NCBI GenBank assembly: GCA_916048095.2
Contig: OU696582.1
Location: 3,664,001 to 3,728,000, forward strand
DNA: 64,000 nucleotides
Direction: 5' to 3'
Source of the DNA: Sacculina carcini
Taxonomy: Eukaryota; Arthropoda; Thecostraca; Sacculinidae
Shown one piece after another: positions 1 to 64,000 of the stretch (its first letter is position 1; each line of letters starts with the position of its first letter). The translations under genes and the position numbers were made by a program. Below the pieces are notes generated by a model, which was not told the DNA's origin, did not search any database, and saw only the letters and a program-made list of their open reading frames with translations.

Positions 1-393
1 ACGCATATTGCGTAGAAGTTGGGATTGCCGTTGGTCTCCCAATTGTTGATGGCGCAACAGTGTCTCAAGTTTAGAAGCACGCCAGGTGGCCAAACGTGAA
101 CGTAGAGCACCACAGAGTGAAAGTGGCTGTGAAAGTGGCTGTGTGACGATTTATGACGGTTTTAACCTGTTTTGCCGCTGGCATGGGAGTGTTTGCGGCC
201 AGCAGCTTGAGGCGGCTGCGATCTTCGTCGATTGCTGACACATCGAATGCAAATGGCACCTGAATGAGTCATAATTCCGGCTCATCGGCGCAAAATGGCG
301 GCAATCTAAAAGACGTTACTGGCTTTGCAGTGGTGGAGGCTTCGCTGGCATCCGATGACTGCGCGTGCTGTGGCGCACTTTCGGGTTCGGTCA
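1..393 (-). pseudogene. MAG-a gag, N-terminal fragment (Gypsy, Mag/CsRn1-like)
   Basis: Reading the minus strand from the ATG at 393, a Gag-like N-terminus appears: an acidic/Ser-rich leader, then an FRLPPF motif, then a block ending in LKLLAAN, which is the capsid start typical of Mag-type elements and is also seen in the gag at 2226-3167. The expected Trp after the EPEL motif is a TGA stop, and the frame is lost again before the window edge at position 1. Gag would form the particle around element RNA. Its 5' LTR and primer site lie just upstream at 401-751. It is a decayed copy and the rest lies outside the window. Confidence 0.6.
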
Positions 394-400
394 TGTCGGC

Positions 401-415
401 AGTTCAGGGTCACCA
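401..415 (-). other. Primer-binding site of MAG-a (tRNA-Trp-like)
   Basis: On the minus strand this reads TGGTGACCCTGAACT, directly after the LTR and 8 bases before the gag ATG. The first nine bases match the complement of the tRNA-Trp 3' end, seen exactly at 58139-58157; the rest has drifted. Confidence 0.5.
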
Positions 416-416
416 G

Positions 417-751
417 TGTAGGATTTGCTGTATATTAATCCTTATAAGATCGTGTTCTCCGACACGCTGTCCGATGTGGCCTGAGTTTGCCTCTTATACG
501 CTCGCCTCTATTGCTGCATTGATATTCTGAACGCAAATTTGCTCAGAGACTCGGTGATATAATTCATATCAAGATGAAATACGCATCAGAAATGCCACCA
601 ACTCACAACGCACAACTGTATTTGCACACACACACACAACTCGATACGCACTCCACGACCGTTGCCCAGTCACTGTTCAAACAGCTCACAGAACATCCGG
701 GGCATTCCTATTTAACTGATTGGCAAATCACAATCTTATTCACAATGTACA
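417..751 (-). repeat. Probable 5' LTR of MAG-a
   Basis: The stretch starts with TGTAGG and ends with TGTACA on the plus strand (TG...CA ends), and abuts the primer site and gag start of MAG-a. No second copy lies in the window, so the outer boundary is inferred from the terminal bases only. Confidence 0.4.
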
Positions 752-884
752 AATGTGCTGTATAGACATTTAACAAAACCATAATTATTATTAATATTGA
801 CATTGAACATTGGCAAAGATAACATTGTTCCACATCATGCCTCGCATAGGTTATTCGCCACCTACCGGTAAATATTCAAAACAA
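752..884. other. AT-rich spacer
   Basis: AT-rich sequence between the MAG-a LTR and the decayed 3' end of the MAG-b reverse transcriptase. I see no gene or repeat structure in it. Confidence 0.4.
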
Positions 885-1775
885 TTATAGCACTTCGGGT
901 TGACTTACGGGTGACAGCGGGCGGCTGCACTCTGACTGCGTTTCCGGCCGAGGCAACGCTGATATTGCTTGCGTTTTCTCCGGCAGTGGTGCTATTCCAC
1001 TGGCTGACAAGCGATGACCGAGAAATCGTACAGCTGATGCTGCAAAAATGCACTTCTGTGGGGTGATAATTATCCCGTATTCTTGCAAGCGTTTCGGCAC
1101 AGCGCGCGCATGGTCCTCGTGTTCAGCGAGTGTTGTACTGGCGATGAGTATATCGTCGACATAAGCGTAAACATTTTTTAGTCTGCGCAGCACCTCGTCA
1201 ATAAATCGTTGCATGGTTTGTGCGGCATTTATCAAACCGAACGACATTCGAGTAGCTTCGTACAAGCCAAACTGTATCGTAATTGCCGTTTTGTGTATGT
1301 CGCACGGCTTCACCGGTATTTGGTGGTACGCCCGAACCAGATCCAGCGTTGTAAACACTGTACAACCTGCCAATTCGCTTGCAAAATCGTGTAGATGCGG
1401 GATATTGTAGAGGTTTGGTTTGGTACACGCGTTCAAAGCTCGGTAATCATCGCATGGTCGCCACTCACCCGTTTCTCTTTTTGGCACCATATGCAGGGGC
1501 GCCGCCCAGTTGCTCCGGGAAGCTCGGATGACTCCCAGCTCGAGCATTTCGTCGAAATACTTTTTTCCTAAGCGTAGGCTGAGCGGTCTGGAAGTAAGCG
1601 ACGATTGCGAGAAAACTTCGGCTGGCCAGTGGTTTCGATGTGGTGTGTTACGCGATACTTCAATGGAAATGGCTCCTTTGGACTGCGTAAAATTCCGGGA
1701 AATTGAGAGATGAGCTCCTGGAAACTGTATTATGGTTGAATCAAACATTGCAGGCCAGATAAAGTTTTTGTACAA
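885..1775 (-). pseudogene. MAG-b reverse transcriptase domain (Ty3/Gypsy)
   Basis: A typical Gypsy reverse transcriptase: [14 protein letters not shown], then the [12 protein letters not shown] block, the [12 protein letters not shown] motif, the FGL..A block, the catalytic YVDD box in [12 protein letters not shown], and the FLGH and PLPEKTQAI motifs near the end. The frame then breaks; RNase H and integrase are missing, so the element is 3'-truncated. It lies downstream of the protease (1730-2119) and gag (2226-3167) in the same orientation. The enzyme would copy element RNA into DNA. The RT core is well kept, but the element cannot be autonomous. Confidence 0.8.
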
Positions 1776-2119
1776 AAATTGCCACGTGCGCGTACATTTC
1801 CTGCGGCATCTCGTAGTTCACGTTTATACACATCAACAGTGAGTCTGTGGTGTGACAGCAAATCGGCGCTAATAATATTCATTGATATATCGGCGACGAT
1901 GCATTTCCATTCCAACAAAGTACCTTCGTCGAGCGACAGTTGAATTATGTGGGTACCGTATACGTCGACGAGGAAACCGTTGGCCGCCAACAGCTTCGAG
2001 TAACCTCTATTTGTTGGTAGAGATGGATGAAAAGTCGGAGTGACGACACTGACTTGCGCTTCCGTGTCCACGAGTAACTGCTTTCCTGTGCTTTTGTCTC
2101 TCACCATGAATAGATGCAC
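1730..2119 (-). pseudogene. MAG-b aspartic protease, active site changed
   Basis: A retropepsin-like domain between gag and RT. The expected catalytic triplet Asp-Thr-Gly reads Asp-Thr-Glu (LVDTEAQVSVV), followed by the usual flap region and an IISADLL segment that corresponds to the second hydrophobic motif. Loss of the Gly should abolish cleavage of the polyprotein. It overlaps the RT frame at its 3' end and has no convincing ATG of its own, as expected for a piece of pol. Confidence 0.65.
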
Positions 2120-2139
2120 CGATTGTTGCTGTCTGCCTG

Positions 2140-2232
2140 CAGGTACTGGCGCACTACTCTGCAGGTACTGGTACAGGTACAGGTACTGGTGCCTGCAGGT
2201 ACTGGTGCACTACTCTGCAGGCATGCTAGTTT
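2140..2232. repeat. Short imperfect tandem repeat in the gag-pol border of MAG-b
   Basis: About 22-bp units built on GCAGGTACTGGTGCACTACTC repeat three to four times with internal GGTACT duplications. It lies between the zinc-knuckle end of gag and the protease frame and probably caused local expansion. Confidence 0.6.
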
Positions 2233-3167
2233 TGCGCCGACGACTGCGCAGACCAGCTGTACGGGCTAGTGCAGTGCTCTGCAGAGGCACCCCATCGGCG
2301 GTGATACCAACAAATGCGTGCGTCATCAGTCACTACATGTGATGGAGAAGATTTACGAACAGAACGACCATGAGAGCGTGATCGGGAGCGGCGTCTATTG
2401 CGGATATCCCTCGTCCTCGTGGGCTCATTTTGACTGTTGGATGCTTGCAGCTCTGATATCAGCCCCGTGGGTGTTGCAATGAGCGAGCTCAGCTCGTTAT
2501 GCTCTCTAGAGGAAGCAGGAGAGACGACAGACGGTGTCTGCGACTGAACCACATCTGTTACCGGCCAGACATTGGCGCAGTGGCGCATTGGTGACTGCGA
2601 AGTGTTGGCTATAAAACGGTCGGCTGCAAGTGCAAGTGTCTCCAGCACCGTGTCTTCAGGTAACGATGAGAGTGCAGCTTTGACATCTTGAGGCATTCTC
2701 TGTAAGAAAAGAGTGCTCAAAAGGCCGGTGTCGCTGCTGTCTCCTGAAGGATTCAGCTCATTGTTCATGTTACACAGGAGCTGAGACGGCTTTTTGTCTC
2801 CTAACTGTTGATGACGTAACAGAGCCTCTAGTCTGGACGCTCTTGAGTGCGCTAGTCGAGATCGCAAAGCATTGCTCAGGTCAAAGAACGTCGAAGTAGG
2901 GCAGTGAATGATATCCTTGACGTGTGTGGCGACATCGATAAGCAAGTTGGCGGCAAGCAGCATTAGTTTGCTGCGTTCGTCTGTGATGCCAGAAAGATCC
3001 AACGCAAACCGCACTTCTGTGAGCCAAAGATCTGGATCTTCGGCGGCGTATGGTGGCAGGCGAAATGTGGCGAGAGGACTGGCAAGTGCTGTTCCTGCAG
3101 CGGAGACGTCACCAGCGTCGGTCGGCAGATGCGCTGTAGAAGCAGTAATTTCGTCGTCACCAGGCAT
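2226..3167 (-). CDS. MAG-b Gag (Mag/CsRn1-like Gypsy)
   Basis: Open from the ATG at 3167 to a stop at 2226, about 313 codons. The N-terminal half is a Mag-type capsid (FRLPPYAAEDPDLW, a LLAANL block, QQLGDKKPSQLL, and a FLQRMP motif). The C-terminal part is Arg/Ser-rich and ends in a CWYHRRWGASAEHC knuckle-like motif, usual for this lineage. Gag packages element RNA. The ATG lies only a few bases after a remnant of a tRNA-Trp primer site at 3172-3182, which fixes the start. The gene is uninterrupted although the downstream protease and RT are damaged and the 5' LTR is missing, replaced by viral L-derived sequence. Confidence 0.75.
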   Translation of the reverse strand: MPGDDEITASTAHLPTDAGDVSAAGTALASPLATFRLPPYAAEDPDLWLTEVRFALDLSGITDERSKLMLLAANLLIDVATHVKDIIHCPTSTFFDLSNALRSRLAHSRASRLEALLRHQQLGDKKPSQLLCNMNNELNPSGDSSDTGLLSTLFLQRMPQDVKAALSSLPEDTVLETLALAADRFIANTSQSPMRHCANVWPVTDVVQSQTPSVVSPASSREHNELSSLIATPTGLISELQASNSQNEPTRTRDIRNRRRSRSRSHGRSVRKSSPSHVVTDDARICWYHRRWGASAEHCTSPYSWSAQSSAQN

Positions 3168-3171
3168 GGCG

Positions 3172-3182
3172 ATCACGTCGGG
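3172..3182 (-). other. Truncated tRNA-Trp primer-binding site
   Basis: CCCGACGTGAT on the minus strand equals the 3' eleven bases of the tRNA-Trp primer site seen complete at 58139-58157. The first part (TGGTGAC) and the whole 5' LTR are gone; the sequence immediately upstream derives from a viral L gene. Confidence 0.6.
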
Positions 3183-3186
3183 ATTT

Positions 3187-4781
3187 TCGAATTAGAGCAT
3201 GCCTGGTTCATATGGAGCAATAGATGTTTCACTCCTCTAATCTCAGTGGACAGTAGGTGTTGCAGGTTCTCCACTCCAATACTGCTTAGCATGATTGATT
3301 TCAGTGTACGGGCTGAGGACACCTGTTTGGTTAGTGCATCTAGGTTGGCAGCCGGTGTTGCAGAGAAAAAGACGGCCAAAAACCGCGGGTAAACCGGTCT
3401 CGTTGTCTTTAAGAATTCAACAACCGCAGTCTTTTCTCCTTGGTAAACCGCCAGACACCTCCTGAGTCCAGGATGTTTGACACTTCCGGCAATTGGAATC
3501 AAGAGGGCTCGAATCTTAGTTGAGAATCAACTTGTCAACTTGAGGTGAACCAGTAAGCCTCGGATTCAGCATACTTTCCCAAATGGGGTTGTCGGAGCCA
3601 CCACGGATGTGCATCAGTGTTGATGACAATGCCTCTGTCAGTGGATCTGGGAACTGTCGGATGAAGAAGCGGAACAATCCGCAGCCTCCGACACCGCCAA
3701 GGGAGTTCTCGCGGAATACACAATTTAAGAAGAAATCACACACAAATCCCGGTGCATCTCTGGTATCTTGAATCTACCGTGAGTCAAACACTGAGATTTA
3801 CTCTCTGATACCTATCTCAATGATAGGGTCATAATCCATGAAGCTGGCGATAGTGATGCAACCGAATAAAACATAGCACAACACACCCGTTTTAATGTTC
3901 TTTTACCGTTGGTTGCAGGTAATAGTGAGTGTCGAGGTATTAGATAAAACAGACGCAATCCCAGGGAGCTCATCGTTGAGACAAACGCGACAAGGCTTTG
4001 AGAGTTGTTCCGATCAGTTCACCCTCCAAAATCAGAGTCTTCCCATAGAGAAATATCCGTGGAGAATACCATTTCTATTCACGTTTTAGCGGTAATCCTG
4101 TCTGTAGGGACACATCAAGTATGTACTGATGAACTTTGTGGACGGTGGCTGAGACGCTCTCCAACTCGCGACATGTATGGTCAGCTGAAATCTGTGTGTC
4201 AACTTTGAACGCCATGGACACAACCTGATTATCTCCTTCGCCGAGGAGCTTGACATCGGCATTGGTGAGCCTCTTGACCCGTTTCATCGCTAACACCGAA
4301 ACACAGGTTCAACCTTTCTGCCGAAGACCTTCAACTCCACCTGACTGTCCCTCCCAGCACATCTTCTTGCCGGGCACACTCAGGATCACACCTGAGCGAA
4401 CCAGGAGCCTATCCGGCCTTCCAGCATAATAAAAGAAACATGATTCGAAAAATATGGGGGTCCTTCTGATGAGATTATTGAAACCAAGTGCTTGGTCAAT
4501 GATCCGAAATATCTCCGCAGTGTTTGCATATCGCTGAAAATTATTTTATTTTTATAATCTAACGAAAAGCACATCATGAGGATATCGGGTGCCGCTTGCG
4601 CAGTACTATCTAGCAACCTACGCAACATTTTCACATATGAGTCCTTCATCGTTATTTCTGGAAAGACTGGCAGAATGTAATCTGCTATCAAGTGTTCAGT
4701 CGCAACAAAGTAGAGCCTCAGTAGTGGTGTCATTAGTGCGAAAAACCGACCAGCTATCTTCAACTCGCGCTCTTTGGTTGT
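3187..4781 (-). pseudogene. Endogenous viral element: mononegavirus (rhabdo-like) L polymerase fragment
   Basis: Minus-strand pieces in three frames follow the order of an L protein of non-segmented negative-strand RNA viruses. A KERELK..RFFALMT block and a FVATEHLIADYILP region come first (4781-4640). Next are a SLDYKNK motif A-like segment and a CWEGQSGGVEGLRQKG segment around 4360-4310. The GDNQ catalytic motif C is intact at 4225-4236. A RFFIRQFPDPLTEALS segment follows near 3680, and weaker sequence continues to 3187. L is the RNA-dependent RNA polymerase of the virus. At least three frame changes and several stops make it a fossil. E1's LTR cuts it at 4782, so the N-terminal part is absent. 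It abuts a retrotransposon primer-site remnant at 3182. Family assignment rests on these motifs only. Confidence 0.8.
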
Positions 4782-6365
4782 TGTAAAGTCAAAGTGTAAA
4801 AACGACAATGTATTTCTTCACGCACAGATCGATTCCATACGAGCAAACCCAAGAGACAATGCCCGACTCCTCCCCGTTAGCGCATTATATAGCAAGCTAT
4901 GTTCGAAGCGATGACACATGAGCGCTCATACACATATAAAGCAGATACATTGCCACATATAGATGCATGGCATCAGTGGTGATGACGTGATCACTAGGGT
5001 GACCTTTTAGTGCGCTAGAAACAAAGAAAAGTTGCGCTGAAAAATCCTAAAAGTTGCGTTAAAAACTGCACTTAAAGTTTTGTAGAAACTTCACTAAAAC
5101 CTATAAAAGACTAGTGAAAATTATATAATTATGAAAAACATACTTGTGAGAAAAGGTTGTACTTTTTACATTCGATAAATATTACCACAATACGTTGTGA
5201 TCATTCGCGGTTGTGCTAGGATTGCATGCTTCATGATCTTTAACTGTCACCTCACTGGCGATAAGGTTGGCATTTGGATGCGCTAAAACTTCAAATAGTT
5301 GCGCTAATATGTTCAGCTCAATGTTTCGCTAAAATATTACCAATTTTAAATAATAGGGTAATACATTTTTTACACTGAAATCACTCCTTAACATTACACT
5401 TCGGGACTTTCACGTTTTTGTTTCTACTTAATTATACATTTTAGCACTCGCGGTTGCGTTAAGATTGTGGTTCACATGCTTGTCTAGTCTCCCGAGTCTG
5501 TCGCACTGATGCCTGGTAGTGACATTTAAATATGCAATCTAATTTGACAGACTCACTCGGTGTTAATTTCCTTGCATATTACAAGGTCTAAATGGATTTT
5601 GCAGATAAAACATCATCTGATTATGAGGTAATTATAGTCAAGTGCTTTTAATCTAACTAGTTGCTCTAAGGATGCTCGAAAAGTATACAAATTAGGGTTT
5701 AATTTTATTGCACAAATTTACCTCTCTATATCATAGTGTTATGTCTATATTATATTGTATATGCCTATATTGTCTATGGGAACGTACATAAGCAGGATGT
5801 CTAGCACCACACACGGACACAATGTTCACACACTTCCAGATCAATTTTTATCGAGTTTAGGTTGGTATATGCTGCATTGTACAACTTTACAACCGAATTT
5901 TTCCCTGATAATGTAAAACGATTGTTCTAAAAGTTCGAGAATTGTCCTAAATCAAAATAATTGTATTTAAATATGAAAAAGTTGCAAAAGTTGCGCTAAA
6001 ACAAAAAGTTGCATTTATAACTTCTTTAATATGCACCTCATATCAATACAATATAGATTTTTGGGCTCCTCAGAATAAACAGAGTATATGATGAAAAAGT
6101 TGCATTTGCAACAAAAGGTCACCCTAGTGATCACACACACGCACACGCACACATACAAACTCACAAGCATACGCACGCATGCAGACGCGTATACACGGAC
6201 TGATTCACATGCACACACGCGCACGCATACACACTCAGGCTAGCGCGCTTGTTCTGCAAATCTGCAGCGTGCGATTGCAGGTCTGTCTATTCCAGGTATG
6301 TGATTCAACGGCGGTGACATCATCGCAATCGAGTGACGGCATCGCAACGGCAACACTGAAACTAC
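4782..6365 (-). repeat. 3' LTR of E1, interrupted by hAT-1
   Basis: Minus strand: starts TGTAGTTTCAG after a GGGGG polypurine tract (6366-6372) and ends ...TTTACA at 4782. Both halves align with the E4 LTRs (33201-33838 and 35822-36503): the left part carries the TATATAATGCGCTAACGGGGAGG block and the right part the TG-rich block. hAT-1 at 4995-6126 splits them. Flanked by viral L sequence on the left. Confidence 0.75.
4995..6126. mobile_element. hAT-1, non-autonomous hAT-type DNA transposon
   Basis: Terminal inverted repeats TAGGGTGACCTTTT at both ends, flanked by a perfect 8-bp target duplication GTGATCAC (4987-4994 and 6127-6134). The interior is AT-rich, has no transposase, and carries many dispersed copies of a GTTGCGCTAAAA-like word near both ends. 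TAGGGTGACC ends and 8-bp duplications are typical of hAT. The target is the LTR of E1, where the E4 LTR keeps the empty-site sequence. Confidence 0.8.
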
Positions 6366-6389
6366 ACTACCCCCTGATCATCAAGATCA

Positions 6390-8507
6390 TCAAGCTAACA
6401 TTCATGAGCAATAACATCATGCATTCCAAATTGCAACCAGCGAGACACGTTTGCACCACACTAACTCTCTCGCTCGCAAAGACACGCTTTCTTTCGCCGC
6501 AGACGGCTACTGCGCCTAACAATCTGCGTCTCAGCATCTTCTTGTTGCTCAGCCGACGGCTCGTGCATACGCTCAACAGTTGTGGACGTGTCTCTCGCCA
6601 AATCCTCATCGCCTATGTCAACAATGAGTGGGTCATCGTTGTCGTCACTGTTCACGTTGTCCGCACCAGCAACGTCCTCGAACCGCTCCGATGCCACCAG
6701 TCCCAGGTCTCGTACCTGTCGCGGCACACCGTCTACCTCTACATTCTGCTCCGAGCTGATTCGTGATACAACACTGATCTTACTCTTCTTGTCACAGCGT
6801 CTGGACGGGTCACGCACACACACATTGTCTCCAACCAGGAAACGACAGGAGACTGTACCCGACTGTACCTACACCCGAGGAGACTGTACCTACACCCGCG
6901 TCGCTCCCATCCACTCCACGTACGCGGGCTTCGTATTTGTACACGCAACCTACTGGCCTCGCAGACGAATCTTCATCGTTTCGTGGCGACACGTTGTACC
7001 AGTACAGGGCATCTTCCACGGAGCAGTTGCTTCGTGTAGCTATCCGCTTTACTGTGCGATGTACACGTTCTTCAATACCGTTGCTTTGTGCACAATGTGC
7101 GCCACGGAAACTAAGGTTGACACACCACAGCTCCGCGAACTGCTGGAATGTCGCACTTCTGAAGGTAGTGGCGTTGTCAGTGAACAGCTCACTGGGTGCG
7201 CCACGCTCACAAAATATTTGATGTAAAACACGAATGGCAGTGTGACTATCCTGTCGTTCCATGCGCCTCCACAGAGCAAAACGTCACGGTCCAGAATCTA
7301 CCACTGTCAAATAGTGAACGCCCCTGAAGTGAGTCACATCCATCGCCAGTCTTATGCAAGTCTCCGGCACGTCCAGATGGCCGCGAGTCCAGCGCGACGG
7401 TGCTGCATCAAATGACTGGCACGCCTCACATTGGGCAATGACTCGCCCCGCTTGCTTTTTGTCAATGTGCAGCCCTTGTCTTCTGCAGAAGTAGAACGTG
7501 CGCTTCATTCCCGGATGGCCGTAGATTTCATGAAGATACGCAACGTCAGCATCATTCACTGAGGAGGGGATAGCACACGGCACCAACTCTTTTTCTAGCC
7601 ACTTCCGCTGAACCCTCGTCAAGACGTCGGCTTTATTCTCACTTGAGTGTACAAAGTGGACGTTCAGCTGGATGCCGCACTCTTCCACAGTGGCTCGTAT
7701 AGTCTCAAGCCAGCGCCGTATCAATATTTCGCAGGCGGCTTTGGTTTTAATCCTGGCTTTGCCCGATAGGTCATCAGACAGCCACCAATGAACCAATTGT
7801 GAGTCTGTCATCAGCTTCACTTGCTTCATTCCCCAAAGCAGCGCCAAATTGATGCCTTTCATTGCATTTATTTTTTCATTTATTGAGTCATTTGTATAGC
7901 GCAATACACACATCATGTCTTAATTGCGCTGATATATACATAACACACCACTTACATTCATGTACAATCACATGCATATTCAAATATATGTTTCATATTT
8001 ATCTTTCTTAAATATATTATAATATATATATATTTATGTTTCATATTTATCCATAATATATCTTTCTGCGCAGCATCCAACTCAGACATGTTAATGTGCA
8101 TGCTTCCATCTTTGCTGAGCCAACACGCGTCTTCTACCGCGTGTCCATCAATCTCGAGTAGAACACCAAGGGCCAGAGAGTTCGCGTCCACCCACACGTC
8201 AGCGGTTGTCCCAGTAGCTTCCCAACGGCCTCTCGACTGTTCGTACAACTATATTTGCTCCATGAGCTCGCGTGCCATGACCTTCAACTTTTCATCGCGT
8301 ATTACGTCGTCGCATGATGATGAGGCAGCGTTAGCCCTTCTTTTCAGATATGATGCGGCAACGCGCAGTGCACCGCAAATCGGAAGATGACTGATTATTT
8401 TACCGCACACGGAAAACACAGATCGCTTTGTGAGCACCGAGGGAATCACTCCGACATCATTGTCTCGTCTCCATTGGGTGCCGTACATACCGCGCGTAAC
8501 GCGCAGG
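6390..8507 (-). pseudogene. E1 pol, 3' half: RT end, RNase H, integrase, C-terminus
   Basis: Minus-strand remains of pol from a divergent Gypsy-type element. From 8507 down: RT connection (FSVCGKIISHLPICG), RNase H (WVDANSLALG, ELDAA, then TDSQL), integrase H2C2 finger (HEIYGHPG, CEACQ), integrase core with DVTH (first Asp), TDNATTF (second Asp) and NGIEERVHRT (Glu), and a chromodomain-like tail (VDGVPRQVRDL) followed by an acidic/basic C-terminus. Frame changes near 8248, 7270 and 6815 inactivate it. A LINE-tail-like insertion at about 7865-8075 splits RNase H. E2 separates it from its 5' half at 13674-14715; removing E2 plus one 5-bp duplication puts the two halves in frame. Confidence 0.8.
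7865..8075 (-). repeat. AT-rich insertion resembling a LINE 3' tail
   Basis: This AT-rich block interrupts the RNase H of E1 between the ELDAA and GINLAL motifs. It carries GCGCTATACAAATGA on the minus strand, similar to the GCGCTAT...AAATA ends of the LINEs at 22975 and 27290. It may be a short LINE 3' fragment or a SINE sharing that tail. Confidence 0.45.
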
Positions 8508-8512
8508 CCTAG

Positions 8513-8838
8513 TGTTACGTAGTCGACAAAATATAAACTGGGCAAAGCCCTCTCACCTTCGCGCAGGTAACCCGCGCACACGACGAGAATTCGTCCACTC
8601 GAGCAGAAATATTCTCGAAACACGGCAACGATGCTTATAACGCACAGGCCACCAACCGAATGACGCTCGACCGCTCGCAAAGCCAGCTTCACACACGCCA
8701 GCTGATACACGCCTCCGGCACTAGGCTCAAGTCGCGGCCAATCAGCGCGCAGTAACGTGCGATGTCATACCTCGCACCACTCGGCTCAAGTGAACCGCTA
8801 TGACGTCACACCGCACGCCACTCGACAACAACGCCACA
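8513..8838 (-). repeat. 3' LTR of E2
   Basis: On the minus strand TGTGGCGTTG...ACGTAACA; matches 13343-13668 with about six substitutions. The polypurine tract GGGGGAGA (8839-8846) abuts it on the internal side, which marks it as the 3' LTR. Confidence 0.9.
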
Positions 8839-8930
8839 TCTCCCCCAGCTTTTCACCTGAAAGCTCACAACAAACACGCTTGCAAACACGCACGGTTAAA
8901 CTTCATCATCGGATAGACACACGTACTCGT

Positions 8931-9950
8931 TTAACCATGCCGGCGGTCGACGTCTCCTGGTTGACCGCCTCGGCTGCTCGACTCGGCAGCCTCATCCTCG
9001 ACTCTCTCAGCCGCGACGCCCTCTCTGACATTTTCTCGAGCAGTATGTACACTCACGTCCTCTGAGGGCTCACCAGGTTCCTGCTCCACAGACACACGGT
9101 CCGCATCCACGCCCTCGCCAATAGCCAGTCGCTCAGGTGGCATGCTGTCAGGTGTTCTGTCACCGCCGGGACTATCGGCCGCCTCGTCCCGTCCGCCATC
9201 GCCGCTCGGGTCCAAGCTACACCGGGTGGCTCCACCGGGTGGCTCCACATCTCCGCGATTGCCGGTCGCATCCACATCCCAACCGCCGCTGGTCGGTTCC
9301 ACGTCGCCATGAGTGCCGGTCTCGTCTATGGCTCCACTATGGCCGACACAGCGACGCATGCGCAGGTCGCGCACATTGCGCGGCATGCCATCTACGCACA
9401 CAACGTGCTGTGAGACGACCCTGGTCACCTTCCCGAGGGTCCACGGCGTTGTACATGACGAGATCGGCGGTTTCACCCACACCTCGTCACCAACGGCAAA
9501 CGCTGCTGTCTGGTCATCAGCATCCCTGCGGCCGGTCTCAAATGGAAGACGCCACTCGTATCTGAAAATACACCTCGAGGGAATAGTGCTCACCTGAGTC
9601 TCTTTGCGCGGCGTAACGTTGTACCAGAACGTCGCCTCCTCCGGGGAAATATGACCCCTCGCTGCGATCCTTTTGATCGTACGGTGATTTCGCTCCACGA
9701 TCCCGTTACCGCCCGGGGCGTATGCGGCTCGGAATCGCAAAGAAATGCACCACTCGTCGGCGAACTGCTCCATCGCCGCCAACCGGAACGCCGTCGAGTT
9801 GTCCAGTAACAGCTCCTCAAACGGCCCACGCTCAATCACAATCTGCCGCAGCTGAGCTATAATTCACAACGCCGTCTCATTCGGCAATCTGCGCCATACG
9901 GCAAGACGTGATGGACCACAATCCACCATCGACAGGTAAACGCCGGCATC
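8931..9950 (-). pseudogene. E2 integrase core and C-terminal tail
   Basis: Continues pol after a stop at 9951. The first catalytic Asp is in the DVTH just before that stop. The second Asp is in LLLDNSTAF, and the Glu in GNGIVERNHRTIKRI. Then come a WYNVTPRKETQ motif, a DEVWVKPP segment and a VDGMPRNVRDLR segment, and a long acidic, Pro/Gly-rich tail. The enzyme would insert the cDNA. A TAA after DVTH and a TGA about 100 bp later break it. A close relative of the same region is fused to a LINE RT at 54993-55580. Confidence 0.8.
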
Positions 9951-12452
9951 TTAATGAGTGACGTCCGCTGCCACTCGATACCAGTCCCTCTCCACGGCCA
10001 GACTACCCTGACCTACGAGGTTCTCCTCTCTCACCGCTGGATCAGTACGTTGACAAGCCTCGCATCCAGCTAACTCCGCCTTCACATGGGCTCTCGTCAA
10101 ATCACTCCGCAATTGTTGACCCAGGTACAACGTCCTCTCGACACCTAAATGATGGGGCAGATGAGCCGCCCAAACGGTGTCCTTGATGCTCTTCTTCGTA
10201 GCAATAGCTGCTGATATTGCCACCTCCTCCTCACCAGCGTCACGATGAACAAGCCACTTATTGGCCACCCTGGTCATCTGATCAGCTTTATTCTTAACAG
10301 TCGTGACGAACCGGAGAGAAACTGTCAGGCCATGCTCGGCGATCGTCTCCTTAATCACCGCCAGTCGGCGCTTCACCAGCATCTCGGCAGAACCTTTAGT
10401 GCGGACACGGTTGCGCCCCTCGACAGTGCTGTCCATCCAACTAAGCACTGTGCTCGAGTCTGTCGCGACGGTAAACGTCTTGAACCCCCACGAAATCGCC
10501 ATATTGATGCCACGACCGACTGCCTCCAGTTCGGACACATTGATGTGTAGGACGTCGGTCTTCTTACGGAGCCAAGTATCATCCTCAACGATGCAGCCGT
10601 CCACCTCGACCACCACGCCAAGCGCCAGCGTGCTCGCGTCAGTCCATACAGTGACGTTTCCAGCTGCGTTCACGTCCCATCGACCCTTTACCGGGTCCGC
10701 CTTCTGAACACGCTGCAACAGCTCAGACACAAGCACACACACAACATTCTCCACCGGGTTATCCCACGACCCGCCACACCCCAACCGTTTCAAAAAACTG
10801 CAATGGGAAAGTAACCACCCGGCAACGGGGTAATGGCCGACTAAGCGACCACATACGGAGAACAACCCACGCTTGGTCTGCCCTGTCAATTCGGGTGCAG
10901 CGTCACGAAGAGCTGTCCCTCTCGACATATTCAACCACCCATCGGGTCCCTTCCTCAGAGCAATTCCCAATAATCGAGCCCCATCTAGGCCCTCCGGCTC
11001 CTTAGTCTCAAAGCCATACCTTTGCAGATGCTCCCGAAGCTGATGCACGCTCACATCGGACGTCCTCACGATGATATCGTCGACATAATGATCTGTCGCC
11101 TTTCGCACCTTCTCGTCCAATGACAGGACCTTTCGCAGAATCAGCGTCATTATGCTTGGTACACATGACAGGCCGAAGCCCAGCCGCGTCAACGCATAAT
11201 GCACACCATTATACCTCACGACCTGATACTTCCACAGATCTCGGCTCACGTGAATCTGCAGGTACGCCGACTTGAGATCAACTACCTTGATCTCCCCCTG
11301 CCATTGCCTCCACTCTCTGATCTCAGCACACACTGGCACACCGTCATCTCCTGTGTGACACTCGACAAAGCCGTTCAGCTCACGGTAATCCATAACAGGA
11401 CGAACTTTGTCTTTCGTCGGCTGTACGACGGCCAACAGCGGGATGATCCCCTTTACTGGGCCGTGCCATGGGATCAACCAGCCTTTCTCGACCCAGCTCC
11501 GGATCTCGGCATTGTACCTCTCGCTCACTCCAGGAGCTCTCGTACATCTGTACTCCGCCACGCTGTTCTGTAGCTGGTCCGGCTCTTTGTCAGACCACCG
11601 CCAGCTCACCGTCCATCGGCCCTCAACGAATGCCGCTACGAAGTCCTTGTCGACAAATTCCAGCGGCTGCGGACTATCCGTGGAACCTGCCAACATAAAC
11701 CTCACACACTTCGTCGATTTATTAGACACACACTTACGCGCCGGTGCACGACAGCACCCCTCGGGGTAAGGTTTCCCCCACTCAACGGTGTATATAGAGT
11801 CAACACCCCTCTTCACTGTCACGCCTCCCATATGGTCGATAACATCGTTGCCCAGGAGGCACTCCACCCCAAGGTTTTCTAATCCCTTAACTACGAGCCC
11901 GGAAACTCTAAAACAGTGTCCCTGCAGCCCTATTACTACGTCACAGGATTTCGTCTCATGAGAAGTCCTTCCATCCGCTGTAATCAACGGTCGTCCCCGA
12001 CGGGGAAGTGAACCCGCCACCACCCGTGCACTGACAATTGTGCACTCACTTCCCGTGTCAACCAGACACCGGGAGCAACGACCGTTGAGAACAGCTTCAA
12101 CGACCGGCATACGACGCGAAGTCAATACACCGGCCGTCCCTCGAATTGCCCGGCGGGCCCGACGCACCAAATGTGCTCCGCTGATGAGTCCACGCGCAGA
12201 GCAGGGACTCACCGTCGCCCCTTTACAGGGCCGCCGCTTAATTGCGGTCAACTTCCATGTCGGAGGACGCTGCGCCCCGTGCTGCGCCCCGTGCTGCGCC
12301 CTCCCCATGAAAATACGAGCTCGTCCGAGATCGCGAGCGGCGTGACGTCGACGTCGACGCCGGCTCCTCGCAATCATGAGCGAAATGCCCGTGCTTGCCA
12401 CACCGGTAGCATTGCGCTCCCGGGCACTCGCGGACCAGACGGTCGCCGCCAC
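9951..12452 (-). pseudogene. E2 pol: protease, RT, RNase H, integrase finger
   Basis: A long open frame with no ATG at its upstream end, so it is probably made by frameshifting from gag. In order: Arg-rich linker; protease with CLVDTGSECTIVS (intact Asp-Thr-Gly) and LLGNDVIDHMGG; RT with RPVMDYRELN, DLKSAYLQIHV, LTRLGFGLS and the catalytic YVDD in HYVDDIIV; connection GLFSVCGRLVGHYPVAGW; RNase H with VWTDAS, ELEAVG and ATDSSTV; integrase H2C2 finger (HHLGVERTL, CEACQ). It ends at the first integrase Asp where a TAA interrupts. All RT and RNase H catalytic residues I can place are present. Confidence 0.85.
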
Positions 12453-13327
12453 ATCGGTAACAGCGGAGCGTCCGGCGCGCAGAAGAGCGTGCAGAAGAGC
12501 GCGCAGAAGAGCGCTCCGGCCGGCCCGCCCACCGAGACACAGAGCCGTCTCGCTCGTCCGACGCTTGAGGAACAGGAGAGCGGTCCCTCGAGCTGCTCGC
12601 TACTTGAGCGTAGCTGACTCGCTGCCTAGATGCAGCCACCACCCCAGATGGGCGGTTTCTGGCTGCAGCAGCCCTACGCGCACCAATTCTGGCGCGCACT
12701 GCCGACAGCACGCTGTCGAACTCGGAGGTACAGGCCCCCTCTCTCGCCATAGCCCACTCATAGTTTGAGTCGGGTAGGCCCTCATAAACCTTGACGCGGA
12801 ACGCCAAGCTCTCGGGTGTTAACCCTACACGGCGACCTAGACGCTCTAGGTCGTCCACAAAGGCGTCCACTGACTCGCCAGATCGAAGCTGACGAGTCGA
12901 GAAACGCCTCCAAGTCTCTTGGCGAGGCACGCCAAACTCGGCGACCAGCGTGGCTTTCACCACGGCCCACTGTGAGGCGTCGCCCACGAGCATGCGCCGG
13001 TAGAGCCGGCGCGCGCTCCCATCCAGCATATTGGTCGACCATTCCGCAAGGGTCGACCTGCTGGACACGGCATAGCCGCTCAAAGTCGGCCAGCCACTCA
13101 GTGACGTCAAGGGTGACGTCACCACCGAAACGCGGTAGAGCCCGCCCTATCCTGTCAAGGATCGGCCCTCGGGCCTGCATTAAGATGTTGGCCAACTGGC
13201 CAACATCTACCACTGTTCCTGCGGCCCGCTGCTCGGGTCTCTGACCCTCCTGACCGAAGTCATCGGATTCGCTACCGGAACCCCCTTCGACAAACTCGCG
13301 TTTGCCCCCGCCAACGGTCTCAGCCAT
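12238..13327 (-). pseudogene. E2 gag with two zinc knuckles, one frameshift
   Basis: The ATG at 13327 lies 3 bases after the primer site. The N-terminal frame (MAETVGGG...) gives an acidic leader and a DVTEWLADFERLCR block. Around 13060 the frame shifts to the second frame, which holds the remaining capsid (RQLRSGESVDAFVDDLERL) and two CCHC knuckles (CYRCGGDRLVREC, imperfect, and CYRCGKHGHFAHDC, perfect). The tail is basic. Gag binds and packages RNA. The pol frame overlaps its 3' end by about 210 bp. Confidence 0.75.
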
Positions 13328-13330
13328 ATG

Positions 13331-13342
13331 GCCGAAATAGCT
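13331..13342 (-). other. Primer-binding site of E2: complement of tRNA-Phe nucleotides 1-12
   Basis: AGCTATTTCGGC on the minus strand, directly abutting the 5' LTR. It is the exact reverse complement of GCCGAAATAGCT, the first 12 bases of eukaryotic tRNA-Phe, and does not match any tRNA 3' end with CCA that I know. The next base disagrees with tRNA-Phe, so pairing would stop at the LTR edge. Confidence 0.75.
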
Positions 13343-13668
13343 TGTTACGTAGCCGACAAAATATAAACGGGGCAAAGCCCTCTCACCTTCGCGCAGGTAA
13401 CCCGCGCACACGACGAGAATTCGTCCACTCGAGCAGAAATATTCTCGAAACACGGCAATGATGCTTATAACGCACAGGCCACCAACTGAATGACGCTCGA
13501 CCGCTCGCAAAGCCAGCTTCACACACGCCAGCTGATACACGCCTCCGGCACTAGGCTCAAGTCGCGGCCAATCAGCGCGCAGTAACCTGCGACGTCATAC
13601 CTCGCACCACTCGGCTCAAGTGAACCGCTATGACGTCACACCGCACGCCACTCGACAACAACGCCACA
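13343..13668 (-). repeat. 5' LTR of E2
   Basis: 326 bp, TG...CA, partner of 8513-8838. The primer site abuts its internal end and the CCTAG duplication its outer end. A TATAA-like GTTATAAG lies mid-LTR in the element's orientation. Confidence 0.9.
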
Positions 13669-13673
13669 CCTAG

Positions 13674-14715
13674 GATGCGCAAGCCGCTGTTATCTCTGCC
13701 TATGCGCTCCACTGGCATGCATTCCAGTCCAAAATTCTTGAGGTGCTCCTTCACATGGTCAGCAGAGGCAATACTTTCATCAACTATGATGTCGCCAATG
13801 ACTGCCGACGCTGCTTTTGCAACACGCTGATTTCGCTCAAGCGCAGCAGACAACACAGCTTTCATAATAGAGGGCGCCACATTGAGTCCTAAACCCAATC
13901 GGATGAGACAGTAACGCACCCCTTTCACCACAAGGGTCTAATATGGCCACAACTCTGGATTAACATGTATCTGCAGGTACGCCTTCTCCATATCAAGCAG
14001 GGCTATGTTCCTGCCGAGCTTACGCCACTCACGCATCTTAGCCGCACATATGTCGGCATCTGCAGTGTAAGCTGAGACGTGCTGATTCACTTCGCGAAAG
14101 TCCATTACCGGACGAACTTTCATCTTGCTCGCCTGCACGACGTCCATCAATGGTATCGTCCCTTTCGGTGGTCCCAACCTCCGTTCGTCGTATCTCAACA
14201 ACCGACCCGCCTTCATCCACTGATCTAACTCGTTCGTATTCCGCTCGCACATTTTGTGACATAGAATACTCTTTCACTGTATTTCTGAGTCGAGGTGGTG
14301 CGCCACTCGTCCACTCGTCCAGAACGCTGTCCATCTCCGCTTAGCGCCATCATAGGACACCTCGAAATCTGGTCTGTTAATGCAAACAGTAGTGCAGCTC
14401 ACGTCCTCGCCATCTACTGGTGTCATCTCGTCCGGCCTCCCTGTTGCCCCGGCCCAGGTGCCGAAACTTACATCCGCGTGCGATCGGACGAAAACACCAC
14501 CCATGCTGTCGATGACGTTCATACCCAGCACCGTGTCTACACCAAGCGGCCTGAATTTCACCACAGCCACGTCCACCTCCACGTCATCCGAAGGCCTTCC
14601 AGGGATTCCGATTCGAACCCTTCCTCGGCCGCTGCACTTCAGCGTCTGGCCGGTAATGGTTCGCACGCCGACTGCGCCATTTGTCAACTGACAACACCGA
14701 GCTGCATGCACAATT
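13674..14715 (-). pseudogene. E1 pol, 5' half: protease remnant and RT
   Basis: From 14711 down: the protease without its Asp-Thr-Gly end but with VDTVLGMNVIDSMGG; then the linker (CINRPDFEVSY); RT with RPVMDFREVNQHV, LDMEKAYLQIHV and LIRLGLGLNVAPS. The catalytic box is damaged: YIDD reads VIGD in SAVIGDIIVDES. E2 inserts right after LRILG. The protease starts abruptly at 14715 next to an integrase fragment of another element, so E1's gag, 5' LTR and primer site are absent. Confidence 0.75.
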
Positions 14716-14850
14716 CTCTTCCACGTCTCACCTACAGATAGTTGTCCGCCGGGCCATTTGATGGGCGCAGGATCAATAGCCTTGCAGATGTCGCGTTCTC
14801 GAACTACTTGAGCAGCGTCTCTTCTCCTCGCGTCTCCGAAGCGTCTGCGT
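14716..14850 (-). pseudogene. Integrase fragment (probably E3), joined to E1 protease
   Basis: Minus strand RERDICKAIDPAPIKW followed by GETWKRIV is the linker between the integrase zinc finger and core as seen in E6 (QSVDPAPVRW). It runs straight into the E1 protease without an LTR. It probably continues the E3 integrase, which breaks off at about 15526. Confidence 0.55.
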
Positions 14851-15525
14851 GAAAAATACAGTGTTCGACGAATATAACAAAGTTATAATCAGACCAGTTT
14901 TCTATCTGTCAGTTTACTCAGTTTTCTCTCTCTTTCTCTCAGTTAACTTTCGCGTTCTTTTCGCGGCCTGCTTGTGCAGCTCTCGCTAGGCTAATTTATG
15001 TGGTAGGGTGGCGTCAGTATTACACTGCGCCTGATATGCTTGGCAATGTGCGAAGTAGCTTGACAGGTAATTTATGACCCTTTTTTGTACGTCTGACTTG
15101 GCTGAGCATCTCGTGGCAACACGCGTGTGTTCTGTCAAACCATGTTTAGAAATAGCTTGTGTCCCGATTGTGTAGTCGCGCTGTTTGGCCAACTGACATT
15201 GCTTGTGGTGTATGATGCCAACGACATGTGGTCGTGGGTATATAAACCGTGGTTTATAAGAATAGGGGGCTAGATTTCGACTTGCGACTTGCGAGGTAGC
15301 ACTCACTATTAATGATTCATCATTAGGGTATTATGTTCTGGATTTCATTAAGATTAAAGAATAGCTGTAAGGTTGACTGACTGAAAATATTCAATTAAAC
15401 TTCGACTGGATGACTGTTACTTGTTTTCGCGGAAAACAACATCAACATCAAGAGGAACTTTCAAGACATCACGATTAGCCGAACGACGAAGATCAACATC
15501 ACAACAACATATTGCTGTCGTTACA
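14851..15525 (-). repeat. LTR-like insertion with a degenerate tRNA-Phe-type primer site
   Basis: 15159-15525 begins TGTGTCCC and ends GTTACA on the plus strand and contains TATAAA boxes. At its lower edge GAAATAGCT (15150-15158) matches nine bases of the primer-site word of E2-E5, in the right place and orientation. 14851-15149 holds no recognisable gag, and no second LTR or matching target duplication was found. It interrupts the E3 integrase. Confidence 0.4.
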
Positions 15526-17400
15526 ACGAACTCCAGGATGTCCGGCGTCGTTGTGAACGTTCTTAACATATCTAAGTGTTGCGGCGGTCCGGGTATTTTC
15601 GGATATCACTGCGCCGGCAGCCTCACCAATTCTTGTCCACGAACGAGGCAGACGAGTCAAACGATCAGTCTGGTTTTTTGACGTAGACACTAGAGATACA
15701 GATAACTTGAGACCCAGCTCATCTCGCACCGACTTCAGAGTTCCCAGCCTTCTACGGATGAGGAGCTCGCTGGCTGCTTTGGTTTTGACTCGCGTTAGTC
15801 CACTCAATGTGTCGTTAACCCAGTGGAAAACGGTTTTCCAGTCAGTCTTGAACTCTATCTCAATCATCCGCTACAATACGGCCATGTTGAGACCCTTCAA
15901 CAACGCGTCAAGTTCAGCAAGATTTATGTGGGCGGCGCTTTTACCGCGTAGCCAACTTCCGTCCTCTATGATTTACCGTTCACTTGAACCACAGCTCCAA
16001 CGGCTAACTGGCTAGCGTCGACCTACACAACTGCCTTCTCTCTTGACACCTTCCAGACACCTCGAGCCGGATCGCTATCCTCAATGCGCCTGCCAAGTCG
16101 CTCATCAGCTAGGTGAGTCTAGCGTTATCGATAATATCATCCCATCCATTGGATGATTCGTTGGCCACACGTTTCAAGAACGACAATGCTGGACGCATCC
16201 ATCCGCAGACTGGGAGATGCTCAACCACTCGACCACAGAAGGAGAACAGACTGCGACGGGTTAATGGCACCGGTGGTTCTGATATTCTGTTGTCTCTGCA
16301 CCACCTCAGTTCCCCATGTTTCCTCAATCGAAGTCCCAGAACTCGCATGTCGTCTTCTACTGGATTTTCACCTTTTCACTCCAGGCCGTAGCGTCGGAAG
16401 TGATCGGCTACTCGATGAGCCTTGAGCACACTCTCATTCACCAATATGTCATCAGCATACACTGAGACCGCCTCTTTGATTTTCTTGTCTTGTTCAAGTA
16501 CACATTGCACCACAGACTTCAATAAAGTTGGCGCCACGTTCAGCCCGAAACCTAGGCGCGTGAGACAGTACCTCTTCCCCCCAAAAATCACCGTCTGGAA
16601 CTTCCACAGGCTCGGATCGATGTGTATCTGAAAATACGATTTCTTCGAGCAGCGCCACATTGTCTCCACACCTCCGCCACTCACGCAGCTTTTGCGCACA
16701 CACGTCTGATTCGGCTGTATAGGATGGAATGTGCTGATTCATCTGCTGAAAATCCAGCACAGGCCTCACTTTCGATATATTCGCCTGTACTACAGCCATT
16801 AGGGGTATGAGTCCTCTAGCATTGCCATGCTTACCAACGCTGTGTTCCACCAACCAACCCTCTTATATCCACGACCTCACCTCGTCTTAGTAGCATGACC
16901 GAACGTCACATTTCATCGGGTACTCTACTGTTTTATTTGGTAGGTCAGGAGGCTCACCAGAACACTTCCAGCGAGCCGTCCATCGGCACAGCGAAGGATG
17001 AAATTACGCTGAAAAATATTTTATCTCGACCTTGAGTTCGCTGAATCTCTGAGCATCAGGAATATTCTCTTCGAGTGGCTCAGAAAGGACCCCGCATGCT
17101 ACACCAAACGTCGACTCCAGTTTGGTTGACAAAAACAGAGCTCCGAGCAGAGCCACCGCGTCCAGTCCGAGCACAAATTGATGACTAAACAACGGGTGTG
17201 CGACAACAATGGCAGTGAGCTCAACTGCCTTTCCGTCTACATCCAACACGATGTTGCTCTGCCCGACGCATCGCATCATTCCACCGTTCAGGGCGTACAC
17301 ATCATTTCTCATCTTCATGATTTTGTTTTCACACAATTATTTGTGCACCAAACTTCTCGTGCACCCGGTGTCAACTAGTACGCGACATGACACATGACTT
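15526..17400 (-). pseudogene. E3 pol: protease, RT, RNase H, start of integrase
   Basis: Fragments in several frames. At 17336-17385: LVDTGCTRSLVH (protease Asp-Thr-Gly intact, followed by a stop) and QFVLGLDAVALLG. At 16376-16853: RPVLDFQQMNQHI, a degraded primer-grip region, LTRLGFGLNVAPT and the catalytic YADD in SVYADDILVN. At 16109-16348: FSFCGRVVEHLPVCGW. At 15526-15867: RNase H end (TDWKTVFHW) and the integrase GHPGVR motif, where the LTR-like insertion cuts it. Same family as E2 and E5, heavily decayed. Confidence 0.75.
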
Positions 17401-17427
17401 TGGCAACCACGGTCACCAGCGCCTGGT

Positions 17428-18159
17428 TCACTGAGTTGGAGAGGAGGCTGGCGCACACCGCCTCTCCTCGTTTAACGTACATAGCGCTTGAACCTGTCCT
17501 TTTTCACCGCAACGATAGCATTCGATTTCAACCGGTTTCCTAGATTTACAATTTCTCGATATGTGGCCTGCGCGTCCACACTGGAAGCATTTCAGGGTCG
17601 TTCCAAACGAATAATCTGACACGGAGGTGGTGCTTGCGCTATCCAAGTCCGACAAAATAGTACAGACCCTCTCGATGACGTCCTTGAATTTCATCCCTTC
17701 TAGATTCGCGTTGGCTCTTAAAACCTCCCGCACTCTGACCGGTAGGCCTCTGAGAAACACACACGCCAACGTAAGATCTCCAGTGACTCCGCAACTGGCA
17801 CCCAACTTCTCCAAATCTGATGCAAATACGTCGACAACTTCGTCATCCCTGAGTTTTCGCTCTACAAATTGACCCAATGATGTGTACGGACCAAGACCGA
17901 AGGCTCGCTGCAATGCAGAACACACTTTGTCCACGTTCAACTGGTCCTCGTCAACACGGTCAACAACGACATAAGCGTTTCCAGTCAATCTCATCATGGC
18001 CATCGTCGCTACGTCATTGACGCCTCTCAGTCTACACATCTTTCTGACTTTGCCTAGCCATTCTGACGGGTCACTCTTGCCATCATATTCTGGGATGAGT
18101 CGGATATCCAGAGACGAATTCCCGCTGACAATTCATTCTTCGATATTCCGACTTGCCAT
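17428..18159 (-). pseudogene. E3 gag
   Basis: The ATG at 18159 lies 4 bases after the primer site. Codon 9 is TGA. The frame then stays open through the capsid (DIRLIPEYDG, KMCRLRGVNDVATMA, RKLRDDEVVDVFASDLEKL) to two knuckles: CFQCGRAGHISRNC (perfect) and CYRCGEKGQVQALC, whose His is replaced. The -1 slippery heptamer at 17470-17476 sits directly after the second knuckle. The stop at codon 9 should silence this copy. Confidence 0.75.
17470..17476 (-). promoter_or_regulatory. Putative -1 frameshift site of E3 (GTTAAAC)
   Basis: GTTAAAC in the gag frame (G TTA AAC) immediately after the second zinc knuckle. E5 and E6 have GGGAAAC and GGGAAAG at the same place. The heptamer type is known to promote -1 slippage; no downstream structure was tested. 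Confidence 0.5.
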
Positions 18160-18163
18160 GATA

Positions 18164-18175
18164 GCCGAAATAGCT
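18164..18175 (-). other. Primer-binding site of E3: complement of tRNA-Phe nucleotides 1-12
   Basis: The same 12 bases as in E2, E4 and E5, directly abutting the LTR start TGTGACAG at 18176. Confidence 0.7.
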
Positions 18176-18570
18176 TGTGACAGATGTATATATTCGGGAC
18201 GATACGCTAAAAATTATATGACACGAATAACAGCACAACAAAGCACTACACGCAAGGCACACTATTCGCACGCACACTTCTCACAATACAAAACTACTCG
18301 CGACAAAACACTTCTCGCACACAGCATCACACGAAACGCCTCGCTCCCCCAACACATACTGCCTCATCCAGTCGCTCGCCAAACTACAGACACACATACA
18401 TACGCAATACACTCGTGCGCACGGCACCATCGTCACCATGGCAGCGTACCGCATGACGCATGACACCCGTTGCAACACACAACGCTCTTTACACCGCTAT
18501 CACTATCACTCTGCTATCACTCATACGCGCTAGTTTCAAGGACGAACGCACGCGCCGACGAACGCCGACA
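18176..18570 (-). repeat. 5' LTR of E3 (outer end uncertain)
   Basis: Starts TGTGACAG against the primer site. The sequence is rich in ACAC words. The outer border is placed near 18570 because E6 gag-like sequence begins at about 18600; no second copy is present. Confidence 0.5.
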
Positions 18571-18599
18571 AAAGAACGGTGGATATTGTTTACCGTTAC

Positions 18600-19238
18600 C
18601 AAGTGAGAATGCGGGATGGGTCGACTTTGGTGAGGCAAGAGCTAAGGACATTCCATTGACCGTTTGATATTGGTGATCGTGGATGTGTTCGACGACCTGG
18701 TGATTCTTTTTCTTCTTATGATCAGCTGGTGACGCGTCGGCTACAGTCTGGAGAACCGATTGACGCGTATCTTGCGGATATAAAACGACTCGCTCAGCTC
18801 GCTGGTGGACTGCAGCAAGCAGCGATAAACAGCGCTTTCGTCCACGGTCTGCCAGACTACGTGCGTCGAACACTCCGTGCCAAAGGTCGAATATCAGAAA
18901 TGACCGTGTCTCAGCTGGCGGAGAGCGCTCGCGGCATATTGGCTGACGAAGACGCCGCCATTGGAGTTATGTCTTGTTCCTCCTCAGTGATGAGTGACCG
19001 CCATTATGGCAGTTGTTCCTGTGTCAATGCCACCAAAGAACAGCCATTCAAATGCGCACAGACGTGCAATAAGTTGAGTGAGAAAATCCACAAGTCAAAT
19101 ACGCGTCATAATAGCCGTCATAAGCAGAAAAATATTTACCGCTTTAAATGTGGCGTTAAAGGCCATTTTGCTGCACAATGTTCGGGAAAGGAGTTAAGAA
19201 AGGAAAGAGAAAGGAGAAATGTTCGAGAAGACGCGTGA
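18600..19238 (+). pseudogene. E6 gag, 5'-truncated
   Basis: Plus-strand capsid C-terminal part (RRLQSGEPIDAYLADIKRLAQLAGG, FVHGLPDYVRRTLRAKG) and one knuckle-like motif FKCGVKGHFAAQC in which the first Cys is replaced by Arg two residues earlier. The N-terminus, primer site and 5' LTR are missing; the E3 LTR lies just upstream in the opposite orientation. A slippery heptamer follows the knuckle at 19184-19190. Confidence 0.7.
19184..19190 (+). promoter_or_regulatory. Putative -1 frameshift site of E6 (GGGAAAG)
   Basis: GGGAAAG read as G GGA AAG in the gag frame, directly after the zinc knuckle. The pol frame that opens at 19178 is exactly -1. Same position as in E3 and E5. Confidence 0.5.
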
Positions 19239-22200
19239 GCGTCGGCGTCTTCTCGTTTGCTAATGACGCGTTACCCACGGCACTCATGCGAGTAAATGAT
19301 TGTGAGAAATCTGTACTTGTCGACTCAGGCTGTTCCAAGTGTATAATTCATCAATCGTGCTGTGGTTCATGGGAATCATATGCTTGCACTATTGTAACTG
19401 TTGACGGCGCCAAGCATAGGAGTCTTGGCAGGACAACGGTATGCTTACAAAGTACGGCTCATTCACCAAAATATGTTGAAGCCATGGTTGTCAGCTTCAA
19501 ACCGTTGAATTTTGAATTTGTGTTGGGATTGAATGGCATATCGTCCTACGGTGGTGTGTGCATCAGTGGCGAGGGTAATGTGAGACTTGGTGTGCACTGT
19601 GACGCTACAGCAGGAACTCAGTACACGGCTGGAGCAGCTGATGCTTCTGGTAGAATGCCGGGTAAACCGACCGACCTTGTCATAGAACGACAAGACTTTA
19701 CAGCAAAGTTCAGTGCTGACAAGAGACAGTGGACAGACAAGAGACAGTGGGCGTGGAAATGGGCGGACGGACGGCCACCAGGTGCTCTTAAAAACAAAGT
19801 TCGTGAATACGTCATGAAGCCCAGTGTTCGAATTGAATACCGTAGAGAAGTATCGGACTGGATCAAGCGTGGCTGGCTGCAACCATGTGATGAACGAGAG
19901 CACGGACCCGCGAAAGCGTTAATTCCCCTAATGGCTGTCGTTCAAAATGATAAGCAAAAAACCAGGCCAGTCCTTGACTTCAGAGAGGTCAATGAGTTCA
20001 TAAATCCATTCACTGCCAACAGTGACGTTTGTGCCGACAAAATTCGCCTGTGGAGACGTGTTGGAGGCAGTGCGGTGTTAATCCACTTGAGAATGGCTTA
20101 CTTGCAAATCGCCGTGAGCTCCGACTTGTGGCTATTTCAAACCGTCAATTTCGAGGGCCGTCGTTTTTGTCTCACGCGACTCGGATCGGTCTCAACGTCG
20201 CCCCATTGGTGATGCAAGCAGTACTGGAGACTGTGTTGAAACAGGACCCGACTGTGTTTCAGGGTACGTCTTCCTACATCGACGATGTGCTTATGAACGC
20301 GAATGTCGTTGGTGCGGACAAGGTGGTTGCACACCTGGAAAAATACGGCCTCGTGTGCAAAGATCCCGAGCGACTGCGAGACGGCGCTCGTGTCCTTGGT
20401 GTCAGAGTGGACAGCCATGGTCGTCATCTGCTATGACGCCGTGACAACTGTGTTGGTGACATACCGGATGTTCTCAAACGGCGGAACGTGTTTTCAGTTT
20501 GTGGCAAACTGACAGGGCACATGCCAGTGTGTGGCTGGTTGCGTGTGGCGGCAGCATACATCAAGCGTCGAGCAAATGCTGCAACTGCAAGCTGGGATGA
20601 CAAGCTGCGTGACGGTGGAGAAGTCCGCAAAATGCTGGAAGAAATATTGGCCCGTGTGAAAGATGCTGATCCTGCAACTGGACGCTGGGATGTGGTTGAT
20701 GGAGAGGCCACTGTTTGGACCGATGCTAGTTCATTGGTCGTGGGTGCGGTGTTGGAGATCGGCGGGTCAGTGATTGAAGACGGATGCTGGTTGCGCACTG
20801 AGGATGTGGATCATATTATTATGGCGGAACTCGATGCTGCTGTCAAAGGTGTGAACCTGGCGCTTATTTGGAAGCTGAAAAAATTCCGTCTAGTTAGTGA
20901 TTCCCGCACAGTCTTCCACTGGATAAGCAACGCATTGAGTGGGCAATCGAGACTTCAAACAAAAGCCGCCAGTGAAAGGCTTATTCGCAGGAGGTTGTCT
21001 GTTATCACGTATCTGGTGGCGGAGTACCAGTTGGACGTTAACGTCGCATTTGCCAGCTCAAGCTGCAATCTGGTGGACCAGCTGACTCGTGTGCCCACCG
21101 CATGGCTGAGAAAGCAACCTAATTCAGCCGTGTTAGTGGCAGCAGCAGCGGCAGCACCGTTTACTTCACCGCATGATCCTCTCGCTGTCGTGCGAGCCGT
21201 ACATGAGGCCTCTGGTCACCCTGGTGTGAGACGAACACTATTTCTCGAAGAAGAAAGACCCGTGTGTGAGCAGAAGGATAGCCCAAACGGTAGTGAGAAA
21301 TTGTGATCCATGCCAGTCAGTTGATCCTGCTCCTGTGCGGTGGGCAGCAGGCAAACTGCACGTAAAGCGCAACTGTCATCGTCTGGCCATCGACGTGACA
21401 CACGCGGGGCTTCACCATTACATCACTGTGATCGACTGTGGCCCGTCGCGATTCTCACTGTGGCGTCACCTGAGACAGCAAGACAGTGTGAATGTCATCT
21501 TGCAATTGGAGAACATTTTTTATGGGCGCGGTCCGCCAGCGGAAGTTCTGGCCGATAACGCAACTGTGCCTCGCAGCGCTGCTTTCAGAAGCATTCTCGA
21601 AAAATGGGGTGTCAATTTGATTTTTCGGTGCGCATATGAGCCCACTGGAAATGCCATCGCTGAGCGCAGCCATCGCACCATCAAAACAATCGCTGCTAGG
21701 TCGAACTGTTCTGTATCGGAAGCTGTACATTGGTACAACATGACTCCGAAGGACGGCCGCACAGACAGTTCCGCGCCTGCCATGCAAATATTTAAATATC
21801 GCGTGTGGTCGCGGCCAATCCCGACGCCGTCACATTCTGGCAACGCTCGAGTTAACAACGCTTCTGTGCGCTGCAAGTTCAAACTTTGAGATGTTGTGAG
21901 GGTTCGGCAGCGAGATGCAAGTTGTCACACCAGGTCACACATCGGCACTGTGACTGGTGTGACCTCTCAGCTCAGCGTCGAAGTCGACGGAGTGCCTCGT
22001 CACGTGAGAAGCCTGAGGCCGTGCAATCGACGCGTGGCTGTCAGTGTGCCGCCTGGTGTGCAGTAGCAGCAGCAGCAGCTGGAAGAAGAGCGGCGTCCGG
22101 CTCTCGTGACAGTTCCGCTTGCTGCAGTTCAGCCTGAAAGAGTTGTTGAACCGGTGCAGGTGAGTGAACAACCGAATGAATTGCCTAGTCGCTCTGCTGT

Positions 22201-22250
22201 GCGTTTGTTACGGGCCAATCCTGCGCCGCGTCAACTATTTCAATATTGAT
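19191..22250 (+). pseudogene. E6 pol: protease, RT, RNase H, integrase
   Basis: Protease VLVDSGCSKCIIH (Asp-Ser-Gly) and FVLGLNGISSYGG; RT RPVLDFREVNEFI, then a frame change at about 20180 in the LTRLG-GLNVAP block; catalytic YIDD in SSYIDDVLM; a stop near 20436; FSVCGKLTGHMPVCGW; RNase H VWTDASSLVVG, AELDAAVKG and VSDSRTV; integrase GHPGVRRTL, with a frame change near 21290; NCDPCQ; core DVTHAGLHHYITVIDCG, LADNATVP, GNAIAERSHRT; tail VEVDGVPRHVRSLR near 21990. The reading frame resumes after each break, so this is one decayed element. The catalytic residues remain except where frames shift. Confidence 0.8.
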
Positions 22251-22974
22251 GTTCATGCTATTGTGTGAGTGCGTGTGAGTATGCATGTGTGAGTGCGTGT
22301 TCAGTCTAGACGCATTTGTCATTGTTATTGTCATTCGTCATACAATGGTGTTTCCACTTTACCGCATGTTTGTCTGTGCAGCGTTTCCACTTTACCGCAT
22401 CTTGTAGATTTAAACGTTTAGTTGGCTCTTGAAGCCAGGTGTGCATGTAGTGTTATGTTTATGGAGTGTTAGTGTGTGTGTGTGTGATTTGCGTTTGTGC
22501 TCGTGTTGTGTACTGTGTTTGTATGTATGTATGAGTGTCACGCCGTGAATTATTCATGCCCCGCGGCGGCGGCGAGTGACCGGCTCGCTGCTGATTGGCT
22601 GCTGCGGCGGGTGAGGACTGTGTTGTGTCCGTGTATGCTCCCGTGTGTCACGGTGTGAGCGAGGAGTCGTGTTCTAGGTTTGACTGTTGGAGGATATACT
22701 GTGCTGTGCCAGTTGAGTGTGTGTGTGCGCTTATTACAATATAATATATTTGTCGTTTCATTAGTGTTTTAAACAAGCTCTTACAGAGCTGGGTCTAAAC
22801 ATTAATATTTTCACAAATATTTTGCACACATAGTTTTGAAGCAAATCTAATTATAATTCTACCTATACTCATTGATATTCAAACTTTCGTGAAATAGTCA
22901 CCCTAATAGTCACCCTCACTGAAATAGTCACCCTCGTGAAATAGTCACCCTCACTTGTCACGCGCTTGACATAT
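22251..22974. other. Non-coding tail of E6 and short repeats
   Basis: GT-rich sequence after the E6 pol stop, possibly an unconfirmed 3' LTR; a GC-rich block at 22555-22620; and at about 22890-22950 four imperfect copies of GAAATAGTCACCCT. No gene seen. Confidence 0.4.
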
Positions 22975-23276
22975 ATCAATCAATCAACGATGTATTTGTT
23001 ATAGCGCCCGTGGTCACAAGCGCGAAAATTACAAAAACAAGACTACTACATACACAAGTACAAAGTGAGAATCAGAAAGAGAATATTCACATAGAGTAGA
23101 ATAAGAAACCCATAGCAAACAAACATACTTAAACAAGAGAAAAATTAATAAAAGAGTGGATATGCACAAGCGACTTCACATGACAAAATCAATAGAAAAT
23201 AAGAACAAGATAAGCATGAGTACAACAATACAATGGAACAACAATAGACACAAAACAGCACCACAGACATGTAGAG

Positions 23277-26110
23277 TCAGACCGAGGCATAAGGAGTGAG
23301 AGAGTGGGAAACAGTGTCAAAAGAAATAGAGAATAGATATTTGCGGAGGGAAGAAGAAAATAGGCGAAAAGAAGGGGATGAAGTAATAGAGACAGGAAGT
23401 GAGTTGTATAGTCGAGGAGCATAGAACGAGAAAGATTTAGCTGACCAAGGAGATTCATTCAAGGCGCGAGGACAGAACAAAGGAAGTGGAATACGGGACG
23501 ATTGATTGATGGAAGGATCAAGAAGATCAGCTAAGTAAGCTGGAGATTTATAGACACGTAGTAGTTTGTATACAAGACAGCATAGGCGAAAGTGGATACG
23601 TGGAATGATGGGGAGCCAGTGAAATTGGAACAGGAAGGAGGAAGTGTGGCGACAGCGAGTGGGGTGGAGTACGAAACGACAGGATTGATTGATGATGCGC
23701 TGAAGGATTTTCAAAGAAGACCGAGTTAAGTTGAGGTGGAGTGAGCTGCAGTAGTCAAGACGGGAAAAAATAAGAGTGAACAAATTTGATAGCCGAAGGT
23801 TGGTCCAAACAAGAGCGGATAGGGTAAAGAGAACGCAGAATAAGGTAGCAGGTTCAAGCAGTGGAAATGACGTTATTGGTAAAAGAAAGATTGGAATCAA
23901 AAATAGTGCCGAGGTTACGTACAGTATTGGAGAGAGGCAGAGGAAGTAAAGGAGGAGTGATACGAGGAGGGTGAAGAATTAAGAACTCAGATTTAGAAGT
24001 ATTGAGAAGGAGGCGTCGAGATGAGGTCCATAAGGTAATATCACGTAGGATATTGGAAAGAAGAGAAGGATGAGAGAAAGGACAGGGGATACATAGTTGG
24101 ATGTCGTCGGCATAGATATGGTAAGCAACACTGTGGATCCGTAGAACTGGACAGAGAGAGGACATATAGAGGTTAAAAAGTAAAGGACCTAAGATGGAGC
24201 CCTGAGGAACTCCAGACAATAGAGAAGCAGAACTAGAAGTTGAGGAATTGAAAGTTATGGCAAAGGTCCGGTTGGATAAGTAAGAGCAGAGAAGTGATAG
24301 GGCAGATGAAGATAAGCCAATGTGGGAAAGATCATGAGTAAGAATAGTGTGGTCAACTAGGTCAAATGCAGAAGACAAATCAAGGAGTACAAGAAGAACA
24401 GACTGTTTAAAAGAGAAATGCGATAAGATGTTTTGAGAGAGGGATATGAGGACAGTTTCAGTTGAGTGAAAAGGACGGAAACCAGATCGGAAAGGATCAA
24501 GTGCACGACAAATAAAAGGAGATAGTTGAGAAAAGATGGCAGATTCCAGAAGCTTGGAAGAGAAACTCAAGAGTGATATAGGGCGGTAGCTTTTACAATC
24601 AGAGGGATCAAGAGAGGTTTTTTGAGGACAGGATAGATAATGGCATGCTTGTCAGAGAGAAATTTACCGTGGAGAAATGAAGAATTAATTAGATGAAGAA
24701 AATACGGGACCAGTGACATAATAGAAGAGGAAATGGCAAGGAAATTTAATGGATCGGCCGGTGAGAAAGAGATTTTTAACTTGGAGATTAGAAAAAGAAC
24801 ACCAGGGAGGTCAATCTGAGAGAAAGAGGGGAAATCATCAACAGAGGAAGTATGAGTCAGAAGAATATTGGAGTGGTTAATTTTAGCTTGTGCAGATATA
24901 ACCTTATCAGTAAAGTAGGATGATAGATCGGAGGCTGATAGTGAAGAAACAGGATGAGAACGGTTGCCAGTGAGTTTGTTGAGAGTCACCCAGAGGGCCT
25001 TCGGAGAACGGGAAAGGGAGGAAAGACGAGAAGTGTAAAAAGATCGCTTAGCTGAAGAAAGAGCAGTAATGTACAGAGAGCGAGAAGTGGAAAACGCCAA
25101 CAAATCAGTTGACAGGAGAGAGCGTTTCCAGGTTCGTTCTAAGGAGCGTAGATTTTTTTTAGCTCGAGAAGATGAGAGTTTATCCACGGAGGAGCTGACC
25201 TGTGTTTATGAGGACGAGCAACTAAAGGGAAAATATTATCATTGATGGAACATAGAACCGAAGACAGAAAAGTATGAATTTCATCAGGGCTGAGAGAGTA
25301 AAGAATGTGAAGAGGAAAGAGTGAACTGAGTAAACCATGGAAGTGAATTGGATCGAATTTTTTATAGTCACGGTAGAAAGAATTAGATAGAGAATTAGAT
25401 AGGGCAAGGGTCCGAGAGTGATCAGGAAATGAAAGTGGAAGGGAACTCAGTAACAGGCTATGATCCGAGAGTGAGGGGTCAGGAGGGAGAACAAGTACAT
25501 CAGATGGAGGACAGTCGGAGGATAGAATAGGAATAGGGAAAATAATAAGGTCAAGGGTGTGTCCAGATATATGAGTAGGTGAGGAAACCGGAGAAAGAAG
25601 GGCATGAGAGTTGATAAGAGAAATAAAATTGGTGGCAAGATGTGGTAAGTCGACCCAGTAGTTGAAGTCGCCTACAATTATTAATCTACTAGAAAAGGAA
25701 GAGACAATTAAGTCAAGGAGTGCTGAAAATTCAGAGAAAAAGGAAGACGAGGTACCCGGATGATTATGACGATAGACGATCAACAAGCAGAATTCACGAA
25801 AAGAGGGAAGAGAAAGAGATAGAGCAAGATATTCAAAAGAGGAATATGGAGGGAAGGAAGAAATAACAGAAATAGGAAGGGATTTATGAAACAAGCAACC
25901 CACTCCACCACCAGAAGATTTAGAGTTAGTTCTAGCCTTATGGGAGAACGAATAATCAGGAAGGATGTTGGAGGCAAAAGAAGGAACGTCGGACTCGAGG
26001 AGCCATGTCTCGACTATGCAAAGGATGGAGAGAGAGTAGTGGGAGCAAATATGTGAAATATGAGAAGTCTTGTTGCGACAGGAACGAATATTAATGAAGC
26101 CAATGGGGAT
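23277..26110 (-). pseudogene. L1m ORF2: AP endonuclease and reverse transcriptase
   Basis: Four successive frames. Endonuclease part (25139-25903): VYRHNHPGTSS, IIVGDFNYWVD and LSDHSLLLSS, the typical APE motifs. RT part (23854-24570): SGFRPFHSTETVL, LLDLSSAFDLVDHTIL, SGVPQGSILGPLLFNLYM and the catalytic YADD (HIYADDIQLC). C-terminal part (23277-23900): QSCRFVLHP, HWLPIIPRIHFRLCCLVYKLL. Such proteins nick the target and prime reverse transcription there. The frame changes inactivate it. Confidence 0.8.
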
Positions 26111-26131
26111 ATGAGGGAGGACCGGTGGTAG

Positions 26132-27235
26132 TCATGTGCAGGAATTAGGACTAGACGTATAACTAGACGTAGCAGTGCGCTGCTGAAGAGAGCCACGAAC
26201 GGCAAGAAAAGATGGACAAGATGAGCAGAACGAAGAGTGAGAATGAGGACGGCCCGTGGACGCACAGTTATGACACTTTTCAGGTGCCAATCGGTCACAG
26301 ACATTTGACCGGTGAGGGCCAGCACAGTGACCGCGCACGACTTCGCGCGAACAGTGGTCATCCCTGTGTCCAAGGCCAGCGCATCTGCCACAGTGGACCA
26401 CCCAAAATCTGTCGTAAACCGGGCAGGAGCATAGATCGATAAACAACCGGTCACCAGCTCTCCTCAACAGAGCTCGTACATCAGGTGAAACAGCAACAAC
26501 AGCGTGAATGGCATTGTTTTTGGGCCGAGTGTAAAAAAGAAGGCGAAGTTCAGTCTCAGGAACAGAAGAGAGAATAGAGTTTTTTTGACGGAGCAGTGTG
26601 GTAAAACGATCAGCCGATATATCGTGTGGGATATTCGCCATGGTGATTTTGGGCCCAATGGGCGCCGCAGTTGGTAAGACGACGTCGACATCCGGCAGGG
26701 ACGAGCGCACGCGGTCAGCCACATGCTCGGCAGCTGCAGTTGAATGACAGCGCAGTACAAAGCTTCCATTAGCCGCAGGACGACAAGAGGACACAGGGAC
26801 ATCCTGCAGTGCCGGGGAAAGCCTGGAGGCCGTGATTGGCTCACTACCACGCGACTTCAACACCACAGCATGTGTCGGGCGACGGTGGGCCGGCTCAGGT
26901 GAGGGCACGGGAGCAGGTGCTGGACATACATTGCGCGATCCAAGCGCAGCAACCGAAGCCTCAACAGATTCAAGCCTAGAACCAACAGCAACAAGATTCT
27001 CGGCAAGCTGCAGCGCGAGCTTAGCGCGGCCCAGACAAAGCGAACAAATCCAGTTAACAACCTTGATTTGGTCAGAGCGGACGCCTATCAGTGACGCGCA
27101 TCTGATGTGAGCCCACGATGAACACAAGCAGCAGCCCATCCACTTGGATTGCTCCCCCGTCGTCAATTTGCAGTAGCAGCAGGACTCGGATGGGGTCCCA
27201 GATGACATCCCGGCGACCAGGATAACAAACAACAA
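26132..27235 (-). pseudogene. L1m ORF1: PHD finger and CCHC protein
   Basis: About 367 codons from 27235 in one frame. The N-terminus holds a PHD-like cross-brace (CCYCKLTTGE, CCLCSSWAHIRC, WICSLCLG). A middle domain resembles an RRM-like LINE ORF1 core (KITMANIPHDISADRF). A Cys/His cluster near the end (CGRCAGLGHRDDHC, CHNCASTGRPHSH) resembles zinc knuckles that bind LINE RNA. The frame seems open, but its ORF2 is broken. An in-frame ATG lies at MSSGTP near the start. Confidence 0.75.
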
Positions 27236-27289
27236 TCAATGTGTGCGATAATCCAATAACTGACACACGCAACCAGCCAACCCACCATT

Positions 27290-28960
27290 ACAACAACAAC
27301 AACAACAACAACATATATTTAATATAGCGCACATATTTATACACAGGCGCGAAAAAGACAACCGACAGGAACATCACAGCGAGCAGGGAGTAGGCACAAA
27401 TAGAAAAATGAAAACACGTTTGCAAACTGGAACATGCTAGATGGCCGTTGGCTATCAGATAGCTCATCCGCCCTTGAAACAGGTTTTGTTTTTTTCCTGT
27501 CGGGTGTCTAGCCACCCTCCTCACTGCAGAACAGTGGGGGAGCCGGTTTAGTCGCCGACGACTCGACCATGAATCTGGTTGTACTGGAATTACACGGTTA
27601 CCAGTAGCAGGGCGAAGCCTGACCAGACAACGACGAATACAAGAGATGCAAAAACGGGACGCAGCAACGAAAACAGATAATTCACAGTGAGTAAAAAGAC
27701 AAATATCAAGCAAGAACAACGAGTGTACAACATAGGACGATCAGCACAAACAACACGCAGAGACAAATCATAACCAGAGACAAATCATACATTTAGTCAT
27801 CAAGAGAACGAGTGAGCAGATATTTATGAAGATCAGCAGAAAAGGATCGGAATGAAGACTTGTGGTGAAGGTAAGATGGAAGCGAGTTATAGATACGAGG
27901 AGCAGAGAAATAAAAGGATTTGGATGACCAAGAAGATTGATTAAGAGCAGGATGACAGACTAATGGCACAGGAATGCGACAAGAAGTGCGATTATTGAGA
28001 GTCAATAGGGAACGGAGATATGAAGGAGAAGAGGGGGAGTGGATAAGTTTGAAGACCAGACAACATACCTTATAGCGGATACGAGAAAGAGCAGGTAACC
28101 AACCGAGCTGTCGGATATGCACCGAAGTAGGGGTTCGCGGAGGAAGCCTCAGTACAAACCGACAAGCAAGGTTGATCACTGCTTGGAGTTGGCGGATAGA
28201 TTTCAAGGGAAGATGGAAGAAGAGCGAGTTGCAATATTCGATCTTAGAAAAGATGTAGGAGTTGGAAAGATGTAGGATCTTAGAAAAGATGTACCAGAAG
28301 ACTAGCGGATGATACATCAATCGACGAACGGATAGGGTAAAATTGTCGGAGTAAAAAGCGGCACGAGCGGATAAGCTGAGAAAAATGAGTCGAGAAAGAA
28401 AGGTTGGGATCGAACAAGACACCCAAATTGCGCATTTGATTGGCTAGCGGAAGGTTGATAGAGTGAGGAGAAATTCGAGGAGGGTGAAAGACTAGATATT
28501 CTGTTTTGTCAGGGTTGAGAACAAGTTTACGTGAAGCAGCCCAAGAAGAAATCTGGGTGAGCAGTATAGAGACCAAATTTGAAGAATGAGGAGAAAGAGG
28601 AAAATAAATTTGGATGTCGTCAGCGTATACGTGAAATGAAACTGGATAGCTGCGGAGAATAGGACAAAGGGATGATACGTATAAGTTGAAAAGTAAAGGA
28701 CCAAGAAGTGAGCCTTGTGGAACCCCAGAGGTGAGAGAAAAGTCGCACGATAAAGCCGCATTACTGCGAACAGCATAGGAACGATCATTTAGATATGAGG
28801 TAAGAAGAGAAAGTGCAGTAGATGTGAGGCCTAGATGAGCAAGATCGCAGCATAAGATTTCGTGGTCGACTAGATCGAAGGCAGCAGAAAAATCTAAGGA
28901 AATCAGAAGGACGGAATTTCCAAATGAAAAATTAGAGAATAGATCATTGGAGAGGCAGAG
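27290..28960 (-). pseudogene. LINE L2m, 5'-truncated RT fragment
   Basis: Minus-strand RT C-terminal half of the same LINE family: SSWAASRKLVLNPDKTEYLVF, FHPPRISP, MRNLGVLFDPNLSFS and HIRQLGWLPALSRIRYKVCCLVFKL, in three frames. The catalytic YADD region lies near 28620 in decayed form. The 3' end at 27290-27310 reads GCGCTATATTAAATATATG followed by a TTG repeat. Confidence 0.75.
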
Positions 28961-29176
28961 AAGAAGTGAACTTTAAGATTACTTTAACTTTAACTTTAAC
29001 TTTAAGAACTTTGAAGATTACAAGACAACTTTGCTCAGCCGACTGGAATAATAATATTTCAAACATTTCGAAACAATATATTTATAAACTATCAGATTTC
29101 ACTACATATTATATCATTTCTGAATAAATATAGTCGTAATAGTCCGTTGTCTGAGCACTTGAATACATTTACATTA
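28961..29176. repeat. AT-rich spacer with a short CTTTAA tandem repeat
   Basis: 28972-29005 contains about five copies of ACTTTA. The rest is AT-rich without recognisable genes. Confidence 0.5.
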
Positions 29177-29230
29177 CAAGAGAACGAGTGAGCAGATATT
29201 TATGAAGATCAGCAGAAAAGGATCGGAATG
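29177..29230. repeat. 54-bp exact direct repeat of 27801-27854
   Basis: Identical to the ORF2 3' region of L2m at 27801-27854, but here it is fused head-on to the truncated ORF1 of L3. Confidence 0.85.
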
Positions 29231-29983
29231 CTGAAGAGCAAGAGTGAAGAGCCGGTAAAGATCGAGCGAGTGCAGTCGGCCCTCTCCACTGTCCCAGTGA
29301 CGCAGGCGCGCGCCACCAAATCCGGTGGCATGGTGGTAAAATGTGCTACCAAGGACGCGGCAGCGAAAGCGGCAAAATCATTGGATGGCAGCCCTGAGCT
29401 TGAGGTGTCGGTTGTCAACAAACCAAAAATGCTGCTTCCGAAAATCACTTTGGTCAACGTCCCGCCATCCTCTCATGAGAACCTTGCTGCCTCACTTCGG
29501 ATGAAAAATGAATTTCTCGCGGATGTGCCTGACGCGGATTTGAAGGTGTTGTTTATAACAAAGCCGCGACAGGGCTGTTCCCATGCGGTGCTGTCAGTCA
29601 CGCCGGAAGTACGCCAACTGATCCGAGCTGCTGGCGACCGCCTGTATGTACACTTATGCTGCTGTCGCGTGTATGACAGATACTGGGTTGTCCGCTGTTC
29701 GTGCTGCAGTGGACTGGGTCACAAAATGGATCGTTGCCCAGTAAAAACTGCGGTTTGTGGCCACTGCGCTGGTCCCCACATGTCTTCCGCATGTCCAGAC
29801 ACAACAAAGGTGAGGTGCATTAACTGCTCCAATCATGGACGCCCGGCTGATCATCCGGCTTTTTCACCAAAATGTCCGTCGCTTTTGGCCGTACAGAACT
29901 CCATTCGTGAGCGCACTCTCTCTGCTCCTCTTTCTCAGTCTCCAACTGATTCCCTTGCTGCCACCTCGGCGGTATCTGCTTGA
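29231..29983 (+). pseudogene. L3 ORF1, 5'-truncated
   Basis: Plus strand, same protein as L1m ORF1 but starting inside it, without the PHD finger. It keeps the middle domain (KITLVNVPPSSHENL) and the Cys/His cluster (CSCCSGLGHKMDRC, CGHCAGPH, CINCSNHGRPADH). The ATG at 29228 is supplied by the flanking 54-bp repeat, so it is not the natural start. The frame is otherwise open. Confidence 0.75.
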
Positions 29984-30069
29984 CTACCACAGCCACATTG
30001 TTTCTCCTCCACTGCCACCTCTCTTCATCAGAATTCGTTCTCTAGTTCTCCTTCGCTCACCTTTGCTCT

Positions 30070-31439
30070 TTTAAATATAAGGTCTTGCCGTTACAAAGCT
30101 CACTATTTATCCCATCTCTGTTCATCACATAATATTGATATCCTTTGCCTAACAGAAACTTGGCTTTTTGATACCGACATCTCTTCTTTTGTTGCTCATA
30201 TACCTAGTAGTTTTGGTTTTCTGCACATGTCTCGTTCAAGCCTTATCTGCTCCCGTGGCGGTGGTGTTGGTTGTATCTATGCAAAATCACTGTCCCTTTC
30301 GCTAATTCCTGATCTTAAATCTGCCTATTCTTCTTTTGAATTCATTGCCCTTGCATTGTCCGTACCTTCTCGTCCTAAGCTCTGCATAATTGTTGTCTAT
30401 CGACATAATCACCCAGGAACTACGTCTGCATTCTTTGATGAATTCTCTGATCTTCATGAATCTGTGACGAAATTATTCTCAAATAGATATCTAATCGTTG
30501 GTGACTTCAACTTCCCTTCCTCTAATGTATACTTCTCTCAGTTTTGTTCCTTCGTTGACTCTCATGCGCTTTGCTCTCCGATATCTTCCCCCACTCATTT
30601 GTCGGGTCATATTCTTGACCTGCTTCTTTTTCCTGTGCCAACTATCTCCACTGACTTAGCTGTACCGAAAGTTGAAGTTTTCCCTCCCGATCGCTCATTT
30701 TCGGATCATAGCTTATGCCTATTTGACATTCCGTTACCTTCTAAATCATCTAGTATGTTTCCTCATTCATTCAGATCGTATAGAAACTTTGATCCTGGTG
30801 TATTCATATCATTTCTTACATCTCGGCTACCTTCTCATGTGTTTTATTCACTACCAGCTGACGAAGTATATTCTTGTTTTTCCATGGTTCTTTCTGATAT
30901 TAATGATACCCTTTTTCCTTTGAAAACTTGTTCCCGCACATACATGCCCATTCCATGGTTTAATGCTGAACTTCTCTCTTTGAAACGCTTTCAACGCCGG
31001 TCTGAACGTTTGTGGCGTCGCTCAAGATCTGAGTCGAATTGGTCCGCCTACTGCTCGTCTCGTGCAGCTTATCTGGCCGCTCTCTCTGATGCTAAGTGCT
31101 CTTTCTACAAATCTAAACTGACCTCACTTTCGGTCTCACAGAAACTGCTCTGGTCGACTCTAAACACTATCTCTGGCCGTCGTTCCACATCTACAACATG
31201 TTCAACCACTGCTTCTGAATTCGCAACGTTCTTCTGGAACAAAGTGAAAACTACAGATGAAAGCATTCCAGCTACACATCACAAAATCACACACTCTACT
31301 TCATCAACTACTCTCTCTTCCTTTACTCATGTCGTCCTCTCTGATATCCTAGCCTTACTTTCATCAATAAAAATATCTGCCTCTCCCGCCGATCCTATTA
31401 ATTTTAAGGCCTTCTCTCACTCGATTACTCTATTCGCTC
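30070..31439 (+). pseudogene. L3 ORF2, first part: AP endonuclease and linker
   Basis: APE motifs in order: NIRSCRYK, DILCLTETWL (catalytic Glu), GGGVGCIY, VYRHNHPGTT, LIVGDFNFPSS and FSDHSLCLF (His of the SDH box). A linker follows up to the E5 insertion at 31440. The frame is open from about 30070. Removing E5 plus one CGCTC copy joins it in frame to the RT at 43708, so ORF2 was intact here when E5 arrived. Confidence 0.85.
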
Positions 31440-31757
31440 TGTGATATATTGATGAGACTGATGGAGCAAGTATGACAAGACACTACAACACTGTTCAAAG
31501 TTATCACTACACACGAACCACGCGCCAACACAACTCACCACCGCACCACCAATTTCACACTGAAGCACAACTCGCCATGAACACAACAGCGCGCACGCAT
31601 ACAGACATCGCCAATCGCTCACACACACACGCACACACACACACACACACATACATACAAACATACATGCATGCCTACGCAGCAAGCACGACCACTCGCA
31701 CGAACACTCGCACGCACAGATACAAGTAAGCACACATACATGCATACATATATAACA
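31440..31757 (-). repeat. 3' LTR of E5
   Basis: Starts TGTGATAT and ends ATAACA on the plus strand. The internal side carries CCGCCCCTAG (a polypurine tract on the minus strand). Contains an AC microsatellite at about 31618-31650. Confidence 0.9.
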
Positions 31758-31855
31758 CCGCCCCTAGTTAGTCTCACTAACTATTACAACAAGTAGTCAC
31801 ATTTTGAATTGAACACAGAAACGAATTGAACACAGAAATTACACAGTCTTCAAAC

Positions 31856-33195
31856 CTACTCTCTGAAACGCACAGGAACAGCAATCTTTGACCTGTCACG
31901 CAATCTGTGCTGCCAACCAGTATCATTCTGAACAGCGTCGCTATCACCCGACACTTCACTTCTTTCCGCTGTCTCAGCTCTCTCCAGGTTGTCGATCTCC
32001 GCCTCGAACGAATCTTCATCATCACTGTCGTCGTGTTTAACCGCCCTCCTGACGTGGCTGATATGTCGTGACACTCCGTCGCCGATATCCACCGCCCAGC
32101 TGTTTGGCACAGATGATACTTGATGGGGTCCTGACCAACGACTAGTGCACGAAGGCTTAGCTGGCTTCAGATATACTGAATCACCCACACAGTAAGGATT
32201 TATGTTCTCCTCCGGCATCGCTCCACTCCATTCCTGCTTCATGTTTGACTTCGCAGTCCTCCTCTGATTATTCACACCAGGCAGTTTTGGCACACATCCA
32301 AAGACGCTGACGAACGGCTTCTCACCAGTCACCGAACTAGTGGTGGCATTATACCAAAAGGTCATTTCTGCTACAGGGCGTCCAGACCGCTCAACCATTC
32401 TCTTAATTGTTCGATGTATGCGCTCGACAATGCCATTTCCTTGGTGGCGATACGCGCAGCACTGGCGAAGCTCGACTCCCCATGAGCGTAACAATTCACT
32501 CACAGTACGACTCATGAAAGTAGGACTATTATCGGATAATAGAATATGTGGTGGACCAAACTCCGAGAAAATGTTTTCGAGAGCAGCAGCAACAGAGCTA
32601 GATGATTCGCTGAACAATTTCTTCCAAATTGTGAATCGGGACGCATTATCTATCACAGACAAGTACGGGTGAGTTTTGACATATGTTATGTCCATCGAAA
32701 AACTCCGCCATACTTGCCCAGATGACAACCGACCTTTTGGAGCACGTTCTCGTAGAGCAGGATCGATTCTACTGCAGGCTTCACAGCTACTCAAAATGCG
32801 GTCCACAGTAGACTTCGGAACTGATTCTCCTTCTTCCCGCAATATTTCACACGTTCTTTCAACTCCCATGTGTCCAGTGACGTTGTGCAGTTCCACCACC
32901 CTATCGGCCACACCAACAAAACCAATCCCAACAGCACGTATCTCTTTCAGGATGTCCTCTGGTATTCTTGACATTTTATCCGCGATGTTATCTCGAGAAG
33001 AAACCAATTTGACAGTCACTTCCAGTTGATACATCTCAATCAATTCTCTCAAAACGTCAAGCCTACGCCGAACAAGCATTTCTGACATACCATGAGTGCG
33101 CAGACGATGTGTCTGCTGTACCACATTACTCAACCAGCCTCTTACGGTCGTCGAATCAGTAACTATCTCAATACGTGACAGCTTCCATTTGATAG
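31856..33195 (-). CDS. E5 pol, last part: RNase H end and integrase
   Basis: Uninterrupted frame from the E4 insertion to a stop at 31856. RNase H end with VTDSTTVRGW; integrase zinc finger HNVTGHMGVERT...CEACSRIDP (H2C2 intact); catalytic core SMDITYVKTHPYLSVIDNASRF (Asp), LLSDNSPTFMS (Asp) and GNGIVERIHRTIKRM (Glu); then WYNATTS, a SVYLKP segment and VDIGDGVSRHISHVRR, with an acidic C-terminus. All three catalytic acids are present. It joins in frame to 36509-36870 once E4 and one CCAAG are removed. Confidence 0.85.
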
Positions 33196-33200
33196 CCAAG

Positions 33201-33838
33201 TGTAGTAACAGTGTGCGTTGCGATGCCATCATTCGATTGCGATGATGTCACCCTTGTTGAATCACACATAGCTAGAATAGACGGAACTGCAATCGCACGC
33301 TGCAGGTTTGCAGAACAAGCGCGCTAGCCTGAGTGTGTATGTGTGCGCGTGTGTGCATGTGAGTCAGCGCGTATATGCGTGTCTGTGTGCGTGTGTATGC
33401 GCGTCTGTATGCGTGTTTGCGCGTCTGTGTGCGTGTGTATGGGTGTGTATGCTTGTGCGTGTGTATGTATGGTCACGTAATCATCATTGTTGCTAAGCAC
33501 TATTTGTGCACGCGAACGTATGTGTGTATATGAGTATGTGTATATGCGTGAGTGTGTATGTGTGCGTGTGTGTGGGAGTGATCGCGTCATCTTCACTGTT
33601 GCCATGCATCTATATGTGGCAATGCATCTGTTGTATATTGGTATGCGTGCATGTGTGTGTATGAATCTGCATGTGTCATCGCTGTTGTCACACACATGTT
33701 CTTCGAACAAAGCTTGCTATATAATGCGCTAACGGGGAGGAATCGGGGATTGTCTCTTGGTGCTCGCTGTATGGTGTAGTCTTGTAGGCGCGTGTGGGAC
33801 ATCGCTGTCCCGCACGCGCCTGTCTGTCTAGAAATACA
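33201..33838 (+). repeat. 5' LTR of E4
   Basis: TGTAGTAACAG...AAATACA, 638 bp. Contains long TG-rich tracts and a TATATAA box. Its last bases differ from the 3' LTR, which is 44 bp longer at that end. Confidence 0.85.
33718..33724 (+). promoter_or_regulatory. TATA box of the E4 5' LTR
   Basis: TATATAA followed by TGCGCTAACGGGGAGG; the block is conserved in the 3' LTR (36339-36345) and the E1 LTR near 4890, in the position expected for the element promoter. Confidence 0.5.
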
Positions 33839-33850
33839 AGCTATTTCGGC
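33839..33850 (+). other. Primer-binding site of E4: complement of tRNA-Phe nucleotides 1-12
   Basis: AGCTATTTCGGC directly after the LTR end ATACA and 3 bases before the gag ATG at 33854. Confidence 0.7.
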
Positions 33851-33853
33851 AAC

Positions 33854-34560
33854 ATGGAAGCGAGTACGAGATATGTCCCGATGTCGGAGGTGAGTGAGGG
33901 CAGTGGGGCTCCCTTCGACATTCGTCTGGTACCCGAGTTTAATGGGCGGAACGTGCCAGTAACGGAGTGGCTGGAGAAGGCCGAGATGGTCTGCAGACTG
34001 CGGGGAGTGAGTTGCCTGTAAGATATGCGGCCACTTCGTCTGTCGGACGGTGCGCACGGGCGCGCCGCTCGGCCTGCGACTGGCCGAGCCTGTGTGGCAG
34101 TTGCCGGCCGGCCGGCGGCTGACGCACGTCTACTTGACGGAACTGGACGGCGAGTGTGTTGCTGTCGTTCTGGCCGTCGGCCGGCAACATCACTCGGAGC
34201 AACTGCGTCTGCCCTACTCTATGTCATCGCTGGACGGCCGCACGGTCTGTGTCGACGAAGATGCGGCGGAAACGGCAGCGCCAGCGGTTTATTCGTGACA
34301 TCCGTCAATTGCGAGACGTTTGTCGGCCGCGCGCTGTTCTTTCGGCGCCACGAAATGGACGCGGCGGCGGCTGCCGTGCGTCGCGGTCTGGCGCGCGTGC
34401 TGCCCTTGCTTCTGCTGCGACGTACGTGAGTCGTGCGAGGTTCGTGAGTCGACTTCTCAATGTAGGAGAGTCTGTCGACGTATATCTGGCAGAGCTGCGC
34501 CGTCTGGCCTCGATATTCGGAGGAGCAGGGACAGCGCGCTGATATGCGCTTTCGTCGCCG
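33854..34560 (+). pseudogene. E4 gag remnant with a foreign-looking middle
   Basis: ATG at 33854 opens a gag N-terminus (FDIRLVPEFNG, VCRLRGVSC) ending in a stop near 34020. A gag-like piece returns at about 34340-34540 in another frame (SRLLNVGESVDVYLAELRRLASIFGG). The stretch between, about 34040-34300, has an open frame containing THVYLTELDGECVAVVLAVG that does not resemble gag of the relatives. No protease, RT or zinc knuckle follows. Confidence 0.6.
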
Positions 34561-35455
34561 GATTGCCGGTGGAGACGCGCCGGTGCGGCCGGCGAAGACG
34601 CACGGGTGCGGCCGGCAGAGAGCGCACCGATGCGGCCAGTGAGAACGCACAGGTGCGGCCGGCGAAGACGCACAGTTGCGGCCGGCGAAGACGCACAGGT
34701 GCGACTGGAGAAGACGCACAGGTGCGGCCGGCAGAGACGCCCGAGTGCAGCCGGTGGGAACGCACGAGTGCGGCCGGTGGGAACGCACAGGTGCGACTGG
34801 CGAAGACGTACGACCGGCGACAGGTGACGACAGGACGACAGACGTACTCCAGGTGCGGCCGGTGGAAACGTAGAGTGTGGCCGGTAGGAACGCACAAGTG
34901 CGGCCGGCGGGGACGCACGAGTTCAGCCGGCGATGACGCACAGGTGCGGCCGGTAGGGAACGCAGGAGTGCGGCCGGTAGGAACGCACAGGTGCGGCCGG
35001 CAGTGACGCACAGGTGCGGCCGGCAGTGACGCACAGGTGCGGCCGGTGGGAGCACAGGTGCAGCCGGTGGGAACGCAAGAATGCGGCCGGCGGGTTTGCA
35101 CGAGTGCGGCCGGCGAGACTCAGAGGTGCGGCCGGCGAGACGCATAGTTGCGGCCGGTGAGACTCACAGGTACGTGTGCGGCCGGCGAAGACGCAGAAGT
35201 GCAGCCGGTGGGAACGCAGAGGTGCGGCCGGTGGGAACGTAGTGTGCGGCCGGCAGTGACGCACAGGTGTGGCCGGTGGGAACGCACAGGTGCGGCCGGT
35301 GGAAACGTAGAGGTACGGCCGGTGCAAACGCAGAGGTGCGGCCGGCGGAAACGTACGGGTGCGGCCGGCAAAGACACACAGGTGTGGCCGGCAAAGACAC
35401 ACAGGTGCGGCCGGCAGAGAACGCACGGGTGCGGCCGGCGAAGACGCTGAGGTGC
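34560..35455. repeat. GC-rich 23-bp minisatellite inside E4
   Basis: About 38 copies of a 23-bp unit, GTGCGGCCGGCAGTGACGCACAG and variants (GAAGACGCAC, GGGAACGCAC). Because 23 is not a multiple of 3, each unit shifts the frame. The long Pro/His/Arg-rich open frames on either strand are therefore by-products of composition and not genes. Confidence 0.9.
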
Positions 35456-35810
35456 AGACGGTATGCCGCGACACGTACGGGACATCAGATTGGCGGCATC
35501 GGAGCGGTTCGAATACGTTGTTGGTGCGGACAACGTGAACAACGTCGGCAACGATGACCCACTCATTGTTCACATAGGCGATGAGGATGTTGCGAGAGAC
35601 AAGTCGACAAGAGTATGCTCGACCCGTCGGTTGAGCAACACGAAGATACTGAGACGCAAATTGATAGGCGCAGTAGCCGTCTGCGGCGAAAGAAAGCCTG
35701 TCTTTGCGAGCGAGAGTTGCAATCTAGTGTGTTGCGAATGTCTCTTGCTGGTGGCAATTTGGAATGCATGATGCTATTGCTCATGAATGTTAGCTTAATG
35801 ATCTTGATGA
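35456..35810 (+). pseudogene. E4 pol C-terminus remnant
   Basis: MPRHVRDIRLAASERFEYV and the acidic PLIVHIGDEDVARD piece match the pol C-terminus of E1 (6461-6823). The rest of pol is absent. The polypurine tract and 3' LTR follow at 35814-35822. Confidence 0.7.
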
Positions 35811-35821
35811 TCAGGGGGGAG

Positions 35822-36503
35822 TGTAGTAACAGTGTGCGTTGCGATGCCATCATTCGATTGCGATGATGTCACCCTTGTTGAATCACACATAGCTAGAATA
35901 GACGGAACTGCAATCGCACGCTGCAGGTTTGCAGAACAAGCGCGCTAGCCTGAGTGTGTATGTGTGCGCGTGTGTGCATGTGAGTCAGCGCGTATATGCG
36001 TGTCTGTGTGCGTGTGTATGCGCGTCTGTATGCGTGTTTGCGCGTCTGTGTGCGTGTGTATGGGTGTGTATGCTTGTGCGTGTGTATGTATGGTCACGTA
36101 ATCATCATTGTTGCTAAGCACTATTTGTGCACGCGAACGTATGTGTGTATATGAGTATGTGTATATGCGTGAGTGTGTATGTGTGCGTGTGTGTGGGAGT
36201 GATCGCGTCATCTTCACTGTTGCCATGCATCTATATGTGGCAATGCATCTGTTGTATATTGGTATGCGTGCATGTGTGTGTATGAATCTGCATGTGTCAT
36301 CGCTGTTGTCACACACATGTTCTTCGAACAAAGCTTGCTATATAATGCGCTAACGGGGAGGAATCGGGGATTGTCTCTTGGTGCTCGCTGTATGGTGTAG
36401 TCTTGAAGGCGCGTGTGGGACATCGCTGTCCCGCACGCGCCTGTCTGTCTTTGTCTGTGCATCGATAAATACATTGTTGTTTTTCTCAACATTTGATTCC
36501 ACA
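35822..36503 (+). repeat. 3' LTR of E4
   Basis: TGTAGTAACAG...GATTCCACA, 682 bp, flanked by CCAAG. Near identical to the 5' LTR up to 36450; the last ~50 bases (TTGTCTGTGCATCG...CCACA) match the end of the E1 LTR better than the end of E4's own 5' LTR. Confidence 0.85.
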
Positions 36504-36508
36504 CCAAG

Positions 36509-36870
36509 TTCACTCCCTTGATTGCCGCATCGAGCTCAGCCACATTGACATGTGATGTCTCACCCTTTTTCCTCAACCACGAGCCATCTTCAATTATTGC
36601 GTTGTCGATCGTCAGAACTACACCCAGCGCTGTATCACTTGCATCCGTCCATACAGTACCAGAGTAACCATTCACACTCCAAACTCCTGATACTGGGTCA
36701 TGTTTCTTCAATTTTTTGTCAATTTGCTTCACCACCTGCGTAAATTGTTGAGGAACAATATCGTCCCAATCTAAATTGAACTGGTCATTGCAGGATTCGC
36801 GCCGCAGCCAGCCGCAAATCATCCTCAGCCATCCAGCGCATGGGAAGTGTCCTAACCACTGTCCGCACAA
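36509..36870 (-). pseudogene. E5 pol, RT connection and RNase H start
   Basis: LCGQWLGHFPCAGW (connection), then VWTDASDTALGVVLTIDN (first RNase H Asp) and NVAELDAAIKGVNL (Glu), where E4 is inserted. Between this piece and the RT at 37020 two stops occur, one next to a short AATTC-repeat insertion near 37040, so this pol copy is not continuous. Confidence 0.75.
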
Positions 36871-37019
36871 CGAGTAGAGAGCTCGTTAAGTAAGACTATC
36901 GGGTAATTCTGGTAGACTGGCGTCTCTAGTCCATTTGAAGCATTCGGCTTCTTTTTTCACGCGCAAACCTAGTACTCTCGCTCCGTCCAGTTTTTCAGGT
37001 TCTTTCGTCACTAATCCAG

Positions 37020-38231
37020 TTATATATAGCCTGTTGGAGGCTCAATACATTGAATTGAATTGAATCCATATTTGCCGATATGCTGACGAACTTCAGAAGC
37101 TTCTACAAGATCAGTTTTCACAATAATGTCATCAATATAGCAATCCACAGCACCATGCAATTTTTCACTGTTCGAGATCGAATATTTCAATATGTGGGTC
37201 ATCACCTTCGGACCAATACTTAGCCCGAAACCAAGACGAGTCATGACATAATATCTGTCGTGAAATTTCACAGCTTGGTATCGCCACAGTGATGGATCAA
37301 TATGAACTTGCAAATACGCCTTTTTGAGATCTAGCAATTTGACATTTTCACCCAGTCGTCTCCATTCTCTAAGCTTTTCGTCACAAACAGCGCTGTCTAA
37401 ACCTGGTGCACTTTTGATGTGCACGTTCAACTCGCGGTAGTCTAGTACTGGTCGTACCTTGTTTTTCTTCTCCTGACATACCGCCATCAGAGGTATCACA
37501 CTTTTTATTTCTCCATGTTTCACTGGATCGTGCTCTTGAAGTATGCCGTCAGTTATCCACGAGCACACTTCCGACTCAAACTCTTCACGATGTGCTTCTT
37601 TTACCCTGTAATTATTCTTCACACTCAAAAACTCCGGGGCACTGTCCTTCCATTTCCATTTAACAGTCCACCTGCCATCACGGAAATTAGCGACAAAGTC
37701 TTGCTCAGCAATATCATCACCGACTTCAGCTGCAGCAAACGCCATTTTTTCAGAGTTATCAAAGCTGACTGAACCATCTGCTGAAACCGTCACACCACCA
37801 ACAGCAGTTATCAAGTCCATTCCCATCACCATATCAACGTCGTTCGGAAGCTGACTGTTTTCACAGACCCAAGTACGCACATTCTTCACCATTCGGCCAG
37901 TGTTTACCTTCACCACTCTCCAGTTAACACAACCTCGGAGTGTGAGAGTCGACCCATCCATAATTTTCAATTGCAATCTGTCTTGTAGCAAAATCTGTTG
38001 TTTTTTTACTAATTTCATTTTAACTACGGAATGACTACTGCCGGTATCGACGAGAGCATTCACAATTGTACCGTCCATCCAAACAATGGTTACTGATTGC
38101 GGGGAAGAGCGGACGGCACTGTAGAAGTAGCCATTCCCCGCTCCTCGTTTCCCGGACACCAACGAGCAATGTGGCCGGGTTGACCACAAGCATAACACAC
38201 TAAACGATCGGTTGTACTTTTTGATCTGCAT
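37020..38231 (-). CDS. E5 pol, protease and RT
   Basis: Open frame in -1 relative to gag and without its own ATG. Protease ALVDTGSSHSVVKM (Asp-Thr-Gly) and MVMGMDLITAVGG. Linker AEQDFVANFRDGRWTVKWKW. RT RPVLDYRELNVHI, LLDLKKAYLQVHID, MTRLGFGLSIGPKVM and the catalytic YIDD (CYIDDIIVKT). All catalytic residues are present. It ends at a TAA after a short insertion at about 37020-37065, so downstream RNase H would need readthrough. Confidence 0.8.
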   Translation of the reverse strand: MQIKKYNRSFSVLCLWSTRPHCSLVSGKRGAGNGYFYSAVRSSPQSVTIVWMDGTIVNALVDTGSSHSVVKMKLVKKQQILLQDRLQLKIMDGSTLTLRGCVNWRVVKVNTGRMVKNVRTWVCENSQLPNDVDMVMGMDLITAVGGVTVSADGSVSFDNSEKMAFAAAEVGDDIAEQDFVANFRDGRWTVKWKWKDSAPEFLSVKNNYRVKEAHREEFESEVCSWITDGILQEHDPVKHGEIKSVIPLMAVCQEKKNKVRPVLDYRELNVHIKSAPGLDSAVCDEKLREWRRLGENVKLLDLKKAYLQVHIDPSLWRYQAVKFHDRYYVMTRLGFGLSIGPKVMTHILKYSISNSEKLHGAVDCYIDDIIVKTDLVEASEVRQHIGKYGFNSIQCIEPPTGYI

Positions 38232-38794
38232 TGCCGAGCAATATGGCCTGATTTACCACAATTAAAACATTTGATTGTAGCAGCAAAGCCGCGGCCATAC
38301 GGTTTGGAAATCAGTCCTGCCTGCACCTGCTTGGCACAGTTTAACACATCTACCAAACTCAGTTCCGCCCCATGTAGTGCTCTGACTGGATCCTGAATCT
38401 CTTGGGGAAGCCCTTGAAGAAATTGACAGGTCACCCATGCTTCGTTGTCACTGTCAGTGACGCCACAGGCCAGCGACTGAAGGTCAGCTACAAAATCATC
38501 CAATGTTTCGTCACTTTGCAGTCGTCGATTGACGAATTTTGAGTACGCTGCGCACGGAGGAAGCCCAAACGCCTGTCTCAATGAGGCAATAATACATCCA
38601 GCTTTTTGCTTGTCAGCTTCTGGCAGCTGCTGAAAATTTCTAAATGCTTTACCCTCCAAAAAGAGTGGCATTATTGTCGAAATATCATCCACACCTTTCA
38701 ATTTAGCTGCCATTTTCAGCTTATCCAGCCATACGTCCAACTCACCGGAGCCGTCATATTTTGAAACCAAGTCAGTCAATTTCAAAGCTTCCAT
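38090..38794 (-). CDS. E5 gag
   Basis: Starts at the ATG 38794-38792 that lies inside the CATGC duplication of G1; 234 codons. Capsid part MEALKLTDLVSKYDG, LPLFLEGKAF-like and RQAFGLPPCAAYSKFVNRRLQSDETLDDFVADLQSLA; then two perfect CCHC knuckles, CFNCGKSGHIARQC and CYACGQPGHIARWC. It ends shortly after a GGGAAAC slippery site and overlaps pol by about 140 bp. G1 separates it from its LTR and primer site. Confidence 0.85.
   Translation of the reverse strand: MEALKLTDLVSKYDGSGELDVWLDKLKMAAKLKGVDDISTIMPLFLEGKAFRNFQQLPEADKQKAGCIIASLRQAFGLPPCAAYSKFVNRRLQSDETLDDFVADLQSLACGVTDSDNEAWVTCQFLQGLPQEIQDPVRALHGAELSLVDVLNCAKQVQAGLISKPYGRGFAATIKCFNCGKSGHIARQCRSKSTTDRLVCYACGQPGHIARWCPGNEERGMATSTVPSALPRNQ
38147..38153 (-). 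promoter_or_regulatory. Putative -1 frameshift site of E5 (GGGAAAC)
   Basis: GGGAAAC read as G GGA AAC in the gag frame, directly after the second zinc knuckle. The pol frame overlapping here is -1, so slippage at this heptamer would give Gag-Pol. Confidence 0.65.
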
Positions 38795-38796
38795 GC

Positions 38797-39064
38797 TGTT
38801 CAAGTCTGAGACTGTATTAACAAGATAACCATAACACACAAACAACACTGTACACAAAATGAAAGTAGCGACTCGCAAGAGCAACACACACGAAACACGC
38901 GGGCTTCAAAACTTCACTGCCGTTCACTTAAACGGCTCAGTAGGATCAGCAGACGACCCACTCTCGATGCCCGACTGCTAGCGCTAAGCAGACGACCCAC
39001 TCTCGATGCCCGACTGCTAGCGACATCTGTTGAGGTGATTTTCTTCACGCTGCGCACTCCCACA
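38797..39064 (-). repeat. 3' LTR of G1
   Basis: TGTGGGAGTG...CTTGAACA on the minus strand. Contains two tandem copies of a ~36-bp unit (GCAGACGACCCACTCTCGAT...). The gag-pol stop lies inside it at 39017. Confidence 0.95.
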
Positions 39065-42000
39065 CGCCCCCCTAGTCATTTTCATGACTTCGATGAGCCT
39101 TTGGGGACGACGACGAGAGCGAGTTGATCTCCATGGCTCCTCGCTCCTCTGTGCTGCGTCTCCTTCGGATGATGCACTTGTTGGCTGGACGTCTGGCCTC
39201 AGAGCGTGGCCGAATCTCAGGCGAATGTGTCGTCGGTTACGAGCTACCACTCGTCCGCTGAGCATCTTGACAAGGTATCGACGATGCGGCAATTTCTCGA
39301 CGATCACTCCATACCTGGTCCATTCCTTGGTCGCGTGACACTGGACAGCGACGTTGTTTCCCGGGCTTAGCTCGGTTAAGTCTCTGGTGCCCTGGTTGTA
39401 CCTCTCCTCGGATTTGCACTCGTAAGTGTCCATCACGCGCTCCGCTTCTTCGCTGGACTTCTGCCACTCTGAGCTGAACTGTCGTCTGTGTGCAGGCACC
39501 ATGTCTCTCACCGGACGACCGTAGAGAATCTCTGCCGGCGATCTGCTGTCTGGTCCAGGCGTGTTCCTCTGCTGAAGTATGCCTTTGGCCCAGCTGTCAG
39601 CGTCAAGGCCTCCTCTCCCCCCATCCCAGCACTTTTTAATCAGCGCTTTGGCCGATTTGACGGCGGCCTCGGCTCTTCCGTTCGATTGCGGGTAATGGGG
39701 TGATGAGCGCACGTGTTGGAAACGCCATAGCTCCGCAAATCGAGCGAATTCTCCCGATGTGAACTGCGGTCCTCCGTCGGAGTAGATTATCACAGGCACG
39801 CCCACCATGCAGAAGATGGTACGGAAAGTATCAAGTAGACGTCTTGTGACCGCCGATGATCCCAGGTCGTTGACGAATTGCCACCCTGAGAGATGGTCCA
39901 CCAGCACGATGAACTTGTGTCCTCCGTGTTCAGCAATGTCGACGGAGACGTATTCGAACGGTCGAGTAGCCTTTGCATGACGCGTCATGGTTTCTGGAGC
40001 CTGTGATGGTAGGTATTGTTGGCATTTACCACAATGTTTGGTGATGTTGTCGATGTCGACATCAATACCGGGCCAATAAACGGCCTGCCGAGCTCGCTGC
40101 TTGGTTTTTTCTTTGCCCGCATGACTCGCGTGCAGGTCACGCAATATTTGTGACCTCATGGACTTTGGGATGACCAGCCGGCGACCAAGGAACACCAGAT
40201 CGTCTTCCACCGACAGTCGTTCGTGTACAGGCCAGTAGCGTTGAAGCTTGTTGTTCATATCGCCTTTGCGATCCGGAAATCCGTCCATGATGGTTTGCTG
40301 GAGCATCTGTAGCTCAAGGTCAGCTGCAGATTCCGCCTTCAGCTGCTGTAGATTGAGGTCGGGGATCTCTGGATCCGTAGTGACACACGCAGCGATGGTC
40401 GTGCCGTCATCGGCCTCTTCTTTCTCCGTTGCGGGCGAAACGGGATGCCGCGAAAGCGCGTCAGCGGCAGTGTGCTGCTTCCCCGGGACCCATCGAGCGG
40501 AGAATGGTCCAATCTCTTCCAGCTTAAACCGCAAACGCTGTAGTCGCGGATTAGCCAGGTCATCGAGCGATTTTGAGTTGAGGATTGGTACTAATGGCCG
40601 GTGATCTGTCAAAACCTCGAAGTGTTCAAGACCGGAAAGAAACGGGCGACATTTTTTGAATGCCCACACTATGGCCAGCAGCTCCAATTCGATCGCGGCA
40701 TAACGGCTTTCTGCGTCGTTCAGAAAGCGCGATCCACATTGCACGACGCCCATTTCGCCATTCGGCTGTTTTTGTTGAAGCATGAAACCAAGCCCGTTCA
40801 GACGACTAGCATCTGTATGCAGGTATGTCGGAGCTTTAGCGTCGAAATATTTCAGCACATCTTGTGATGACAAAGCTTTTCGTGCTTCATGAAATGCTGC
40901 AGTATGCCGGTCTTCCCACAAAAACGTGTTTTTCGTGCTCAACAATCCACGAAGAGGAACCAACCATTTTGACAGATCCGGCGAAAATGAACCGATTTGG
41001 TTGCACAGACCAAAGAATGAGCGCAGATTCGTCAAGTTTGTCGGAACCGGAAATTTCGAGATAGCCTCGTTCAGAGCAGTGTCGATAGAATACCCGCTTG
41101 CGCTGACTTCGAATCCTGCGAATTTACACCGTGGCAGCATATACTGAACTTTGTTGCGATTCAAAGTTATTTTCCGCTGACGGCATCTGACCAAGAAATT
41201 GGTGGCACGTTCTTGAAGCTCCTCTTTTGAGCTGCCATAAATGATGACGTCATCTACTAGTCTTTGGACTCCTGTCAGTCCCTCAAGAGCCTCGTTCATC
41301 CGACGATTGTAGTGGTCAGATATCGACGAGATGCCGTACGGCGCACGGCGGAACATGTATCGACCAAACGGAGTGATGAAGGTGGTCAACGGTTGGCTTT
41401 CCTGACTGAGCGGGCACTGATGATAGCCTTTAGCTGCGTCAAACACTGCAAAATATTTTGCTTCAGCCGTTACCATAGATGCTACACACTCCGCTGGTGT
41501 GCTGGACTGAAACAATTCTCTCTGAATGCATCGGTTCAGTTTGGTGAGATCGACACACAGACGAATTTTCCCACCTTTCTTCGGCGTCACCACGATCGGG
41601 GAACACCATTCCGTCGGTTCTGTTACACGTGTGATGATACCTTGTGACTCCAGTGAGTGCAGTTCCTCTTTCAAGGCATCACGTAGCGGGAGTGGCACCC
41701 GACGCGGCGCTGTGACGCTGTGAGGTCTGCTACCATCGGCGACTCTGATCTTGAACGATTCACCCGGCAAGCATTTAATCTCTTCACTGAAGACGTCGCG
41801 AAATTCGCTGATGACATCTTCAGCTGACGATATACGCTTTCGATCGTTGGCCTCTGCGACGATGTTCACCGCGGACGGGTTCAGTTGATTCGGATAGTCC
41901 CTCGAAATGATGCCCAATTCTCGACACACGTTCCACGACAGAAGCATTCCGGATACTCCTTTGAGTACATGCACGTCCACTTCGACTGACAACTCGCCGA

Positions 42001-43096
42001 GGGAAACGGTCGTTGGACATATACCGACTGGACACATTCTGGTGCCATCGGCTGAATACGGTCGATCCGTGCTGGGCAGCAGGTTGTTGATGTGCTCAAA
42101 TTTTTCCAGCACATCCACCCCAGCCACTGTAATGTCGGCTCCTGTGTCCGGCAACGCAGACACCGTCACATGTCCATCGACGACAACATCCACACGGGGA
42201 GCTCGGACTGCCATGACGCTTGAAACAATCGCCGCTGACACATACCTGTTTTTCCACTGTTTGTTGGCAACGGTTATGTTCTCGGCGCGATCTCTGTCAT
42301 CGAGGGATGTCTTGCATTTCGTGGCAAAATGACCTAATTTGCCGCATCTTCTGCACTCCTGGTCATGTGCTGCGCACTTGCCTTTGCGCGCGTGGTGTCT
42401 TCCGCACCGGGGACACTCTGGTTCAGAACTCGAAGGTGCTCGGCTGGCATGCTTACTGAAGCCATTGCGAACACCGTGCACTCTGCCGACTCTATCGGTC
42501 TCTATTTTCTCCGTATCGCGACTGGCGGCTTCTTCTGCTCTACAAATATCGATAGCCGTCGGAAGGTCCAAGCTTTTCACGCTACACAGCTTCTTAATGG
42601 TGGCTGTGTCTCGCATGCCCACCACGATGCGATCGCGGACGAGACTATCTTGACATTTGTCACAAAAATTACACGACATGCCCAATTCGCGCAGGCTGAT
42701 GAGAAAATCGTCAAAGCACTCGCCATTTCTTTGCACACGTGAGTTGAAGTTTTTGCGCTCGATCACCTCGTTTACTTGCCCTTTGGCATAAACATCCAAG
42801 TGTCGCAAGATGACGTCCACATTGTTCTTGTCTGTTTCGGCGATATCGAGGCTTTTTACAATTCTCAGACTTTCGTCGCTGATGCACGACCGAAATACTG
42901 CCATCTGAACTTCCCGACTCTGACTTTTCAGACCGGAAAGTAGCACGTAGTCGGTCCAGCGCTCTCGCCACAACGTGAACGCTTCGCTTCGGTCAATAGA
43001 TAGATCCAGTTTTGCTGGCACAGAAATTTTCCCGCTCCATGAAAATGAAGAATCACTCATTGAATGAGTATCACTGGATCCTGTCGGCTGCGCCAT
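39017..43096 (-). CDS. G1 Gag-Pol polyprotein
   Basis: The ATG at 43096-43094 overlaps the last LTR base and the primer site; 1,359 codons, no interruption. Gag of a Mag-type (FTLWRERWTDYVLLSGL; DFLISLRELGMSCNFC), knuckle region CPRCGRHHARKGKC and CRRCGKLGHFATKC. Protease ALPDTGADITVAG. RT VDLTKLNRCIQRE, FDAAKGYHQCPL, and a catalytic box LVDD in QRLVDDVIIYG. RNase H YLHTDASRLNGLG, ELELLAIVWA and LTDHRPL. Integrase HASHAGKEKTKQRA...CGKCQQY, core SVDIAEHGGHKFIV (Asp), IYSDGGPQFTSGEF (Asp) and NGRAEAAVKSAK (Glu). An upstream in-frame ATG in the LTR would add 30 hydrophobic residues but is less likely, as it lies in U5. No frameshift is needed in this element. Confidence 0.95.
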   Translation of the reverse strand: MAQPTGSSDTHSMSDSSFSWSGKISVPAKLDLSIDRSEAFTLWRERWTDYVLLSGLKSQSREVQMAVFRSCISDESLRIVKSLDIAETDKNNVDVILRHLDVYAKGQVNEVIERKNFNSRVQRNGECFDDFLISLRELGMSCNFCDKCQDSLVRDRIVVGMRDTATIKKLCSVKSLDLPTAIDICRAEEAASRDTEKIETDRVGRVHGVRNGFSKHASRAPSSSEPECPRCGRHHARKGKCAAHDQECRRCGKLGHFATKCKTSLDDRDRAENITVANKQWKNRYVSAAIVSSVMAVRAPRVDVVVDGHVTVSALPDTGADITVAGVDVLEKFEHINNLLPSTDRPYSADGTRMCPVGICPTTVSLGELSVEVDVHVLKGVSGMLLSWNVCRELGIISRDYPNQLNPSAVNIVAEANDRKRISSAEDVISEFRDVFSEEIKCLPGESFKIRVADGSRPHSVTAPRRVPLPLRDALKEELHSLESQGIITRVTEPTEWCSPIVVTPKKGGKIRLCVDLTKLNRCIQRELFQSSTPAECVASMVTAEAKYFAVFDAAKGYHQCPLSQESQPLTTFITPFGRYMFRRAPYGISSISDHYNRRMNEALEGLTGVQRLVDDVIIYGSSKEELQERATNFLVRCRQRKITLNRNKVQYMLPRCKFAGFEVSASGYSIDTALNEAISKFPVPTNLTNLRSFFGLCNQIGSFSPDLSKWLVPLRGLLSTKNTFLWEDRHTAAFHEARKALSSQDVLKYFDAKAPTYLHTDASRLNGLGFMLQQKQPNGEMGVVQCGSRFLNDAESRYAAIELELLAIVWAFKKCRPFLSGLEHFEVLTDHRPLVPILNSKSLDDLANPRLQRLRFKLEEIGPFSARWVPGKQHTAADALSRHPVSPATEKEEADDGTTIAACVTTDPEIPDLNLQQLKAESAADLELQMLQQTIMDGFPDRKGDMNNKLQRYWPVHERLSVEDDLVFLGRRLVIPKSMRSQILRDLHASHAGKEKTKQRARQAVYWPGIDVDIDNITKHCGKCQQYLPSQAPETMTRHAKATRPFEYVSVDIAEHGGHKFIVLVDHLSGWQFVNDLGSSAVTRRLLDTFRTIFCMVGVPVIIYSDGGPQFTSGEFARFAELWRFQHVRSSPHYPQSNGRAEAAVKSAKALIKKCWDGGRGGLDADSWAKGILQQRNTPGPDSRSPAEILYGRPVRDMVPAHRRQFSSEWQKSSEEAERVMDTYECKSEERYNQGTRDLTELSPGNNVAVQCHATKEWTRYGVIVEKLPHRRYLVKMLSGRVVARNRRHIRLRFGHALRPDVQPTSASSEGDAAQRSEEPWRSTRSRRRPQRLIEVMKMTRGACGSAQREENHLNRCR
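43077..43095 (-). other. Primer-binding site of G1 (tRNA-Ser type)
   Basis: TGGCGCAGCCGACAGGATC directly after the LTR; agrees with the complement of the 3' end of metazoan tRNA-Ser (UGA/AGA type, known sequence) at about 17 of 19 positions. The gag ATG overlaps its first two bases. Confidence 0.7.
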
Positions 43097-43363
43097 GTTC
43101 AAGTCTGAGACTGTATTAACAAGATAACCATAACACACAAACAACACTGTACACAAAATGAAAGTAGCGACTCGCAAGAGCAACACACACGAAACACGCG
43201 GGCTTCAAAACTTCACTGCCGTTCACTTAAACGGCTCAGTAGGATCAGCAGACGACCCACTCTCGATGCCCGACTGCTAGCGCTAAGCAGACGACCCACT
43301 CTCGATGCCCGACTGCTAGCGACATCTGTTGAGGTGATTTTCTTCACGCTGCGCACTCCCACA
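43096..43363 (-). repeat. 5' LTR of G1
   Basis: 268 bp, identical to 38797-39064. Flanked by CATGC on the outside and the primer site inside. Confidence 0.95.
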
Positions 43364-43366
43364 CAT

Positions 43367-43378
43367 GCCGAAATAGCT
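43367..43378 (-). other. Primer-binding site of E5: complement of tRNA-Phe nucleotides 1-12
   Basis: AGCTATTTCGGC between the E5 LTR (43379) and the original gag ATG (43366-43364), which follows with no spacer. G1 inserted at that ATG. Confidence 0.75.
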
Positions 43379-43565
43379 TGTGATATATTGATGAGACTGA
43401 TGGAGCAAGTATGACAAGACACTACAACACTGTTCAAAGTTATCACTACACACGAACCACGCGCCAACACAACTCACCACCGCACCACCAATTTCACACT
43501 GAAGCACAACTCGCCATGAACACAACAGCGCGCACGCATACAGACATCGCCAATCGCTCACACAC

Positions 43566-43596
<31 letters not shown>

Positions 43597-43702
43597 TACA
43601 TACAAACATACATGCATGCCTACGCAGCAAGCACGACCACTCGCACGAACACTCGCACGCACAGATACAAGTAAGCACACATACATGCATACATATATAA
43701 CA
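43379..43702 (-). repeat. 5' LTR of E5
   Basis: 324 bp; differs from 31440-31757 only by three extra AC repeat units. Primer site at the internal edge and CGCTC at the outer edge. Confidence 0.9.
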
Positions 43703-43707
43703 CGCTC

Positions 43708-45140
43708 CCTATTTTTTGTATATAGTAAATCTCTCATTACTTCATGGTTCTTTTATACCTGAAAAACATGCTATTGTCTACCCAATTTTGAAAAAACCAA
43801 CACTTGATTCTTCCATCATCAAAAATTATCGTCCTGTTTCAATTATCAATCTCACCTCCAAGTTGTTAGAATCCGTTATTTTCTCCCAACTTTCTCCTCT
43901 TATTAACGATGTTTTAGATCCTTACCAGTCTGGCTTCCGACCTTTCCATTCAACTGAGTCTGTTCTCACATCTGTTGTTGACGTTGTGTTATCTCATTTC
44001 TCCTTCCGCCATTCTGTCCTAATTGTTATGTTGGATATGTCATCAGCGTTTGATTTAGTAAACCACAAAATCTTGCTTGATGATTTATCGCATATTGGTC
44101 TCTCTTCCACGGCATTTTCGCTCATGCGCTCTTATCTTTCAGGCCGTTCTTACTCCGTTAAATTTAATTCTGTTGTTTCCGATCGTGTTCCTTTAAATTC
44201 AGGAGTTCCTCAAGGCTCAATTCTCGGTCCCACTCTTTTCAACCTGTATATGTCCTCACTGTGTCCTATTCTAAAACGTTATTCTGTGGCTTTTCATATC
44301 TATGCCGACGACATTCAACTGCTATGTCCACTTCCGTTTCCCTACTCATCCTATATGTCTGAACTTCTATCGGATATTTCATCATGGGCTGCTTCTCGTC
44401 GTCTTCTCATAAATTCTTCTAAAACTGAATTCATGGTTTTTCACCCTCCTCGTCTAACTCCACCTACTCTTCCATTTCCTTTACGTTCGTCAGTGCGAAA
44501 CTTGGGTGTAATTATGGATTCCTCTCTCATCTTTAGCAATAATATTAGTTCTGTCACACGTACATGCCGTCTTATTCTACGCGCGCTGTATCCCATACGT
44601 CCATTCCTCGACCAAGCGTCTGCCATCAAGCTCATCAAAACACTGGTTTTTCCTCGTATAGATTATTGTATTGTTTTATATTTCAACACTCCGCGATGCT
44701 ATTTGAAACCATTTCAGACGGTGATCAATCAATGTTGTAGATTTGTCCTCTCTCCCGTTGTTTGTGTTCATACATCTCATCATTTGTACAATCTTCGTTG
44801 GCTACCTATTATTCCGCGAATTCATTTCCGTCTCTCCTGTATTATTTTCAAACTGCTGAACGGCATCAATCAGCCTGAATATCTTGTACGTTTGTTATCT
44901 CGTGTCTCAAATCCCAACACCCGTATTTCACGTCCTCTACAATGTCCTAGAGCGTTGTGTGAATCCCCCTGGTCAGCAAAATCATTTACCTTTTTTGCCC
45001 CTCGTTTCTATAACTCACTTCCATCTCATGTCCGTCTATCTCCCTCCTTCTCTTCTTTCACTTCATCTCTGCGCACATACTTATTCTCTAAATCTTTTGA
45101 TCGCTCATCTCATTGCCTTACACCATATGCCAAGATTTAG
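43708..45140 (+). pseudogene. L3 ORF2, second part: reverse transcriptase
   Basis: Continuation of 30070-31439 after E5. RT motifs: IKNYRPVSIINLTSKLLE, QSGFRPFHSTESVLTS, MLDMSSAFDLVNHKILL, SGVPQGSILGPTLFNLYM, the catalytic YADD (FHIYADDIQLLC), SSKTEFMVFHPPRLT and a C-terminal RWLPIIPRIHFRLSCIIFKLL. Open to the stop at 45140. Only the E5 insertion and the 5' truncation of ORF1 disable this LINE; the RT itself looks intact. Confidence 0.85.
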
Positions 45141-45455
45141 CTGCTCAAAGTGCACTCTCATCTTTTGCTTGCCTTTGTTTTTTTTGCATTCACGTGTTTT
45201 TTTTGTGTCTTATAAGCTATTTTTTTCTATCTCCTATCTCTACCTGATTATCTTTGTACTGAAAATGTGTGTGGATTTCTTATTCTTACTGTGTGTGTAT
45301 GTTTTATTCTGATGATTATTTATTGCGCTCAATGTTTGTTTCATATTGCGTCGACGTGTAGCTTTTGGTTTTTTTTCTGTGCTATTTTTGTTCTTTTGTA
45401 ATCGCGCCATTGTTGCTATGTGCGCTAAATCAAATACATGTTGTTGTATTTTATT
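45141..45455 (+). other. 3' untranslated end of L3
   Basis: T-rich sequence ending TGCGCTAAATCAAATACATGTTGTTGTA, the same kind of terminus (GCGCTA...AAATACAT plus short repeat) as L1m and L2m. Confidence 0.6.
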
Positions 45456-45876
45456 TACTCACACATCGATTGGAGTTGATGCCACCAATGTGCCATAATT
45501 GTATGATCTTGGTGTTCTGCAATCTTCATTATATTCTCCTGTTGGATTTTTAGTCAATTTCGCATATTCTTGTTTTCAGGCTGAAGGTATTCAGTGTTTT
45601 CTATCTGAAAGTGTAAGCGTTGGGGCGTCTTAGCAGAATTATATACTTCAAAGGCTTGGAATATATGATGACGTGATGTTAAGTGGGATAATACTTTCTC
45701 TTTGTAGCATGCGAATTTTATGGATTATTTCTTCGACTCCCATCTGTTTTGTACTGTTTATTCTGCGTATTTCGTACGTAGAGTCGTGTAGTATATAAAA
45801 GAAGTATAAGTATGCACTTGTTTATTGACCCGCCGCAGGTTCGTGCACGTGTTTGTTGGTGCCGTCCGTGCCATTG

Positions 45877-47286
45877 ATGGTTGTCATGCAGAGTATGGCC
45901 ATGGACACGGGCGGCGAGGCGTCCTTGGTGACTGCTGCTGCCGGCGAGCCACAAAATAACGGCAATAACATTGGCGGCGGCGATCCGCAAGCCACCGAGC
46001 GTTGCGCAGTGTGTCACACGGATCCTATGAGCCCGTACTTCTACCAGAAGCACTTGGCCAGTGCCCGACACCGAAAATCATTGAACAACTTGGAAAACAC
46101 GCGTAAGTTGGCCTCCATGACGGATGAGTTTGTGGCCGTAGATCTGCCGTCGTCGCGAGGCTACCAGTGCAAATTGTGCGCCATCTTTCTAACGAGCGCC
46201 GACATTGCGTTGACGCACTCGCGCGGCGCCAAGCACCAGTACCGCAGGCACAACAGGCCGCCGCACGAGCCGGCCGCAGCTGCGTCAGCAGTTGTATCCG
46301 TGCCGCTTCTGGCCGGCAACTTTTCTGCGTCGGCACGCGGAAGTTTCCCCAATCAACAGCAGCCAGCGACAAATCAGCCGACGACCAGCGGCAAGGGCGC
46401 AACAGCTGGGATTAGTGGGAGTGCGTACAAGACAGCGTCATCTATCTCGGCTATTCCGTCGTTGGTGAATCAGGCAGTGACGCGGCCGGACGGCGCTCCT
46501 ACCGAGAACGGCGGCGACGGCGGCGGCACGGCGCTCTTCCACTGCGCTGTCTGTTCCAGCTCGATGAACTCGCACACGCAGCTGATGGCGCACGTGCGCG
46601 GCGGTCGTCATCGCCACAACCTGCAGTCGCTGGTCGACGAGGGTAAGGCGCCGCCCGACAGCTTGGCGGCCGTTGAGGCGTTATGCGCCGGCGGTGTCGG
46701 GGCGGATTTGGGCGCGACGCTGCCGTTCGGCTTGTCTCAGGCGGCGGCCGGCGGCGGCTTGTTTGTGTGCCGGCAGTGCAACGTGGCGACCAACAGCGCC
46801 GTGCAGTTGCAGCAACATCTGCACTCGCTGCGCCACTCGACCGGCACGCGCGCCAACAACACTGCTCACCGCGCTGCTGGCGCTGGTGCGACACGCAAGC
46901 CGTACCAACGTCACGCGACATCAGGCACGTATCATAACTACGCCGGCACGGCGGTGATGACACGCTCGGTCATGACGGCGAGCGGCGTGTCAGCGGGAGG
47001 CCACTCGACAACGCATCAGTCAGCACCGGCAGGCACGGCAGCGGCCGGTGGCAACGGAGGCGGCATGGTGACCCCGTACGCGGCGGCTGCCGGCTACGGC
47101 CAGGGCGCGGCCGGTCATTACAGCATGGCGGCGGCGGCAGTGGCGGCGGCCGCCTCGCCGCACGAATACTCGGCGCAGCAGTACTTGGCCGGCGGCGATA
47201 TGTACGCGGCGCGCAACTATTACTTGGCCAAACCGCCACCGCCGCCGCCTCTGCAAAAGTCCTATATGAAGGGACATTTTATGTGA
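45877..47286 (+). CDS. U1-type (dsRNA-binding) zinc-finger protein, ZNF346/ZNF385-like
   Basis: 469 codons from the ATG at 45877; in-frame ATGs at 45886, 45895 and 45901 are possible starts. Four U1/JAZ-type fingers with spacing C-x2-C-x12-H-x5-H: CAVCHTDPMSPYFYQKHLASARH, CKLCAIFL...HSRGAKH, CAVCSSSM...HVRGGRH and CRQCNVAT...HLHSLRH. Such fingers bind double-stranded RNA in the JAZ/ZNF346 family and are found in ZNF385. Long Ala/Gly/Ser-rich linkers and a PPPPPP stretch near the C-terminus. GC-rich codon use, unlike the surrounding elements. An AG acceptor at about 45838 may mean this is the last coding exon. Not a transposon gene; the exact orthologue is not certain. Confidence 0.75.
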   Translation: MVVMQSMAMDTGGEASLVTAAAGEPQNNGNNIGGGDPQATERCAVCHTDPMSPYFYQKHLASARHRKSLNNLENTRKLASMTDEFVAVDLPSSRGYQCKLCAIFLTSADIALTHSRGAKHQYRRHNRPPHEPAAAASAVVSVPLLAGNFSASARGSFPNQQQPATNQPTTSGKGATAGISGSAYKTASSISAIPSLVNQAVTRPDGAPTENGGDGGGTALFHCAVCSSSMNSHTQLMAHVRGGRHRHNLQSLVDEGKAPPDSLAAVEALCAGGVGADLGATLPFGLSQAAAGGGLFVCRQCNVATNSAVQLQQHLHSLRHSTGTRANNTAHRAAGAGATRKPYQRHATSGTYHNYAGTAVMTRSVMTASGVSAGGHSTTHQSAPAGTAAAGGNGGGMVTPYAAAAGYGQGAAGHYSMAAAAVAAAASPHEYSAQQYLAGGDMYAARNYYLAKPPPPPPLQKSYMKGHFM

Positions 47287-49345
47287 CGCCACTGGTCTGC
47301 AGGTCCGCGCCGCTTTTTGTCGGTATGGGTCTTGTTTGGTGAAATTTATTCCTCCCCCCGTGTTCATGGCCCACTTTCTGTTCTCGAAAAGTCAGTGGCA
47401 GAGTGATGCAGGGCTCCATATGCAGTGTTGAAGTGTCTCTGTCTTATAAGCCTATCACACGGTGTAGTGTAATCAAATTATTGTGTAATTCTTGTTTTAA
47501 CCTTGCGTTTCTGAGGAAGATGACTTTCTTTCAACAAGGAAATAGGAGAGAATTGAAGCCATGTATCAGGATATCGGATTATGGCTGAATAAGGGAACGA
47601 ACAAGTTCGAACTGGTTCCATTGAAGAACGTAAAAAGGCGATATATAACGTGTTCAGTCAATCATGTATTGATAGATGGCAGTGAGAGCTTAGGATAAAC
47701 AGTGATAGGCATCGATATCTCAATTTTTTCACTAAATGTTTGTTAATTCTCATGAATGAAGATTTTAGTTCTTACAATGGTTTTATATGGCTTGAAACGG
47801 ACCACTGAAATGGCCCACAAAAGTGAACATTCATTGCGGACGGTGATTATTCATTAAACAAAGACAATGTTTAATGAATAATCGTCCCTGCAAAACAGTT
47901 CACGTGTGGTGTACTATCGTTAGATACACAGACGCACGCACACGCACATATACACTGTGTGTATGGTTGTGCACAGGCGCCGCGTATGTTGCAGTTCAAT
48001 TTTTGGGTGTCAATTCGGTGCAAATGGTGCCGTTTTTACACGAATAACTAGTGTCATGTAAGCTCGTGTCATGTAAGCATGTGCAGTTTGGCATTGAGTC
48101 AACACCCGAATGATTTATGATTGGTGTTTAAGAAGCGTACCGGTGGGCTAGACTATGACGCTCCCTGATGAATGTGCTATCTATAATAATTATGTGTTTG
48201 ATGTTCTCACAGGTTTTGTCGCCTGGCAGTTACTCGTAGCTGCCTGCAAGAACAACACTACCTACATTCATGTGATCTGTGCTTGTATGTACGCATGTGC
48301 ACACGTGTACGTGTGTGCGTGTGTCGTTTATGATCTGCAACTGTATCACATGTACCCAACTGCATTTCGTCTGTCGCCAAATGCTCATCAACCGGGATGC
48401 ACGATTTGCTTAGTAGGCCTTCGTATGCGTGTGCTAGTCCGGGTGTTTGACCACTTATGTTCAGTATCTATGTGATATTATATTCTATATGATACGATCT
48501 GTATTTTGTATGATCATTTCAGTGTTTGTGTGTGTGTGTTTATCAGACATGCGTTTGCTGTTTTGCCGTCTGAAACGTAAAGTTCACAACACTTTTTGCG
48601 AAAAACAATTATATAGTCCTGAATCGTTTCTTGTGTGCTTGTGCATTTGCCTGGATTCGAGTGATTCAGAACTACGTTTTCTGGTCATTCACAAGTTGGT
48701 GTACGCTGTTTGCTGTGGTTGTCTCCTTGTTCACCCGCGAATCAAGTGAATTCGTTTGATCGGCGCTATGACCGCAGAGCTGTATGGACTCAACTCAGAA
48801 TGTATTGATGAAACACTCGGCGACGTTACTATACATCAAATGACAAGAATGTTATGAATTCATAATGTAAAATAGACATACACACACAAATACACATACA
48901 TTGTGACACAATACCTGAAAGCCTGCCAATACTTCTAGAAACTGTCTTTGACATCGCGCCATTTCTAATCTGCGCTCTGATGCTACATTCAGACAATATA
49001 GTAATTATCAAGATAATATATAAACAGCTGTATAAAAACAGGAAGATGACGGTATAAAAAGCACTATGTACCAACGCATTCCCTGAACGTTGCATTTCAT
49101 CTATTTAATGCAGATAACAAGCCGGAAGGCAAATTGATCATTTGAGCCCCTAGTTAGCCATGTGAGTACCATGCATTATTGAGCGGCACCAATCTAGCAC
49201 TGCTGATAACTCACACCAGACAGACAGCACACACAAACAGAATTATAGTAACACAAACACAAATAGACAAGAGAGAGAGACAGCATTGGCGGTGGTAAGA
49301 CATAATACCACTGGTAACTGGCTCCTGGTAACATGTTGACTGAGT
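47287..49345. other. Intergenic/UTR sequence with one strong hairpin
   Basis: No convincing coding region: the open frames at 48155-48749 have Cys/Tyr/His-rich low-complexity content from GT repeats. Presumably it holds the 3' UTRs of the two convergent host genes. Confidence 0.5.
47839..47888. other. Perfect inverted repeat (hairpin)
   Basis: GATTATTCATTAAAC (47846-47860) pairs with GTTTAATGAATAATC (47870-47884) around a 9-base loop; GGAC/GTCC outside extends the stem. It lies about 550 bp after the zinc-finger stop. Confidence 0.7.
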
Positions 49346-51874
49346 TCAAACACACCGCGCTGTCTTAGACGCCACCTCACCGCGCCGCCGTTCACCCTCG
49401 CACTCAGCAGCGTGTTGATCGAGCGGCACAGAGACAGTCATCACATCGTCCAGCTCAATATCGATGTCTGCACCCCCCTCCATCGCACATCCCCCCTCGG
49501 GCAGGGGGCAAGCTGCCGCCCTCCCGTCGCCAGAACCCCTCGCCGTCTGATACACACTGCCGCACAATCGCACCAGATCAGGATACAACATGTACAGCGT
49601 GGTGATCACTCCGAGGATGTTCTTCATCAGGAAGAGACTGATGTCGCCACGCAGTGTGGTCCACACGTACAGGCGCACCACCATGTAGGACATGTTGACC
49701 AGCAGCAGATGTAGCAGCTTGTAGCAAGCCATCACGTATGGAGAACCCTGGTGGTAACGCGCCAGCAATGAACATCTCAGACAGTCAACATGACCAATAG
49801 TTCGCATTGTCACAAGTTGACAAGATGTTCAGATCAGAGCGAAAATGAAGACCCAACCACAAACAATTTCCTTTGACCCTAAAAACGACAAACTCTATTA
49901 TCAAATTCTATTCAAACTTCTATTATCAAATAGAAGTATCAACATTGATAGTTTCTAGTGGTTAGTACAGGCACATAGTGAACGACTGCAATGAAACCAC
50001 CAGCCACGATGTTCCGTGAGCATTCATTACTAATACACAATTTCAAATAGAAATCCGTCAGCGACAATGCTTGCGTGTGTTTATGTGTGTAGATATATAG
50101 CACACCAGTGAGTCAATCGAGTTATGCTCCCCAAATCACCGCTCGCGTCATACAGTGGCACGGCACACGTACACAAAGCGTAAAACCAACATGAAATACA
50201 AACTAGTTATTGGCGCGGTTGTAATATTGTCCCTTGAGCTCAATTAGTTTCGATCAAATTGTGTTGAACCGCATTATTTGTTCATCTCAACCGTTGAACG
50301 CCATTACCAGAAATTTGACGCCAACAACAAAGAAATGTTGAAGGTTTCTAACAGCGAGCGACGCCACACAAACACCATAAATATACACCAATACTAATAC
50401 ACACACACTAATGGACACACATACTAATACACACTGATAAGCCGACTCACAGTATATCACACACCTGTTCGAGACTGAAGTCGGACAGACTGAGCTTGTA
50501 GAGCGTGATGGTGGGCAGCAGAAAGTTGACGGCCACCAGCGCCAGCACGGCCTGCTGCATGTGAAACGAAGACATCATGTGACTCTCGCGTACAATGAGC
50601 AGACTGAGAAACTGCACCGAGTCCATGATTTCGTAGGCGGTCGAGCCGCACAACAGCCGAATGTAAGCGTTGCGTGGTGAGGATGGCTCAGCGTCATGAT
50701 GTCCCTCCACTAACAACATGAACACGGCGCCTGTGCACCGCGCCACTGCTGCTATTATCACGTAATTATTATTATTAATATTAAATAAAAGCACAACTGG
50801 TGACATGAGGACAGCGTACGCGCATCCTACACACACACACACACGCATACTCAAACACACACACACACATACTATAACTAAAACACACACAAGTACTCAC
50901 ACACATACTCGCACATACACACAAACTCACATATACACACACACACACACATACTCAATGTTAACCCAACTGATGTACTCTTTGTGTACAGTTGCTGTAC
51001 TGTTTGTGTAGTGATTGTGCTGTACTGTTGTTCTGCTGTACGTTTTGTCGATGGTCCTGTCGATGATTCTTTTGAAATTGTCATTGTTATTTGTGTATAT
51101 ATTGTTGCAAATATCATGTGTCGTACAGCACTGTGGCGTTATACATGTGCATTCAAGAGCTGCGGCTCAACTAACATTGTCACTGTTTATTGTATATATT
51201 GTTATTGTGTGTGGTTTTTCCGTGACAATGCATTATAAATAATAAAAATACATACACAAACTCACCCACACATACACACACACACACACACACGTACGCA
51301 AGCACATAGTACATTAAGATATACACTGCGTTTCCCACACGAAGGTTTCAAACGCGCTCATACTCAAGCACAGACACACACACACACACACACAAATTCG
51401 TGTCAACACACCTGACGCTGCAATGCCGATCTTGAGCAATTGCGGTCCCCATTGGTCGGTGGGCGCCAGTTGATTGGGCACCTGAGAGTTGAAAATCACC
51501 ACCAGCTTGCCGATCACCAGGACGGCATAGACCAGCCAGGCGCCGTAGCTGAGCGGCAACACGCCCAGCCGCGAGCGCGACCAGCGCCGCGTCAGCCGCT
51601 TCGGCGAGAAAGCAAAATGGAGGCGGCGGCCGGCGGCTGTGCTGCTGTTTTTGGCGCGCAGATAATAGTGCGCCACAATCAGCGAGCCAATCAACACGAA
51701 CATGACGACGAAATCGGCCAGGAACCAGAGATAGGCGCGCAGCGACGTCTTGTGCGGCGAGATGATGTAGTAGTTGAGCACGCACGACTGGAACACGTGC
51801 ACGGCCACCAGCGCCGTGCCAATTGCCACGTGCAGCAGAGTCTGCGACGAACAGCGGCGACATGATAGCGTCAT
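49346..51874 (-). CDS. TMEM121-like multi-pass membrane protein, three exons
   Basis: Exons 51874-51412, 50730-50465 and 49747-49346, joined by GT-AG introns in phase 1 and phase 0, giving 376 codons. The start is the ATG at 51874. The protein has about eight hydrophobic segments: LLHVAIGTALVAVHVF, LWFLADFVVMFVLIGSLIV, WLVYAVLVIGKLVVIF, KIGIAASGAVFMLLV, MDSVQFLSLLIV, ALVAVNFLLPTITLY, LVNMSYMVVRLYVW and FLMKNILGVITTLYML. The tail is acidic. Order and motifs (LWFL, D-SVQFL, NMSYMVVRLY-W then KN at the end) fit the TMEM121 family, whose molecular role is poorly known. Intron 1 is 681 bp and intron 2 717 bp, both with CA repeats. Assignment is from memory of the family. Confidence 0.75.
50815..50960. 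repeat. CA-rich microsatellite in intron 1 of the TMEM121-like gene
   Basis: Imperfect (CA)n interspersed with ATACTC and ACGC; a second CA tract lies at about 51255-51400 in the same intron. Confidence 0.8.
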
Positions 51875-52366
51875 GATTCAGCCGTCTCGTGCTGACACGC
51901 CCACTGTCTGTCAATCAAGCAATGGTGAAACTTCAGCATTAAATATTGAAAAACTACTAATATACAGCATACTAATATATTAAAATATAATACTGAAACA
52001 CAATAAAAGATTGGATGATAAATGCCACGAGAGGCGCCCGTAGCGACACACGGTGGAAATATAAAACTTATCATCAGTGCCAGATGGCACATCTTATGCA
52101 ACTAACCGCCTTCCAAAGCAGACAATACCGACGACGTAGCGCTTAGGATGGAAGACAAAAAATCAATATATTTAGAAAACATAAGCAGGATTTATATCTG
52201 CTGTCATTCATCGATCGAATAGAGGAGCTATTTGCCAGCCACTCGCACAAGCAGTCCGCAAATCGAGCCCAAGACACCGGGCATTGATCCCCGGCGCCTT
52301 GTCGTGTGCGCGCAGCCGTACTGTGAACACGTGTTTTTTCGGTGCTGGTCGTGACTGCGGCTCCGT
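51875..52366. other. Upstream region of the TMEM121-like gene
   Basis: Between the TMEM121-like start codon and the RTE-like LINE. AT-rich up to 52150, then mixed composition. I see no gene; it should contain the promoter of the minus-strand gene, but I could not point to a motif. Confidence 0.35.
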
Positions 52367-52479
52367 GTGTGTTTAGTGGTGGGTTTGACAGCTCACCGTG
52401 GTAAGCGTTCGCCGCCGCATGGGCGGAAGCGATCCATTCAGTGGACACACACGACGGACTCGCGGTGTGCCAGCCGGAG

Positions 52480-53400
52480 TCGTGAAGCCCTCAGGGCCCC
52501 CGCTCTAAACGTTGCAACGTTTAATACGAGGACTTTGAGGGAAAATTGTCGTCTTAATGAATTATATAAATTAGCTATATATTTGAACATTGATATCATC
52601 GCCGTCCAGGAGCACAGACGAACTGTGAAGGCACCAGCCACGTCCGTCAACGTTCACGGCTGGACTTTCTGGATTGCAACTGCAACCTCTCAAGGCCAAG
52701 GTGGTGTTGGCTTATTGTTGTCTCCGCGTGCCAGGCGAGCTCTCCTCAGCATCGAATATCCACACGCGCGAGTCACAACAGCAACATTCCAGCTGAAGGC
52801 CAACAGATTGCGCATTGCAAATTGTTATATGCCCACCGCATGTGCAGCCTCACTGGACGAAGCAGAAGAGTGCATTAATGTGCTGACTACGTTTGTGGCC
52901 GGCGGTGCAAATCGCGATGTCACCTGTGTTGTCGGTGACTTCAACGCCGACCTACAGACTGGAGTCAACAAGCATGCCTTTCCGCAGTCAAAATCAACGC
53001 ACACCGACGCAGTGAGTGATTTCGTGGCTAGCAACGACTTGATCGCTGCAAATGGAGTCATGCGGCAACGGCAAAGCCATATTCCGACATTATTCGGACC
53101 CAATTGCCGCAGGGCTCGACTGGACTATGTGTTCGTTCAGCGCCAGTGGTGTCGCATACTGCGTAGAGTCTCCCGAATTCGTCCTCGCTGCATTCCATCG
53201 GATCACGCCATGCTCCTGTGCTCACTGAGTCTGCGCCTGTGGATGGGCGTCAAACACAGACAACAGCGTCAAATCCAGTCGTCGACACTGAGAAAACCGG
53301 CAGCACGCAGGAGGTTTATCGGCGCTGTAATCAATCAGCAAAGACAGGGCGACGGAAGCTACACCAGCATCGCTTCAGTCGGTCCTATATGCGGCCGAAG
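52480..53400 (+). pseudogene. RTE-like LINE: AP endonuclease
   Basis: APE motifs in order: NVATFNTRTL (Asn), IIAVQEHRR (Glu), GGVGLLLS, IANCYMPT, CVVGDFNADL (Asp, Asn), LDYVFV and IPSDHAMLLCSLSL (Ser-Asp-His). The frame runs to 53530 but leaves homology near 53400, where the RT frame begins; one frameshift separates the two. The 5' start is unclear, and in-frame sequence extends upstream to 52367. Confidence 0.75.
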
Positions 53401-55580
53401 TGATCCTCCCCACACGCGCGCGAGGGTCCAGGAAAGCTCTGTGGGTCGACTCTGCCATAGCGATAGAGCGCGTGAAAATACTGCACAGCACCAAACAAGG
53501 GTCAGTCTCCCACACAAACTCTCTTCATGAAGTTTACGAGCGACGTCGTAAAGAGCTTATCGACAGCGTGGTGAGCGAAATACAGCGACACAGAGAGAAT
53601 GGGAGAGGTGCAGCAGCATGGCAGTGTATTAACACAATTACGGGGCGGAAGAGCAAGCACCCATCACTTTTCAATGCAGAGAACCCCAGTGAGCGCCTGA
53701 ACAAAGTCCGAGCACACTTCAGTGACATTCTCAATAATGAAATTTCAAATGTGTGCTCTCCTTTGCTGGACTTCGGTTCAATATCATCACACAACACGCT
53801 GCCAGTTCTCAGCACAGCAATGGCGGTCAACCTCGCAGAGCTGAAGCGGGCGTGCGGCACAGTGGCTGCAGGCAAGTCGTCCGGAAAAGATGGCATCCCG
53901 TCAGAAGTGTGGAAACTGCCGCAGTTGACGTCTCTGCTCCTACCACACATCAACGCGGTAGTGCAGCGAGCTGATCCTCCATCGGAATGGTTGTCGTCGC
54001 ACATAGTGTGCATACCGAAGAACCCAGGCAGTACAGCACTCGGCGACCAGCTTGGTATCTCTCTGATGTGTGCTGCAGCCAAGCTGTGCAACAGAGTCTT
54101 GTTGCAGCGCATAAGGAGAATACTAGAAGAAAAGTTGCTGAATGTCCAGGCGGGTTTCAGACATCACGGGTGCACGTCTGAACAAATTGCCACACTTCGT
54201 GTCTGTATTGACACCTGCCGCACGAGAAAAAAGTCACTGTGTGTTGTGTTTGTCGACTTTTTCAAAGCGTTTGACCGAGTAAACCGTGAGTCACTGCAGT
54301 CCACCTTGCTCGCCTACGGAGTCGACAACACATTGGTCAGCGCCATAATGAGCCTCTACACCAACACCGTAGCACAGGTCAGGGTCGGCAGCGAGTATAC
54401 CGAGCAGTTTGAGACGTCAAGCGGTGTACTACAAGGTGACACTCTCGCACCGTACTTGTTCGTTGTAGTCATGGACTACATCATGAGGTGTAGCATCCGG
54501 CAGCAGGCATTCACTGTGAGAAGACGGCTCTGTCAGCGGCGACCTGCGGTGAAGCTTGCAGCTCTGGCCTATGCCGACGATCTGGCGCTGCTGTCGGACA
54601 ACATCGCCGACGCTCAAAAACAGCTGGCCAGACTGGAGGCGGCTGCCGCGTCTGTGGGTCTGCAGCTCAATGCCTCCAAGTGCAAGGTGCTGTTAGTGGG
54701 TGTGCAGAAATCTGACAACATTCTGTCTTCGAACGGAGACCGCATTGACGTCTGCGAGGACTTTGCCTATCTGGGCAGTCAGCTGAAGGACAGTCGGTCG
54801 GCGTTCAGACGAAGAAGAGCACTGGCGTGGATTGCTGCACGGAAACTCCACGGATTTTGGGCATCACCTGCAGCAATATCGGAGAAAGTGCAACTGTTCA
54901 GGGCATGTGTTGAGCCTGTTATGTTGTACGCAAGCGACACATGGGTGTTGTCTGGCAGTTTGTCTAGCGAAGTCGACGCCGGTCATCGCGCACTGGACAA
55001 CTCGACGGCGTTCCGGTCGGCGGCGATGGAGCAGTTCGCCGACGAGTGGTGCATTTCTTTGCGATTCCGAGCCGCATACGCCCCGGGCGGTAACGGGATC
55101 GTGGAGCGAAATCACCGTACGATCAAAAGGATCGCAGCGAGGGGACATATTTCCCCGGAGGAGGCGACGTTCTGGTACAACGTTACGCCGCGCAAAGAGA
55201 CTCAGGTGAGCACTATTCCCTCGAGGTGTATTTTCAGATACGAGTGGCGTCTTCCATTTGAGACCGGCCGCAGGGACGCTGATGACCAGACAGCAGCGTT
55301 TGCCGTTGGTGACGAGGTGTGGGTGAAACCGCCGATCCCGTCATGTACAACGCCGTGGACCCTCGGGAAGGTGACCAGGGTCGTTTCACAGCACGTTGTG
55401 TGCGTAGATGGCATGCCGCGCCATATGCGCGACCTGCGCAAGCGTCGCTGTGCCGGCCATAGTGGAGCCATAGACGAGACCGGCACTCATGGCGACGTGG
55501 AACCGACCAGCAGCGGTTGGGATGTGGATGCGACCGGCAATCGCGGAGATGTGGAGCCACCCGGTGTAGCTTGGACCTGA
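53400..55580 (+). pseudogene. RTE-like reverse transcriptase fused in frame to an LTR integrase
   Basis: One open frame of 726 codons. Codons 1 to about 530: LINE RT with AGKSSGKDGIPSEVWKLP, NVQAGFRHHGCTSEQI, VVFVDFFKAFDRVNRESL, SSGVLQGDTLAPYLFVV, the catalytic YADD (LAYADDLALLSD), LQLNASKCKVLLVG and FAYLGSQLKD. Near 54992 it switches without a break to integrase core sequence of the E2 family: LDNSTAFRSAAMEQF (second Asp), GNGIVERNHRTIKRI (Glu), WYNVTPRKETQ, DEVWVKPP and VDGMPRHMRDLR. The integrase part lacks the zinc finger and the first Asp, so it cannot integrate. The RT lacks the end of its C-terminal domain. Probably an accidental fusion. Confidence 0.8.
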
Positions 55581-56255
55581 GCGGTGATGGCGGACGGGAC
55601 GAGGCGGCCGATAGTCCCGGCGGTGACAGAACACCTGACAGCATGCCACCTGAGCGACTGGCTATTTGCGAGTGCGTGGATGCGGTCCGTGTGTCTGTGG
55701 AGCAGGAACCTGGTGAGCCTTCAGAGGACGTGAGTGTACATACTGCTCGAGAGAATGTCGGAGAGGGCGTCGCGGCTGAGAGAGTCGAGGATGAGGCTGC
55801 AGTCGAGCAGCCGAGGCGGTCAACGAGGAGACGTCGACCGCCGGCATGGTTAAACGAGTACGTGTGTCTATCCGATGATGAAGTTTAACCGTGCGTGTTT
55901 GCAAGCGTGTTTGTTGTGAGCTTTCAGGTGAAAAGCTGGGGGAGATGTGGCGTTGTTGTCGAGTGGCGTGCGGTGTGACGTCATAGCGGTTCACTTGAGC
56001 CGAGTGGTGCGAGGTATGACGTCGCACGTTACTGCGCGCTGATTGGCCGCGACTTGAGCCTAGTGCAGGAGGCGTGTATCAGCTGGCGTGTGTGAAGCTG
56101 GCTTTGCGAGCGGTCGAGTGTCATTCGGTTGGTGGCCTGTGCGTTATAAGCATCGTTGCAGTGTGTTCGAGAATATTTCTGCTCGAGTGGACGAATTCTC
56201 GTCGTGTGCGCGGGTTACCTGCACGAAGGTTAGAGGGCTTTGCCCCGTTGTTTCT
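54993..56255 (+). mobile_element. E7, 3' end of an E2-family LTR element
   Basis: Integrase from the second Asp, the long acidic C-terminal tail (frame change near 55580, second frame to 55888), polypurine tract GGGGGAGA (55938-55945) and most of the 3' LTR (55946-56255). Closely similar to E2 (8515-9800) in the opposite orientation. 5' part missing at the fusion to the LINE. Confidence 0.8.
55946..56255 (+). repeat. Partial LTR of E7
   Basis: TGTGGCGTTG... matches the E2 LTRs up to GGGCTTTGCCCCGTT; after 56255 the sequence differs, so the last ~20 bases of the LTR are lost or replaced. Confidence 0.75.
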
Positions 56256-56515
56256 TTGCTTGATCACAGTTATTTTATTGTTGCAACAACGTGCTCATGC
56301 CTTTTCTCATGGTCTGATGATACACGTATCATCATCATCATAATTGATTCCCATGTAATAATTAACAGGTTGTGGTAATGAAAAGCCAAAAAATGGAATG
56401 AGCTCATGAGAACTGGTGGCAAAATGTTGACACGGGGTAAAAACACTGAAATAAATGTGTGTGTTAATGGACACACAAAACACTAGCAAAAAAATATCAC
56501 CACGAAGAATACCTT

Positions 56516-56706
56516 GTTATTGGTGTTTTAAGCGCGCACAAGCCGGTTTAGACTATATGGCGCGCCCCACTGTGCGCCCTTCTACAGTGGTGACTCCCGG
56601 TAGAATCAAGCGGAGGTGTTGATGAACGAACCCGGGCCAGGATTCGAACCACGAACCTCTGACACGAGAGCTCAGTGCCTAACCAATGAGCTACTCGGGA
56701 GCGACA
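56516..56706 (-). mobile_element. tRNA-derived SINE
   Basis: Minus strand: an A box (TAGCTCATTGGTTAG) and a perfect B box (GGTTCGAATCC) in a tRNA-like head with poor stems, then a ~110-bp unrelated body. It is flanked by an 11-bp direct repeat AAGAATACCTT (56505-56515, 56707-56717). The target duplication and internal Pol III promoter mark it as a SINE; the decayed stems argue against a working tRNA gene. Confidence 0.8.
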
Positions 56707-56717
56707 AAGAATACCTT

Positions 56718-58138
56718 AACATAGACTGAAAACTGAATTTCCCTAGCATTACACTACTCAACTACACAATTTCAAAGAAAGATCACTTAAGCTCAAATCC
56801 CACATCTGAATACGAATTTTGATATTCAAAAATGGAAACCTACAAAACAACAGCCACAGCTACGGTGATGCCACTTTTTCCCACAAATCACCCACACAAA
56901 GCAACACTAACCAATAAAGCAATACTAGCCCGCAGAATCACATGCTGCCAACAAACAAAACTATGCTAAAGTCCAGTCCAGCACGTATATGCCCGATAAC
57001 GATAAGATATATCTGTTGTTGTTTGACTTTGTCGCTTCGTCACATTTGACCCATCAAGGACTTCGCTAAATTTCAGAGTGCTAAACAAATAATTCTCAAA
57101 ATTAAATGAAAGGAGACACAATATGAGAAGTCGATTCTTACAAATCAAAATTGATGAAAAAATATATATGTGTGCTTGTGGTGCTAAAATTCTGACATTC
57201 GACGATAAAATATGTAGTGTAGTGTAGTGTTGTATGTGTGTGTGTATTGTGGCGCCTGCGCAAATGTAGGTCAACAACATTTGCCCATACACCACATACA
57301 CACAACCTACCAGTGCATCTGCGATACGCGTCCCGTAGGTGTATGTCCCCTGCACACAGACATACACCAAGCCAAAACACCTGTCAGTGCGCACCAACCC
57401 GGTACAGTGTCGCGTCTCGAAGGTGTACGTGCCCTACACACGGACCAAGCCACCAAGCCAAACACCAGGCAGCGCGCATCCACTCCGCCTGGCCTAAATT
57501 TAACCCAGGGATGAAGCAGACATCGAGGGCAACATCTGGTCGACATCCGTGTGCCTAGACCATATGTGTCCCAGAACACCAGCGGCAATGACATACGCGC
57601 ATACACACACGTTTCCAGCCACACACACCAGCGCTGTATATAACGCCGACACACACACTCTTCCCTGGCAGACAGTCAACAGAGTCCACCCTGCTGCTGT
57701 CTCGCCCTGCTGCTCACCCTGTTGCTCGCGTTTGCGTTCGCCAGAGTCGTAGCAACCGCCCCCCGTACCCCCCGGCCAGGGGGGCCCCGAATGTTGAGGG
57801 GCCCCGTTGCTTTACGTATTATGTGATTATGTCTAATAAATACATTCATTATTTGGTGATTTATTTATAATGGGGGCCCCAAGTGCTGCCTTCGGGGGGG
57901 ACCCCATAATTCCTCGCAAAGGCGCTGGTGTTCGCCCATTCGTGCAATCATCCATCTTGTTTTGCATTACTGTACCTGTATAGTTGTTCGCAGGTTTCAG
58001 TCCATTTCTTGTGTTTTGTTTCCGACACTGTAATTAACCGACTGTGGATGTAGTGATCTCTTGTAGATATATTGTGTTGTCGTTCCCCATTGTGTCGTCC
58101 GCCAGACCCAGAGATGGCAACAAAGTGGTGAAAACAGC
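56718..58138. other. Non-coding stretch, partly repeat-derived
   Basis: No gene recognised. 57378-57400 (AAAACACCTGTCAGTGCGCACCA) recurs at 59005-59027, so part of it is repeat-derived, perhaps LTR. 57765-57905 has several GGGGCCCC palindromes around an AATAAA. Confidence 0.4.
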
Positions 58139-58157
58139 AATCACGTCGGGGTCACCA
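58139..58157 (-). other. Complete tRNA-Trp primer-binding site
   Basis: TGGTGACCCCGACGTGATT on the minus strand is the exact complement of the tRNA-Trp 3' end including CCA, as used by CsRn1/Boudicca-type elements. It lies alone, with no gag following. ACAAAGTGGTG/CACCACTTTGT forms an inverted repeat around it. Confidence 0.65.
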
Positions 58158-58196
58158 CTTTGTAACCGATGAACTGAATGAAGGGATCACGTCGGG

Positions 58197-58800
58197 TGAT
58201 GCGTGTTGAGCGTGATGCTGCTCCCACCTGTAGTTTCGCACGGGCGCTCTGTTCTGCATGTGTGGTCACTTACTGTGCTTATGAGAGCCGCCGCTTTCGG
58301 CAGTGATGATATCACTCGGTCGGCTGTACCTGCAAGTGTTTCTAGAGTTGTGTCTGCCGGCAGGAATTGGAGGAACGGAGCTGCTGCTTCAGGCATCGCC
58401 TTCATGAAGACCTGCCGTACCAGTTCAGACTCACCGTCTTTCAAATACGGCGAAGTTAATTACTGCAAATGACGCAGAAACTGTGTGGGCTGGCGGTCAC
58501 CTAGCTCTTGAGCGCTTAACACTGACCTGAGTTTTTCCTCCGTCGATTTGCCGAGTCGAGACTGCAGCGCGGCGCACAGCTGTGTGTAGCAGTCGTCAGG
58601 AGGCTGCCGAATGAGGTCGATAAACTCCATGACGTGGTGCGCTGGCAGCATAGAAACTGCCGTCTGGAACCGCGTTTCTTCATCGCTGACTTTTGTGCGC
58701 TTGAAATAAAGCTCGAGCTGAATTACCCAGATGTATGGGCTGTCTTCAACGAATGGCGGGGGCGGTCCTCCTACAGCGGCTTGTCAAAAGACATAGTGCG
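58197..58800 (-). pseudogene. Gag fragment of a third Mag/CsRn1-like element
   Basis: Minus strand: PPPPFVEDSPYIWVIQLELYF, VSMLPAHHVMEFIDLI, LRSVLSAQELGDRQPTQFL, a frame change near 58455, then VRQVFMKAMPEAAAPFLQFLP and LETLAGTADRVI. It matches the capsid of MAG-b domain by domain. It ends at 58197, next to CCCGACGTGAT, a primer-site remnant (58186-58196). Confidence 0.65.
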
Positions 58801-58850
58801 CGGCGTAATGGCAAAACAACAACAATCAGAGCTGTAACCGATAAACTCAA

Positions 58851-58997
58851 ACTGCTGCTGCGTTGTTGCGCGTGTTGCTGCGCGTGTCATACCGACTGTG
58901 CAGCACGAGGTCGACTCTATTGTTGCAAACTCACTTGGCCTCGTGCTGCAGTGAAGTATGACACGCGCAGCAATACGCGCAACAACGCAGCAGCAGT
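58851..58997. repeat. Long near-perfect hairpin
   Basis: Arms of 42 bp (58851-58892 and 58956-58997) with one mismatch, and an inner perfect 12-bp stem (58899-58910, 58939-58950) around a 28-base loop. Both arms are rich in GCTGCTGCG-type words. Confidence 0.85.
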
Positions 58998-59082
58998 GCG
59001 ATACCAAAACACCTGTCAGTGCGCACCAGGGGAGCGCAACAGTATCAACGCCACCTAGATACTAGGTGGCAGTAGTCTAGAT

Positions 59083-59335
59083 CAGTGATAGTCAACCTGG
59101 GTGCATGGTGCACCCCAGGGTGCATGATTTTTTTCAAAGGGTACATGGAAATCATGGGGTACATGGAGGGGTACATGACAAGGTGTGAGTGAGTGTAAAT
59201 GTACGTGTGCACGGCTGAGCGTGTCCTTGAGCGCGTTACTGGAGGTGTAATGTCTGCGCGTGCAAGTGAACAGGTGTGTGTGTGTGTGTGCGCTACTGGA
59301 GTCGTCTCGAATATCTGCGCGTGCAAGTGAACATA

Positions 59336-59370
<35 letters not shown>

Positions 59371-60315
59371 ATGACGGTTGATCGCGTCAGCGGGAATTTG
59401 TTTCTCCTTCCTTGATCAGTTCTTGAAAGAGTGCAACTGGGAAGTGCTATCTCCTTCGCTGGAAGAAAATATTAAGGATTTTGTTATTTTTCATCTGGAC
59501 AGTCTGGAAAAGAAGTTTAGTATCTATTTCCCTGATCAAGAGGCAAGAGCACTCGAAGAATGTATGTGGATTGTGAACCCCTTTGTCTCAGCTAATACCA
59601 GATTAGCCAATCTGGAATCATTGACACCTACTTTGCTAGAACTGTCCACTGATTTTGCACAGAAGTCATCATTCCATGAATTCTCCTACTATGGATATTT
59701 CTGGTGCTCACTTTTAGGAATTCCAGAGTACCAAGAACTTGCACGAATTGCCATGAATTATCTAGTGCGGATGCCAACAACATATCTGGCAGAGAAAGGC
59801 TTCTCTAATCTGGTGGATATTAAAACAAAAAAGCGAAACCAGTTACAAGATGTGGATTCTCTGATGAGGGGGGCACTGGAGAGTGAAATAAAACCTCGCT
59901 TTGAAAAGATTGTTGGAACAATGCAGCAGCAATCCAGCCACTGAATATAAAACCTTTTTAATTTGCTGTTTTATAACTTGTGTGTATACAATGTGATATT
60001 CATTTGTATTTTTTTTCAAACCATTTGAAAAATCACATTATTTGTACATTTAAAAATAGAAATACAAAAGGTATACACATATAATTATATTGTTTTATTA
60101 TACAGTTACCACCTATATAATTGTTTAGGACCAAGTAGCTATTTTTTATATTTAAAATAGAGGCCTAATACTTTTATTTATATATTTTGGGTCTTAAAAA
60201 TAAAAAACAATGTTATTTTTATTTTATTATTTTTTTGTCGACGGCGCTAGGGTACATGAATTTTTCAAGAGCTCCCGGAAGGGTGCATGATCTTAGAAAA
60301 GGTTGAAGAACACTG
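59083..60315 (+). mobile_element. hAT-2, internally deleted hAT transposon
   Basis: Ends CAGTGATAGTCAACC and GGTTGAAGAACACTG are inverted repeats of the CAGTGNTTCTCAACC type; the 8-bp target duplication is GTCTAGAT (59075-59082, 60316-60323). Contains the last part of a transposase (59378-59944) and a TG microsatellite at 59275-59365. Confidence 0.85.
59378..59944 (+). pseudogene. hAT transposase, C-terminal fragment
   Basis: About 188 codons ending at a natural stop. FPDQEARALEECMWIVNPF, LELSTDFAQKSSF, FWCSLLGIPEYQELARIAMNYL and MPTTYLAEKGFSNLVDIKTKKRNQL resemble the C-terminal part of hAT transposases of the ZBED5/FAM200 type, including the dimerisation region. The zinc finger and the first catalytic residues are missing, so it is not active. 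Confidence 0.75.
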
Positions 60316-60323
60316 GTCTAGAT

Positions 60324-60705
60324 GGCATTGGTGTGTATGTACACTTCAGTTGTGTTTGTATGGGTGACGTCATACAGGCAACCGATGTCAATGCTGATCA
60401 AAAGATATCCTCACACGGAACGCCTGTATTGCCGATAGAGAATGATATTCGCTGCAAACAGATATACATAAACAAACAAACAAATATACATTAAGTGAGA
60501 ACGCATATGATCGTTAAAAGTAACGTTAACAAACCCAAGGAAATAGTAAACACAAACGTACTTAGTATGTCAACACGCGAGGAAACGGTAATTGACAATA
60601 GCGGTGCTGGAAGACGCTGTTCTCTATGCGTATTGTGTGTACCGCTGGAATCAAGTACTCGATAGTGCAATATCGAGTACCTGGGTGCTTACGTATTATT
60701 CAACA
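60324..60705 (-). repeat. 3' LTR of G2, part right of hAT-2
   Basis: The upper end ...TATTATTCAACA meets a CCCCCCCC run (60706-60714; GGGGGGGG polypurine tract on the minus strand). hAT-2 splits the LTR; the part left of 59075 has no clear end. A 10-bp hairpin GTACTCGATA/TATCGAGTAC lies at about 60655-60681. Confidence 0.6.
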
Positions 60706-60851
60706 TCCCCCCCCAGTTTATAGGCATAAACTCAAAAATCGGTGACGTAATCGCGTAGGTGAGCGGGTGGCTTTCGGTGCCGCTGTGGTCTCTCGGTGCC
60801 GAGGTTGTCGCCTGCAGCTGGTGCGTCGCGAGGTTGTTGGTCGTCGTCCAC

Positions 60852-63800
60852 TTACTGTTGGGTGGCGCCCGAATCTGCCGGTGTGGTGTCATCCCTCGTT
60901 TCCCTGTCCAGGGGTGGCCGTGCTTGTGGCGCCCTGTCAGGGGCTGGTGGAGGGCCCGTCGCGCTGGGGAGGGATGGTGGTACTGAGGCGGCTGAATCGC
61001 GTATAGGGGGTGTGTGGCTCATAGTTTGTGGGACGGCCGGTGGTAGGACGGTCCCTGTGAGACCCTCTACGTGGCGAAGATATTGCCGGTTGCGCAGGGT
61101 TACTCTTCCCGAGCCGTCGATCTTAACGAGGTACTGGTCGTTGGGCCTGGCGTCGACTACCACACCCGAGCGATCCCATCGTTTGGCGTGGGGGCCCGCT
61201 TGGTTTTGCACCAGCACTCTTGCGCCCGGCTCCAGTGGACTGAGGGGGCGACTGTGTGCTTGAAGCTTCTCGGTTTGTTTTGCGAACCTCAGACGCAGGG
61301 CGTCTTCTTGTCGCTCCCAGGTGTCACGCCATACTGGGTGGACCTTGTCACAACTGAAGATTTGGGTGTTGGGTGCCACGGGAAGAAGGTCGTGGATGCT
61401 CCTGCCAAAAACTATTTGCGCTGGGGAGACACCCGTCGTAGGGTCGGGGGTGTTGCGATATTGGAGGAGACCCGCGGCCACGCTTTCCGATGAGACGCCA
61501 CCGTCGGTGTCATCCAGAGCCATCAGGAGGCGCTTCATCGATTTGACGGCGACTTCAGCGCGGCCATTCGACACTGCGTGGTACGCAGACGACAGCCGAT
61601 GACGGACTCCCCATCGCTTCAGTAGGTCTGTTGTTTCGCCGGCTGTAAACTCGGGGCCGCCGTCGGTACTCAGCTCCTGGGGAACCCCAAAGGTGGCGAA
61701 GTAGTTCACGAGGGCTCTCTTGAAGCCCCTGGAGCCTGATGCTGAGGCCACGATGTGTGGCCAGCCACTTAATCGGTCGACGATCACCAGATACCCGACG
61801 CCTTTTGTGGTGAAGAAGTCGGCTGCGGTTGCCTCGAAGGGGCGGGACGGGACTGTTGGTGTGGCAGGCAGCATGCGTGGTTGGGACGGCGAGGTCCGCC
61901 AGCAGTCGCAGCATCTGTGACGAGTGCTTTCAATGTCTTTTGTTAGGCCGGGCCAGAAGACCGTGTGCTGGGCTCTGCTGTACATCCTGCTACAACCCTG
62001 ATGAGCAGCATGAAGGACGCGGAGGACCTCGTTGCGTAGCGACGGAGGTACCACGATTCGTCCGCCGAGCATTGGCACGTCATCCACAGTGTACAGCTCG
62101 TTCCGGTGCTGCCAATACGGCTGGAGCTCTTCGGGCACATCGTCTCTTGATGCAGGGAATCCGCACCGTATGTATGATGTCAGCTTCGTCATGGCCCCGT
62201 CCGATGCTGTGGCGTTCTTGACTCGGTCCCATGTGATTGCGCCGAGTTTGCCCGCGGCGCGCTTGGCTGACGCCACCATGGGTGCGTCGATATCACAGGC
62301 GGTTGTGTGCACCCGAAACGCCGAGAGGTCGCTGGGAAGTCTTGTGTCACCCGTGTCCTCTTGGCATGACGCTGGGTTGCGTGAGGTGGCGTCTGCTGCA
62401 GGGATGTCCTTTCCCGGAACGTGTATGATGCGGTATCTCCACATGAGTGTCCGTTGCTTTAGACGAAATAGCCGCGGATTAGCTATCTCGTCTAGAGCTC
62501 TGTCGGACAGGATCTTGACCAGTGGTTTGTGATCGGTGGTGACCACGAGGTCGCGGCACCCTAGAGTGAAAAAGCGGCTATCCTCGAGAGCCCACGCCAC
62601 CGCGAGCGCCTCGCCTTCGATGGGGGCGTACCGGGCTTCCGCTGGTCGCAAAAATCGTGAGCCCGCCAGTGTCACCCGCCATCCGTCTGGGCAGCATCCT
62701 GGGACCTTGGAATGACAGTCACAGTGCTTCTGGCGTAGCCAGTACCCCACCCCTGTCTGAGACCAATCGGGGTTGAGGCACGTTCGGCGGTGGGGATCGA
62801 ATATTTCAACACCCTCGGCTATGGCATCAACGATGACCGCCTTGGAACGCTGGAACGCCCGCTCGAGTTCAGGTCCCCACTGGAAGCGGGTTTTCGGACT
62901 GAGCAGCGGTTTGAAGGGTGCCATCATGTTTGTTGTCCGGCCGTAGTGGGACACTTGGTTCACTAGGCCAAACCAGGCCCTGACGTCCGTGATGTTTGCG
63001 GGTCGAGGGAAGCTGGCGATGGCGTCGAGATATTTTGGCAGGGGCTTCACGCCACTGGAGGAGATGCGGAAGCCCGCAAAGTCGACTTCGGTATTCGAGA
63101 ACTGTAGTTTCGCGGGGTTGAGGATGACTCCCGCTCTCCCTACGCGCTCCATATAATCGATAACGCGCCACCAGTGACCTTCCAGGTCTTCGTCCCACAT
63201 GATGACGTCGTCGATGCATTTCGATTTTCTAGCGACGTCGGCAATTATGGCATCGTACCGTTCTGTGTACGCATCTTGAGATGCCATGAAACCCATTGGA
63301 GCCCGTCTGTACCGGTAACGGCCCTGCTCGGTGAGGAAGGTGGTCTTGTGTCTGTCCTCGGACCGGATTTCGATGGAGTGGTACCCGTTCCAGGCGTCTG
63401 TCACCGTCTTGAACACTCCTGGCGGGATGGACCTGGCCTGTTTAGCTGGTGGGACGGTATGATGGGTTTCCCTGGTGCTGTGGCGATTGAGGGGCTGGAG
63501 ATCAATGGTGCGCCTCGGGGAACCGTCGTGCTTCGCGGTGACCACCATGTTGTGGAGCCACGTCACGGGGGTGTTCGGTGGGACGCGCTCGATAACACCG
63601 AGAGCCACATCTCTGTCCAGTTGCTCGGCTACTTCGTCTTGCCAGTGTACTGGTACGTTTGGCGGGCGTCGGGTGACGGTCGGTGTCGTGTTATCGTTCA
63701 CTCGAATCGCCATAGGCGGCCCCGACATTGCCGGTAGCGGCTGGTGGGGGCAGGTGTTGAGTGTGGAAGATGAGTACCTGTCGACCAGCCACGCCTTCAT

Positions 63801-63986
63801 GCTGTCCCGGTTTGCCATTGACGGGGTGAATGGGAGCCGGTGAGGGCGACCGGGTGGCATGGTGCGCACGGGGCAGCCACATGTGGCGGTGGCACCTGCG
63901 TGCGGGTGGCCCAATGGTGCCGATGTCGCCGCTACGGTGGACCCTATCTTGGGAAAGTCCTCTCCGACGATGCCCAGGCTGACCAT
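60852..63986 (-). CDS. G2 Pol polyprotein (Ty3/Gypsy), runs toward the right edge
   Basis: 1,044 codons in one open frame. RT: RTIDLQPLNRHS, KTVTDAWNGYHSIEI, RRAPMGFMASQDAY and a catalytic box CIDD in KCIDDVIMWDE. RNase H: RTCLNPDWSQTGVGYWL, PIEGEALAVAWALE and VTTDHKPLVKILSD. Integrase: HAAHQGCSRMYSRAQ...CCDCWRTSP finger, core ATAADFFTTKGVGYLVIV (Asp), LSTDGGPEFTAGE (Asp), NGRAEVAVKSMKRLL (Glu), and a basic/Pro-rich C-terminus. Conserved acids are present, the Tyr of YxDD is Cys. The first ATG at 63986 sits near the window end; protease and gag should lie beyond it. Confidence 0.85.
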   Translation of the reverse strand: MVSLGIVGEDFPKIGSTVAATSAPLGHPHAGATATCGCPVRTMPPGRPHRLPFTPSMANRDSMKAWLVDRYSSSTLNTCPHQPLPAMSGPPMAIRVNDNTTPTVTRRPPNVPVHWQDEVAEQLDRDVALGVIERVPPNTPVTWLHNMVVTAKHDGSPRRTIDLQPLNRHSTRETHHTVPPAKQARSIPPGVFKTVTDAWNGYHSIEIRSEDRHKTTFLTEQGRYRYRRAPMGFMASQDAYTERYDAIIADVARKSKCIDDVIMWDEDLEGHWWRVIDYMERVGRAGVILNPAKLQFSNTEVDFAGFRISSSGVKPLPKYLDAIASFPRPANITDVRAWFGLVNQVSHYGRTTNMMAPFKPLLSPKTRFQWGPELERAFQRSKAVIVDAIAEGVEIFDPHRRTCLNPDWSQTGVGYWLRQKHCDCHSKVPGCCPDGWRVTLAGSRFLRPAEARYAPIEGEALAVAWALEDSRFFTLGCRDLVVTTDHKPLVKILSDRALDEIANPRLFRLKQRTLMWRYRIIHVPGKDIPAADATSRNPASCQEDTGDTRLPSDLSAFRVHTTACDIDAPMVASAKRAAGKLGAITWDRVKNATASDGAMTKLTSYIRCGFPASRDDVPEELQPYWQHRNELYTVDDVPMLGGRIVVPPSLRNEVLRVLHAAHQGCSRMYSRAQHTVFWPGLTKDIESTRHRCCDCWRTSPSQPRMLPATPTVPSRPFEATAADFFTTKGVGYLVIVDRLSGWPHIVASASGSRGFKRALVNYFATFGVPQELSTDGGPEFTAGETTDLLKRWGVRHRLSSAYHAVSNGRAEVAVKSMKRLLMALDDTDGGVSSESVAAGLLQYRNTPDPTTGVSPAQIVFGRSIHDLLPVAPNTQIFSCDKVHPVWRDTWERQEDALRLRFAKQTEKLQAHSRPLSPLEPGARVLVQNQAGPHAKRWDRSGVVVDARPNDQYLVKIDGSGRVTLRNRQYLRHVEGLTGTVLPPAVPQTMSHTPPIRDSAASVPPSLPSATGPPPAPDRAPQARPPLDRETRDDTTPADSGATQQ

Positions 63987-64000
63987 GGCGCCTCCGCTTA

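Follow-up and report, generated by a model that had tools for sequence, protein, structure and literature searches.

Which RNA primes reverse transcription in a group of LTR retrotransposons that lack the usual primer site? LTR elements normally use the tail (3') end of a tRNA, and their LTRs usually end in CA. In the window, by which we mean the whole 64-kb stretch of DNA analysed here, four elements (E2, E3, E4, and E5) carry one and the same 12-nt word, AGCTATTTCGGC, directly against this LTR end. In this genome, which is probably that of an animal, the site occurs in many LTR retrotransposons and matches the front (5') end of tRNA-Phe, a hint that reverse transcription is primed in a manner not yet described. 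Here, we describe the elements and the distribution of the word, and then weigh what it may be for and which RNA may pair with it.

Elements carrying the 12-nt word in the window

The word is present in four exact copies in the window, compared with 0.00 expected from 100 dinucleotide shuffles. When up to two mismatches were allowed, nine matches were found (the four exact copies and five with two mismatches), compared with 3.94 expected in all. The original prediction had placed a copy directly against the 5' LTR in each of the four elements, and the copies were confirmed at every position (Table 1). In element orientation, sequence ending in CA immediately precedes the 12-mer at 4/4 window sites.

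E2 and E5 have the features of LTR retrotransposons, namely TG..CA LTRs, 5-bp target duplications, and a G-rich tract, of which GGGGGAGA is the purine tract ahead of the E2 3' LTR. Their domains follow the Ty3/gypsy order: protease, RT, and then rve in E5, and protease, RT, RNase H-like, and integrase-like in E2, with the last two of E2 recognized from motifs. The E2 RT contains the motifs DLKSAYLQ and YVDD. The stretch TDAS/ELEA/TDSS/ADQMTR is taken to be RNase H-like because of these motifs; NCBIfam matches it very weakly (E 0.088). Pfam yielded no integrase in the E2 integrase-like ORF, and RNase H was not seen in E5. Neither the integrase ORF of E5 nor the scanned E2 ORFs yielded a chromodomain, in frames that are broken. 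E3 has no second LTR inside the window, and no target duplication was seen at the LTR edges of E4.

Several further observations concern these elements and their relatives. Inside E4, 23-bp units rich in GCGGCCGG are repeated in tandem over ~0.9 kb (about 34560-35500). One ORF at 53400-55580 combines a LINE-type RT with a piece 96% identical to the E2 integrase-like region (193 aa), resembling a fusion of a LINE with an E2 relative. In viral_contigs, no relatives of E2 pol were found; there was one exact match of TTACAAGCTATTTCGGC.

The window also holds two elements of another kind, E6 and E7. Their pol sequences share 33.8% identity over 917 aa, and neither gives a BLAST match to E2 or E5. 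E6 is nested in E5, and comparison with locus L048 recovers uninterrupted E5 sequence at the E6 insertion point. E6 has an ordinary primer site of the TGG type and so provides a contrast within the same stretch of DNA.

Table 1. Positions of the LTR retrotransposons, their primer sites, and their coding regions in the 64-kb window.
Feature	Position	Strand	Basis and remarks
E2 primer site, 12 nt	13331..13342	-	exact match; adjoins 5' LTR ..ACA
E2 5' LTR, TGTGG...ACA	13343..13668	-	repeat search; edges read by eye
E2 3' LTR, ends ..ACA, then CTAGG directly, without the 12-mer	8513..8838	-	repeat search; edges read by eye
E2 target duplication, 5 bp, CTAGG	13669-13673 and 8508-8512		
E2 pol ORF: aspartic protease, RT, DUF7047, RNase H-like stretch	9951..12452	-	protease and RT below Pfam's cut-off
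E2 integrase-like stretch (about 9230-9810)	8931..9839	-	by eye; stop between stretch and pol ORF
E3 primer site, 12 nt	18164..18175	-	exact match; presumed LTR from 18176 upward
E4 primer site, 12 nt	33839..33850	+	exact match
E4 5' LTR	33201..33838	+	repeat search; edges read by eye
E4 3' LTR	35822 to about 36473	+	last bases differ from 5' LTR
E5 primer site, 12 nt	43367..43378	-	exact match
E5 5' LTR	43379..43702	-	repeat search; edges read by eye
E5 3' LTR, ends ..CACA, then GAGCG directly, without the 12-mer	31440..31757	-	repeat search; edges read by eye
E5 target duplication, 5 bp, GAGCG	43703-43707 and 31435-31439		
E5 protease and RT piece	37020..38231	-	RT below Pfam's cut-off
E5 integrase (rve)	31856..33232	-	frame extends slightly into E4
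E6, Ty3/gypsy of another clade, nested in E5	38797..43363	-	repeat, Pfam, and BLAST comparison
E6 target duplication, GCATG	43364-43368 and 38792-38796		overlaps last 2 bases of E5 primer site
E6 primer site TGGCGCAGCCGACAGG, ordinary TGG type	43080..43095	-	complementary without mismatch to the last 16 nt of tRNA-Ser(CGA) from this genome, after we appended CCA
E7	60852-63986		LTRs not found in window

Abundance of the word and diversity of the LTRs

To place these four sites in the genome, we searched the 264.4-Mb assembly (43 contigs, both strands) and found 2021 exact copies of AGCTATTTCGGC, compared with 5 of the reversed control word. CA directly precedes the word in 1913 copies (0 for the control of the longer word). 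The other 108 of the 2021 copies lack this CA, a point against the explanation favoured below. A chance origin of the 12-mer is ruled out by the window shuffles together with both genome-wide controls. For closer analysis, an unselected sample of 34 copies was used, comprising the four window copies and the first 30 listed genome copies, those 30 all on one contig. CA stands directly before the word in 33/34 of them; the exception, L001, has the LTR edge ..ACT and keeps the 12-mer, which likewise counts against that explanation.

When the 250 nt immediately upstream of the word were compared by blastn (single linkage, E <= 1e-8 over at least 50 nt), the LTRs next to these 34 words formed 12 groups without detectable similarity to one another, the largest of which has 16 copies. 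This supports the original claim, made for the window, that the LTRs are unrelated at this edge. On the LTR side, it is the terminal CA of the LTR that sets the boundary of the word. On the other side, information is already <= 0.30 bits at the base that follows the word and stays so beyond it (33 groups), so the conserved word ends there. This value comes from a flanking-base table of the 34 copies plus 44 more (41 with a non-A base before the word, two in L042, and one more in L093), which is biased for the base before the word and unbiased downstream. The conserved stretch stops where nt 1 of tRNA-Phe would lie.

Are these separate lineages that share a word, or one clade? The pol sequences of E2 and E5 are 35.5% identical over 383 aa. 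We checked pol at 15 further copies, using 3-kb loci for L001-L010 (for L001-L005 also 3.5 kb downstream) and downstream sequence for L043, L051, L056, L061, and L062. The pol of 10/15 copies clearly belongs to the E2/E5 clade, and none of the 15 clearly has another pol of its own. Five of the ten (L004, L043, L051, L056, and L061) have long E2/E5 matches, with best scores of 215-506 bits compared with <= 51 bits for E6/E7. In the remaining five, E2/E5 gave the sole matches, with 80-89 bits for L003, L007, L008, and L010 and 287 bits for L009, which is of E2's own family. L001 scored 57.8 bits with E2-type and 52.0 bits with E6-type pol, and its downstream piece L103 scored 48.9 and 50.4 bits, respectively. 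L062 has an E6-type pol on the strand opposite its 12-mer, so this is not its own pol. L002, L005, and L006 gave no pol match in the part read. Because the pol sequences are related and 10 of the 15 further copies join E2/E5, the 12-mer elements are not independent inventions. Among copies whose pol could be placed, the 12-mer goes with one divergent Ty3-like clade, within which LTR sequence has apparently diverged while the 12-mer has not.

The word as the probable start of the minus strand

A minus-strand primer site sets the end of the integrated DNA at its own edge. In E2 and E5, the 3' LTRs run straight into the target duplication, so the right end of the integrated DNA is set at the word edge. 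Because these 3' LTRs end in CA at the duplication without the 12-mer, cDNA starts at or within the 12-mer; integrase may remove two or three bases at the DNA end. The word thus lies where the original prediction expected the minus strand to begin, directly after LTR ..CA and not starting with TGG. The 12/12 match to one tRNA speaks for pairing along the full word. Altogether, the identification of the 12-mer as the minus-strand primer binding site is well supported.

The 12-mer could instead be kept for another job, such as packaging, dimerisation, or translation, with priming by other means. In favour of this, the word includes the self-complementary AGCT, and an ATG lies within a few bases after the word in several groups. 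However, the word-to-ATG spacing varies between groups, and the integrated DNA of E2 and E5 ends at the word edge, as it does with a primer site. We consider such another job quite improbable.

Three of the loci have rearranged primer sites: L089, L093, and L100 show, respectively, a 9-nt partial repeat, two sites 19 nt apart, and the palindrome GCCGAAATAGCTATTTCGGC at the LTR edge. These are possible footprints of faulty priming or strand transfer.

Self-priming and priming by a tRNA 3' end

If the word is a primer site, the primer may come from the element itself. In cis self-priming of the Tf1/sushi type, the 5' end of the element's own RNA would pair with the site and be cut. The 12-mer is in the length class of the Tf1 primer (11 nt), it follows LTR ..CA, it has no TGG, and E2 has an RNase H-like stretch, all of which would fit. 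However, no LTR partner for the word above chance was found. The original prediction had argued against Tf1-like self-priming from LTRs without a matching word, and the larger sample bears it out: at 34/34 sites, the 700 nt upstream hold no Watson-Crick complement above chance (best runs 4-7 nt; shuffle means 5.1-6.4). With G-U pairs, runs of 6-11 nt are no excess over shuffles, whose mean is 8.7 and of which 7.6% reach 11. A single site of the 34, L051, has an 11-nt run when G-U pairs are allowed. Moreover, the 12 LTR groups have no detectable similarity near the edge. Cis self-priming was thus rejected for want of a complement above shuffles by either kind of pairing at these 34 sites, and we regard it as very unlikely.

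The primer could also be an ordinary tRNA 3' (CCA) end, if we have misread the site or if it lies further downstream. The window offers an example of such priming in E6, with tRNA-Ser, and TGG is found within 20 nt after the word in 22/34 copies, often inside ATGG at an apparent gag start. But the word at the LTR edge neither starts with nor contains TGG (for every copy, this follows from how the word was chosen), and the sequence after it is not conserved between groups. When the TGGs within 40 nt were compared with the 3' ends of 29 tRNAs read from the genome, an incomplete set, matches reached at most 8 nt, and this in 2/34 copies (L043 and L062, at bases 36 and 20 past the LTR, respectively), compared with 15/15 for E6 in the same test. 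The RNA-family search behind this set scored 63 of 15013 candidates. A check that the original prediction had called for, namely for a tRNA whose CCA-bearing 3' end matches the site, likewise found none among these 29 sequences of the incomplete set. As no match went beyond 8 nt among the 29 3' ends of this incomplete set, we reject an ordinary tRNA primer that pairs at the edge or shortly after it and give it scarcely any credence.

Other parts of tRNAs were searched as well. The 12-mer shares no run of at least 8 nt with 29 predicted tRNA sequences, some of which differ by an extra end base and which form an incomplete set. No match of the half-tRNA type, i.e. 5' of a cut in the anticodon region, was found in this set; the word instead fits nt 1-12 of tRNA-Phe.

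tRNA-Phe as the candidate primer

The complement of the word, GCCGAAATAGCT, exactly equals nt 1-12 of the common metazoan tRNA-Phe, and the tRNAs read from this genome look metazoan when judged against human tRNAs. By our estimate, the chance that the word would match the 5' end of any of ~45 tRNAs is about 45/4^12.

We looked for the corresponding gene in the assembly. No tRNA-Phe gene was read with patterns designed on its 5' half, on the stretch from anticodon to T arm, or on its 3' arm, where one pattern would miss a tRNA without G52 and another assumes TTTCGGC. Blastn for tRNA-Phe yielded two tRNA-Phe-like 3' halves alone, both from nt 38 (L041 1501-1535 and L042 1501-1530). The 3' half in L041 is 94% identical over nt 38-72, and its acceptor strand, TTTCGGC, pairs with GCCGAAA; this strand supports the assignment for nt 1-7. 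The 3' half in L042 lies ~220 nt before a 12-mer copy, apparently beside the start of its LTR. The 3'-half pattern gave 27 matches: seven tRNA-Met, three tRNA-Lys, one tRNA-Arg gene (L011), one 3' half, and 15 other tRNA-like stretches. ARAGORN, with an unvalidated intron option, called 0/15 of these stretches; they were judged by eye, and none is tRNA-Phe. Four tRNA-like sequences (L133, L139, L144, and L146) are dispersed and share 3' flanks, and are probably a tRNA-derived SINE. The tRNA-Phe gene may be missing from the assembly or interrupted. The assignment to tRNA-Phe made in the original prediction is therefore upheld as an exact match to the metazoan sequence, whereas, with no tRNA-Phe gene readable here, we infer the identity of the primer.

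A gene for the primer could also lie among the copies of the word themselves. All 46 copies in which the complement is not followed by T were read by eye, and none is a recognisable RNA gene; the other 1975, in which T follows, were sampled. A tRNA-Phe intron after nt 12 that would release a 12-nt exon thus found no support in the 46 copies, with the T-followed copies sampled.

These results also bear on whether the primer is a different host small RNA ending in 3' GCCGAAAUAGCU, such as a processed small RNA, a piece of a spliced leader, or a 5' tRNA fragment made by a nuclease. The match to tRNA-Phe would then be a coincidence or would merely name the source of the fragment. Any RNA acting in trans with this 3' end would account just as well for the edge, for the conservation, and for the missing cis partner, and the searches of the assembly yielded no tRNA-Phe gene. 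On the other hand, an exact match to tRNA nt 1-12, with the word ending at the tRNA end, is improbable by chance as estimated above, and the 46 copies read by eye (1975 others sampled) include no recognisable RNA gene. We regard another small RNA as unlikely.

Proposed mechanism

The explanation that we favour, and hold to be rather likely, is that the 12-mer is the primer site of one Ty3-like clade and that its primer acts in trans, being most likely nt 1-12 of tRNA-Phe, cut after nt 12, probably by the element RNase H. Within this explanation, we infer the tRNA-Phe donor, the cut, and its agent. A specific version is put forward more tentatively: a host tRNA-Phe that is still whole opens at the 5' end, pairs through nt 1-12, and is then cleaved by the RNase H of the element.

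In the favoured explanation, element RNA would melt the acceptor and D stems, either in tRNA-Phe or in a 5' half of it, and pair with nt 1-12. A cut after nt 12 would then give a 3' OH, for which the most economical cutter would be the element's own RNase H acting on an RNA-RNA duplex, as in Tf1; the RT and RNase H-like motifs kept by E2 would fit this. Minus-strand synthesis would begin at the last U5 base (..CA). During plus-strand synthesis, the 12-nt primer would be copied as far as its 5' terminus and the site thereby restored, which would explain why the word is exactly 12 nt long.

We compared the predicted energies of these pairings. The 12-bp duplex is worth -18.7 kcal/mol and can pay for the loss of both stems, acceptor and D, of tRNA-Phe, which costs about 14.7 (-21.9 to -7.2). 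Random 12-mers have a mean of -19.0, so the value is an average one; the duplex energy permits the pairing and proves nothing. We know of no citable product that is a tRNA-Phe piece with a 3' OH at nt 12. The main alternative to a cut by the element RNase H is that a nuclease of the host has already produced the fragment.

Comparison with known priming systems

Ordinary tRNA 3'-end priming, as in Ty3/gypsy elements and the Mag lineage, resembles the system proposed here in that the primer binding site adjoins U5. E6 is an example that uses tRNA-Ser, which is also reported as primer for Mag-like elements (PMC3286476). The 12-mer elements differ in that they have no TGG at the edge and pair with the other end of a tRNA. 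A 2019 survey of plant LTR elements distinguishes three primer types: a whole tRNA 3' end, a half-tRNA, and a self-primer (PMC6317226). A site pairing with a tRNA 5' end fits none of these three. In the texts retrieved from the open-licence PMC literature, where wordings free of a prime sign were searchable, no tRNA 5'-end primer was found described, whether we looked for the 12-mer, for priming by tRNA-Phe, or for unusual primer sites.

Half-tRNA priming, as in copia, Ty5, and Osser, is similar in that a tRNA piece rather than the CCA end serves as primer. In Ty5, this piece is one other than the CCA end. In copia, the primer is likewise a tRNA piece that is not the CCA end (PMC5371799). The half-tRNA sites of the plant survey fit tRNA-Met or tRNA-Ile with a cut in the anticodon stem and are confined to Ty1/copia elements (PMC6317226). 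Here, in contrast, Ty3-like elements would pair with nt 1-12.

A third group shares with the 12-mer elements that its priming is unexplained. Dictyostelium Skipper has no TGG and no self-primer in the LTR (PMC5006619). For SM-Tcn1, neither a tRNA nor a self-primer was found (PMC2864245), and Cryptococcus Tcn2-5 are said to have possibly novel priming (PMC7175516). The polypyrimidine of Skipper and the T-rich stretch of SM-Tcn1 at this site differ from the 12-mer. Tcn2-5 may hold a precedent for tRNA 5'-end priming. If our explanation is true, it could account for some elements filed under "no PBS found", and tRNA 5' 12-mers adjoining LTR ends would be the rule by which to search other genomes.

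The Tf1/sushi system shares with the 12-mer elements a primer of 11-12 nt from the very 5' end of an RNA, a site directly after LTR ..CA, and release by RNase H (PMC7175516 and PMC10085805). In Tf1, the first 11 bases of the RNA pair with the primer binding site, and RNase H cuts between bases 11 and 12 (PMC7175516). The difference is that the donor here would be a host tRNA acting in trans, as no LTR partner above chance was found. If our explanation is true, primer release measured by RNase H can act on host RNA. The more tentative version with a whole tRNA-Phe, on which an entire clade in this genome would depend, would add a fourth primer class for LTR retrotransposons and link self-priming with tRNA priming, with a tRNA taking the place that the 5' end of the element's own RNA has in Tf1.
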